A stretch of DNA of 64,000 bases from Siphonodentalium dalli (Eukaryota > Mollusca > Scaphopoda > Gadilida > Siphonodentaliidae), in assembly GCA_032622095.1 (NCBI GenBank), contig CP136063.1:148171379-148235378 (forward strand), written 5' to 3'. Shown here in pieces: positions 1-64,000 of this stretch. The translations under genes were made by a program, and so were the position numbers. The notes under the pieces are model-generated. The model saw only the letters and a program-made list of their open reading frames with translations, did not search any database and was not told the DNA's origin. How positions within the stretch are numbered: the stretch's first letter is position 1; the number at the start of each line of letters is the position of its first letter.

Positions 1-894
1 TACTGCCGACAGGTGTGGTGTTTTGAGTCCCATTTGATTTTGGTTTATTGTTTATCATAAAAACATAACGATAAGATTATTGTTATTACGTTAATGAAAT
101 AAAGAAGATAATGTTGACCTTTCTAACGATGTTTTATTTGTGGTATCCGTCTAATGTCTCCTATTTTTGACGCAATGTTACGGAAATCACTGCGCTGCAC
201 AACGGCGTGACTTTAATAATAGCTGCACGTGCATATTATAAACATGACATCGACATTCATAATCATTTTGGGAATCCGATCAGGACATTGGCAGTTGTTT
301 TATTTGGAATGTTACTCATAATTCCTCAACTTACTGACAAGTAAATCTCTGTGAGTCTAAAATTGATAAATGTGGGAGTTTCGTTCTGTTTCGGTCAAAA
401 TTTCAAATGGAATCTCTTATGCGTACTAGCTAGGTTAGTACTGGTCTGCTCTTGAAAAGAAATTATGTTCAATGAACATATTGGTAAAACATTTGAAACC
501 ATGCAGGGTGTCATCACAACCACGTTTATACACCACACTTGCAAAGAATGACACATACACGTACAGTGTATATATTTGTGGAAAACAGTGATATGCGAAG
601 TGGATATCCCAGATAAGGTGATACGTGCCACTATAGCATATATTGGGGTTCAATGTCCCTTCTCGGTTCTCACCTGCACACACCTGATATATCATTTAGA
701 TGTGAAACCACAACTGGTATATAACATAAATTGAAGGTCACTTTTTAACGATCATAAAACACGCAATTTGCCATACCCGACATCACTCTAAAGGTAGTGC
801 TGCAGAAAAACATCAGGGACACATAATTTTACTTAGGCAAGCTGATAATCCAGGGTTCTGGGACATCTATATCTGTATATTCAGGGATGAAGGA
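1..894. other. Probable SCAPER intron, no feature recognised
   Basis: AT-rich sequence. The two overlapping minus-strand ORFs at 395-695 (78 and 86 codons) have no recognisable motif and look like chance. No splice-bounded exon could be supported here. Confidence 0.4.
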
Positions 895-900
895 GTTAAC

Positions 901-2805
901 CACCAGTAACCAGTTGAACTCATTATACCCTGATTTTGCAAAGAAAACTTGGGGGGGGGGGGTATATTGAACTGAATTTGTCTGTCTCTATGTCAAACTG
1001 TTCTCCCATCCATCCAACTGTCTTCATGTCTCTATCCGTCCATCAATTGTTTTCTTCTCCAGATACATATTAAGACCAAATGGGTTTATATATTTTGGTG
1101 TGGATGTCCCCTAGGTGACTTACATTCACATTTGTTCAAATGAGTTCATCAGGTCTAATAGGTGAGAAGCCAGGGCCATAACTCTTTCCTTCCATAGTAA
1201 TTCTTAAAACAATTTCTTCATCGGGCCTCTTTAGCTTATGTTTGGTATAGAGGGTCCTTCGGTGACTGGGGTTTAGATTTGTTCAGATTTGGGGTCATTT
1301 CAGGAAATTTGAGGAAAATCAGTTCAGTTCAACTATTAAAATCTAGGTGACACCTGAAGAGCTTAACCCAAGCAAAATCAGTAAACCCACTAAACTATAA
1401 ACATAGTGAAGTATACCAAATACTTATTACCTAAGTTTTCATACTTAACAAGCAATTTACTTATGAGAACTCAACTCGACAAACGCTATACTAAGACAGT
1501 TAGGCTTCCCTTGCTAAACTTTAATCTATTAAAATCTACCGTCTGAAATTACCAAATGAATGGATCTCATAGATGGGGATTCACGTTTGTTCAAATAGGG
1601 GTGGAGATAAGAGATTTAATTATCAACCAGCCACCCTACCTGTGCTTTTTGATACTGGTATAATAATGTTAGATTCCTCTTGATTTCTAAGCTGCCTGGG
1701 TGGGGGGCAATGGGGCGGAAGTGTAGAGGGGTGGGGTTTTGACACCTCCACTACTTTATCAAAATTTTCGAACAGTTAGAAATTTCATGTCTGATAGTGT
1801 TACATTTGATTTTTCATATTTTCCTACTTTGGATTAAACTGTAGGACCGAAATGGCCACAAATTTTAACTTTATGGGGGCATGTCAGGTTGGAAATTTCC
1901 AAGGTCGAAAGCTTGAAGTCATTGTAACAGTTGTAAAATTTCATTCTAAGAGGGACGTGCAAAAGGAATTTTGTGAACTCAGGACTGTTGTCTTGTTTTA
2001 AATAGGGTCACCTGGTCAAATAGGGGCCAAGCGAAGGACTGTTTTCCTTTTAATATGCTTCCTTCAGAAGGACCATCAGGTCTATTTTACTGATATTTAG
2101 TATGAAGGGTTCTTTGGTGTCTGCGATTCAAATTTATTCAGATGGGGCCACCAGGTTAAATAGGGTGGACCAGGGACATAACTTTTGTCTCTATAGTAAT
2201 ACTTAAAATGTCTTCTCAAGAGAGGTTGGACTATTTAGCTTACATATAGTATGGAGGATCCTTTAGTGACTGAGATTCAGATTTGTTAACATGAGTTCAA
2301 CCTGTTAAGAAATGACGGGGCTATGGGGACTTTTGGGTCTAATAAAATCATTAAATTACAAAATTCATTAAAACATCTACCTCGAACTAGCTGACTGATT
2401 AATCTAACATACATGTATCGTGTTTTGGGTCCATGGATAATTGGGCTTCAAACAAGTCTAAATGGTTTTATAAAAAGGCGCTAGTGAGATTGGAAATTTC
2501 CAACAATTGAGAAAGTTTGAGATGTCGGTTGTGAGATTCCAACCTAAGACTTGGGAGTCTGGAGCCCGGTCGGGAGGGGACTTGTTGAACTGGTGGAGGG
2601 GCTGATCAGTAGTGTACAGTTGGTAATTTCAAGATAGATATTCACTTATCTACATACATGAAGCCTCTCTAGCCACATATTCTGTTTAGATCTACTTCTT
2701 TTAAAGTGATTATGAAAAGTTCTGACTGTTGTGGTCTCCTGAGTCCCAGTCTTATCAGTCTTTGCAGTCTGGTGAGCGACCCCACAGTCATTGACTGTCT
2801 TGTTT
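901..2805 (+). repeat. Composite interspersed repeat (TCCG-type family), copy 1
   Basis: The start (AACTCATTATACCCTGATTT, then a G run and a GTATATTGAA stretch) recurs almost identically at 12951-13030, and the end (TCTACTTCTTTTAAAGTGAT to the CATTGACTGTCTTGTT tail) recurs at 14039-14152. Between them are diverged units carrying 'CCAGGGCCATAACTCTTTCC' and 'CAGATTTGTTCAAATG', which also occur in the repeat at 10421. The middle (1640-2690) is more diverged than the ends. No coding potential is seen. Confidence 0.7.
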
Positions 2806-2915
2806 AATAGATGAGAGAATCAATCCATTCACTTTCGAAATATTCATCACTGAATGTCCATGGACAATTTCAAACACTAAATGGAGAACATTTACAAATC
2901 TACCCATCAAATTAA

Positions 2916-4339
2916 CCCTTTACCCAACAGTAATATGACTAACGTCATTACCTCCAGTGAACTCAGTGTTCAAATAAAAGTAACTTAATGTAATACAATG
3001 TCATTTCTTTGATTTTTCACATCATGATATGGCCAATTTACTGAAGTATTTCGCAGTGTTAAAGCGCGCAGAATAATAATTTTATTAATCAAACGAGAGA
3101 ACAAAACGGCCGATGCACATATAAATTTGTGCTACAGTATTTTATCATTGCTGCTATGACGTCGACAAGGGACCTAGATTTGTTCAACGTCATCAGCTGA
3201 TCAATAAGTTCAATGACAACATTCGATAAATGGTCAATTGATACTAATAATAAATCTAAGATATATTCTGTTTGAATTTGCAATGAATGTCATTTATGTA
3301 TTACCGAATGGGTAATAGTTATAGCCATGATAAATGACAGTCCCCATTGTGCGCCCCAATTTCCAACCACGTGTTTACAGGTACATATTTTTTGCGCACG
3401 TTATCAGTGGGCATTTCTTGGCGGGAGGGTTTTTTAAATAAACCATTTGGATTGAATCATGTGTCCATTCCTTTGTATTTTTCGATTATAGTGTGGAGAA
3501 TATACTCAAGATCAATGCGCTTTAACAACATAATTTATTTGGGTACTAATCCAGGCAATCCCCGTGCCCACAATATTGGGCTGAATTGGCGTGACGTTGG
3601 GACGTGTAACTGAAGAGAAAATCGAAAATGTTGTCGAACTTTCCGATCAAAACTTTATTGAATTCTCAAAATTGCTCACTCAGTGTATTAAAATAAAATA
3701 TTATTCATATGATCTTGTGATGAATGAGGGGAAAAATCAAATCAAATGACAGTTTTATTTGAGAACATATCTAGGACCAAACGAGAACAACACGGCGTCC
3801 TTAGTAACACCAACACTGCAACAGCGCAGGTGTCTTGGAGTTGACTCGGAACTGTATTTGCTTCGCTGGTCAAATCATGATATTGGTCTCGTTAATTCAT
3901 GTGAATATTATTAATAGCTCAAAAACATAAACAAGTCAAATAAATATTTTATTAGAAATAAAAATAAAGTTTGTAAATAAAAATCTGTAGAATAAAACTA
4001 TATTAGATGGCTGTACACAGATCACAATTGCGGAGTACAATGATTTAGTCGACTTGAAAAATAGCACCGCGACAACACAGTTTTCGTTTTATTATGATTT
4101 TATTATGAAATGTCGATTAAATTGTACAAAATCTACCACAAAACCCAACAAAAACATAAATATTAATAATGTAACATCCATTTTATTGTTTACATTAAAA
4201 ATGAGATCAATTTGTTGTGTTATAATGCAATATTTTTGTTGTAAACTATGACCGAAAAAAATCCAAAAACTCCGGGCGCTCTGGGGCTTTCTGGACGCTA
4301 TGCGGCCGGGCGCTCTGGGGCTCTCTGAATGCTAAAGGG
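2916..4339. mobile_element. TTAA-flanked non-autonomous element (piggyBac-like ends)
   Basis: The ends read TTAA|CCCTTTACCC at 2912-2925 and GCTAAAGGG|TTAA at 4331-4343: short inverted termini inside a TTAA duplication, the pattern of piggyBac-type elements. The right end has two copies of GGGCGCTCTGGGGCT. The interior at 3090-3660 is present in inverted orientation at about 27280-27900. A minus-strand ORF (3283 down to 3089) and its counterpart at 27704 share MQIQTEYILDL, which reflects repeat homology rather than a gene. No transposase is present. The TIR is short, so superfamily assignment is tentative. Confidence 0.5.
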
Positions 4340-4507
4340 TTAAGGCTAAACTATCACAGTGGTTGAAATTCACTTTTGAATGATTTAAAAATTCCCCATT
4401 CAGTGTAGAAGGGCAACTCCTCCTGCTTCTGATACCCCTGAAGAAATATGGAGATTTAAAGGGAATATAGTGCTCAGTGTTATCATTTATTTTTGTTCTA
4501 TATTCAG

Positions 4508-4631
4508 GACGTTGCTTTTGACGTGTACTGTATTTCGGACAGCATGTAAAGGACTGTATGATAATTGTCACTATATGCTGTTCAGCAATAAACTGTCTCT
4601 ACTAGCTGATCTACTTATATACCAGTTTATG
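4508..4631 (+). CDS. SCAPER: Proposed SCAPER exon (41 codons)
   Basis: A pyrimidine-rich tract ending TATTCAG precedes position 4508, and a strong donor GTGAGT follows 4631. One base completes a split codon, then 41 codons stay open, reading TLLLTCTVFRTACKGLYDN, then HYMLFSNKLSLLADLL and ending QFM. The exon ends in phase 0, which is what the confirmed exon at 8199 requires. The leucine-rich helical composition suits the helical C-terminal region. I could not anchor this peptide to a remembered vertebrate segment, so the call rests on phase, splice signals, strand and composition. It is the least certain of the eight exons. The preceding exon must end with two bases of a codon and is not visible in 1-4507. 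Confidence 0.65.
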
Positions 4632-7600
4632 GTGAGTATACATTGTTTCTGCGCCTTCACTGGTATATTGGCTCCCATTTTATTATATCCCCACTTTTGA
4701 AGAATATGGGGGGGGTACAGCTATGCTCTCAGTAAGCGACCTGTTTAACGAGGTTATGGGCCGGTACTTACCGCGGTGATACCACCAAACTACCGCGGTT
4801 ATCATTCTGTACCGCGCCGGAGGGCGGTTGACCCGCGGTACTGGTACGGTATTTTTGCGGCGACTGGATTACGCAAAACACCGTGGGAGTAATAGTTTTG
4901 TTGTTAGCATCTATCTTACATATCGTCAAATGATTTACGCACCCGATTCCTCTATCGGCTTCCACTCATGCGGAATTTTTTGTTTTGTTTGTGCTTCCGA
5001 AATCTAAATTTCTTATAAAATGGGAAAAGTAAATCCTCCATTTATCTGAATTTGGTCGAAACCAGCGGGGGCGGTGCATTAGTAACACTGAGTCCGATTT
5101 TAGTCTTAGAGGCCAGGGCGGCGATCATTGCAGAAATATTCATATTCGTTCAAATCTATAGTTTTGTTCATATGCCAAACATAATCGGCGCGTTAATAGT
5201 ATATTGTCGCCAAGACGTATGATTGTACGCATGCGTGAAATAGTAAAGCAATTTACAAACATTTGCGCCTGAAGATTTCTTGTCGGTGGGAATAAAATGT
5301 ATAACTAAGAAAGCATGGCACATGTCATGCAGCAAAGTAAAGTTGTTATCATCACCAATGTACGCGACAAAAGACACACGCAAAACACCAAACATTGAAA
5401 GACACAACGTTGTCAAATCAGTCTTTGATTTTGTTACGTGAACATTCATTGAGATCACGAGTGCGTGTCGGGCGGCATCGTTTGATGTGAAATTGCAACT
5501 TTTGGCGAGGGCGTGCACTTGTAGTTCTCGGTGGGTCGCAGTATAAATTATATCACATCCCGGTATTCCTATCTAATCGTTATTCGGAAGAAAACATGCA
5601 TGGTGTTGGAAAGTTGACCTCTAAATATGTTTGTTTGGTTATATACAGAGGTTAACATTGTAACATAATTATTTCAAGTGATCGAATTCGGTGTGTTTTA
5701 GTCCTTGTTAGTTTATTCCAGATACGGTAGCAATAAAGAGCGTTTGCCTCACTTTTGTGCGACAAATATTTATAAATAGCTATTACATGCACAACATTTT
5801 AAAGATCGAATGAGACTTGTCTGTTTAAAGCCACGTGGCGGTTCGCACATAATATTATTCGCAATACCAAAATAGATCAATAAATATCTGAACTACCTTC
5901 TGCGAGCATTATGTAAGCCAAACGGACGCATTGAAGTAATGGAAATACAAGTGTCCAAAACACAAAACAGCCATTCGCGCGTCACGTGTGTAGTTTTACT
6001 AATAGCACCATCAACAAAACACAAATATTTATTAAACCCATTGAGGCCAGTTATAAAAAGACATGACGACATCTTAATTTAAGTGCCCCGTGCCCTATAT
6101 TAACAAAGTCAGCCAGCTGCAGTATGACGTAATCAGCGACACATGCTTTTGCGCAGAATGTGTTTTTTTCCTGGATATACAGGGGTTCCACTTTTGTCTT
6201 TTATTGCTAAGACAATAATTCCCGTTATACGAACAAATGGTGTTTGTGATTTGCAGTTAATGAATGTCAATAAAGTTAATAACGATATTTATTCTGGGGA
6301 CTATTTAAATGGTGTCGTTATCAGTCGTTATCATTCAATTTAGGGATCACGTACATCTGAACATTGATATAAACTGTAGATACGGGATTATCGAGCTGTC
6401 TAAAATGGCCGAAATCATTTGTTCCCTTCCCGATAACCAACACTGATTACAAATAAAACGAGACTAGAAATGTTATTGTAATATTTGAATATTCACATTA
6501 ATTGAAAAATGACTCTCAAAGTAACTTATACTTACCTTTACTTAATCTGGAACCCGTTATAATGGGCATATTTCCCGATACTCGGCTTTCATCTTTTTCA
6601 ATATTTTAATAATACACTTCACGGTACACAATCATGGACGGAGATCGTGATAACGGCCGTCCTATTTTGGAAGATTGACGGTCAGCCAGCGAATCCCGTC
6701 ATTAACCTCGTTACAAAAATGCAACCGCGTAGCGGTAATATCACCGCGTTTGTGCGGTGCATTACCGCGCTACCAACATTTGTTACCGCTGGTAGTGCGG
6801 TGGTACCGTAAACATCGCGGTGGTACCGCGGTACGCGCGTGGTAGTGCAACCGCGAATCGGCGGTATGTCGTGGTATTGTACCGCGGTATTAACGCATGT
6901 ACACCTCGTTAAAACATGTCGCTTAATTTGAGCAGTGCTGTATACTGGTTTGACTGCATCCACCCATTTGTCCATTATCCACCCGTCCGTCTGGGCATAT
7001 ATGTCAGCCTTGGGGGTTTTCGTATTTGAATGAAATTTGGTATGACTGTTTGCTATAATGACTGCTTTCAAAAGAGCGGCAAATGGCAAATATTTTCATT
7101 TTCTGTTTTAGTGTTATTCTTCTTTGTTTATCTGGAAATGTGGGTGATTTTGTCCATTCTCACATATATCTCAGCCATTGTTTATCCAATCTGACTGAAT
7201 TGGTATGAAGAATCACCATCATGGTTGCTTTCAAATGAGGGGCAAATGATGTTGTTTGTCTTTTCCATTTTAGAATTATCCTATTTTGTTTATTTGGAAA
7301 TCTGGATTTTTCGTCTATGTGTGCAGATATCTCAGCCATGGGTTATCGGATCTCAATGATATTTGGTTTGGAGGTTCGCCATCATGACTGATTTCAAAAG
7401 AGGAGCAAATGATGTTGTTCACATCTTCAGGTTTTTATTTTCTTCGAAAAATAAATTTGTTAATATGGTTATACTTAAAGGGGTACTGTACGTCAATTTC
7501 AATAAATTCCCGGTAACAATTGCGATCTAATATCAATATTATATTTTAAAATAACGTATTTGAGTCGACGATGTGAATTATTTAATATAAATGAATTTAT

Positions 7601-10600
7601 GGCTGGAGTCATAAAATGGCGAATTATGCCATTACGAGTTACCGTTCTTGAAATCTCACATGTTGGGTGTCTTTTATCGTTGGCCGTTTACGACCAACAT
7701 TATTGAGTTGCGAACAAAACATGTTACATGCAAAAGGAAGTCCCGCTATAACCAATTTGGAAAAAAAGAGAAGAAACAAGATTCATAAAGCGTCAAGTAT
7801 TTTTATAGGGGGTGAGATTGTTCGATGGAATTGAACTTCCGGTTCATCCTGCAACCTGCGTCTTCTCCAATGAAGGTCAAAAACATGGCGCGTAGTTTGA
7901 AATCGTAATATTTTTATTTCCAAGATCAATATTTTCGTCGCTAAATTAGGTTTATACGAAACTCATATAACACGAACACAATCTAACTTGAAAGTTATTT
8001 CAATGGGAGTAAATAAAAAAATTGCCTATCTCTGTGTACAGTACCCCTTTAATTGAGCCCAATTACACTGAGGGGGGTGTCCTTAGTCCCATTAGAACCG
8101 TCCCACCTTTAGTTATTTCTATATCCACAAAATACAGTGGCTATTAAGGATTGAGTAAGCGCTGTTTCGTGAACTCAGTTCATCGTCTTGTTTTTCAGAC
8201 CCTCAATCGAGATGAACTAAAGAAATCGACTGCACCAGGAGGGACCACCTCACCACTACATGTCATTCCTGATGCTAAGCTTCCATACGATCTGCTCATT
8301 GTTAATCTCATGCAATTGTATACCACGGTGCTCTCCTGTCTCGCCAAAAATAACCCTGTCATTAACTCAAGTGAGGCATCACTCGAACGAATGAGCCTCA
8401 GTGGTGATGCATTCAACTCCAGAGGAAATGACATCATCAGGTAACTTTCTATAATATTATATTGAGCAGGGGTCATAGAGATTTTTGAAAATGCTTGAAT
8501 TTGCCTTTCTCTTTTTCAAGGCCTGAAAACCATTGAAATATATTTTTTTTGCGGTAGGGTCCTTGAAAAGTGTTTGAATATTTCCTTTGGCAGGGTTTAA
8601 CTGTTCCATGACTTGAGCTTCCTGAAATGTTGTGAAAAGCCTGTGCCAATGCATTCTCTTATATAATCGAGTCTCCTATAGGAGCTTCGCATTTATAAGA
8701 GAATACATTGGCCTAACAATATTTACCTTGACCTTGTAAGCCAGTGCTTTCTCTTATATATGCGAGGCTCCCTATTGGAGACTCGCATATACAAGAGAAT
8801 GCACCGGTACAGGATCTTTAATGCTGCACCAGAGCAGCTCCGTTCGTGAGAAGGTTAACTTGCATTCTTACCCTGTTCCAAAGATCAATTACGATTAAAG
8901 TGTATGAACCCTGATTGATTGGTTATAAGTGGGTGAATATTTGAAAAGTGTACAATTTGATGTTACGACCATTGGTCCTATAATTACAGAAGTGTGTGCA
9001 ACAGGAGAAAACCAAATAATAATTTTTTCTAGGTACCATGATAATTAGGATGATATTCAGGCAAAAAAACTGAACCAAAGTCTGAGCTGTTGGATTTTTA
9101 CAGAGCCAACATGAGTCCATGTCATCAATTTCTGAATGTTACTTTTCTACATTGAACAGTATAGACTATATTTTTTTCCCGAAGAGATCAGATAAATCTC
9201 ACATATTCAATCCTATTTGAGTCCATGAAACTTGAACAAAACGACTTTAACTGGAAGATGGACTTTCTTCATTCAAACTTGAAAATATAGATCTCATTGC
9301 TCCTGTTATCAATTTCTATGTCACTCCTGTTACCAAGAGTATAACAAGGAATTATATGAGGGTGTACAGTAGCTTTCTCGAGAAACCTGCCACCAGAGGG
9401 AAGGTCACCAAATAGGTAATCCAAACAAAAGTCAAAATAGCGGTGGTTTGAAATCATTTATGCATACCGGAGCACATTAATGAACAAATGAGGCAAGTAG
9501 GTTAATTGTAAGTCACTCCTGTTACCGCAATATCATTTCTGTCATCATGTTCGATGTTTCAGAAATATGTTTTTCATATTCTAGAATGAGTCTTTTATGC
9601 AAATCATAAGTGTTTAGTTTTCAAATCCAGATACATTTTTAGAAATTTGTCATTAACTGCCATATCTGTCACTCCTGTTACTGTCACTCCTGTTACTTTT
9701 ATGGTGACAGTAACAGGTGCAATAGATATGTGCAATGCACATTTATTGCCAACAACCCTTTGATAGCCAGTTCTTGTCAATGAAGATGACCACAAGTCAG
9801 TAGTCATCACTTTTCATCACAAGAATGAAATTCAATATAATCCATTTGAAAAAAAATGAAGTAATAAATATATGTTTTATATTTGTTGTTTGATATCTTG
9901 CAACTCCCCCACCCCCATTCAGGCAATGGTCAACTTCATTAAATTTGCCACATATAAAATACCTGAAATTTATAGCACAGTTCTGTTCAAAATAAAGACC
10001 ATAAATTGAAGTCTTGTGTTATACAGCTTCTAGTTATGTCTTAATTAAATAAAAAAAAGTCACATGTGACCTACTAGTATTGAAGAGTTAAATGGATATG
10101 AATGATTTGGTATTCCGGTTTGATTTTTTACTATATTTCCAACAAGAGTCACATCAGAGATGCAGGGACTAGTCTTGGTGGCTACAGCAAAATCTTTTGA
10201 TATTTATTCCAAGTTATCCCACACCAACAAGCAAAACAGTTGCATACTTTTTCTTAACTCTCAATATAAACCACAGACAGATCAATTTATACAGGGTGAA
10301 TTGTGAAAACCCAAACCTATTCTTTATCTGAATCAGCCTATGAGTTGTATCCATCTGTTGATGCCCACCAGTCGAGTGCCATCCAGAGTGTTGACCTGGC
10401 CAAACATAGTTAGAGTTTTTAGCTCACCTGAGACGAAGTCTCCGGTGGAGCTATAGTCATCACTCCTCGTCCGTCGTCCGTCCGTGCGTCCGTCTGTCCG
10501 TCTGTCCGTCTGTCCGTCTGTCCGTCTGTCCGTCCGTCCGTCCGTCAACTTTTTTTTAAACATCTTCTCCTCTGAAACCATCATACCGAATTGGTTCATA

Positions 10601-13600
10601 TTTGGTGTGGATGTTCCCTAGGTGACTCTCATTCAGATTTGTTCAAATGAGGTCACTGGGTCAAATAGTTGCGAAGCCAGGGCCATAACTCTATTCCTCC
10701 ATAGTAATTCTTACAACAACTTCTTGTTCAGAACCATTGTGCCGATTTAGCTAATATTTGGTATTGAGGGTCCTTGGGTCACTGGTGTTCAGATTTGTTC
10801 AAATGAGGTCACCCGGTCAATTAGTTGAGAAACCAGGGCCATAACTCATAGTAATTCTTACAATGACTTCTTCTAAAAAAATATTTGGCCGATTTAGCTT
10901 ATATTTGGTACAGAGATACCTTGGGTGACTGGGGTTCAGATTTGTTCAAATGGGGTCACTGGGTCAAATAGGGGCAGAGCCAGGGACATAACTTTAAAAA
11001 CAAAAAATTTAATTTTTGCATTTTGACCTTTAATTTTTGTTTAGGACACATCACAGCCTCATATTTCTTACCTAGATTTTTCTTAGCATGTTCTTCATCT
11101 GTATGGATTTTGGTATTGTTTATTTAACCCCTTCCACTCTTGTTTTGATATAGAATTCATCCAAGACAGGATTACTCAAACATTTTTCATCTGATCAACA
11201 CCAAATTTGGTATATGAATTTTTGACACTTATATACAGATCAAGTTAAAATATGGGTTTGATCCGATATATTTTAACAGAGTTATGGCCCTTTATAATTC
11301 ACACCCCTTTGCTATGCACTATTAATTTTTAAGAGGACACTCTAGCCTGTATTATTGAAAAAGCCAATTTATCATAGTGTGGTCACCTGATCCTCTTGCT
11401 GAATACTGCTTGCTTCAGACCAGTTTATCATCTGTCATTACAAGACATGACATTAGCTAAACAACTACCAGAGTCTACAAGGAATAGTCCATTGTTCATT
11501 TCTCCAAGCCTGGACATAGTGTGTCTGACATTTGCAGAATGAAGTCCCCAGATGGTGAATTTAGTGTTGCTACCCCATACAACAGGCTAGCATCACCAAA
11601 TACACCTCAATTACCTTATTCTGCTTAGGCCTCATCTTCTGGGACAATTTTTTTAAAAACTTTTTTTAAAATTTGAAAAAAAGTGACACCATTATATATA
11701 ACATCTGCAGAGTTATGAAACTTTACTCTTTAATGAAATTATGGAAACATTCCACCCTCCCCCACCCCACCCCCTCCCATATGGCCCAGGCCCAACCCTG
11801 CCATCCCTTCCAAGCCATATCACCTCTCAATTTAATACCTCTTCTCACCACATTAATTATATAAACTGGCCAGATGACATGTATTATTCTAATCTAAACA
11901 TATCTGTAGCAATTTAATGACTGACATTCAATGATACTGTGAATGGCTTTGATTTCTTCAAGTCTGGAAATAGTGTGTCTGACATTTACATAGTGAGGTC
12001 CCCAGATGGTGAATTTAGTGTTGCTATTCCATACAGCATGCTAGCATCACCAAATACACCTGCCAGGGACCTAATTCTGCTTAGTCCTCATCTTCTTGGA
12101 AGTATCCTAAGTATCAAATTGACAGTTTGATTTAGTCACTTTTTCCACCTGTTCAGTTTCAATGTCCCCCTAATTTGCAGAAGATAAAATGCATAATTGA
12201 GGTGCTCAATGGGTGTGTATCACCAACTTCAACTGTAGGACTTCAATCTGTTCCTTGGTTTTATTGGCCATTGAGGCCTAATCAGATTGAGGATGAATTT
12301 GGTGGTGATGCTAGCCTGCCTTACAGAATATTGTCATTGAATCCACATTTTTGGGACCTAATTCTGCAAATGTCAGACATACTAAATTCAGGTTTGGCCA
12401 TTTCATATTATTGTTTTAATCACCACTTATCCAGATGAAATCATACGACTAATATTCAAAGAAAAATGGGGGGGGGGGTATATATTGGATTAAATTTGTC
12501 TTCTATCTGGCATTTGCAGAATGAGGTCCCCAGAGGGTGAATTTAGTTATGCTACCCTGCACAGCAGTCTAGCATCACCAAATACACTAGCCAGGGTCCT
12601 CATTCTGCTTAGGCCTCATCTTCTGGGAAGTATATAGGCACTTAAATTGACATTTTTACTTACTTTAGCCCTTCTGTTTAGTTTCTATATCCCCTAATTT
12701 GTGAATATAAAATGCATAATTGAGGTGCCCAATGGGTGCACATCACCAACTTTAACTGGAGAACTTCAATCTAATGCTATGTCTCCCATAGCAGTTGAGG
12801 CATACACGGAATGAGGTCCCCAGAGGGTGAATTTGGTGATGCTAGCCTGCATTGCAGGATTGTGTCATTAAATTCACCCTTTGGGGACCTCATTCTGCAA
12901 ATGTCAGACACTATGTTCACGCTTATCTGTTCGAATATTATGTTCTTAACCACCAGTATCCAGTTGAACTCATTATACCCTGATTTTGCAAAGAAAACTT
13001 GGGGGGTATATTGGATTGAATTTGTCATTCTCTATGTCAGACTGTTCTCCCATCCATCCATCTGTCATTATGTCTCTATCCGTCCATCAATTGTTTTCTT
13101 CTCCAGATACATATTAAAGACCAAATGGGTTTATATATTTAGGTGTGGATGTTCCCCAGGTGACTCACATTCAGATTTGTTCAAATGAGTTCATCAGGTC
13201 AAATATGTGAGAAGTCAGGGCCATAACTCTTTCCTTCCATAGTAATTCTTAAAACAATTTCTTCTCAAGAACCATCTGGACTATTTAGATTATGTTTGGT
13301 ATGGATGGTCCTTCGGTGACTGGGTTTAGATTTTTTCAGATTTGGGGTCATTTTAGGAAAATCAGTTCAGTTCAACTCTTAAAATCTAATGTCTGAAATT
13401 ACCAAATGAATGGATCTCATAGATGGGGATTCACGTTTGTTCAAATAGGGGCGGAGATAAGAGATTTAATTATCAAACAGCCACCCTACCTGTGCTCCGG
13501 CGGAGCTATAGTCATCACTCCTCGTCCGTCTATCGTCCCTCCGTCCATCCGTCCGACAACAATTATTTGAATATCTTCTCCTCTGGAACCATAGGACCAA

Positions 13601-16600
13601 ATGGGTTCATATTTGGTGTGGATGTTCCCTAGGTGATTCTCATTCAGATTTGTTCAAATGCAGTCACTGGGTCAAATAGTTGCGAAGCCAGGGCCATAAC
13701 TCTTTCCCACCATAGTAATTCTTTTAAACATCTTCAGAACAATAAGACCGAATGGTTTCATATTTGGTGTGAATGTTCCCTAGGTGACTCACATTCAGAT
13801 TTGTTCAAATGAGTTTACTTGAAATAGTTGCGAAGCCAGGGCCATAACTCTTTCCCTCCATAGTATTCTTAAAGTGACTTCTTCTCAAATACCATCAGGC
13901 TATATGGGTTCATATTTGGTATGAAGGATCCTTGGGTGACTGGGGTTCAGCTTTGTTCAAATCAGGTCACTGGGTCAAATGTGGGCGGGGCCAGGGACAT
14001 AACTCCAAATTTTTTGTTTTAGATTTAACTCTTTAGATATCTACTTCTTTTAAAGTGATTATGAAAAGTTCTGACTGTTGTGGTCTCCAGAGTCCCAGTC
14101 TTATCAGTCTTTGCAGTCTGGTGAGCGACCCCACAGTCATTGACTGTCTTGTTACTGAAGATGATCACATACAAAAGCAAGATTCTTGAGTGATATAACA
14201 TTATTGTGTACCAAAATTCACCGTATATGGCAACATTGTGAAAACCAGGAGGGTCATTCCTGTTACCAAAATGTCACTCCTGTTACCAATGTCGCTCCTG
14301 TTACCAGTGCGTATCTATATTTTATTAAAAAAAACTCATCCAAAGAAAACAGTTATTATTATATTGGGATTGGTACAAAGTGCCGTTACTTATGCAAATT
14401 TGATAAACTTGGAACTCTTAAGTTCATGGCCTACAGAGTAATCAGTTTTGTACTTTAATGCAATAAATGTGTGAGTTGACCCATGCTTATAGAGATTTTA
14501 AACATATTCACTATGATGAGCTTATTCAAGCTCAATTATTTCCAAGAAGTGACAAAAGGTAATAACAATAAATATATTTTAGTCGTATGAAATGACTGCT
14601 ATTGGTGTAAGCTGATTGTTGTTTGTTAGTAACAGGAGTGACATATTTTACTACTTTGCTTGAATAAGTCATGTTGCCATGGCAATAGGAATAAAATTCC
14701 AGCGTGCCAAAGCAAACCCTAATTCATGGTGAGTCATCAGGTTCGACATGGAAATGTTTTTTTGTGTGAATTCGAACTTTGAATTTCGCATAATGCAATC
14801 TTCCAAATTGTACAGTTTTCAAATATTCACCCAAGTACAGCTGAATGGGTCTGAAAATCAGGAAATTCCAATTGTGTCTGTATACATATATGCCACTGTT
14901 AATCATTTTTACGAAAGCATTGATGAAATTTATGTGCAAAATGAGAAATCGCCATAGATTATCGAAGGTGCATTTCATTACCATTATCCCCAAAATATGC
15001 ACTAAAATAGGGTTATAAAGGATGATATTTGCGAGTTTTGTTCTGCTCACATAAATGTCATACCTGTAGTGCAATTAGCACTTTTTTTGTGGCATAAAAA
15101 TGACATTAAACAAACAAAACACCCAATTTATTCACAAACAAGTGTGCAATGGCATCTTGTCAGACTTGTCCATATATTTGTGCTGTCAGTCATTTTGACA
15201 TTCGCAGGTCTATGACAGTTAAAACCAAGCGCTTCATGTTCGAGAATGTGAAAATTTTAATAAAAACTAGATAATTTTCAAGAAAAATTCTCTGAACTTC
15301 AATTATTTATTCTTTCACAGAAAAACATGCTTCCTCATAGTCATATTGAACAATACAATGAGAGTAAATCTAGGTAATTTAAAAAACAATTCCGACCTGT
15401 AACGCCTCTGCCAAAAAAAAAAATGCTTCCTTTTCACCAATGATGGTTTTTCTGAGTCACATAGTCATGTTGAATGATACAATGTCAGTAACTGACCATT
15501 AGATGTTAAGGGAAAATAAATTCAGATGGGAGGAGATAAACAAGGTAATTTGAAAACAATTCCAAATATAAGGCCAAATAAAAATTATTATTTGAGTCTC
15601 AGACACCGCTGCTTTGACATTTTTACCGGTTGCAATCGATACGAGTGTAAACAATCAGAACCATTTTGCCTTGGTTTATTTGTATATTTAATAACCTGGT
15701 TTGAGAACTCCAAGTAGTGCTCTCGGTGCTGGAATTATATAATCACATCCCTGGTCATTAGAAATAAAAATTAAAAATAAAGTTCTCGCTCCCTCATTGA
15801 TTCCGAAAAAAATTGCCTGAGACTTTATTAGCTTTTTTTTTTGTTGGCCTAATGCCTCTGCCATTGAAGAAAAAAAACATGCTTCCTGATCACCAATTAT
15901 GGTTTTTCAGAGTCACATAGTCATATTCAATGATAAAATGATAATATTTTTAGTCGGTTCATTCGAATCCATATTGGCCTGTTTCAGTCGGCCTTACCAG
16001 TAAATGGTCAGTTTGTTTGGTAAAGGGTTCAAGTAACCAGGACATTGTCTAAATTAGAGATAATTATTAGATATCTAGACTGTTCATAATAAATAAAAAC
16101 TGAATTTTTTCCCCAGTTACGTAATTAGTGTGGGGATTGTTGACAAAGTTCGTCAGTACTTCAGCAATGTAAGAGGACCAATAGAACATGACAAGGATGC
16201 AGCTGATTTCCTGCAACACAGTATTGGATTCATCACATCTATGACGAAGTTCATGTCCAAAAGGTATGTTTCGAAATATTTTCATAACAGTTAGAGCACA
16301 ATAAATAGCTTTATAGAAATACCAGGATTCTGGAGTTATTAGATCGTTTACATCAATATCATGAACAGGAGGTCTCAGAATTAGAATTTCTTTTTCTATA
16401 AAGGAATTTTTTAAATCCCTAGAATGTTGTACTGTCAATGTTAGGTTGAATATCAGTAACCCAAAAACCCCACTTAACTCGACGTTATGGGCTCGACTGA
16501 TTGGAGAATGACACCACATCTCGTGGAAGACAATGTACAGTAAAACAAAGTGTGTTGACAACTCATCTACCAACATGAAAAATTGGCACAATAGAAAACA

Positions 16601-19600
16601 CCAAGTCCTGACTCCTGAATCAATTTCACCCCGATGATAATTCAATGCCAACAAAACCGGGATCTTCAACAGACTGTGGTCACGGTGGGTACCAGAACAA
16701 GGAATGACTATTAATGGCTTTTGGCTGTACCAACATATCCGGTAACAAGAGAGAAGAGAAGAATACCTAATCGACAACTGAAGTGCCCATCCCAAAATCG
16801 ATGACTTGGAGTTCTTAAAACTTTTCTTCTCCCCCCCCCCCCCCAACTCAACACCCGAAACTCAACTAATGGACCAGGGTGTCTAAGAGCTTAAGTCCCA
16901 TTACATAAATAAAGTCATCCATTGCTACATCGACTTAGTTGACAAGAAGTCCGATCTGAAAATGAATACCCTTGATGCCCTGATGTTAGCGGGGCAATCA
17001 TAGGCTAATTTTATTGAAACAACCATCGCCAACTGCTGCAGACACTGTCAATAACATCGAAGATGACTTGCCATTAATCCAGTTCACTAAACTTGGACTC
17101 GACAAAGAAAATGAAATCTTCTGTGAACATTGATAAACTTACTCACTGTGAACATTCTAAACTTACTCACTGGCCACAAAAGATCAGATCATGGATTCCA
17201 TCTTAGCACAAAAAAAAGCAGAACGACACTTGCAAAGATGATGTAGATAGAGTCTTAAGAGCGCACTAAACCTGGCCAAACACTGCACGATTCACTGTAT
17301 GTCTGCAATCTAGTAAGACAATATTAAAACAATATTTGATGACACAACCAAACAAGGGTGCCAATCTACTGAAAATGCTGGGAATCAGTGAGAGACTCAA
17401 GAAAGATTCAGTCATAAAATACTTTGAGAACCCTCAGTACATGTATCACCAACCATTTCCATTCCTAACTTTTAGTAAAAACCAACAATCACTTATTATT
17501 TAAATGTTGTTCTTTGGCATCTCTATTGCAAATTTGTTGATATTTTGTTGTCGTATTCTGTGATTTAATACATTATTCATGAAATAATCATATAATAAAT
17601 CATAACAAACATAATCTGCTCTATTGTTTGTGATCAGCATAGTTGATGACTACTGATCTAATGTGGGTATATAGCATGTGCACATGTACAGTTGAATATT
17701 GTTGTTGTCATGTTGATTGTCAAATAAAACTCACTTGTTGGTCACCAGTTAATTGAAATGGTTAAGTCAAACAAATGGATAATTTGATATAATTGGATCC
17801 TTGTGGTTTGACTGTAGTTGTATCTTGTATTTATTCCAATGTTAATATTAAATTGCAAATGAAAAATAGTGCAATTTTTTTTTTACTGTTCTTATTTCAA
17901 ATGTGTAATGGTTCTTATTCATGAAAGCCTTGTTCTATTCTAAGAATTAAAATGCCTAACATCTATTTATAAAAGCTATCTTTTACAAGTATGCCTCAAC
18001 ATTCTTTTTTATACACCCTTTTGAAAAAAGTTTGTATTATGTAATCAGTCTGTGTCTGTATGTATGTCCATCCGTCTTGCCATCTGTCTGTCAACCGTCT
18101 ATTAACATTTTTGGTTTTCGATCGATAAATCCAGTTTGGATTATTTTATCTCAACCAAAGTTGGTATGAGTATTTCTCAACTAAATATACAGGCCAAGTT
18201 CGAATATGGGTTCCGTCCAATTATTTTTACATGAGTTACGGCCCTTTTTTTACTTCAAATTTGACCGTCTGTTAACATTTTTGGTTTCCGACCGATAACT
18301 CCAGTTTTGATTATTTGATCTGAACCAAAGCTGGTATGTGTATTTCCCAGCTAAAACTACAGACCAAGTTCGAATATGGGTTCTGTCTAATTATTTTCAC
18401 ATTTCAGATATTCAGATTATTATTTTATTTTGCAGTTGTACAATTCAAAATGGCTAAGGTGTGTATTTTGCCACGCCCTAGCGATGCTCTTGTTAAAACA
18501 TTTGAAACTAATGCCTATCGCAATTTTCTGTGTGTGTACCATCTGAACATAGCAGATAAAACACAGAATTTATCCCCAATACATCTCTAAAGTGTCCAAA
18601 TCATCTTGCAATGTTCAGCAATGTATATTCATGAATGAATCATTTTTATATATTTCATAATTTACAGCTACATGTATTAATGGAGAATTGACTTCAAATG
18701 TGTGAACTATTGGAGTTAGGTTTGTTGATGACTAAAGATTTTCAACACAGAACTGTGTTTTATTTTGTAGAAATGTTGTTCAGCAATCAGCAATGGTAAT
18801 AATTTAACCCTCTCAGTACCAAGATAGCCGAGAATGGCCAAAAAATTGTTTGGACTGATGCTAATGGGACCATGTCAATGTCACCAGGGATTCACCTGGT
18901 GGAGTTGTAATTTCTGAGCTGGCCATGGGACTTTTGGTTGTTCACTATATAGCTTGATACCATTGACATGACATGACATCTTCGCTTGTTTTGTCCCAGC
19001 TTGATTTATAGCTGAAACAGCTTTCTTGGTGGATTGCCTATGAATCCCAATCGCAAGGTGTAATATCTGCGCATCATGATATGCACCAGTCATGGATAAG
19101 TCACAACATTTCAACATAATTTCCCCCTCAAATTTCTCCCTGCGACTTGCACATTGCACAATAGGCAAGTCAATAGAGGTTTGATTTCCAGCCAAAAATT
19201 ACCCAACATATGGTGACCGCAGGTATATGTAGGTTCTGAGCGGTCATATATAAGGACAGACAATTCTACCGAAGTCGAGCTAGTCGCCAAGAAATAATAT
19301 AAACCACATGGTATATTTAGTCTCTGATTCAGATGTCCTGTACCGGGTGCAATATGGTGTTGATTTATAAACTGTGCTGCAGTTTGGATTGGTCACTTTG
19401 ACTGAAAAATCCTATCAAAACAAATTGGAAAGAATATTGTACAATATTTCTACTCCCAGGTGCCAGATAATCTAGCCAATGTGAGGCTTGCTATTGATTC
19501 AAATATGGATGGATGGCCAAAATATGCCTTTTCTCTCTGCATGGAACCGAAGATTAAATTATTTTATGATGAAAACTTCATAAATGTTATTTTCACTCTG

Positions 19601-22600
19601 ACATGCACCTTCTCTGCCACCTCTGTACAACCTCCATCGCAGGCTCGCAGTAGGTTGTTGGTCAAACATCCTCTATTTTTACTCACGGCCTCCACAGCCT
19701 GCGCAGGGAAGGGCATCGATAGAATTTCTTTGGCTGCCTCTGGCAATTCCAGGTTCATTCTATCACTACACATGACGGTTTCTTGTCATAGCTACCCCAC
19801 TGACGGTGTTCCATTCTGCTGACAAGTCCTGGCTCTACCGACACATTGCCTGTCATATCAGTTCAATGTGTCACCTGCCACCTTGCCATTCCAAGGGAAT
19901 CTACAGCACGGGCCTCGACTTGTCCTCTGTTCGGCTCTTCAGGCTTTCATCCCTTCAGGTTTTGGTGTGGACCAGTAACCCTGTTAATCAACTGTGTTCT
20001 TTCCATCCACCAGTGTAACCTTGACTTTTACAGTTCCTGACCTTCTTCGGCTCCTAGGCCAGAACCTATGCAGACTTATAATTTAAATCCCGAGGCTCCG
20101 GAATTTGTTCCTCGAACCAGGCGACCTAGTCAGGATACTTACCCCTTTTCTCCATCGCTTTGACGAACGGTGCTGCAAGGAGACGAGACGTGCTGTCATT
20201 ATATCCCCTGAATTTGGAAGCGTTTGTTGCATGTCCGAGTTCGCCATGCTCATCCGAGAGTGCCTTCCAAGTGGGTAGTTTTGGATGGGTCAGTCCTTCG
20301 ATTTTGAGGCTAACACTTACTCACCATAGTGCATGCATAACCAGCACAATACTAACAGCGCCTAGGAAAACATGCACACTACAGCATTGTTGTTGTTAAT
20401 TTAAAACTGGTTCTAGCACCTGATATTTCTATTCATCACTACAACTGAGCCAAATTGTCAACAACATTGACCCTGAATATGATTTATAACTTTCCGGACT
20501 TTGAGCATACCTTGTACATGCATTGCGGTTCAGGATTTCTATTTATTTATCTTCTTTGCCAGCCACTTTTTGAAAGGCATAATGCTATGGTTTAATAAAC
20601 AAATTGTTGTATTGTTTTTCATACCGGATGTTCCTCTTTGATAATTATTATCTAATTTGTCAACAACAACTTCCACATCTGCGCTAGCACACTTCAAACG
20701 TGACGAGCGATCGTCAGTACACCTGTTTTCCACAATCGAAGGACTGGATGGGGCCTCAATTTCTGGACAAAACAATAACCTGTGGCACCTTTATCTGCCA
20801 ACTGTTTACAGCCTGCGATGCAGGCTCAGAGTAGGTTTGTGGTCATGCCTCCTCTATTTGTAGTCGTGGCCGCCAAAGCCCCCGCAGAGAAGGGCAGCGA
20901 TGGAAGTTCTGTGGCAGCTACCGCTGGTCCTGCCTCAGTCAATCCGGGTTCATTCTATCAAGGCACATACCCGTTTTCAGAACCTTTTCTTGCCATGGGT
21001 ACCCCATCGTTACCTTTCGCAGACAAGTCATGATCATTAAAGTGATTTTTTGTACAAAATTACCTCCATTATTTGTATTAGCCAGCCAATGAACCGGCTG
21101 CAGCCATTGCATGTACTGCCCTAGTGGGATCCGAACCTCTGATTCTAACAAAGCTGACTTGCATGAGTGGTGTGACGCTGACTAAATGCAACAACCTTGC
21201 TCAGGTGTCGCACCCTGTTGGGATCAACATAAAATAATTTGGTATGTGAATTTTTCAGTCAAAAATACCACACTAGAAGTTATTGTGTTTTATTTTTGTT
21301 ATTATACTTCCATATTTTAATATGGAAGTATATTGTTATTCAATTTATTATTTTTCTCCTCTATTATTATTATTCTAAGCAATTTTTCAACTCTTATATC
21401 TCCGGAAGTACAAGAGATAGGGAGCTGAAATTTCGAATGCATATAGACCTATACTATTTCTAACTAATAAGAGTATATAGGATGTTGTCCACGTTTGGTT
21501 TACAGAGTTATCTCCCTTTTTGTGAAAAAATGGGGTTGCTGTATCTCGAAAAGTATGAGCAGCAGAGACTCAAAATTTGGACCATATGTAGAACTCAGGA
21601 TTCCCTATTGAATCCATACATTATAATTTATGTCCGCGCTTTTTCTACAGAGTTGTCGCCCATGATTCGCAAAATTCGATTTATTTCATATCATGTAACC
21701 GCCTATAACATGCACGGTATCCATATTTGAGAGATTTTATGTAGTTACCCGTTATCAACTTGCTACGAAAACAAGTTTTGAACAGGGACGGACTTATATT
21801 TTGGGGTTTTGGGTGGGGGCAAAATTTTCGCAATTTTTTTTTTCGATGATTTCAACTATTTTTACTGTCGTGTATCTATAGGGTGTACTAATGATCCTCC
21901 TGAAAGAATTTTGTAAATCGGTTGAGAAATGTCCAAGTTACAGACCATCGAAAATTGTATTCATACATCGATTGAGGAGAAAGTGCTTGTGGACAAAACT
22001 CCTCCTAGACGACGCACGCGAACTGGATTTGGTTTATGTGAGCGTGTTATCCATAGAAAGAAGACGAAATGGTGCAATTTTGACGAAGATCCAAAAACAT
22101 TGGTCCATATTAGGGAGGGGGCAAAAATTGTCATATTATTTTGGTCTCCGATTTGAACCAAAATTGTTGTGAAGTATCTATAAGATGTACCGAGTGACAT
22201 TATGAGTGAATTTTGTGAATCGGTTGAAAAATGTAGAAATTGTGGCCCCTTCATTTTTTTCAAGTTTACAGAAGATGCACTATGAATTCAAATTCCTTCA
22301 ACCAATCGTCAATTGTTTAGTGTCATTCGGTGGGGAATTTATAATACTTTTAAACGATTACCGACTTGCCTTATTATGTCGATGGAAGCCCGATATAATC
22401 GAAATGTATGTACTGAACAGCATTAATATAGGTCTATATAGTAGAATATCGCCACAATATCTTACTAGAACCCTACTAAATATTAAAGGGGCATCAAATG
22501 CGAACACAATGACGCAAAAATTAGCTCGATATCTCGAAGATTGGCCGAGATATGGCGACTTTTCTACACGCATCACCTAATTCCGAGGCAAGGGTGGGGG

Positions 22601-25600
22601 TCACACCAGAACGTTCCAACTGAACACAGAAATGTCAATAAACCATACTATCGACATACCAATCAATTCCGTGCGAATCCCTTATTATACTTCCATATTT
22701 TAATATGGAAGTATATTGTTATTCAATTTATTATTTTTCTCCTCTATTATTATTCTAAGCAATTTTTCAACTCTTATATCTCCGGAAGTACAAGAGATAG
22801 GGAGCTGAAATTTCGAATGCATATAGACCTATACTATTTCTAACTAATAAGAGTATATAGGATGTTGTCCACGTTTGGTTTACAGAGTTATCTCCCTTTT
22901 TGTGAAAAAATGGGGTTGCTGTATCTCGAAAAGTATGAGCAGCAGAGACTCAAAATTTGGACCATATGTAGAACTCAGGATTCCCTATTGAATCCATACA
23001 TTATAATTTATGTCCGCGCTTTTTCTACAGAGTTGTCGCCCATGATTCGCAAAATTCGATTTATTTCATATCATGTAACCGCCTATAACATGCACGGTAT
23101 CCATATTTGAGAGATTTTATGTAGTTACCCGTTATCAACTTGCTACGAAAACAAGTTTTGAACAGGGACGGACTTATATTTTTGGGTTTTGGGTGGGGGC
23201 AAAATTTTCGCAATTTTTTTTTTCGATGATTTCAACTATTTTTACTGTCGTGTATCTATAGGGTGTACTAATGATCCTCCTGAAAGAATTTTGTAAATCG
23301 GTTGAGAAATGTCCAAGTTACAGACCATCGAATATTAAATAATTCGGCTAATGAAGGAGTATGGGAGAGGATGAAGCATAACCGGGGAGGCGACGAAACC
23401 ATGCTGGGTAATGATACCAGGTCGGGGTGGTGAGACCAGGCCGAGGGTGGTGAGACCAGGCTGACGGGTGGCGGATGTAAACGGCAGATTTTGCAAAAAA
23501 AAAACAAAACAATTCCAGCGGTATAATATTTTTATTGCTTTTTCCGAATGGGAAGAGTGATTCGCACCGGAATATACCATTTTAAAGTTTTTTTCCCAAA
23601 CCGTTACCGATCTACGACATCGACAATAAAAATGACTTATTTTTGGCGCCAAATCCAACGGGCTAATTGATGAGCAAGGTTAATGTAGGAGCAGGTACTG
23701 CATTATCCCGTAGGTAGCCCCCCAAAGTTTGACAGGTCTACTGTAACAGTAAACTATCAAACAGCGTGCTAGCTTCCGGTGAGTTCAGACTTTTTGCAAT
23801 ATCCAACGAAAATCAAAGGGGGAAAAATTGTCTAAAAATCAAACATCGATATAAAAAAAATTTGAATAGTGGATATGATAGATAGTATCCAAGTGCAACT
23901 TATCGATATCTGCTTAATTTGCCCTAAGGTAGAAGGTTTACCCGTGGCGAGGCTTTATAATGTTAACACGTATATTTAAGTGCTGTATCACTAAGCTATT
24001 TTTCTGGCCAAATCCTAAAGGGTTAATGAAGGAGCGAGGTAATGCAGGAGCAGGTACGTTGATATATTTTTGTTAATATCCCAAAGTTTGACCCCTCTAC
24101 TCACAGAGCAACCTGACTAACGGACAGCTTGTGTTCAGGTGGGTACATATTCTCAAATTCCAACAAAAACCAAAAGTCTAAAAATACTTGGAAAAATCAA
24201 ATATGGAGATAAAATTTTGTTGACGTGTGGTTGTGATAAGGGATACCAACGCCCAACACTGGTGCGATTTCTTAAGTTTTAGAGCAAATGATTCACTCGT
24301 GGCGACGATATATAGCGTAATACATACTACATGCATAGGAACACAGCCTACATCGATATATGGCAAAAGTCGAATTTCAGGCAGGATAATGAAGGAGTGA
24401 GTGAAATGTATGAGCATCTGCATCAGTATACAATAGATACATCCTGAAAGTTTGACTGTGGTATAAAAGCCATCCGTCTAACGGAGAACATGCATCGGTT
24501 GGTCGAGGCTTTTGGCAACTTCAAGTTAAACTCGCAAAGAACAAAATGGAGAAATTGAGATAAAACAAATTGGATGTGGTCGGTACTATCCACGTGGAAA
24601 TTCGGTGAATTTGTTTAACTTTTCAAATGAATGCCCAATGAGTTAATCAAGATTAAGTGCCCGATAGATATTACATGCATTCACTTATCATGTAGAAAAA
24701 TACTCCCGGATGACAGTATACAGTTATAAAATTTAATGTGAAGGGTTAAGAATATGACTAACTCTTTAAATAACAAGTTTGAAATAGTTTTGTGGATACA
24801 AAATGATAAATATGAATTAAAGACCCTTGTCCGGAAAGACTTCTATCAGCTCATATGGAATTTATTTCAAATATTTCATCATGAAATGAGATGTTTAATT
24901 GGGACAAGTTATTGATTTATTTTTAGAACAGACCTGGTCACTGGTAACAGTAACCACTATTGTTCGTTAGCTGAACAACCACACATTTTTAGACCAGTAG
25001 ATATTCGAAATGAAATCAATATTAATCAATAGAATAATTTCCGGTCAGAATTCTTCGACTCATATTTAATATGTTATACCCTGATGACTATATAATACAT
25101 TAAGTATAGGATTATATATATGTGTAGATCAGGGTTATGTTTAATGTTAATGTTATGGACATGATGTGGTTTATAAATTGGGTTACAGTTGTGGATATTG
25201 TGAATGTCAAAATTGTGATGGTGTCAGTTTTACAAAGGATTTGGTTTTGGGTACGTGTGCACGTATGACTAGGCTTATCGAAAGGGTTATGGTAAGGTCA
25301 ATGTATAGCTATGGATATGGTTTGCAGGAGGGTAATGAATATGTTCAGGGTATTTTATTGGGTTAGAGTTAAGTGCTGTAGATATGTCTATGGAAAGGGT
25401 TGTGATTATGGATCGGCTACGACTAAGGTTGTTCTTATTGAAATATCAGGGTTATGAAGCGGTTTATGCGTAAGGATTGAATAGCGGTGGGTGGAGGATT
25501 GAATTATGGATGGTGATCGGGGATGGGGAATTTATATGGAAGTATCAAAATTCTGCAGGCCAGAATTTTAACCCTCTAGTTATTTTTGTTATTATTTTGT

Positions 25601-28600
25601 CTTAAGTCAAAAGTTTCAAACAAATGAATTAAACCTTGCCCCACTCTACTCCAGAAACGGGCATCTTATGCCATGCACCAACGGCGTGCTCATGTTATTT
25701 AACCCTTTACCCATCACGTCGGCATTTCTCTGCATCCAGGTCTGCCGTCATAACGGCATTTATCGGCGTCCAGGTTTGCCGTCAGAACGGCATTTATCGG
25801 CAGTAAAAAACGTATATTGTTACCCTCTGTTTGGCATCATATTTCAGCGTTTTTAGCAAATCAAAGACCAACATTATTAGTATCTATGGAAAGCTGAGAT
25901 CATAGTATAGCTATCTTTCAAATTATTTGGTATATTTGATTGATATTATAAAGATTTTCACCATGTAAACCTTTTCAAGATAGCTTGTATTTCCAACAAC
26001 AAAATCTTTGCGTTTTCGGCCGTTGTCATAGACGCTTCACCTTGTTGATTGTGTTCTGTAAGGTCGCGAGGAAAACTACGTTGAATCCGACAACTTGAAA
26101 TTGAGATTTATATTGGATTATGTATTATTTCTTAGATAGTGATTTTTTATTTCCAAATAGTGCAACATAAACATAGTTTTTCCCAGCCCTAAATCGGTCA
26201 CAGATAAGCGAAACTCTCAGCGTAACGTTTGCGTAACTGGGATATTTTCCCTGTTCATTTGTAACAAGTCACATGACGATAACAAATATTAATATTTTAA
26301 TTTGTTTATATTAACTAAAAATATAAGTAAGTTCAATCATTTATGTCGAATATTTAATATATATTGTTTAAAATGTATTGAATAGCAATGCGAGGAACTA
26401 TAATTAGAAGCTTCAGATGAAACAGTGCGTTTGCCAATTTCTGAACACGTGCTTCCATCGAAGCTGGGCGCGAATTTCAATCTTATAATTATCAATAATT
26501 TTTCAAGAGATATTTATCATTTAAACGAATAAAATTGCACTATCAGTATGTCCTTTGTTACAAGTTGAACATATACCAAACAATATTTCGATTACCGGTA
26601 GTTTAACTGTGTACACACATTGTGTTATGACACTAACTGTGATCGGAGATTGCATCATCATTTATAATACATCAAGGTCAAGGTAACGCCTGTGTCTCGA
26701 TGTGATTTATTTTTTAGTATATTTCGTCATCTTTATTCAACAAGTTGTCTTGCTATTCTTATTAAGTTTGGCATCTCAAATATTCACGAAGAGAAAGTAC
26801 TATTATCGACATTATTGGTCATTCAATCTTTTTTCAAATGACAATGTGAGATGTGCCAAGATATATCGTAATTAACTGGGTCACGTTCGAAGTACGTACA
26901 CATTACGTTCGTGAGGTATACAGAAGGAGTTGTTGTGAGCGCTGAAAATATTGTTCTTGTGTGATTGCTAAAGTTCATTTTCACTGCGCGTTAACTTAGG
27001 GATATCCACTGGTATATTCGCCAAATTGTGATGTGAAAAATCACAGAAATGGCTACGTAAAACTTGGTTTATGTTTTATTTGAAATGCTTGTCAATGCGT
27101 GGAGCCGTGAAAACGTGACGCGCCATTTTCAAAAATAATGGTTGAACGCATTTCGTTATCTTCATTTTAAGAACTATCTCAGCTGACTTCTTGCCAATTT
27201 TACATTGAGTATTATTGATAAAAATGTTTGGAAATGTTATTTCGATAATATTTTATTTTAATACATTGAGTGAACAATTTTGACAATTCAATAAAGTTTT
27301 GATCGGAAATTTCGACAAAGATTTTTGATTTTCTCTTCACGCATTGTAGAAGAATAAGTTACACGTCCCAACGTCATGCCAATTCAGCCCAATGTTGTGG
27401 GCACGGGGATTGCATAGATTAATACCCAAATAAATTATGTTGTTAAAGCGCATTGACAAATACATAATCTTGAGTATATTCTCCACAATATAATCGAAAA
27501 ATACAAAGGAATGGACACATGATTCAATCCAAATGTTTCATTTAAAAAACACTCCCGCCAAGAAACGCCCACTGATAACGTGTGCACAAAATATGTACCG
27601 GTACCTGTGAACACGTGTTGTTGTCATGTGGGGCACACAATGGGGACTGTCATTTATCATTGTTATAACTATTACCCATTCGGTAATAAATAAATGACAT
27701 TCATTGCAAATTCAAACAGAATATATCTTAGATTTAGTGTTAGTATCAATTGACCATTTCTCGAGTGTTGTCATTGAACTTATTGATCAGCTGAAAATCT
27801 TGATCTGGAAATCTTGCCGACGTCAGAGCAGCAAGGCCATAATTAAAAAGGTTTTGTTTGTCCTCGCCCCGACCGACTCGATTTTAACGGCCGACTGGAA
27901 ATTCTTTTATTGAGATTCAGAATTTTTAATTTTTTTTAATTTATAGTGGTATGTTGTCTGAGAAGCTGAACATTCCACATTTCTAAGTTCCAATGCCAAT
28001 ATCTTGATTATAAGCTATATTTTTCAAAACGGGTACACAATTCTCAGTTAAACAGTTCAAAAACTGATATTTACCGATTATGAAGATTTTGTCTCTGAGC
28101 ACCTGCAAGCGGCAGCCACTAGAAAACACAGAATTTATTAATTGATAAAACACCATATTTTGTCAAATACCTCTGCATGCATTTACAGATAATGTCAAAA
28201 TAGTTTACTCTTTGGCGGATTTCATGAGCTCCAGTGACTGATCAGTGGCAAATAATAATTAGGCTTTCCAATTGGAAAAAAAAGTTATTCATGATTTTTT
28301 AAGAGTCTAGTTTGGTTACAGGAAAACACATCTGTTGCCTAGCCAGTTAGAATCATACTTTTGGTTAAACCTTGAAAAGGAAAGCACTCACAATCTACTA
28401 GTACCCTTGCATCCTGTCCTACAGTCAGGATTTTTTTCCCCGCAGAATCGACTTCACCACTTCTTCACCACCTTCTCCACCCCCCCCCCTCCTTTGCCCG
28501 GCATAGATCCCCCCTAACTTTCTTTGCAAAAAATGACTGTATATCAATCTGTCATTGATGTGTGGAAGCATAATTAAATAATTTTGAATGAATGTTACCA

Positions 28601-31600
28601 AAGCAAGGTAGAGTTACTTCTCTTACCACATATAACCAGTTATAAACTGCCTGAGATCAACACATGCAGTTTTATAATATCTCCGTCAAGTATCTTGCCC
28701 ACTGAACTATATGGTATATTATCCCAAGTAGGAGGGGTTAACTCTCCGAGTTGAAAAAACGGTACGAAATTCTATGGTACATATCCTCTGTCATGTTCAT
28801 GGTATGCGGCTTATACGGACCCTGGCTCTTACGGACCCTGGCTCTTACGGACCCTGGCTTTTATGGACCACCGGCTGATACGGACCTTGGCTTATACGGA
28901 CCCCGGCTCATACGGACCTCAATTAAAATATGCAATTTTCAAACTTATATTTATGAATTTAATATATAATTATGATTGTCTTTTTACACATATATCTGTA
29001 TTAATTGAGAATTTCGGTGATTTTTTTGGTGATTTTCAAACTCATATTTATGAATTTAACCGATTTTTTCTTTTTTTTTCAAACTTATATTTATGAATTT
29101 AATATATAATTATGATTGTCTTTTTACACATATATCTGTATTAATTGAGAATTTCGGTGATTTTTTTGGTGATTTTCAAACTTATATTTATGAATTTAAC
29201 CGATTTTTTCGGTTTTTTTTTCAAACTTATCTTTTTGAATTTAATATATAATTATGATTGTCATTTCACACATATATCTGTATTAATTGAGATTTGTTTT
29301 GATTTTTTTGGTGATTTTCAAACTTATATTTATGAATTTAACCGATTTTTTCGTTTTTTTTCTTCAAAATTATATTTATGAATTTAATATATAATTATGA
29401 TTGTATTTTCACACATATATCTGTATTAATTGAGAATTTCGGTGATGTTCTGGCTTGAAAAAGCATTTATTGAATCGCGTTAATTAATCTCTTCATCATT
29501 GTATAAACACGCGCGTGTGATCCCTTTATGTCGTTGTATAAACAGACATGCGGTGATAAATGGTCAGTGAATGGTGATCAGGGTGAATCCACTGAGTTTG
29601 ATTTGTTACGAAAACATGTTAGTAAAAACGCAACTTGTTTCAACTGATTTATTGTCCCTTGTATACACACTCGTGTGTGATCCCTTATATTGTTTTATAA
29701 ACAGACACGCGATGATGAATGGTCAGTGAATGGTGATCAGCATGAATCCACTGAGTTTGATTTGTTATAAAAACATGTTAGTAAAACACAACTGGTATAT
29801 ATTCAACTGATTTATTTTTGACTGGCATAATTCCACAATGACTGCATTGAACCTGAATGTTCTACTTGAGAGCACAACAGCTACTACTCGTCGATGAGGT
29901 TAACTGCCAGCAAACTACTGAAAGAAGCCATCAAGCTGTACGCCCCAATTTAGATAATGTTCGTCTGATGTAACGTTGTTCCATTTTTGTTATCATCAGA
30001 TTTTTTGTTATCTCAGTATGTATGTTGTCAGTATTTTGATTTTATTTAAATAAACATAAAAAATAAAATTGTATATTTTAATTGAGGTCTGTATGAGCCA
30101 GGGTCCGTATAAGCCGAGGGTCCATATAAGCCAGGGTCTGTATCAGCCGGTGGTCCGTAAAAGCCAGGGTCCGTAAGAGCCAGGGTCCGTAAGAGCCAAT
30201 GTCCGTATCAGCCGGCATTCATGTTCATGACCCGTGTAATCACGTGATTTCTGACACGTAGTGAAGTATTCGCCATATTTTTATCCCTCCTAAGCTGGAC
30301 GGACGCAAAAAGAATCTCTCCTATGAAGCTAAGTTGCAGTTTGTATAGCAAAAACAGTTTTGTTTTTGTTTTATACAAACAACATTATTTCTTTGCTTAT
30401 AGTTGAAAATTATGTACAATTCACATAAAGATTACGCTGTTTGTTCCGAATATAATATCGGAATCGGATGACTCGTTTCGTTTTAACGGACTTTGTCTTC
30501 CATAATTTTAATCGGTCAATGATTTAATACTAACACTTGACACACGCCGTCCATCGCTACAAGTTGTCATCTCCGGGTCAGCGCGGCTGAGGGATACACC
30601 CTGATCATGCTCTCCGGTACCTTGTGATAATAGTGTGTGGGAATTTGGGCTAAAATTACTAGTAGAATGGCCATTTTACTTTGTCTCAATTCAAATTAGG
30701 AGACATTTTCTCTAAAAAATTATTACGTTTATGCTATTATTTGGCACCTGAAAGTTTATCCTCCATGCCTTCTGCCCCAGCTGGGCTTGGAATGGGATCA
30801 CAGTTCACAGGCTTGTTTCCTCCTTATTATAAGCCACCACTTCCGGGGGCTTGGCAGACAGGTTACTGGCCGCATTCTGGCCAACAGCTGCCAGTAACTT
30901 CGGGTTTGATTTTAAATGAAAACCAAAGATCTTATTCCCTGACGCCATTATAGCAGGAAGCTTGCTTGGGAACTGGTACCTACTAACCTCCCATCGCCAC
31001 TTCGGTCGGTTGGATATAGGGATCGGTCGAGCTGCTGCTCCATCCCCGAGATGTACAGGCTCTGGACATTCCTCCGGGGGTCCCCAATGACCAGACCTCA
31101 CACGCAATTAGAAATGAAGCTTGTCGTGGTGTATTGTGCTGTTAACACCCCATCGCCGGCTTCGACCGATGGAGATCGGGATCAGATCGAGCAGTCGCTC
31201 CAGCACGAGGTGAAAGAGCTTTCGACATTCCTTTCGGATCACCTTTACATGCGCTTACGAGGGAGCTCAGTTAGTTGTTCAGTGTTCTCTGATGCAGCCA
31301 AGCGCAGGAAGAAAATTAATGTAAAATTTTGATTAGCAAATAACCTCAGATTGACATGATTTGATAGCATTGTTCTACAATCATTTACAATTTAACAGAA
31401 CATCAGAGTGCTTTCCCTTGTTTCGAGGGTTCCAAGGAAGAGATAGAAACCTTTACGACCAGGACACTGTCACTTGTCGATGTATAGTGTTCCCTTCATT
31501 GGCGTAATTAGCGCTCAGGATGATAGTCCCACCAAACAGGTCGCGGGTTGGGGCTACCCATTGAACCCATTGGCCGCATTTGGTGGGCTTTCTGGACTAT

Positions 31601-34600
31601 CGACAGGGACTCCAAGTCGGATACTCGGGACGACGGTTGGCATACCCTGGGACAGTCAAATGAGGAAATAGGATCCAAGTTGCAGCCTTCATAATTGGCT
31701 ACGGCAATCAGTATTGCCGAAGCAATTTGCTGAAGCAAACTGGGCCACGGCATACTGTTGCCATAGCAGATTGCCGAAGCCAAACAATCTGAATTAAGAG
31801 GGCTGATTAGTTGCATGGCTTTTGTTCGCATTTGGGTAGCAACTTGCCCTGTGATGCCGGTCAATTTGTACCCTGCCCTAACGTCGTCAGAGCTGGGTGG
31901 TTATGCCATCGGACTGCACACTTGGCGACCTGGGTTCGACCATCCTGAGAGGTATTCAACCATTTTACTGTTCTCAGTTTGGGATGTGTTCAACTTCTTG
32001 CTTTATAAGTTGTTGCTTCTTTCCATGTTCCATCCAGCTCTTTCGTGGTCACGGGCTTTGCTGGAGAATGTCTATAGTCATTCATATCACTAGATTAGTA
32101 TATGACTCTCGCCCTTTCATTTTCCTGACTTTTAAGACGTGTTCTGGACTGATTCGGGTGCTCGAAAGGGTAAATATTTACATCTCGGTGCAAGAATCAG
32201 AGATAAACAAGCATACATGCTTTATCTCCGACCTCGCTGTGTTTCCGTAATAGATACGAATGACATTGGGTGCGTTGGAACTGTGGATTAACTGAGTCGG
32301 ATTAATTCTTCGTTTCTGTTTGCTCATCCGTTTCATCTCACTTTAATAAGGACACCACCTACAGGTATGGTTGCCCAATAACCAGATATAGGGTTTATCC
32401 TCTCAATATGGTTGTATATTTTAGGTGGGTGCATTTGCATATATTTTGTCTTCAGGTTGCTTTCAGTTCTAACTCAACATGGATTTCACTTTTGTTGTCC
32501 AGTCATACATAGATGAGTCCATTATCCATGGTTCGACATATGCTCAATTTCAGAACGCTGTTGACATGAGGTCTAGTTCAGCACCCCGCTCGGGCTTAAT
32601 GCGCAACACGGCGTATTAGTGTGGAAAAGAAGAACGAAATGGCTTCTGTGATATCGGCCTTGGGTCTAAAACGTCATTCTTCTTATGGGCTCGGTTGTCG
32701 GTACATAATGGTTTTGTTTTCCCTGATAGTGCTTGATTCGCCTAGTGCTCATTTAATATACTAAGCCAGGTCCTTTGCTGACCTTAGCGATTGCCAATGC
32801 AGGATAATGTTGCACCTATGGGGCAGCATATGAATCGTGTTGGGCACACTTCATAAAGCCGGATGAAGATTCTTGCCAGATGCTTCTCCTGCGTGCGAGA
32901 TTCACTAGCATTGGGTGTCGGATGCCAGATCATATGATCCGCCCTCTCGATTCGCACTTCGGGCGATGGTTGTCTCCAGAATAGGGTCCCATTGGAGGGG
33001 CACCCCATCCGTCCCAGAAGGGATACCTTGCGCCATCGACTCGTCGGGGACCAGTCAGCAGAGCTCGAACAGTTGGGGCGCGGTGGCCCTTGGTCTGCTT
33101 TTCATTACCTACCTGCCGTCAGTTTCCGCTGGTTTTGGGCTTGTGCCACAATCCTGATGCATCGTTGGTACAATTTTTGTTTTTGTGGATTTCCACCTTA
33201 ATGACATTGGAATTTCGGTTCCTGGCTGCCTTTCTGTCATGGATTCAGTAGCCTGTGGTTGGTCAGTTGGTGGTGGGCATTTCAACATTTGGGAACGTCA
33301 TCAGGGGAAAATGCCATGGCTTATTGCATCTTAGTCGGTGATATCTCGAACTCCAGGCTTCAAACTAAGTTTTCTGCTGTGAAAACTCCAATTCTGAGCC
33401 CTGGGGGGGTGTTACCCGTACCTTTCCCGGCAAGTACTCGGCTGATACATTATTAGCCCTAAGTTCCGATGCGAATGTCGTCTCAGTCTCCATGTTTTCT
33501 GAAGCTATTTACTTTACTTGCAGGTGTCTTAAACTCTTAAGTGGCCACTTTTTGTTCGTTTGATCTTGCTGACAGGTATTAGTTTTAGGATGTAATATTA
33601 CATTGGCTTATGGTCCTATTGTGCATGTGTATATATATATATGTATATACATATATATCTATATGTCTGTGCATGTATATGTGTATATTGTAGGTTATCA
33701 GGTCAATCCAGTTCTTTGATTCAGATGCATAGCGGTGTTTTTGTTTCCTCGTGGCCTCCACCTGTTAGAAAATTCTATTCTTTACCATATAGTTCAGTGG
33801 GCAAGATACCTTTGACGGAGATACAATATTTTCCAAAATAATAAAATATATATCTCCTAGAAGTATCTTGCCCACTGAACGCTGAGCTCCCTCCCAGGGT
33901 TTCGCACCCACCCCGCTCACGAGGAATGTCCTACTGTGGATAAAAAATATGGCGAATACTTCACTACGTGTCAGAAATCACGTGATTACACGGGTCATGA
34001 ACATGACAGAGGATATGTACCATAGTATTTCGTACCGTTTTTTCAACTCGGAGAGTTAACCCCTCCTACTTGGGATAATATACCATATAGTTCAGTGGGC
34101 AAGATACTTCTAGCAGATATATATTTTACTTATTTTGGAAAATATTGTATCCTGTGCAGTCTGTTGAGAAAAACATCAGCTCATAACAGGTGAATATTTT
34201 TCTGCTTCCAAGATGATAATTATAGCTTCAAGTTGCATATATTGTTTTCTGCTTCATTTTTAGAGATTAGATAATATGAACCGGCCTACCCTGTCATGTC
34301 CGTGAAGGCATGAAATCTTGTATTGAAACCCGGTGACCTCAAAACATGTGGTGATTCTGGGTGATTTGGTATTTTTAGTAGTTGGGCAATTTCTCTGGAT
34401 CCAACTACGCACTTCTTACCTATATCTGAATCAAAGCTACCCCCCAAGACTCATCTTTTCAAAATTGCATTCATGCCTGACCATAAAAGAATCCTGATGA
34501 TGTACACTGCACGATTTGATGAAACCATGATGTCTTGATTTAGTATGCCCCCGAGCCCCGTAGAAAGTTCAGGGACTATAGCCGAGGGCTCCTTCTGTCT

Positions 34601-37600
34601 GTCTGTCTGTCTAGCCGTCCAAACATTTCAGCTTGTAACATGGGTATTAATTATCAGATCTGGTTGAGGCAAAGGATACCCACATACTACGGGTTTTACC
34701 ATAACATACGCCTCTTAGGCCAGCACTTCACCTTATGGTTGTCACCTCAGTGGCAAAACAAAAGTGTTTTCAATGATGGTCCTATTTATACCTCACCAAT
34801 CAAATAAATCTCTTACCCAAAGTGGGTTTTGATTTTAATTTGTTTAATAATAATATAATCTATCCATTTATTACATGCATTCTACGGGTACCAGGTTGCA
34901 ATGCATGGGACAATTATTACCCTGATGAGCCTGAACATTCAGTAACCATCTACTGCTCCCCGAGGGGGGAACCATATCTTTCACTGCTCATAATCAGATA
35001 CCCTTTTCAACTTGTGGGTGGTGCGAAACAGACAGTGTACATGTGCAAGCAACCTTGCTCAAGGATCACAACATGGCGGGAGATATGAACAATGGTACAA
35101 TCTGACAATCGCACGTCGATCAATTCACCAAGTCACTGCTGTGTGAAACTCATTTTAGACCTTTGGTGGGCTGTGAACTCAAATCGCTGTGTTGACAGCG
35201 AATCATCGCTGTGTTGACAGCGATTGCAAGTCTGACATGCTAACCACTGGACCATGAAGTTGCACATAGCATATTTGATATATCACTGTTTGTCTGATGG
35301 GTTAAACTAGTACATGAGCTGATGAAATTCACAATGCACATTCTGAAATAAGTAAATGTTAAAAACTCATATTTATAACTAAAATTTACAAGGAAAATAA
35401 GTATCAATGGTGTCCAGATTTTGAACATCAAAAACACCTGAATCATTTAATAGATATTCATAAGATGCACATAACTACTTTCTCAAGTACAATAACTATA
35501 CAATAATAACTATATATATAATAACAATAACGATAGAAATGACCTCCATCCATCAGTCCATCTGTCTGTCCGTTCATCACACATTATATATACCTTTATT
35601 GTGTTATTAACTCCTCCCATAGTTTTGAATGCAGAGATTTTTAGGATAGAAACTAGGATAGTCTTATCAATATATTGCTGATGTGCAATATGCATATGGA
35701 CGACTGAAAATATTGTTTTTCACTGAGTTATTCCCCTTTTTTGACTTAGAAAAGTTTTTGCATTTTGATTTTGGGTGTCTTCATTGTGTATCGACTCCTC
35801 CCAGAGTTTCAGTTGTAGAGAATTGAAACTTCAGGATATTGGTGCCCATATCTTGCTAATGTGAAATATGCATATTGATGACAGAATTTTTTTTGTTTAC
35901 AGAGTTATTCCCCTTTCTTGAAGTTTTGATTATTTTGAGTTTGGGTACCTTCATTGTGTAATTAATTCCTCCCACTGTTTCAAATGTAGAGAATTGAAAT
36001 TTAAGGATATTGTTACCGATATATTTCTAACGTTCAAAATGATGTATATGGATGACAGAAAATATTGTTTCTCACCGAGTTATTCCATTTTCTTGACTTA
36101 GAAAAATTTGGACCATTTTGAGTTAGGGTACCTTCATTGTGTAAACAACTCCTCCCACAATTTTGAGTGTAGAGAATTGAAACTTTAGAATATTGTTAGA
36201 CATATATTGCTCATGTGCAACATGTATATGAACGACAAAGTTATTCCCCTTTCTCAATTTAGCATTCTAATTTAAAATTTCAGAATGATTTTTTTCCAAA
36301 TTTCAAATTTTTTTTTATCGAAAAAGCCAACTTTCAGCATTGACTAAAATTTGTATAAGTGCGTATCTGCTTATCCGCATTGCGAAAAAAAAGTTGAAAA
36401 TGAAGAACATTTTATTCAAGAATGTCCACTATTTAATATTAGCTTGATGGAAAATTATAAATCTATATCAGCATGGAGGAAATATCAACTGAATCTATTT
36501 TAAATCTGAGAACATTGGGATACAAAACATATCTGTGATTTTATTAAACACGCCTTTGATTTATGAAAGAAGATAAGGACAGTACAAATTAACATGAGTG
36601 CATTCTTGTGAGATTGGTAAATATGTATGTCTACGGACAGCTATATCATATCCAGTAAATATGTAAAACATTTATTTGTCTATATTTGAATAACGCAAAC
36701 ATTTTTTATCATGGGCTTTTTCCAATAACAATTTATAAGAAAAATGTCTTTTTAAGGGAGACCTTAGATTTTATTTAATCTGCAAGTAGAGTGTAAATAT
36801 ATATATAAGTAATGGATGTTGATTTTGTTGCGTTCTATAAAGTATGGTTGCAAGTTGGTCCGACATTTTTATGCATGAAATGTATGACCAACTTGCATCC
36901 ATACTTCCAGGAGTCTACAGCATCAGGTAAATGATGTGTCAAGATCTGAATGTGAACAAAACTGGTTATCTGTACCAAATACTTATAAAGTTAACCCATT
37001 TTCCATCAAAGTTATGTACCTTATGAGATCGGAACATCTATTTTATCAGTTGAGTAGCTGACATTAACCCTTTCTATACTGAATCGATTCTCCCAGTCAG
37101 TTATAATAGTATACAACTACAGTAATGCCCTAAATAATCGACTCCATAACCACTTCAGAATTATGGGTAATTTTTCAGGATTTAGTCGGAAATATGGCTT
37201 GTTGCCATTCATTGGAAAGACTAAATTCTGAAAAATTACCCATAATTCTGCTGTGGTTAAGGAGTTGATTATTTGGGGCATTATTACTGTGCATTGGAAC
37301 GTCTATTATTCTTTTGGAGGGATGTTCTTGTAATAAAGCAGACGACAGACAGACGAAAAGCTAATACAACTGATGGGAAATGTTCAGATGTATTATCTGA
37401 ACATTTCCTAAGGTTATCAATGAGTATTTAGCATAGAAAGGGTTTAAAAAAAACACATAAAATGTATTTTTGAACAATTATTAAGCTGGTACTCAAATTC
37501 TATGCATATAACTCAGAAGTATTATAAATGAGATGTAGAATGATTTGTTACAATTTTCAATAAACGTTTTCCCATCACAAAATATTAAACCTGACTATTT

Positions 37601-40600
37601 TGCCATATCTGCCGCAGAGGGCAGACATATGAAAATATTGTTTTTCTCTGGATTGATGAGGGTTAAATTCTTATTCGACATCCTCAGAGATACTCTTCCT
37701 GAAAGTTTAATGACAGCATTAGATCAGTGACAAAATGTCGATCACTCGACGTTTCTGACGCATTAGAAGACTTGAATCTGAATACCAAATCTAATCAATA
37801 AATTTTGAGATTTACTCGAGTGCCGCAAACCCATTATGTGTAATATGCTAGCTTTATATTGTGTGATCTTTCTTAAGCAACCCTATATTTGATGCATTGT
37901 CATGAATATTTTAAAATGAGGTCTGTCTGATAGCTTGCGTCTTATTTTAGTGGATTCCATACTTCTCCACAATGCTGCATAGATATTTTATCCATATCGC
38001 GAAAATCATGCAGGAAGCATTCATACTTCAAAACTATCTAGGGCTTCTTGTTAATGTATCTTACATTTTAAACAGAAAATAGAATCCATTACTCAAACCG
38101 AGATTCTCATTTCCATTTCAAACTCTTACGTTTTGCTGAGTGAAATGTTGGCAATTGGCTGGTATCAACGGTCTTTGTGCTGCTATATCTAGCTCTGTTT
38201 TTAGAACAGAACAATAAGTTTTGCATCATATACCCATCACATGTTATTCTAATTTTTCACTTCATACGGCTTCATAGTATTAGTTATTTTTTCAATTCTA
38301 TCCAACAGGAAAAAGGGTTACATTCTCCCAGTTACAACAATAAGACCTCATTTTTCTTGGAGCCTAATTGCATGTGGTGGGTTCTTCTCCACAAACAATG
38401 TGTACAGTAAAATTCTAATAAATTGGGTAATTTTTTATTTATTTATTTTTTAATATTTAAGGGTTATAAATTATTGCTATAGAATACATACGTGTAGTAC
38501 CTTTCAAGAAATGGACAAGGCACATCATGACTTTGACTTAGCTGTCAAGAAATTCATTGGAACTATAATTCATCTGAAATATATGATGCAAATCATGTAT
38601 ATCTTGGAGAGAAAAAACATAATTTTTCCATCTTTTAAAAATGTTGAGTCAGTAACTATTATATTTACTGTCAACTGATTGTTCTCCAACTTTTAACTGT
38701 GTATCGAAATGGAACTAGAGAAAACATATAACAAATATAGTTGATTTTCCTCAAAATTGGAGACATAAATGTTCCAATATTGATTTTTCTTATATATATG
38801 TATATATATGATAAATTCAATTTACAATAGCATACTGTATTTTTGTGTTTAAAGTATTCAGGGTCCCTCTATGGTTTTTTTCCAGAAAATTTATGTAAAA
38901 TGTTGCAAGTAATATTTTCTGTCATTGTAATTCCAAAACAACTGGCACATAGTGCTCTGAGTACAGCTATGAACATGTTATTGAGGAAATACAGATCTCT
39001 CTGTGTCTAATTTTTCATATTTTTGTTGATAATACTTTGAAAAGCTTTGTATTATTTGTTTAGCTTTACCCTCTATCTTTTAAAATTTAACTGATCAGCT
39101 GAATGACCTTACAAACTCAAGTGATATCATCAATCGATCCACAGTAATTTGTCATTCTAACAAATTCATATACAATAATGCCCTAAGTAATCGACTCCTT
39201 AAACACAGCAGAATTATGAGTAACTTTTCAGGATTTAGTCGGAAATATATGGCTTGATCCCGATGAATGGCAACAAGCCATATTTCCGACTAAATCCTGA
39301 AAAGTTACCCATAATTCTGCTGTGTTTAAGGAGTCGATTACTTAGGGCATTACTGTATTCAAACAAGGCTTGTCCCTTCAAGCTAAAGTGGTTAATCTGA
39401 ACCACCAAAGAAGAAAAAGAAGTACGAAGCACTATTTGTTTGTGTTATATACTTAGTTACCCACATCAGAATTTCAGAAATCATGAGGGTTAAAATAACA
39501 AAATAGAGTGTTAGTTACAGGATCCGGTTTGGCTTGAGGGAGAGAGATAACGCAATTATACCCAATCATAGGTGCAATAAATACAAATTCTCTCCCTTCC
39601 AAATCAGACAGCGTGTGTAGAAAATGTTGGAAATTTCTCGGGAAAGTGTGCGAATGACAATAATTGGCAGAAATTAAGCAAATTAAATTTGATTGCCCAG
39701 ACATTGTAGTTTGGAAAACCAATAAGGCAGTCCCAGTAGAATTAATGAATGCCTCCAAACTTCCCCTATCATTGCCAAATTATGGGTCATCAGCTTGTGA
39801 TTTGCTGCTACAAGTACAATTATATGAAAATAAATACTAATTTCTGCGGATTGTAATCATGGTTTTCTTGTGGCCTGACTGTCGTTTTCGCAGGTTATTA
39901 TTTGCTTTTAATAAAGATGAATGTTTTTGTGTTAATACCACACTTCGCGAATTAATTATATATCAACCCTCACATCCCATTATTAGGATAAATGCACTGG
40001 CTTACAATGTCAAAGTAAATATTGTTAGGCCAATGCAATCTCTTTGTATATATAAGAGAATACATTGGCACAGGGTTTTCGCAAAATTAAAGGGTTTATA
40101 AGGGGTGCATTTTTGGCTTAAATTAATGATAGTGAAGTTGCCTATTTACAGTGAAGGCATACATCATTTTAAAGTAAATTTTCTGAAAAGTATTGTGGAA
40201 CACATTTAAATTGTGACCTGATAACCCTACTTGCAAAATGATATATGACAATCTACTGCTCTGGTTGGAAAACTGTGTTACTGCATTTCATAATAACTTA
40301 GATATTACTACTGGTACAGACCACAATTATTTTTTTTCATTCTCATGCATTACAGAATGTTTTTGAAGTAAAATTGAAGTGAAAAAAATACAACTCCCAT
40401 CTATCATTGACAGTGTAAAATGTTTTAATAATTATGAAAGGTTGCAATAATTGTGATGGCATGTATGTTTTTGTCAAAAATAAATATGTATACTGATATC
40501 ACTATTAGTTGACAGGTGAGAGTAATTAGGTTAGTGTCAATCACTTCCAAAATGTTCAACAATGCCAGTCATTTGAAAATTTATAACTGAGGACTTTTCC

Positions 40601-43600
40601 ACAGCAGCCAATGATTATTATCTAATGAAAATTTGGCTGACCATTTTATTATCTAATGAAAATTAGGCTGACCATTTTATTATCTAATGAAAATTAGACT
40701 GACCATTTTATTATCTAATGAAAATTAGACTGACCATTTTATTATCTAATGAAAATTAGGCTGACCATTTTATTATCTAATGAAAATTTGGCTGACCATT
40801 TTATTATCTAATGAAAATTAGGCTGACCATTTTATTATCTAATGAAAATTAGGCTGACCATTTTATTCCAACAATATTTCATTATGACTGATGACTTGTA
40901 CTTGTCTCTCAAAAGAGCATACAACTTAGAGTGTCATAGAGTAAGTGTCTCCTCAAGACCTAGCTATAAGTGCGTACATGTATGTTTTTTCATTAGGAAA
41001 ATTCCCCTTTTGAAGATTGTATCCCTTGGCCCTTAGGCTTTGTGTTTCCAGACATCAGAAGAACATCAGAAGGTACTAAATGGTTTCTCCCATTCAGTTT
41101 TACGAGTGTACATTGGAACAGTCTATTATTCATTTGGTTGGGTGTTGAGGTAATAAAAGCAGAAAAACAGATAAAACAAGCGCAGAAAGATTCATATTCA
41201 TTGGTGGGAAATGTTCATATAATAAGTTCAACAAATGACCTACATATAAATATATGGTTGTTTGTTGAACTTATTATCTGAACATTTCCTTAGGGAACTA
41301 CTCATTAATGAGTATTTAATATTATAGAACTGGTTAATTATAAACTGGAATCCTCATCTCCAGATTTTTACTTCCAGACTTAACAACATTTTTGAGAAGA
41401 AAAAGCAAGATGATCCGACCCAGCTTATTTCGACCTTTGAACTGACTGACCTTGTTGGACTGCTGTCATTGTTGTATGGAATGTTGCTGCACAGTGCACC
41501 AGTCAGCCGTGGTGACACTCCCCCTCCTGAAATGTCTCCGCCCACAGTGCAGGTCATCACACTGGGACTGAGAATGATCAACAATACAGCTCTGCTCGAT
41601 CTCCCTATGATGCAGGTAAGATTTATGGCCCCAGGATTCAGTACTATTAATACGTACACCTGTAATTTACAAGGTGAAAGAACATCAGAAGGTACTAAAA
41701 TTGCTACTAAAATTATAACTGACATCATTTTGATATATAGCCTATATGCAGAAATGACAATAAACCCTAACTGGCCATGCCAATCTGTAATTTATAGAAA
41801 AACATCTGTGCTGGTGACCTTCTGTTGCTATTATAACTCATAAATACCAACTTGGTTAAGTGTGTAAAAGTACTTACTGCCTTACATCTAGATTTTCATT
41901 CATTTTGTATCATGTATCTGGTATCTGTGGGTCAAGAACTAGTCTCCTCCATCACGGTCATAGATCAGAAAGAGAAGAAGATTTTCAGATTACTCAGGTT
42001 TAGTTCATTCCTGGTGGTGAGATTTATGGCTATGGATGGATTGAGGAAAGTTAGGTATCAGTCCATACGAATATGGTAAATCTCTGGTAACAGTTGTCCA
42101 ATTTTACTAGAGTTGAATTTATTGAATTACCCTTATTTCACATAAAATAGTGTCAGGTGTTTCTAGCCATGTCGGTTATACTCGGGCTGTGATTTGGTGA
42201 CATCATTACATCATTAAACCTTTTTACTTGCAGTCCTAATATATTGTCATTTGGGGGTCCGTGATGGTATGGTCGGTTTTAGTAAACACACCTCTCTAAT
42301 TAAATCTAATAGAACAAAAAATAAGAAAGCTTCCTCTTCATTTGGATCTATATACACTAGGGCTTCATAGTTTTTCAGTATTTAGTCATACCGGGGTTTA
42401 ATTTTTAATACCGTGTAGTCGGTATTGGACTACTTCAATAGTCGGTACATCGCGGCACACAATATTTTCTTTAAGTCGGTTTTACAACAGCAAACTTACA
42501 AAAATGCAATAACGCGTGCTTGTAAGTCATGAGCAAGAACCAGCGAGACGAAACAAGAACCAGCGACACGTGAAGATAACCAGCATAACTGCAGAAAAAA
42601 ATGCGAAAAGCAATTATAACAAAGGCCATGTCAATGCGTTGTATGCTGATGGATGTTGATAGTTGTCTCATATGCAGCTCAAATTAGTGTACACAAAGCA
42701 ATAATTAGACCATGATCACCATCCATACAATTACGAAATGCAAACTGTACAACGTTGTCCCAATTCGCACAGACATATCTCTGAGTGTATATATGCTGTG
42801 TTGTGAAATAATAATTTGTGAATTAAATGCTTGATATTTTTTGCGTAAGCAACATCATTAGGACACCACAAATTGTTAAGATCACAAGTGACATGCATTG
42901 CATTGTCCTATTTCTGTGTTTCCATGTGATACTGCATTCACACACGAATATTGAGTTGCGCACTGCATATTCCATAGGATCTTGACTAGCAAAATGCTTG
43001 GGCATTATTCTTGACGGTATTTAGTCAAACCGCAGTATTTTATTTAATATCAAAGTCAGTATTGTGACCCAATATACACATGCTTACCAGATAAACAGCT
43101 TTATAGAATATGCGTAATCTTTATCCTGAGCGACCAAAGGTTGGGCCATGACTAGGGTTGACTTTCTTTGTGTTATTATGGATTTGTTTTCTTTTTGTTT
43201 TTTTTTCAGTTTGTTTTAAACCATATTTTCTTTCCAGAAAACACTTGGAGATGAGGGAAATTCTTTGGAAATCCGACATATTTGCAGTTACCTTATATGG
43301 TATTGCTCACATCACCCATCAGAGGAACTACTGCATGAAGTGATCATGTGTGTTGGTTATCTGACGATATGTAATGCGGACAATCAGGTATGGGATATTA
43401 TTAGTACCCCAATGTCTGTTCACGTAGTACAGGGTTTTACTACCCGAAGCCATCGAGAAAACCATAACTAAAACAAAAATATGTATAAACATGCCCATAA
43501 ATGACTGATAAATTTTGAGTTGGACAAAAGTGATAATGGAATTGTGAACGGATGGGAACCGCAGAAACTGAAATAGGTCTAACCGGCAATGTACAGTAAT

Positions 43601-46600
43601 GCCCTAAATAATCGACTCCTTAACCACAGCAGAATTATGGGAAATTTTTCACAATATAGTCGGAAATGAGAGCTTTCTCTCGATGAGAGCTTTCCGACGA
43701 ATGGCAACAAGCCATATTTCCGACTATATCCTGAAAAATTTCCCATAATTCTGCTGTGGTTAAGGAGTCGATTATTTAGGACATTACTGCACACTAATTC
43801 GCCTACATTATCTTATTTTAAACCACAAAGCAGGTAGAGCTGAAACGGTTGACCCATTCTTCTAACCGGTTAACCATTGGGGTTAGCCGGATTTTAACCG
43901 GTTAACCGCTAATTTCTAGCGGACTTCTCTCAGACTAATTATGTTGACATTATGTCATGCTCCAGGGACAAACCTAGGTGAGAAATAGTAGCTCAAATAA
44001 AGACCTTATTCACGGCATTTAACGATATTCAAAAACATGCATTCACTGTTCTTTTGCTGGCTCTCATGATGGGGGAATGAGCAAGTGAAATTTGTGAATG
44101 GCAGGGGGATCGCTTATTTGCCGTGATCAGCATATGTTTGGGCATTTGTAAAATGAGTAACAATAGTATGGGAATTGGTAAAACGAGTAACAAAACTATT
44201 TATTTATTAAAGATCTGTAATATATCATTATCATCATTGGTATATCTTCTAATGAATTATATATAAAGACAAGAAAGTAATAACTAATAACTATAGAACA
44301 AAAAGGAAGGTCAGTTAGGTCACAGACTCACAGTCCTATTCAGTATTCGAACTATTCGTCGGTATCATGATCACGGACACTAACTATTGATACCCGTGTT
44401 CACTTTTCAAATTTCAATACGAAATGATACGAGTCTGAGGGGTGTCAGTCAGATGACAGATTCACTGATTCGGTGATGTCATTGCTTTGAACTATCCCGC
44501 CTGGATACACAGTGACTGCCCACGTGCTCTCGTCGGAAGATCAGAGAAAACTTCAAAGCCCGGAATTGATTGAAGGTCGCCGACACGCTACTCAGTGTCT
44601 GAAATTCCGCGTGCACCAATTAATGCTGCATTGCACTCTACTATCGGTGACACAGGGGTTAGAATTACTTTTGCATAATTTATCTTAATATTTTGAGGGT
44701 ACCAGCATATTATTCACGTTCACATTCAACTGACAGAACGGGATGCGGTTTCGTCCGGTTCATTTTTTTCTAACCGGTTACGTCGTTATCCAGATGTTAT
44801 CCGGCTGTCCGTTTCAGCTCTAAAAGCAGTAAGTATTATAACTTGATTTGCCAAATGAAATTTTCCTGGGCCATTTTCCAAAAAAATTGGCCATTGGCCA
44901 ATGTGCCCACCAACAGTCTGAACACTGGCCATGAGTCTGAAGGCGAAATGGAATATAGCTGGTTGAATATAGGTAAAACCTGTACTACTTGAACAGCCGC
45001 AGGGTAATGAATTTATGTATTGACTTTGCATTCCCATTAACACCTCAATCATAAGCAGTTACGCTAAAAATTATCTGTCAACTTTCGACATCATACTTTA
45101 TCCCATACCCAAAAAGTTATTTGATTTCCATAACGAAGCTCCTACATGATACAGAACATTTCTGAGAAGGTTTTAATTTCTGGGAACGTGACTACCACAT
45201 GATCATGATACAGGAATTTGTTTATTGTTCAGTGGAAATATCAATGGTTTCAATGAAGACGGCCCTATACTGTGCAGCTATCAACCAATCAAATAAAAGA
45301 ATGCACACTAGTAAATAGTTAAAGTCACTTTACTAGGGTGTCTCCATAACTTATCACTTAAAGGAATTATTTTTGTCCCCCGAAAAAAAAACAATTTGGG
45401 GGACATAAAAATCACCTGTTTGTCCATGCATGTGTCTATCCCAGATGGTTTCTGAATGGTAACCTTAGTTGTAGTTATCTGATTGTTTTCAAATCTGGCA
45501 TATGGATTGCTCACATGAAAATACAGGTCAAGTTCAAATTTGGGTTCTGTCTGTCTGTTGAAGTTCATATATGGGGTGAGGACTGCCCATTTTTATCCCC
45601 CGCCAAATTAAATTTTCGGGGGATATAGGAATGGGTTCCGTCCGTCCCGAATTTGTAAGAGTCATAACTTGAACAAATGTCAACAATTTCAAAGATTTTT
45701 GGTATATGAGTTCACCTGACCATTACCTAGAATGAGTTCGCAAGCCAGGTCCAGCCGGATATTTTTACCGGAGTTATTGGACTTTGTTTATTATTTTTGT
45801 CGAATTTACCAAATAGCAAAAACGACGTCACAGGGCTCATGACCAGTATCTAGAACGAGTTCGCAAACCAGGTTCGGCCGGATATTTTCAGCAGAGTTAT
45901 TGGACTTTGTTCATTATTTTTGGTGCAAATGGACTACGTCACATGGCTAATTTCCACAAATGTCAACAGATTTTACAGATTTTTTGTATATGAGTTCACA
46001 TGACCAGTATCTAGAACGAGTTCGCAAACCAGATCCGGCCGGATATTTTCAGACTTTGCTTATTATTTTTGTTGAATTTACCAAATAGCAAATAGACGAC
46101 GTCACAGGGCTCATTTCCACAAATTACAACGGACTTCAATGATATTTGGTATATGAGTTCACTTGACCAGTATCTAGAACGAGTTCGCAAACCAGGTCCG
46201 GCCGGATATTTTAAGCAGACTTATTGGACTTTGTTTATTTTTTTGTGTGCAAATGGACGACGTCACATTGCTCATTTCCACAAATGTCAACGGATTTCAA
46301 AGATTTTTAGTATATGAGTTCACATGACCAGTACCTAAAATTAGTTCGCAAGCCAGGCTTGTTTAGCACATACTGAGAACGCAAACATTATTGAGAATGC
46401 ACTTCCCCAACTGCACAATTCGGTGGGGGATACCGCCGTCTGCGACTGCTTGTTACCATAGTTGTGGTCTTTGTCGATAGAATTTGCCGATTATTTCTTT
46501 TTCCAGATGATAACGTTAGTTTTAGTTTATCTGATTGTATTAAAATTCAGTATATGGATTACTCACATGACAATACAGGTCATACTCACATGACAACACA

Positions 46601-49600
46601 GGTCATGTTCGATTGTGGGTGTGCTTTACCTAGTTTTACCGGAGTTATGGCCCATGTCAACTTAAACTTTGGTATCATGGCCCGGGTCCTGTCTGTCCGG
46701 CGTCATCCGCACAGGCAAACCGGTTTCTCTGGAACTATTGGCTGTATCGATCTGAAATTTGGTACTGATGTGTATTTTGGCTCTCCCAATAACATAAGCT
46801 TTGTCCGGACTCGACCCGACATCACATTTTGGCATCTTATCTGTAGGGCAAAATGGTTTCTCAAGAACTACTTTGCGGATCGCACTGAAATTTAGTATGG
46901 TTGTGTATTTAGGCCCTCTGAGTAACATGGTAACATCGCGTTTTGACGTTATTATCTGAACGGGCATCGTGGTTCTCAGAAACTACTAGGCGGATCTCAT
47001 TGAAATTTGATGTGGACATGTATTTCGGCCCTCCGGGTAACTTGGGCTGGGTCTCGACTCGGCCCAACATCGCCTTTATTTTCTACCTTATCAGAACAAG
47101 TACGGTAACAAAAAACATTATTTAATATTTCCGTGCAATGCCAGATATATTCGATAGTATTATATAACTCTATGGTTTATGAGGGAGCAATAGCTATCGC
47201 GTTAATTTTCTCGATATCAAAATGGCATTTTTTGGGATATAGATAAGTGTAGTTTATATGCCCCATTTGTTGTCTAACATTTTGTTCATTGAAACAAATC
47301 GACAGTGATGTGAAAGTTGATTTTGTCTTTTGTTGTAACTGGAATGCTGGAATACTGAATCCATCGTTAAATGTTCGTTCATTTCTTATCACATTGATAT
47401 TTTTAAATTCTTTTTTCCATTATATTTCTCCAGGTTATCATTCAGTCAGGCCAGGCGCCCACAGTCCTACAGCAGCTGTGCTCGTTACCATTCCAGTATT
47501 TCAGTGATCCACGCCTCACAAACATCTTGTTTCCCACACTCATAGCATGTTGCTATAACAATGAGCTTAACGTTGAAATTCTCGAACAGGAACTCAGTGG
47601 CAGTCTGTTGGCCAATTTCATGGAGGTATGTTTGGGGAAATACAACTATCAGTCAAACATAAAATCAAAGTTACCAAACTTGATCTGTGTTCATACGCTT
47701 GTCTGAATTCCTTGTGAGTTTTAGCATATTAGCAATCGTTCTAGGCCTGGAAAAGCCATGAAAACAGAAAAAAATTCCACCTAGCTGAATTTAAAAAGAA
47801 TATTATTTAATTCTGTACATAATGATTATGATTTCTATATAAATTCCACTTTCATTTTGAAATGAAAATTGTCATGTAATGGCGAAGGTTACTCAATTCT
47901 GAATCTTTATGCTGCCAATTGTTATGTTCATGTTGTGATATAACTTTCAGATAAAGCAATAGCTGTGGTACTTAGGAGGTCACTTCCATTTATAATGCTG
48001 GGGTCCAATGGGTAAATTGTCCAGGGCAAAAAATGAATGTAATAAGTTGCCCAGATTTAGCAGTAACTGAGCATGTGACTGTTTATAAAAAATAATGGCC
48101 ATAAGACAAAAGTGTGTTTTAAATATCCAATTGAACGAAACTCAATTCCAGTGTATTTATGAAGTCAGAATATCTAGATCATTGATATTGATAATAGAAT
48201 GAAAATTTTTTTTGCATCTTTCATCATAATAAGCAAAACTACCTAAATTTAGACACTAACTGTCTAAAACATTGGATAAATAATTTTACCTTTCTTTCAA
48301 TTGAATTATATATTTCTGAATCATAGGTGATATAATCTTTAGAATCCATAACGATGTTGGGACGATGTCACATAATGCCCTTTAGACCAACTCGGTAGGA
48401 GGTATATCGAGCGTAGCCCAGTGTAATTACTCCCGATTATTCCTTTCATTGCCCAGTTTAAAAGCGTAGCCCATCATGATGTATGGAATCTCCCCAGGAA
48501 GAGAGACCATATTATATGGATAAAATACATGGCTTGCAGTAGACTATGCCAAATTGGTGGTCTGAGAGGAAGAACTATTCCTCCTCAAGGACCACTGTAT
48601 TGGCATAATCAACGACATAATCAACATGCATTATTTATTATATTACCGGTATATCAATCACTGTTGTGAATTCTGACATAGTTTTTGTGTCTGATTTTGT
48701 CACATTTTTATTTGCTGCAAATTTGGAAATCGGTCTCAGATTTTACAATTTATGGCAATTTTTGTCGATGGTAGGGGAGTATTACTATGTTATTAGTTAC
48801 AACTAACATCATTTGTCTGTGATTCATGTATTTATTTCTATAAATTTTTCATTAACAATGACAATAGGCAAAATTTGAGATGCCAAATGGATAAAAATGG
48901 AAAATTAAGTTATGACTGTCAGCTATTGATATACTGATACAAGTAACGTACAATGTATAGTTTCAGATTGACAGTGTCTTCAGGTGTCAATCCGATTACG
49001 CGAAATGAGTCTGTTACAAAAATAGAAAAAAGAATAGTTGTTGTGAAGTTTTACCTACAAGGATAAGATCGGAAAATATTGTATCTCACGTGACTTTCTC
49101 GCACTCTGATTGACTGCACACTGTTATACTATTTTACGATAGTACCCCAGTAGGATTCCTACTCGCCTACTATCCTTTTTCTATTTATAGTAACTGACTC
49201 ATTTCGTGAAATGGGATTGCCTTCTGAAGACACTGCCAGTATGAAGCTATACCTTGTACAATGCAATATTGTTATATTGTAATGATCTTACAAATTTCCA
49301 ATCATAGCTATCCAATGTATTTAATAGTTTGTCCATTTAGTTGGCAAGCAGACAGTCCTAATTTTGTAATAATAATGATAGTTTTATATAGTGATTAACC
49401 AATTACTTGCTCTAATTCGGTTTTAAACATTACAATATTACCCCAGTCATTTGTACAAGCCAACCAATGAACCGGATGCAGCCATTGCAGGTGCTGCTCT
49501 AGTTTGATCAGAACATGGTCTGATACTCAACAGTATGACAAGCTGACTAGTACTCATTTAGCACATGATTGGTGCAAAGCTGACACAGTAGGAGTGACCT

Positions 49601-52600
49601 TGCTCAAGGGTGACAACTTGGTACAGGATTTGAAACAGGAACAAACCAATAATTGCAATTCGCTCAAAGCAGCCAAGCCACTGCTGTGTGAAGACTCACA
49701 ATAGACCAGCACTAATTTTGTAATGCCAATGAATTTATAGTTATTTATAACTTCCTTTTCCGTTTTCACCGAAGTTAACTACTGAAATTTCGCCAGTATG
49801 ACTTTGCTAATGATGTATTTATAGAAATAAATGCATGAATGTGACCAATTTCCAAAAGTCACGGTAAATAAAAATGGGACAAAATCAGACACAAAAATTG
49901 TGTGAGAATTGACACCAATTATCGATATAATATAATAAATAAGGCACATCTTGTCATTGACTATCAGTACAGCAGTGTGCAGCCAATAAGAACATGACAG
50001 TCACGTGAGATATAATATATTTAAATAGAAATGTCTTCATATTGATAGAATATATTTATTTATTCAAATGTTATCTTTGTACGTACCATGTTGTCTTGAT
50101 AAAATAGTTAGCTAATGAAGCACATGCTTACTTTATGTTTCAGCAAAAGCAACTTGAAATTCAACAAGCAAAATTGACATTGACCCCCTCAGCAAAGAAA
50201 TCCATAAATACAGGTAAACCAGTGTATTTATTCACTGTTACATTATTATTCATTGCTAGATGGAGAAAAACCCACAAAATGTCTTCACTTCAGTAGTAAG
50301 GCACATTATAATAAAAATTTATTTTATCCAGCGAAACCCCCATATATATTATGACAATAACAAGGATTGATTTTGATTGAATAGTGCAACTTTAATTTGC
50401 AAATACCAGTACTAATCGAAACAAGTAATCATAACATAATCAGAATACATGTATAAAACTGTACAAAAATAACCAATAGTGGGCCCAAATCGCCCAAAAC
50501 AATCGCCAACAGTTGCAAATTAAAGTGCGGATCCGACAAACATCATTAAAACCCATTCTCACATACAAACAACCTTCCCTTCACCCATATATATCCTCAA
50601 AACCAAATTAACTGCGAAACCAATTAAAATTGCACTAACCAAACGAAACACCGAATCTAGGAGGAGGGGAGGGAGGTGGTGTTGATAAATTTCCTTGTTG
50701 ACATTACTTTTACAACTCTCAATTTCGACTGACGCTAACTGACCTACATTCTGTGTACTGACCTACATACTGCGATGTGTTTTCCGCTGTTCCTTCAACC
50801 TCCCTCCTATTTTTATCAGCTTCCAACAACATTGCTTTGAAAACAAATGGTGGGACTCGCCGGATAAAAACTAACATGCTCTTATAACATCGCAAGTTAG
50901 CACATTTATTGCTTTACTAAATATAGTTGGTGTCTTTAAATAAACAGTATTTATCCAATTGATCCCAAACTTCAAGTTAACCTCTGGTCACTTAAAGATT
51001 TAAACTTTCGGCGCTCCTTATACATTGACTGTCAAAGTTGAGCTACTGTGTCATTGACACTTTCATTTTATTTTAATGTATATATTTTGCAATTGATCAT
51101 TGGCAAGACAGACACTAAGGCAGTCCAAAAAGTACTTAGTTTTGTCACTAGCTTTCATATACTGGTGCTTTTGCAAATCATTTCCCTTCACTCTTTTGCA
51201 CAAACGTATTACACTTGTCATAATAACACCAATTCAATACAGTCAGTCACAGAAATATGCTACACTTTTGAATGCGCCTTTGTTTACACCTTTTTATATG
51301 CCCTTTTTAAAAAAAGGTTGTATTATCTAATCAGTGTACCGTCCACCGTCCGTCAGTCTGGCCATCTGTCCATCCATTAACATTTTTGGTTTCTGATCAA
51401 TAGCTCCAGTTTGGATTATTTGATCTGAACCAAAGTTGGTATGTGTATTTCCCAGCTAATAATACAGGCCAATTTTTATACGCCCTTTTTGAAAAAAGGT
51501 CGTATTATGTTATCAGTCTGTCCGTCCGTCCGTCCGTCCGCCTGTCGTACCGTCCGTCCGTTAACATTTTTGGTTTCCGATCGATAACTCCAGTTTGGAT
51601 TATTTGATCTGAACCAAAGTTTGTATGTGTATTTCCCAGCTAAAGATACAGGCTAAGTTCGAATATGGGTTCCGACCAATTATTTTTACATGAGTTACGG
51701 CCCTTTTTCGACTTAGAATTTGACTGTCTGTTAACATTTTTGGTTGCCGACCGATAACTCCAGTTTGGATTATTTGATCTGAACCAAAGTTGGTATGTGT
51801 ATTTCCCAGCTAAAGATACAGGCCAAGTTCGAATATGGGTTCCGTCCAATTATTTTTACATGAGTTACGGCCCTTTTTCGACTTAGAATGTGACCGTCTG
51901 TTAACATTTTTGGTTTCCGACCGATAACTCCAGTTTAGATTATTTGATCTGAACCAAAGTTGGTATGTGTATTTCCCAGCTAAAGATACAGGCCAAGTTC
52001 GAATATGGGTTCCGTCTAGTTATTTTTACATGAGTTACGGCCCTTTTTCAACTTAGAATTTGACCAATTTCATAACATTTTGGTTTCCGACCGATAACTC
52101 CAGTTTTTATTATTTGAGCTGAACCAAAGCTGGTATGTGTATTTCCCAGCTAAAACTACAGGCCAAGTTTGAATATAGGTTCTGTCTAATTATTTTTAAA
52201 TGAGTTATGGCCATTTTTCGACTTAGAATTTGACCACATTTTTGGCATTGAAATTAGGGTATATCAGATTTTCTTTAAATGTAAGCTCAAAGTATTATCT
52301 TATTTTGCGATAGTACAATTCGAAATGGCTAAAGGGCGTATTTTGCCACGCCCTAGCGATGCTCTTGTTGAATATGGGTTCCGTCCAATTATTTTTACAT
52401 AAGTTACGGCCCTTTTTCTCAACTTAGAATTTGACCATCTGTTAACATTTATCGTTTCCGATCAATAACTCCAGTTTGAGTTATTTGATCTGAACCAAAA
52501 TTGCTATGTGTATTTCCCAGCTAAAGATACAGGCCAAGGTCAAATATGGGTTCTGTCCAATTATTTTTACATGAGATACGGCCCTTTTTCGACTTAGAAT

Positions 52601-55600
52601 TCTGAACTGTTTTCTTAACATTTATGGTTTCCGATCGATAACTCCAGTTTGGATTATTTTATCTGAACCAAAGCTGGTATTTGTGTTTCCGAGCTAAAAC
52701 TACAGTTTCAAGTTTGAATATAGGTTCTGTCGAATTATTTTCACATGAGTTACGGCTATTTTTCGACTCAGAATTTGACTGCATTTTGGCATTGAAGTTA
52801 GGGGTATATCAGATATTCTTTGTAAGCTCAAATTATCGTTTTATTTTGCGGTAGTACAATTTGAAATGGCTAAAGGGTGTATTTTGCCATGCCCTAGCAA
52901 TGGTCTTGTTATTCTTTGAATTTTTAAATTTAATGTATAGGCATCTTGTAATTGATCATTGGCATGACACTGAGGCAGTCAAAAAAGTACTTGGTTTTGT
53001 CACTAGCTTTCACACACTGGTGCTTTTGCAAATCATTTCCCATAACTCTTTTGCACAAAGGTATTACACTTGTCATAACACCACATCAATACATTCAGTC
53101 ACAGAAATAGGCAATAAACTCCGAAATTTATTGAGCGATAAAGTAAGCACATCAATAGATATTTTCATTTTATTAATTGGTCCAGTGCATTAAAGTGCAC
53201 TGAAATAGATAATCTTACAAGTCATCTCTGCTCACCGATTCCCATAAACTGTAAAAAATATTTGATTGTTTTAGCTGATCATATCAGAAAGAAATTTCAT
53301 GGGAAAAGATAGAATTTTTGCTGTGAACATGGAGGTTCATATAGTGCTTTTATTCATCCCAACTGTATAGCCCTGGGGTTGAATGCAGCTGAATTCCTGT
53401 TTTGTGTGGCTATAAAAATTTGATGGTTTTAAACCAATTGCTCCAAACTTGTCAAGAAAGAAAGTTTCAGTTCAGTACATTGGATTTTGAGAGGGTACAT
53501 TTTGTGATGTAATTTGAGGCTTGGTTCTCTTCTTTATTTCGCTTTTAAATCAAGTTATTTGCTTTATTATACAGTAATGCCCTAATTAATCGACTCCTTA
53601 ACCACAGCAGAATTATGGGTAATTTTTCAGGATTTAGTCAAACATATGGCTTGTCATTCATCGGAAAGCCCTCACTGAGAGCTTTCCGATGAATGGGAAC
53701 AAGATGGAAAACCACTATTCCCTAGACATCATCTATTAGGTTTGAATTGGTATTCAATATGAATTATCTCAAAATTATAGTTCAAATTTACAGGATATAG
53801 CCAACATTGTAGGTATAATTTTTTTTTATCTTAGCTATTCCAAATTATGTATAAATTACACATATATTGTATATACAAGCCAAGTGTTAGATGAAGTGAT
53901 TGATCTGATTTTTTAGCTCAACTTTACTTTGTAAAGTTTGAGCTATTGCCATGGCTTGGTATCCGTCGTGCATGTGAGGGTGTGTCTGTGTGTGTGCGTG
54001 ATTCGTCAACAATTTCCTTTAGCACGGGCTACAGTTCGTACCTTTGGTCCGATTATTATGAAATTTGTCATGGATGTTGACATTGACATGTAGATGGGAA
54101 CGAGTCATTTTGGGGTCATTCGGCCGAAAAACATGGCCGCCAGCGGCCATTTTGGATTTCAAAATTCAATCCATTAGCACGGGCTACAGGCCGTACTGTT
54201 TGTCTTATTGTCATGAAATTTGTCATGGATGTTAATATTGACATGTAGATGGGAACGAGTAATTTTGGGGTCATTCGGTCAAAAAACATGGCCGCCGGCA
54301 GCCATCTTAGATTTTACTCTTTGTATGACTAAATTCTTTAGCACGGGCTACAGGTCGTACTGTTAGTCTGATCATCATAAAATTTGTCAAGAATGTTAAT
54401 AATGTCATGTAGATGGGAATGAGTCATTTTGGGGTCATTCGGCCAAAAAACATGGCCACCAGCAGCCATCTTGGATTTTACTCTTTGTATGAAATGACTA
54501 AATCCTTTAGCACGGGCTACAGGTCGTACCTTTAGTCTGATCATCATAAAATTTGTCATGGCTGTTGAAATTGGAATGTAGATGGGAACAAGTAATTTTG
54601 GGGTCATTCGGCCAAAAAACATGGTCGCCAGCAGCCATCTTGGATTTTACTCTTTGTATGACTAATTCCTTTAGCACGGGCTACAGGTCCTACTTTTAGT
54701 CTGATCATCATAAAATTTGTCAAGAATGTTAATAATGTCATGTAGATGGGAATGAGTCATTTTGGGGTCATTCGGCCAAAAAACATGGCCGCCAGCAGCC
54801 ATCTTGGATTTTACTCTTTGTATGACTAAATCCTTTAGCACGGGCTACAGGTCGTACCTTTAGTCTGATCATTATAAAATTTGTCATGGCTGTTGAAATT
54901 GGAATGTAGATGGGAACGAGTCATTTTGGGGTCATTCGGACAAAAAACATGGCCGCCAGTGGCCATCTTGGATTTCAAAATTTAATCCATTAGCACGGGC
55001 CACAGGTCGTACTGTTCGTCTGATCATCATGAAATTTGTCATGGATGATAATATTGACATGTATATGGGAACGAGTAATTTTGGGGTCATTCGACCAAAA
55101 AACATGGCCACTAGCAGCCATCTTGGATTTTACTCTTTGTATGACTAAATTCTTTAGCACGGGCTGCAGGTCGTACCTTTAGTCTGATCATCATAAAATT
55201 TGTCATGGATGTTAACAATGACATGTAGATGGGAACGAGTAATTTTGGGGTCATTCGGCCAAAAAACATGGTCGCCAGCAGCCATCTTGGATTTTACTCT
55301 TTGTATGACTAAATTCTTTAGCATGGGCCACAGGTTGTACTGTTCGTCTGATCATCATGAAATTTGTCATGGATGTTAATATTGACATGTAGATGGGAAC
55401 GAGTAATTTTGGGGTCATTTGGCCAAAAAACATGGCCGCCAGCAGCCATCTTGGATTTTACTCTTTGTATGACTAAATTCTTTAGCATGGGCTACAGGTC
55501 ATACCTTTAGTCTGATCGTCATAAAATTTGTCATGGATGTTAACGATGACATGTAGATGGGAACGACTCATTTTGGGGTCATTCGGCCGAAAACATGGCC

Positions 55601-55865
55601 ACCAGCAGCCATCTTGGATTTTACTTTTCTCTTCATGTCTATAAACTAGTATTAGAAATTCAACTTTCCACATTCCTAATCGCTCCATTGACTGTAATAC
55701 ATTAAATTATTCCCTTTCCAAGTTGAGCTACAGTATCATTGACACTTTCATTTTCTTTTAGAAAAAGAAAAACAGAAGGATGCAGACAACAGGTTCGCTT
55801 TCTTCTCCAGATTTCCACAGGAACAGTCAACAGCTGCTCAGGAGTATTTCACATCCAAAAAATAA
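4508..55865 (+). CDS. SCAPER: SCAPER gene, 3' portion (gene-level entry, spliced)
   Basis: This entry covers the 3' end of SCAPER, a large ER-associated protein that binds cyclin A and, in mammals, links TTC5 at ribosomes to CCR4-NOT during tubulin mRNA autoregulation. Exons are 4508-4631 (proposed), 8199-8440, 16117-16263, 41378-41615, 43238-43387, 47434-47625, 50144-50213 and 55762-55865. All introns are GT-AG and all phases match; the last seven exons total 1143 nt, or 380 residues plus stop. Recognition rests on peptides that follow the vertebrate C-terminus as I know it: YVISVGIVDKV, FLQHSIGF, LLHEVIMCVGY, NADNQ, LPFQYFSDPRL, ACCYNNE and a lysine-rich tail. The N-terminal half and promoter lie upstream of the window. 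Family identity is confident; function is known from the family, not shown here. Confidence 0.93.
4718..6940. mobile_element. 2.2 kb DNA transposon, TA flanks, ACCGCGGT-rich ends
   Basis: The left terminus (CAGCTATGCTC, a short gap, TAAGCGACCTGTTTAACG) and the reverse complement of the right terminus (CAGCACTGCTC, a gap, TAAGCGACATGTTTTAACG) form an imperfect TIR of about 40 bp. Both sides are flanked by TA (4716-4717 and 6941-6942). Directly inside each TIR is a dense array of ACCGCGG / CCGCGGT words (4770-4860 and 6720-6900), resembling subterminal transposase-binding sites. The 1.7 kb interior has only short ORFs (for example 5518 down to 5168, 116 codons) without recognisable motifs, so the copy is non-autonomous or decayed. 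A TA target suggests a Tc1/mariner/pogo-like mechanism, but no catalytic domain proves it. Confidence 0.65.
6955..7440 (+). repeat. Hairpin/TCCG-type repeat with three ~163 bp units
   Basis: A short CATCCACCC...CCGTCCGTCTG head is followed by three diverged tandem units. Each contains a form of 'TTTGGTATGA', 'CATCATGGTTGCTTTCAAA' and 'GGCAAATGATGTTG', at about 7037, 7199 and 7362. The layout is the same as in the larger repeat families of the window. Confidence 0.6.
7479..8048. mobile_element. piggyBac-type MITE, 570 bp, perfect 13 bp TIR and TTAA target
   Basis: AGGGGTACTGTAC at the left end is the exact reverse complement of GTACAGTACCCCT at the right end. Each end is flanked by TTAA (7475-7478 and 8049-8052), the target duplication diagnostic of piggyBac-like elements. 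There is no ORF in the interior, so it is a non-autonomous MITE. It lies in the intron just upstream of the exon at 8199. Confidence 0.8.
8199..8440 (+). CDS. SCAPER: SCAPER exon, 80 codons
   Basis: The acceptor is CTTGTTTTTCAG just before 8199 and the donor is CAG|GTAACT after 8440. The reading frame begins at a codon boundary with TLNRDELKKS, runs through LHVIPDAKLPYDLLIVNLMQ and AKNNPVINSSEASLERMS, and ends NDII plus the first two bases of a serine codon. Completing that codon in the next exon gives DIISYVISVGIVDKV, which matches the SYI-x-x-GLVDKL stretch of vertebrate SCAPER. The middle (SSEASLERMSLSGDAFNSRG) is polar and probably a loop. An ATG at 8151 in the same frame lies in the intron and is not a start. 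Confidence 0.88.
8645..8808. repeat. Two short hairpin MITE-like palindromes
   Basis: The first (8645-8712) pairs GCCAATGCATTCTCTTATA with TATAAGAGAATACATTGGC. The second (8746-8808) pairs TCTCTTATATATGCGAG with CTCGCATATACAAGAGA and ends AATGCACCGG. A third member lies at 40026-40072 (GGCCAATGCAATCTCTT... AAGAGAATACATTGGC). They are one small hairpin family sharing the CCAATGCATTCTCTTAT arm. Confidence 0.65.
8925..9830. repeat. CACTCCTGTTACC motif cluster, left
   Basis: The 16 bp word TGTCACTCCTGTTACC or close variants occurs near 9299, 9320, 9512, 9667 and 9682, and inverted at 9704. The segment at 8929-8962 (GTGAATATTTGAAAA-GTGTACAATTTG) recurs inverted at 14805-14840. With the matching cluster at 14254-14645 this suggests two ends of one inverted-repeat element separated by later insertions. 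Confidence 0.45.
9831..10420. other. Intron, nothing recognised
   Basis: AT-rich sequence with no exon-like ORF, TIR or tandem structure that I could support. Confidence 0.4.
10421..11310 (+). repeat. TAGCTCACCTGAG hairpin-headed repeat with TCCG tract
   Basis: It begins with an imperfect hairpin (AGCTCACC-TGAGAC...GTCTCC-GGTGGAGCT, 10421-10451), followed by a TCCG/TCTG microsatellite at 10470-10545. Three diverged units of about 145 bp follow, each with 'CAGATTTGTTCAAATG', 'GGTCACTGGGTCAAATAG' and 'CCAGGGCCATAACTC'. A further unit at 11140-11300 ('ATATGGGTTTGATCCGAT', 'GAGTTATGGCCCTTT') belongs to a sister family. The repeated DGRTDRRTDGQT peptide on the minus strand is a translation of the microsatellite. 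Confidence 0.75.
11519..12912. repeat. Cluster of five palindromic GAATGAGGTCCCC MITEs
   Basis: Imperfect palindromes of about 100 bp with arms GCAGAATGAGGTCCCCAGAG / ...GGGACCTCATTCTGC lie at 11535-11635, 11990-12087, 12290-12388, 12516-12612 and 12808-12905. Between some copies the spacer 'AAAATGCATAATTGAGGTGC' to the 'CTTCAATCT' stretch is repeated (12187-12247 and 12706-12770), so part of the cluster arose by segmental duplication of roughly 520 bp. Two more copies occur at 59853-60012. Confidence 0.7.
12945..14155 (+). repeat. Composite TCCG-type repeat, copy 2
   Basis: This copy matches the repeat at 901-2805 at both ends (12951-13490 and 14039-14152). A second hairpin/TCCG head remnant (CTCCGGCGGAGCTATAGTC, then CCGTC-rich sequence) lies at 13495-13560, so a related element of the 10421 family is inserted or fused inside. 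Units with 'GCGAAGCCAGGGCCATAACT' follow at 13680 and 13830. Confidence 0.7.
14160..14850. repeat. CACTCCTGTTACC motif cluster, right
   Basis: Forward copies of the motif lie at 14254, 14272 and 14290, and an inverted copy (AGTAACAGGAGTGACAT) at 14628. The segment at 14805-14840 is the inverted partner of 8929-8962. The 4.4 kb between the two clusters is filled by the MITE cluster and TCCG repeats. Confidence 0.45.
14851..16116. other. Intron with weak local repeats
   Basis: A segment with 'ATGCTTCCT', 'CATAGTCATATTGAA' or 'CATAGTCATGTTGAA' and 'GATACAATG' occurs three times (about 15328, 15423 and 15880). They look like diverged copies of one short repeat. No gene is recognised. The exon acceptor lies at the right end. 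Confidence 0.4.
16117..16263 (+). CDS. SCAPER: SCAPER exon, VDKV / FLQHSIGF segment
   Basis: The acceptor is TTTTTTCCCCAG before 16117 and the donor is AAG|GTATGT after 16263. The first base completes the serine split from the previous exon. The peptide YVISVGIVDKVRQYFSNVRG, then PIEHDKDAADFLQHSIGF, then ITSMTKFMSKR follows vertebrate SCAPER closely (GLVDKL, then a GPV segment, then FLQHA-GLL). The 147 nt exon ends two bases into an arginine codon. A long antisense ORF (16846 down to 16067) overlaps it and is a shadow of this exon and of the transposase remnant next door. Confidence 0.92.
16454..17140 (+). pseudogene. Decayed pogo/Tigger-type DDE transposase
   Basis: The + strand carries frame-broken fragments in the order of a pogo/Tigger transposase. 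First comes a DN-x-MPTKPG segment near 16640, where N-A-DETG is usual, then a GG-Y-N-KE segment and LLMAFGCTNISG from 16706 (the KSK-R-TLLL-CN-TG region). A P-KSMTW segment follows near 16795, then DKKSDLKMNTLDALM near 16940-16983, then FIETTIANCCRHC at 17010-17050, where TI-NCFRHAGF is typical. Stops and frameshifts interrupt it throughout. A possible TIR (CAGTAACCC...AACTCGACG) starts at 16454. The 259-codon ORF on the opposite strand is its antisense shadow. The N-terminal DNA-binding domain is not visible. Confidence 0.55.
17141..18004. other. Intron, nothing recognised
   Basis: AT-rich intronic sequence, possibly including the decayed 3' part of the transposase up to about 17460. No repeat structure or ORF supports a feature. 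Confidence 0.35.
18005..18494 (+). repeat. Family A hairpin-headed repeat, two units
   Basis: It starts TTTTTTATACACCCTTTTGA with a short inverted repeat and a TCCG-like tract (18055-18085). Two ~170 bp units follow with 'AACATTTTTGGTTTTCGATC', 'GATAACTCCAGTTTTGATTA' and 'CAGACCAAGTTCGAATATGG' type words. It ends with the family terminus GCCACGCCC-TAGCGATGCTCTTGTT. Other members are at 51290-52913 and 56870-57315. Confidence 0.75.
18881..19195 (-). CDS. Unassigned 104-codon ORF, possibly coding-derived
   Basis: The peptide is polar and well mixed (for example DLPIVQCASRREKFEGEIML, then SAINQAGTKQAKMSCHVNG), unlike the low-complexity shadows around it, but I do not recognise the family. It has no visible splice sites or upstream promoter and lies in a repeat-rich intron on the opposite strand to SCAPER, so a transposon fragment is the likeliest source. 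A chance ORF is not excluded. Confidence 0.2.
   Translation of the reverse strand: MAGNQTSIDLPIVQCASRREKFEGEIMLKCCDLSMTGAYHDAQILHLAIGIHRQSTKKAVSAINQAGTKQAKMSCHVNGIKLYSEQPKVPWPAQKLQLHQVNPW
19440..21035 (+). pseudogene. Decayed gag-like coding fragments, internally duplicated
   Basis: Two diverged copies of one coding segment lie at 19628-19830 and 20808-21030. Both start near Q-ARSRLLV / QAQSRFVV and share PLF, then AxKG-D, then a run ending near the ATG-GTACCCC/TCTGCTGACAAGTC stretch. The second is open for 83 codons (20782-21033) and is rich in A, P, S and G. Between them, 20041-20160 is open in one frame and contains YNLNPEAPEFVPRTRR, a good PAM2-like motif. Pro/Ala/Ser-rich, broken ORFs fit an ORF1/gag of a retroelement. 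No RT, integrase or recombinase motif is seen. Confidence 0.4.
21058..21225 (-). repeat. SINE-like element with tRNA-type B box
   Basis: Read on the minus strand, GGTTCGGATCC near 21128-21138 fits an RNA polymerase III B box. The + strand words 'AGCCAGCCAATGAACCGG' with 'GCAGCCATTGCA' and a later 'CCTTGCTCA' recur at 49455-49620, and 'GCAACCTTGCTCAAGG' at 35049. These three loci look like diverged members of one tRNA-derived SINE family. Confidence 0.45.
21302..23334 (+). repeat. Near-identical 650 bp direct repeats, 1382 bp apart
   Basis: Positions 21302-21955 and 22684-23334 are almost identical; a three-base ATT indel and one or two substitutions are all I see. Each copy begins with a perfect 28 bp palindrome (ATACTTCCATATT, TT, AATATGGAAGTAT). 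The same 82-codon reading frame appears in both. The 728 bp between them contains a diverged copy of the 3' part (TATCTATA-GG/AAGATGTAC, AATTTTGT-AATCGGTTGA). The simplest reading is a tandem copy of a longer element: one full 1.38 kb unit followed by a truncated one. Confidence 0.8.
23647..24715 (+). repeat. Diverged tandem repeat, about 360 bp, three units
   Basis: Units start near 23647, 24006 and 24364. Each has a form of 'GGGTTAATGAAGGAGC', 'AATGCAGGAGCAGGTAC', 'AAAGTTTGAC', a CTAACGGA-like word, 'CAAATTCCAACAAAAA', an AT-rich block with 'GAGATAAAA' and a 'CGTGGCGA' or 'CACGTGG' word. Divergence between units is high. At 23400-23465 a shorter motif, GGTGGTGAGACCAGGC, is tandemly repeated. 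Confidence 0.6.
25130..25560 (+). other. Strongly G/T-skewed, C-poor tract with GGGTTA words
   Basis: The + strand is markedly poor in C and contains repeated GGGTTA, GGTTATGG and AATGTTATGG words (about 25132, 25177, 25280, 25361 and 25448). It looks like degenerate simple or telomere-like sequence. The in-frame ORF at 25166-25366 follows from the composition rather than from a gene. Confidence 0.4.
25699..27910. mobile_element. Relative of the 2916-4339 element, inverted
   Basis: It starts TTAACCCTTTACCC at 25699, like the other element's terminus, with two GC-rich GGCATTTATCGGC repeats (25757-25802). The part from about 27280 to 27900 is the inverted counterpart of 3090-3660, including 'CAAAGGAATGGACACATGAT' and 'GGTAATAAATAAATGACATT'. 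I find no matching right-hand AAAGGGTTAA, so the right end is probably truncated. Most of 25860-27260 is AT-rich without other recognisable structure. Confidence 0.45.
28801..30219. mobile_element. Foldback (MULE-like) element, 1419 bp, 9 bp target duplication
   Basis: Long inverted termini (28803-28928 and 30083-30217, roughly 130 bp) are built from an 18 bp tandem word such as GGCTCTTACGGACCCT / AGGGTCCGTAAGAGCC. CATGTTCAT occurs directly outside both ends (28792-28800 and 30220-30228). The uninterrupted site is present in the inverted terminal repeat at 33997-34005, which proves both the boundaries and the duplication. A 9 bp duplication with long TIRs is typical of Mutator-like elements. 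The interior holds AT-rich tandem repeats and no transposase. Confidence 0.85.
28936..29450 (+). repeat. AT-rich 140-143 bp tandem repeat inside the foldback element
   Basis: The word GAATTTAATATATAATTATG recurs at 28955, 29095, 29237 and 29380, spaced 140-143 bp, with 'CATATATCTGTATTAATTGA' in each unit. A second tandem pair of about 165 bp follows (29497-29825), sharing 'GGTCAGTGAATGGTGATCAG' and 'CCACTGAGTTTGATTTGTTA'. Confidence 0.8.
30660..33450 (+). pseudogene. Decayed internal region of the DIRS-like element
   Basis: Several short + strand frames have coding-like composition: 30681-30953 (Pro/Gly/Tyr-rich, PSAPAGLGMGSQFTGLFPP), 31051-31332 (with DQIEQSLQHEVKELSTFLSD) and 31474-31671 (GWGYPLNPLAAFGGLSGLST). 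Further ones are 31815-32093, a 46-codon frame from an ATG at 32479 (MDFTFVVQSYIDESIIHGST) and 32915-33201. Two segments about 155 bp apart (30991 and 31149) are duplicates of each other. They fit a gag-like ORF1 and unidentified downstream domains, all broken. I name no domain because no catalytic motif is visible. Confidence 0.35.
33628..33690. repeat. TA/TG-rich microsatellite
   Basis: An alternating TGTATATATATATATG-type stretch with imperfections, inside the DIRS-like element. Confidence 0.8.
34546..34705 (+). repeat. Truncated hairpin-headed repeat
   Basis: It begins TATGCCCCCGAGCCCCGTAG with a partly complementary GGGACTATAGCCGAGGGCT, then (TCTG)4 and CTAGCCGTCC. The body stops after about 100 bp. 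It shares the hairpin plus TCTG/TCCG head layout with the larger families but its own arm sequence. Confidence 0.6.
34870..35275 (-). repeat. tRNA-derived SINE candidate
   Basis: On the minus strand the element begins near 35275 with TGGTCCAGTGGTTAGCATG, a clear tRNA-type A box, followed by GTCAGACTTGCAATCGCTG. Where a B box is expected the sequence is degenerate and interrupted by a duplicated hairpin, TCGCTGTGTTGACAGCGA, present twice at 35183-35224. The body shares 'CCTTGAGCAAGGTTGC' with the candidates at 21058 and 49440. A head copied from a tRNA is inferred; no intact tRNA gene is present. Confidence 0.55.
35530..36330 (+). repeat. Hairpin-class repeat with four 171-184 bp units
   Basis: A CCATCTGTCTGTCCG head (35555-35575) is followed by four units starting at CTCCTCCCA words (35611, 35795, 35966, 36149). 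Each has a form of 'AGAGAATTGAAACTT', 'GATATTG', 'ATATTGCTAATGTGC' and 'GAGTTATTCCCCTTT'. A single related unit occurs inside another repeat at 58545-58710. Confidence 0.75.
36840..36906. repeat. 67 nt near-perfect hairpin
   Basis: AAGTATGGTTGCAAGTTGGTC pairs with GACCAACTTGCATCCATACTT with one mismatch. A CG/AT mismatch, six more base pairs and a small loop around TTATGCATG follow. It lies on the sense strand of a SCAPER intron. It could be a tiny MITE or a pre-miRNA-like hairpin; there is no evidence of expression. Confidence 0.6.
37068..37443. mobile_element. TTAA-type MITE carrying a nested palindromic MITE
   Basis: The ends TTAA|CCCTTTCTATACT and GCATAGAAAGGG|T-TTAA are inverted. The body includes 'GGGAAATGTTCAGATG' folding on 'TATCTGAACATTTCC'. 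A related copy at 41030-41336 shares 'CATTGGAAC', 'GTCTATTATTC' and 'TCTGAACATTTCCT', and lacks the inner insertion at 37120-37289. Confidence 0.6.
37120..37289. mobile_element. Palindromic CAGTAATGCCC MITE, copy 1
   Basis: It begins CAGTAATGCCCTAAATAATC and ends with the inverted form. The two halves are almost complementary through 'CAGAATTATGGGTAATTTTT'. A TA precedes it at 37118-37119. It interrupts the TTAA-type MITE around it. Confidence 0.75.
37444..39172. other. Intron, AT-rich, no feature recognised
   Basis: The ORFs at 37545 and 38177 have no recognisable motif, and no TIR, tandem unit or exon could be supported. Confidence 0.35.
39173..39356. mobile_element. Palindromic CAGTAATGCCC MITE, copy 2, with TA duplication
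   Basis: This 184 bp element is almost perfectly self-complementary, with TA at 39171-39172 and 39357-39358. The arms include CCTAAGTAATCGACTCCTTA and 'CAGAATTATG', and a short loop around ATATGGCTTGATCCCGATG. Confidence 0.85.
39359..40615. other. Intron, mostly unrecognised
   Basis: Apart from the small hairpin at 40026-40072 (same family as 8645-8712), this stretch has no supported feature. The minus-strand ORF at 39474-39758 lacks motifs. Confidence 0.35.
40616..40863 (+). repeat. 31 bp minisatellite, eight units
   Basis: The unit is a 31-mer of the form TATTATCTAATGAAAATTAG-GCTGACCATTT. CTGACC recurs exactly every 31 bases from 40637 to 40854. Variation is limited to TAGG/TAGA/TTGG at one spot. 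Confidence 0.95.
41030..41336. mobile_element. Relative of the TTAA-type MITE at 37068
   Basis: It shares 'CATTGGAAC-GTCTATTATTC', 'GGGAAATGTTCA' and 'TCTGAACATTTCCTTAGG' with 37290-37440. An internal hairpin pairs AATAAGTTCAACAAA (41220) with TTTGTTGAACTTATT (41261). It ends just 41 bases before the SCAPER exon at 41378. Confidence 0.55.
41378..41615 (+). CDS. SCAPER: SCAPER exon, 79 codons
   Basis: The acceptor is TTTTTACTTCCAG before 41378 and the donor is CAG|GTAAGA after 41615. One base completes the arginine codon split across the 25.1 kb intron. The peptide LNNIFEKKKQDDPTQLISTF, then ELTDLVGLLSLLYGMLL, aligns with the vertebrate stretch that has IFDNNRQDPTGL and DLAGVLHMLY. It continues through a proline-rich loop (GDTPPPEMSPP) to VQVITLGLRMINNTALLDLP and MMQ, matching the vertebrate helix before LPAFQ. 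The exon ends at a codon boundary. Confidence 0.93.
42370..43075. repeat. Segment bounded by GTATTTAGTCA direct repeats
   Basis: A ~50 bp segment (AGTATTTAGTCATACCGGGG, then a TTTAAT stretch and CGGTATTG) at 42378 is echoed in the same orientation at 43016-43065. The stretch between has no recognised gene. This could be an element with direct terminal repeats or two independent fragments. Confidence 0.3.
43238..43387 (+). CDS. SCAPER: SCAPER exon, LLHEVIMCVGY segment
   Basis: The acceptor is TATTTTCTTTCCAG before 43238 and the donor is CAG|GTATGG after 43387. Exactly 50 codons in phase 0 read KTLGDEGNSLEIRHICSYLI, WYCSHHPSEELLHEVIMCVG, then YLTICNADNQ. ELLHEVIMCVGY is almost the vertebrate SLLHEVIVCVGY, one of the most recognisable stretches of the family, and NADNQ is the point at which the vertebrate sequence continues VIVQSG, as the next exon does here. 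Confidence 0.95.
43594..43789. mobile_element. Palindromic CAGTAATGCCC MITE, copy 3
   Basis: This 196 bp self-complementary element begins CAGTAATGCCCTAAATAATC at 43594 and ends with the inverted form at 43789. The TA at 43592 is matched by CA on the right, so the right target copy appears mutated. Confidence 0.8.
43835..44822. mobile_element. hAT-type non-autonomous element, 988 bp
   Basis: TAGAGCTGAAACGG at the left end and CCGTTTCAGCTCTA at the right end are perfectly inverted. The 8 bp flanks AAAGCAGG and AAAGCAGT differ at one base, fitting the 8 bp duplication of hAT elements. Subterminal AACCGGTTAAC words repeat at both ends. No transposase is visible. Confidence 0.8.
45371..47060 (+). 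repeat. Hairpin-headed GTCCCCC repeat, split by a second one
   Basis: It starts with GTCCCCCG-A8-CAATTTGGGGGAC at 45375, followed by units with 'GTATATGGATTACTCACATG' and 'ACAGGTCA-GTTC' words, on both sides of the insertion at 45590-46457. The later units (46740-47060) contain 'ATTGAAATTTGATGTGGACA', 'GGCCCTC' and 'CTCGACTCGGCCCAACATC'. The ORF at 46464-46895 is a read-through of these units. Confidence 0.6.
45590..46457 (+). repeat. Family D hairpin-headed repeat, nested in the GTCCCCC repeat
   Basis: It starts TTTTTATCCCCCGCC with the complement TTCGGGGGATATAGG, then TCCGTCCGTCC. Four diverged ~160 bp units follow, with 'AGAACGAGTTCGCAAACCAG', 'GGCCGGATATTTT', 'TTATTGGACTTTG' and 'GACGTCACA'. 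It ends near GGGGGATACCGCCGTCTGC-GACTGCTTGTTA. The terminal CTTGTT is shared with families A and A'. Confidence 0.7.
47434..47625 (+). CDS. SCAPER: SCAPER exon, LPFQYFSDPRL segment
   Basis: The acceptor is TATTTCTCCAG before 47434 and the donor is GAG|GTATGT after 47625. Sixty-four codons in phase 0 read VIIQSGQAPTVLQQLCSLPF, QYFSDPRLTNILFPTLIACC, YNNELNVEILEQELSGSLLA and NFME. This is the best-conserved exon in the window: LQ-LC-LPFQYFSDPRL, LFP-LIA-CYNN and ILEQE all match vertebrate SCAPER. The segment is predicted to be helical, near the end of the protein's repeat-like helical domain. Confidence 0.97.
47626..48600. other. Intron, nothing recognised
   Basis: AT-rich sequence with no supported structure, between a SCAPER exon and a long inverted-repeat region. 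Confidence 0.35.
48610..49960. repeat. Nested inverted repeats with SINE-like insertion
   Basis: An outer inverted repeat pairs 48625-48900 (GCATTATTTATTATATTA, TTTTGTGTCTGATTTTGTC, CATGTATTTATTTCTATAAA) with 49775-49955. An inner hairpin of about 300 bp pairs GACAGTGTCTTCAGGTGTCA at 48970 with the TGCCTTCTGAAGACACTGCC stretch at 49219; both arms contain CGCGAAATGAGTC or its CACGAAATGAGTC form. A segment at 49440-49715 matches the SINE-like family. Arms are diverged, so this is an old foldback-type element. Confidence 0.6.
50144..50213 (+). CDS. SCAPER: SCAPER exon, short (23 codons plus 1 nt)
   Basis: The acceptor is TTTATGTTTCAG before 50144 and the donor is ACAG|GTAAAC after 50213. The peptide QKQLEIQQAKLTLTPSAKKS-INT is polar and not strongly conserved, as expected for the linker between the last helices and the C-terminal tail. 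It is accepted because its phases (0 in, 1 out) fit both neighbours and because it keeps the frame into the recognisable terminal exon. Confidence 0.85.
51025..51066. repeat. Isolated family B 3' terminus
   Basis: GTTGAGCTACTGTGTCATTG-ACACTTTCAT equals the right end of the family B elements at 55750 and 63757, but no head or units precede it. It is either a solo end or the remains of a deletion. Confidence 0.6.
51073..53112 (+). repeat. 190 bp direct repeats flanking a self-nested family A element
   Basis: Positions 51073-51262 and 52926-53112 match well (CAATTGATCATTGGCA, AAAAGTACTTGGTTTTGTCA, GGTGCTTTTGCAAATCATTT, CTTGTCATAA). Between them lies family A. The outer copy starts at 51290 (TTTTTATATGCCC), is interrupted at 51473 by an inner copy (51474-52369, TTTTTATACGCCC to GATGCTCTTGTT), then resumes to 52913. 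Units of 170-179 bp carry 'GATAACTCCAGTTTGGATTA', 'CAGGCCAAGTTCGAATATGG' and 'GAGTTACGGCCCTTTTTCGA'. Confidence 0.75.
53572..53702. mobile_element. Palindromic CAGTAATGCCC MITE, copy 4, 3'-truncated
   Basis: It begins CAGTAATGCCCTAATTAATC after TA at 53570-53571 and keeps the left arm and loop (GGAAAGCCCTCACTGAGAGC). The right arm stops after GATGAATGGGAACAAG. Confidence 0.75.
53914..55755 (+). repeat. Family B hairpin-headed array, ten 164/155 bp units
   Basis: The head TAGCTCAACTTTACTTTG-TAAAGTTTGAGCTA forms a hairpin and is followed by a GT/CG-rich tract. Units starting AGCACGGGCTACAGG lie at 54021, 54176, 54340, 54509, 54673, 54837, 54992, 55156, 55320 and 55484. Most are 164 bp; two are 155 bp and carry TTTCAAAATTCAATCCAT in place of the TTTACTCTTTGTATGAC segment. 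Every unit carries ATGGCCGCCAGCAGCCATCT or a close variant. The end is CAAGTTGAGCTACAGTATC-ATTGACACTTTCAT, immediately before the last SCAPER acceptor. Minus-strand ORFs here are repeat read-through. Confidence 0.9.
55762..55865 (+). CDS. SCAPER: SCAPER terminal exon with stop codon
   Basis: The acceptor is CATTTTCTTTTAG before 55762. Two bases complete a glutamate codon, and the frame reads EKEKQKDADNRFAFFSRFPQ, then EQSTAAQEYFTSKK and TAA at 55863-55865. Vertebrate SCAPER ends the same way: a run with ANRFP, then a stretch like W-EARQFF, then a lysine-rich end. The intron side of the acceptor is unusual because a hairpin-headed repeat array (53914-55755) ends about a dozen bases upstream of the exon, so the polypyrimidine tract borders or overlaps repeat sequence. 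Confidence 0.93.
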
Positions 55866-56258
55866 GTGGATAGCGTGATGTATTACAATGATAAGATCTA
55901 TTTCAGCCAGCATGTATCACATTGCAACACAATATTGTTTCACATTTGCTGTATGTATCACATGCAATGTAAGTGTCAACTTCACAATGTGTCACTTATT
56001 ATGAAGTGAGCTGATGCCATTTCATCTTCTGGAATTTAGCTCTGGAATCAATACGAATTCATATCATATCATACTATCTGTCATTCAATGATAAATAAGT
56101 AGAAGGTGGCACTTTGTTTGACCATTGCCAAAATACTCACAACAAATACCTGGTTAAAGATGTAGGGCTCCCGATTTTATCTATATTGTTATTTAATATG
56201 AAATTTCCGAGTTAATGACTTATGTCCAAAAATTTATCTGTCAATGAATATCATTTTT
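55866..56258 (+). other. SCAPER 3' UTR and flank, unique sequence
   Basis: About 390 bases of AT-rich sequence separate the stop codon from the next repeat. I see no AATAAA inside it. The nearest exact AATAAA copies are at 56525, inside a repeat, and at 57911, so the cleavage site is unresolved. The UTR may be short with a variant signal or may extend into the repeat. Confidence 0.4.
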
Positions 56259-57545
56259 AGGCCAACTTGACAAAGTCAAGCTTGAGCTATTGTCAAGCGT
56301 TAATCCATTTGTCCGTCAACTATTTCCTTTGGCACACCTCACCGGCCACATCCCTCATTCGATCATTTCCAAACTTCATATGTCTCTTTGTGGTGACCTT
56401 CAGGTGGGAACATCATTTTTTCCCGAAATTCATTAAAAGCATGGCGGCCAGCAGCCATCTTGGATTCCACATTTGATTTTATCGGCACACCCTGCAACCC
56501 ACATTTATTGGAAAATTGTTTTGAAATAAATACAGGCATGTTTAGGATCACCTCTAGATGGGATGTATCAAATTTGAATGATTTCATTGAATTATGGCCA
56601 CCATCAAGCAACCTGGATTTTACTCTTTCTCTGACACACCCAACAGACCACATCCCTCATCCGATTGTCACCAGACTTCATATGGATATTCGGGGTGACC
56701 ACTAGAATGGAGTCATCAAAATTTTCTAAAAACTTTTTTTTAAAACATGCCAAAGGCCATCTTGGATTTTACTCTGTGCATGACTAAATCTTCAGACCAC
56801 ATCACTCATCCAATTGTACCAAACTTAATACAAATCTTCAAGGTGACCTCTACCTGGGAGCCATCAATGTTTTGAAAAAATGGCCATATTATGTGATTGG
56901 TCTGTCTAGCCGTCGGTCCATCCGTCTGTCTAGCCATCTGTCCGTCCATTAGCAGTTTTGGTTTAGTTTGGGTTATTTTATCGGAACTAAATTTGTTATG
57001 TGAGTTTTCCAGAACAAATTACAGGTCAAGTTCGTATTTGGGTTCGTTCTGATTATTTTGTTCTGACTTATGGCTCTTTTCGTCTTATTATTTTCAATAT
57101 TTGAGGTTTAATTATAGTAATATTAGTTTGGTTTATTTTATCGGAAACAAATTTGGTATGTGAGTTTTCCCTACCAAAATACAGGCCAAGTTCAAATATG
57201 GGGTCGATCCGAAGATTTTTGACTGACTTATGGCTCTTTTCGACTTAGAATTTTCAATATTTGTACAGTTCATGAAAGCACACCGGGCTTATTTGGCCAT
57301 TCCCAGCGTAGCTCTTGTTCCAAAATATGTTAAAACACATGGCTGCCAGCAGCCATTTTTGATTTCATTTTGAATTCATCGGCACACCTTGTAGCCCACA
57401 TTTATTGGAGAATTGTTTTGAAAATTTACAGGCCTGTTTAGGATCACCTCTAAATGGGAGCTATCAAATTTGAACGATTCTCGATGAAAAACATGGCTGC
57501 CATCGGCCATCTTGGGTTTTACTCTTTGCATGACTAAATCATATG
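56259..57545 (+). repeat. Family C repeat (relative of family B), split by a family A-like copy
   Basis: The head CCAACTTGACAAAGTCAAGC-TTGAGCTATTG resembles family B. Units carry 'GGCACACC', 'CACATCCCTCAT', 'AGGTGGGAACATCA' and the same GGCGGCCAGCAGCCATCTTG core. At 56870-57315 a family A-like element (GGCCATATTATGTGATTGG head with TCCG tract, terminus GCGTAGCTCTTGTT) interrupts it, after which family C units resume ('CATGGCTGCCAGCAGCCATT', 57340). Confidence 0.75.
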
Positions 57546-57960
57546 GCAACTACTATGAGGCTTATGTACAAAATGATGATTCACTAAGATTTTCGTAATC
57601 GAATACAAATTTGGCTGCTTGTGCTATTGGTTTCAATATCCATAATCATCTCATTCTTGAAATTTATAAGGCGTATGAGTGTTAAGTATGGTTTGTATTA
57701 TGTTTTATTTTGATATAAATAAGGACTTCTGTGGCATGAATGGTCGTCTAAAAGAATTGTAGTTGCTGTCATTATATTGGTTGGAACCCAGAATATGTCG
57801 TTAATTTTAATTCTTTCTTATTTCTAATCTGTGATTTACACAGGAGATGCTGGTCATCTGAACAGACTGTAGCTCATTTAACATCTTCTTGAGTAGATTG
57901 CACCAACAGAAATAAAAAAAATTTGCTGTCCCTTGTAATTGGGAACTTGCTGTAAATATT
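57546..57960. other. Intergenic, nothing recognised
   Basis: AT-rich sequence. An AATAAA at 57911 is the only element of note, and I have no evidence that it is used. Confidence 0.35.
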
Positions 57961-58790
57961 TTATTGTCCCCCGACGAAAAATTTATTTTTGGGGACTATT
58001 GTAATCAGCCGCGTCCGTGCGTCCCGTCCTTCCATCCGGAGTTATAACTCCAGTAATGATCATCCGATTTGATTGAAACTTGGTATGTAGGTGTCTCAAC
58101 CAAGAACACAGGTGCTCTGCAATTCTGGGTTCGATCCGATGTTCTTTTATGGAATTATTTCTCTTTTTTAAACTTTTTTTTAACTTAGAAAATTTCTCAC
58201 TTTTTCGGTTTCCGGATGATATCTCAAGTTTGGATCCTTTAATTGCAAACTGATGTGAATCAGTCATATCAAGATACAGGTTGAGTTCGAATTTGAGTTT
58301 GATCCGATGATTTTTCTCAGAGATATGGGCTTTTTGACTTAGAAAATTCAATTTTCTTGTTTTTTTCTTTGGTTTCCGGATGATAACTCAAGTTTGGATT
58401 GTTTAATTGGAAATTCTGTTTTTTTTGTGGGTTGTTCATATCAAAATACAGGTCAAGTTCGAATTTGAGTTTGATCCAATGATTTTTCCCAGAGTTATGG
58501 GCCTTTCGACTTTGAAAAACATTTTTTATAATTTTCTGTATAAGGGTACCTTCATGGTGTAATCAACTCCTCCTACAGTTTTGATCGTAGATATTTGAAA
58601 CTTCTAAGTATTGTTACCCACATATTGGAGATGTGCAACATGTATATAGATAATGAAAAAATTATTTCTTTACAGAATTATTAACCCATGCGACTTAGAA
58701 CATTTCAACATTTTTTTTTAATTTCTTTAACAAAGCGGCATCGACTTGCCACGTTGTCGGGGGGACACTGTGGTCGGCTGACCTTTTATG
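57961..58790 (+). repeat. Family E hairpin-headed TGTCCCCCGAC repeat
   Basis: It starts TTGTCCCCCGACGAAAAATT with the complementary TTTTTGGGGACTA, then CCGTCCGTGCGTCC. About three units have 'TTCCGGATGATAACTCAAGT', 'ACAGGTCAAGTTCGAATTTG' and 'TTTGATCCGATGATTTTTC', then one unit of the 35530 type. It ends GACTTGCCACGTTGTCGGGG-GGACA, the inverted form of its own start. Confidence 0.75.
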
Positions 58791-59834
58791 ATATTTACAC
58801 TCTATGCATTGACTGTGTAGAACTTGAATGGAGAATGTCTGTTGGTGGGAATAACATCATGCCCTGAGCCAAACTTTATGTGCAACATACAAAATGTGAT
58901 TGAAATGGTGGGAATTCCAATAAATTAGGTCTTTTAAAGGGATGGGCGGCCTTCATTGTAGGTTATAATTTAGAAATAACATTTAACAAATTATGATAAG
59001 TTCCTCAAGAATATACTAATAGTATAGCATAATGATATCGGTGCGATATTATTCACAAAACACGCTTTGTGTCAAAGATAATTCAGGTCAAGTGTAGTTT
59101 AGTTTCTCGCAAAAAGCATAGTGAATTGTTTATAAGCAGAGTCATGATATTGCATCATTTCCTTATTTAGATTCATGTGTATTCTACGTCATTTGTAAAA
59201 CCCCTAATTTTGTGAATCTACAATATCATAGTAAATTCCTTATTTGGTGTGTGATTACCATAGGTTAGATAAAATACTAACTGGATTGAAAAATATTCAT
59301 CTCTTTGCTAGAACAATTATATTATGTTCAGTGTTTTCTGTCTGATCATTTCCCGATCATGAAGTAACGTGGATTAGCTGGATTTTGAACTGACAGCGGG
59401 TAGTGTGGGTCAATTAAAATAAAATTTGGTGTCAATTGAATGCGATTGTTGATGGTGCCAATAATTTGATCTTCGCCTTCCACAGCGCAACGGAACATTT
59501 TCATTGGACGATCTGGTAGTTCCGAGTGTTTGTTTATAATAAACAAATGATTCTGTAATGTTTTTGTTGTTTGTTTACATAACAAGGCACACAAATGTGA
59601 CAATAACATGGAATGTATATGATATTTATGATTGGTATAAGAACTAATTCTGTCTATTATATAATATTCTTTCTGTTTATGGTGGTTTTAGTGGATTTGA
59701 CTATTTTAACAGCAATACCCACCGCAAAGGCCACCCATATCTTTACCAATATCGTCACCAATAATTTCCAGGTTTATTTTGGAGAACATGAGTTTTTTTA
59801 AGTGGCACTTCATGTATTGACAAGCCTTGAAATA
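58791..59834. other. Intergenic, nothing recognised
   Basis: No repeat structure or exon is supported. The minus-strand ORF at 59346-59609 (87 codons) has ordinary composition but no recognisable motif. Confidence 0.35.
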
Positions 59835-59852
59835 GTATGTCTGTCATTTGCA

Positions 59853-60012
59853 GAATGAGGTCCCCAGAGGGTGAATTTAGTGAGATGCTACCCCGCATAG
59901 TGGGCTAGCATCACCAAATTCACCCTCTGGGGACCTCATTCGGCTTACAACTCAGCAGAATGAGGTTCCCAGAGGGTGAATTTGGTGATGTTAACCCGCT
60001 ATGCCCTCTGGG
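59853..60012. repeat. Two further GAATGAGGTCCCC palindromes
   Basis: The first (59853-59946) is a near-perfect hairpin: AGAATGAGGTCCCCAGAGGG pairs with CCCTCTGGGGACCTCATTC. The second (59955-60012) is partial. They belong to the family clustered at 11519-12912. Confidence 0.8.
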
Positions 60013-60028
60013 CTTGAGTATTGACAAA

Positions 60029-60810
60029 TTATAAGTCTCTATGCTCATGCCAGCTGGTTCATTATAAGTTTCTATGCTCTTGGCCAGCTGGTTTATTATA
60101 AGTCTCTATGCTCTTGGCCAGCTGGTTTATTATAAGTCTATGCTCTTGGCCAGCTGGTGTATTATAAATCTCGATGCTCATGCCAGCTGGTTCATTATAA
60201 GTTTCTATGCTCTTGGCCAGCTGGTTTATTATAAGTCTCTATGCTCTTGGCCAGCTGGTTTATTATAAATCTCTATGCTCTTGGCCAGCAGGTTTATTAT
60301 AAGTCTCTATGCTCTTGGCCAGCTGGTTTATTATAAGTCTCTATGCTACTGGCCAGCTGGTTTATTATAAGTCTCTATGCTCTTGGCCAGCTGGTTCATT
60401 ATAAGTTTCTATGCTACTGGCCAGCTGGTTTATTATAAGTCTCTATGCTCTTGGCCAGCTGGTTTATTATAAGTCTCTATGCTACTGGCCAGCTGGTTTA
60501 TTATAAGTCTCTATGCTCATGCCAGCTGGTTCATTATAAGTTTCTATGCTCTTGGCCAGCGGGTTCATTATAAGTTTCTATGCTCTTGGCCAGCAGGTTT
60601 ATTATCAGTCTCTATGCTCATGGCCAGCTGGTTTATTATAAATCTCTATGCTCTTGGCCAGCTGGTTTATTATAAGTTTCTATGCTCTTGGCCAGAGGGT
60701 TTATTATAAGTCTCTATGCTCTTGGCCAGCTAATTTATTATAAGTCTCTATGCTCTTGGCCAGCTGGTTTATTATAAGTCTCTATGCTGTTGGCCAGCTG
60801 GTTTATTATT
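60029..60810 (+). repeat. 34 bp minisatellite, about 23 units (left part)
   Basis: The unit is a 34-mer of the form TTATAAGTCTCTATGCTCTT-GGCCAGCTGGTTTA. Variants CTACTGGCC, CTCATGCC and GGTTCATTATAAGTTTC recur in linked combinations, hinting at a higher-order pattern. About three more units lie at 63758-63859, after a 2.9 kb insertion. Confidence 0.95.
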
Positions 60811-63757
60811 AGCTCAACTTTACTTTGTAAAGTTTGAGCTATTGCCATGGCTTTGTCGTCCGTGTGTGTGTGCGTGATGCGTCAACAATTTCCTTTAGCA
60901 CGGGCTACAGGTCGTACCTTTGGTCGTATCATTATGAAATTTGTCATAGCTGTTGACATTGACATGTAGATGGGAACGAGTCATTTTGGGTTCATTCGGG
61001 AAAAAAACATGGCCGCCAGTGGCCATCTTGGATTTCAAAATTCAATCCATTAGCACGGGCTACAGGTCGTACTGTTCGTCTGATCATCATGAAATTTGTC
61101 ATGGATGTTAATATTGACATGTAGATGGGAACGAGTAATTTTGGGGTTGTTCGGCCAAAAAACATGGCCACCGGCAGCCATCTTAGATTGACTCTTTGCA
61201 TGACTAAATTCTTTGGCACGGCCTACAGGTCGTACCTTTGGTCGGATCATCATAAAAAAATTTCATCGATGTTAACAATGACATGTAGATGAGAACGAGT
61301 CATTTTGGGGTCATTCGGCAAAAAAACATGGCCGCCAGCAGCCATTTTGGATTTTACTCTTTGTATGACTAAATCCTTTAGCACGGGCTACAGGTCGTAC
61401 CTTTAGTCTGATCATCATGAAATTTGTCATGGCTGTTGAAATTGGAATGTAGATGGGAACAAGTCATTTTCGGGTCATTCGGACCAACAACATGGCTGCC
61501 AGTGGCCATCTTGGATTTCAAAATTCAATCCATTAGCACGGGCTACAGGTCGTACCTTTGGTTTGATCATCATGAAATTTGTCATGAATGTTAACATTGA
61601 CATGTAGATGGGAACGACTAATTTTGGGGTCATTCGGCCAAAAAACATGGCTGCCGGCAGCCATCTTAGATTTACTCTTTGCATGACTAAATTCTTTGGT
61701 ACGGCCTACAGGTCGTACCCTTGGTCAGATCATCATAAAATGTGTCATAGCTGTTGACATTGAAATGTAGATGGGAACGAGTCATTTTGGGTTCATTCGG
61801 GAAAAAAACATGGCCGCCAGTGGCCATCTTGGATTTCAATATTCAATCCATTAGCACGGGCTACAGGTCGTACTGTTTGTCTGATCATCATGAAATTTGT
61901 CATGGATATTAATATTGACATGTAGATGGGAACGAGTAATTTTGGGGTTGTTCGGCCAAAAAACATGGCCACCGGCAGCCATTTTGGATTTTACTCTTTG
62001 TATGACTAAATTCTTTGGCACGGGCTACAGGTCATACCTGAAATTTGTCATGGCTGTTGAAATTGGAATGTAGATGGGAACGAGTCATCTTGTATTTCAA
62101 AATTCAATCCATTAGCACGGGCTACAGGTCGTACCTTTGGTCCGATCTTTATGAAATTTGTCATGAATGTTGATATTGTCATGTAGATGGGAACGAGTTA
62201 TTTTGGGGTTATTCGGCAAAAAACATGGCCACCAGCCACCAGTGTTCACGCTGGCCCATAAATTCAGTTAGCCATCATTTTAGCCAAATGCCAATTTTTT
62301 TAGCCACTTTGAATTTAATTTAGCCACTTGTTTGGGAATTTTTTTTTTATATAAATTTAACGTATATTACATTTAATTGACAAAAGAAAACAATAACTAT
62401 GTAATATGAGCAATAACATCCTGCCAAGCGATTCCACATACAATGAATGTGTTTAGACCATCGCAAATAAAAACAAATTGCGGTGCATTATCATATAGCG
62501 AAAATATGCAATACGATATCTGAACGCAACTTGAAGTTTTATTTATTCGCGAGTTTGTGCATAGTTTTATCTATGCCTATGCGTATCTGGTGCATATTTG
62601 TTCAATTCGCGGGAAAATAGTAAGTATACCCTGGTGACTACGCAACTAGGATAATTTTAATCGCGGCTATAGTTGGACAGATCGATCGGTTTTGTAAAAA
62701 GTTGGAATTAATTAATAGGGATATCAAACTGCAAATGCAAGAAATTCATTTTGGAAACTTGACTCGCAACAAAAACCTCTGTCACTTAATGTTAAGCATC
62801 TTTCCCTTATCCCACTCAAAAGTTGCGTTTATTACAACACAAAGCGTCTGCCATTGACACTGAATGAAATCAACACCGATGTACACCTATATTACTAATT
62901 GCTCCAAGCACATCGGATCGTGTAACATACACGAGGTGGCGACGTTTTTGTTGTACGAATGTCACCTGCGCGTGATGTTATTAGACCGATGACTGCTGGT
63001 GTGTTTATAATCGCCACCATGTCCAGATGGACATATTTGACAGAAGATTAATTTAGCCATTTTTTTCGCCATTTGGTAATTTTTTTTCGCCATTTACAAT
63101 TTATTTTCGCCAATGGCTAAAATGGCTACCGCCAGCGTGAACACTGCCAGCCACCATTTTGGATTTCAAAATTCAATCCATTGGCGCGGGCTACAGGTCA
63201 TACTGCTCGTCTGATCATCATGAAATTTGTCATGGATGTTAATATTGACATGTAGATGGGAACGAGTCATTTTGGGGTCATTCGGCCAAAAAAAATGGCC
63301 ACCAGAAGCCATCTTGGATTTAACTCTTTGCATGACTAAATCCTTTGGCGCGGCCTACAGGTTGTAACTTTGGTCAGATCTTCATGAAATTTGTTACGGA
63401 TGTTAACAATGACATGTAGATGGGAATTATTCATTTTGGAGTCATTTGGCCAAAAAACATGGCTGCCAGCAGCCATCTTGGATTTTACTTTTTGCATGAC
63501 TAAATCCTTTGACACAGGCTACAGGTCGTATCATTTGTCAGATCATCATGAAATTTGTACTGGATGTTAATAATGACATGTAAATGGGAACGAGTCTTTT
63601 TGGGGTCATTTGGCAAAAAAACATGGCTGCCAGCGGCCATCTAAGATTTTACTCTTTGCATAACTAGGCCTTTAAACTTTCCACATTCCTAATCACTCCA
63701 TTGACTTTAACACATGAATTTATTCCCATTCCAAGTTGAGCTACAGTGTCATTGACA
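60811..63757 (+). repeat. Family B element inserted in the minisatellite
   Basis: The same hairpin head (TAGCTCAACTTTACTTTG) and the same terminus (CATTGACACTTTCAT) as the array at 53914 bound units of the same 164/155 bp type. Joining the flanks (GGTTTATTAT and AAGTTTC) restores a normal minisatellite unit, so the insertion caused no deletion and at most a 2 bp AT duplication. The element is itself interrupted at 62240-63146. Confidence 0.85.
62240..63146. mobile_element. hAT-type non-autonomous element, 907 bp, perfect 8 bp duplication
   Basis: CAGTGTTCACGCTGGC and GCCAGCGTGAACACTG are perfect inverted ends. CCAGCCAC flanks both sides (62232-62239 and 63147-63154). Subterminal words are repeated: TTTTAGCCA on the left, TTTTCGCCATTT on the right. 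No transposase ORF is seen. It sits inside a family B unit and is the youngest of three nested layers. Confidence 0.9.
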
Positions 63758-63859
63758 CTTTCATAAGTTTCTATGCTCTTGGCCAGCTGGTTTATTATAA
63801 GTCTCTATGCTCTTGGCCAGCTGGTTTATTATAAGTCTCTATGCTCTTGGCCAGCTGGT
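63758..63859 (+). repeat. 34 bp minisatellite, right part
   Basis: Three units continue the array interrupted at 60811. After 63859 the sequence is unique until a possible further hairpin head (GTGACCCCCAACTTGT) at 63943. Confidence 0.9.
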
Positions 63860-64000
63860 TTGGCTGGAAAATATTATCCAGTAGTGAGACAGATAATGTT
63901 CTATTTCCAAAATGAAGTCAGTGTTATAGTTCATATTATTATGTGACCCCCAACTTGTGCAAAACAAGTCACACTGTTATGATGAAACTGTTGACAGATT

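Follow-up and report, generated by a model that had tools for sequence, protein, structure and literature searches.

Introduction

Inverted ends made of short tandem words are known from the FB elements of Drosophila and the TU elements of sea urchins, which the element described here resembles in plan. Among the Mutator-like elements (MULEs) of Aedes, terminal inverted repeats (TIRs) of over 100 bp were reported in 12 of 14 families and short subterminal tandem repeats of 9–15 bp in 10 of these 12 (PMC5225508). Muta1, an active MULE of Aedes aegypti (3,198 bp, with a 504 aa transposase and an 8–9 bp target-site duplication) that was classed as a foldback element by its authors, has a TIR of 145 bp, composed of a 10 bp terminal motif and nine 12 bp words with 3–4 bp spacers (a period of 15–16); the 151 bp TIR of Muta5 consists of an 8 bp terminal motif and nine 15 bp words (PMC5225508). 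Both have many derivative non-autonomous copies, in which the number of words varies (PMC5225508).

A similar build was described for Tm1, a Mutator/Foldback element of the nematode Meloidogyne, with composite TIRs of 13–15 bp words (consensus CGATTCAGTATCCGC) (PMC3169594). Target-site duplications of 8–10 bp, mostly 9 bp, were reported for 45 of the 53 complete Tm1 elements, and the two TIRs of an element are on average 93% alike; a coding member encodes a MULE-type transposase, and there are also non-coding copies, e.g. of 1,080 bp (PMC3169594). Rehavkus elements are described as close to MULEs (PMC6446971), and MULEs were present in all mollusc genomes analysed in one survey (PMC10294476).

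Results and Discussion

Insertion into a copy of a host repeat

Within the window (i.e. the whole stretch of 64,000 nucleotides analysed in this study), a 172 bp host repeat is interrupted in one of its copies by a 1,419 bp insertion, which is accompanied by a target duplication of 9 (or 10) bp (Table 1), to the extent that this can be judged from a single filled and a single empty copy. When the flanks are joined without the insert, they match the reverse complement of a second copy of the repeat, the only differences being a single substitution and an additional T within a run of Ts. In this inverted copy the insert is absent and the target is present once. The preliminary description had already reported an insert-free host sequence in inverted orientation with a single 9-mer, and the alignment bears this out with the bounds given in Table 1.

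Table 1. Positions of the features of the insertion and its host repeat within the window.
Feature	Positions	Strand	Basis
Host repeat unit, left part, interrupted by the insertion; includes one target copy	28688–28801	+	joined-flank alignment
Left target-site duplication ATGTTCATG (shared 10-mer CATGTTCATG, 28792–28801)	28793–28801	+	BLAST within the window
Inserted foldback transposon of 1,419 bp, apparently without coding capacity	28802–30220	.	inverted ends; flanking direct repeat; absent from inverted host copy; longest frame 97 aa; no Pfam match
Left TIR: 6 bp terminal motif, seven 16–17 bp words (cores 28808–28918), short AT-rich inner segment	28802–28938	+	tandem-repeat search, alignment
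AT-rich 142 bp tandem array, 3.6 copies, left side of interior only	28936–29446	+	tandem-repeat search
Tandem pair of a ~160 bp unit, 86% identity between copies	29499–29816	+	BLAST within the window
Right TIR: 7 bp terminal motif, eight 16–17 bp words (cores 30086–30213), short AT-rich inner segment	30065–30220	-	tandem-repeat search, alignment
Host repeat unit, right part; includes the other target copy	30221–30286	+	joined-flank alignment
Right target-site duplication ATGTTCATG (shared 10-mer CATGTTCATG, 30220–30229)	30221–30229	+	BLAST within the window
Inverted host repeat copy without insertion (related empty site; target once)	33938–34109	-	172 bp, 98.8% identical to the joined flanks

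The direct repeat common to both flanks is the 10-mer CATGTTCATG, so that the duplication is 9 or 10 bp long, a length which, measured on one copy, falls inside the 8–11 bp range given for MULEs (PMC6446971). The 9-mer CATGTTCAT, previously placed against both ends of a 1,419 bp element, was found exactly where it had been claimed (28792–28800 and 30220–30228, with the element at 28801–30219), and the string shared by the flanks proved to be one base longer. The register ATGTTCATG, which is used here, gives a better pairing of the two ends (GTATGC... versus GAATGCC...); because the shared string has 10 bases, the register CATGTTCAT and a 10 bp duplication are also possible.

Inverted ends built of short words

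With bounds set by us, the left TIR measures 137 bp and the right one 156 bp; both exceed 100 bp, as MULE TIRs typically do (PMC5225508). Inverted termini of ~130 bp made of 18 bp tandem words had been proposed, and the inverted, word-built ends were indeed recovered, but the word is 16 bp long (occasionally 17) and consists mostly of GGCTNNTACGGACC plus two bases. There are seven words in the left end and eight in the right one, and outward of them lies a terminal motif, GTATGC (6 bp) on the left and GAATGCC (7 bp) on the right, the two being roughly inverted relative to each other. In the alignment of the TIRs, 10 of the 137 aligned positions are mismatched. A 17-base gap corresponds to a single word; two more gaps span just one base each, and one of these lies close to the inner edge.

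The words are colinear between the ends. The seven words paired by the alignment (extra word 6 of the right end excluded) differ at 5 of 98 core positions, whereas words differ on average by 12.4% when every left word is compared with every right one and by 13.8% when words of the same end are compared. Among 100,000 random word pairings, 117 were as good as the observed one, in a control that is biased toward the colinear reading, since the observed pairing was chosen by the alignment and the random ones were not. That the word types follow the same order at both ends favours a single inverted pair of arrays over two minisatellites grown independently. The anatomy thus supports the foldback element, 9 bp-class duplication and empty site that had been proposed: long inverted ends of tandem repeats surround a loop, and an insertion with a target-site duplication occurs together with a related site lacking it.

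The G+C content is 0.59 in the left TIR, 0.57 in the right TIR, 0.28 in the interior and 0.37 in the window. Across the 15 TIR words (28808–28918 and 30086–30213), TACGG is kept in 11, with TATGG in two and TACAG in two others. A transition has removed the central CpG from these 4 of 15 words, which would fit methylation-driven decay. This interpretation was not pressed, as neither the TIRs nor the whole element are CpG-depleted: the CpG observed/expected ratio is 0.68 for the window, 0.86 for the TIRs and 1.10 for the element.

Interior and coding capacity

Inward of the left TIR, and on this side only, lies the AT-rich 142 bp tandem array (93% matches), followed by the ~160 bp unit in two copies (29499–29653 and 29659–29816) and then by about 250 bp without strong repeats. 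AT-rich arrays of ~140 bp inside the element had been noted previously, and the 142 bp array agrees with this, while the ~160 bp duplication adds to it.

Stop-to-stop frames inside the element reach at most 97 aa. From the 219 stop-to-stop frames of at least 60 aa in the window, the 74 of at least 82 aa were scanned with Pfam and the 145 shorter ones were left out; a frame entering the element was trimmed to start inside it (28803). None of these 74 frames, the 97 aa one included, had a Pfam match at E 0.01, and neither a MULE DDE transposase nor a PHD-finger transposase was matched among them. Given the length of its longest frame and the lack of Pfam matches in the frames scanned, the element is very probably non-autonomous. 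The Rfam (gathering scores) and ARAGORN (bacterial code) searches likewise returned no hits.

Search for further copies

No second copy of the element was found in the window: a whole-element BLAST search (E 1e-3) returned only the element itself and its own repeats. When the left TIR, the interior and a single array unit were used as BLAST queries against the window at E 1, the only extra matches were short (12–44 bases, E 0.03 or more). Public viral contigs had no exact matches to either of two TIR patterns or to a 30-base pattern from the interior, one TIR pattern had none in prokaryote genome contigs, and the host-repeat patterns had none in either. Such zero hits are uninformative for a eukaryotic host and say little about it, because these collections hold viruses and prokaryotes and only exact matches were sought. 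Sequence words from the element and from the host repeat gave no match in a literature text search.

Affinity of the element

With good confidence, the element can be regarded as a foldback DNA transposon that is non-autonomous and most likely belongs to the MULE superfamily. This membership is suggested by the duplication length and the TIR plan of one copy, that is, by analogy and not by homology. The Mutator-like assignment of the preliminary description is therefore retained as likely on the anatomy of duplication and TIRs, at the level of inference, as no transposase was seen in the 74 frames scanned and only one copy of the element occurs in the window. A further suggestion, that TIRs which are themselves minisatellites are a novelty, does not hold, as this plan is known from the mosquito elements Muta1 and Muta5 (PMC5225508) and from the nematode element Tm1 (PMC3169594).

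Like Muta1 and Muta5, both with 8–9 bp duplications, the element combines a 9 bp-class duplication with TIRs composed of a short terminal motif and short tandem words (PMC5225508). It differs from both in having seven and eight words of 16 bp instead of nine, the likeness being one of plan. Muta1 has a palindromic terminal motif and encodes a 504 aa transposase (PMC5225508), whereas the element found here is apparently non-coding. With Tm1 it shares short-word TIRs, an unequal number of words at the two ends, a 9 bp-class duplication and the occurrence as a non-coding copy, but the end motifs of Tm1 are described as asymmetric, 7 bp long and placed outside the inverted repeat (PMC3169594), unlike the roughly inverted motifs reported above.

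More distant parallels can also be drawn. Tetris, a foldback element of Drosophila virilis with duplications of 8–10 bp, is likewise apparently non-autonomous and has internal tandem arrays, but its words are of ~220 bp and its TIRs of up to 1,735 bp (PMC4079207). Rehavkus has a 9 bp duplication, a TIR of 26–400 bp and a minisatellite before one TIR (compare the one-sided 142 bp array), but also a PHD-finger transposase (PMC6446971), for which no Pfam match was obtained in the 74 window frames scanned. Plant MULEs with tandem TIRs are non-autonomous and their ends carry a repeated recognition sequence, but there whole long TIRs are duplicated, in contrast to the 16 bp words observed in this study (PMC3310237).

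It is unlikely, but should be considered, that the foldback element belongs to another superfamily (P/Galileo-like, hAT or Merlin) and that its anatomy is convergent. The duplications of Merlin (8–9 bp) and hAT (8 bp) count in favour of such an origin, but the usual duplication of Galileo and hAT is 7–8 bp and the 9–10 bp found here falls outside it. Long, internally repetitive TIRs of foldback type are indeed combined with a P-type transposase in Galileo (PMC3688188); against this, a ~150 bp short-word TIR together with a 9 bp duplication is a close match to Muta1 and Muta5 (PMC5225508) and to Tm1 (PMC3169594).

If the element is a MULE derivative, both of its ends would be recognised by a MULE-type DDE transposase that would come from an autonomous relative at another place in the genome. 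The tandem 16 bp words may form a putative array of transposase binding sites beside the 6–7 bp terminal motif, and the transposase, guided by these arrays, would cut at the ends and the element would move by cut and paste. The idea that the words act as multiple binding sites is supported by analogy with the DNA-binding domain of Galileo, for which binding sites were located in two of the repeats of the Galileo TIR (PMC3688188); according to the same source, transposase binding to such repeats was at that time untested for Foldback and Phantom elements. It is rather unlikely that the element represents an undescribed MULE family with Muta-plan ends in a non-arthropod host, which would also spread the 142 bp and 160 bp units as satellite seeds elsewhere in the genome, as was proposed for Tetris.

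Overall, the observation is real, the element is of a known kind and there is no evidence of a new mechanism; current knowledge is unchanged by it. A clean foldback insertion and its related empty site within one window are useful for annotation, and the element is a further case of short tandem words in the ends as a part of the animal MULE-like plan. Word-built ends also bear on the way in which MULE-like transposases may recognise their ends.

History of the host repeat copies

Another history, in which the inverted host copy was once filled and the same element was precisely excised from it, is improbable. With a duplication of 8 or 9 bp present, ~90% of the yeast revertants of Muta1 had arisen by precise excision (PMC5225508, Table 2), and a clean empty site is therefore no proof that the copy was never occupied. 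However, this history costs an extra event, i.e. either duplication of the host unit with the element inside or independent filling of both copies; there is also no footprint at the empty site, although none would be expected after precise excision. A never-occupied inverted copy is the simpler reading.

To assess chance, random intervals of the same span were drawn from this window, and only 136 of 200,000 trials gave an exact 9-mer at both ends with a tolerance of ±3 bases. Although tandem arrays are present in the interior, the idea that a minisatellite grew in place as an inverted pair, with a coincidental flanking 9-mer and a loss of 1.4 kb from the inverted copy, is negligible in view of this frequency and of breakpoints that coincide with the target duplication as well as with the inverted ends. 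Chance is no serious explanation for the joint occurrence of duplication, empty site and inverted ends.

A palindromic module (GTTCAGTGGGCAAGATAC ... GTATCTTGCCCACTGAAC) at 33783–33880 is related to 28690–28716 and 34081–34107. One of its arms (33783–33809) has 27 bases in common with the beginning of the 172 bp host repeat, and the other (33861–33880) has 20. The module looks like a dispersed repeat or a MITE family. Positions 33820–33880 and 34090–34151 form a further inverted pair (97%).

We also considered that the two 172 bp host units might serve as TIRs of a larger composite transposon (28688–34109), which seems less likely. No target duplication was seen by eye outside the two units of this composite, and part of the unit recurs at 33783–33880, so that the host unit looks more like a dispersed repeat.

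Other repeats in the window

Several other repeats were identified in the window. A further dispersed repeat consists of 3148–3704 and 27245–27834, which are inverted relative to each other, lie ~24 kb apart and are 86% identical over ~595 aligned bases. A 34 bp unit (ATTATAAGTCTCTATGCTCTTGGCCAGCTGGTTT) forms two arrays, at 60028–60809 (23 copies) and 63763–63861 (2.9 copies). Arrays of another shared unit, of ~155–164 bp, are located at 60891–62038 and 63175–63666 (between the 34 bp arrays) and at 54015–55625. A 31 bp tandem array at 40615–40867 (8.2 copies) has probably grown recently, as suggested by its 97% matches.
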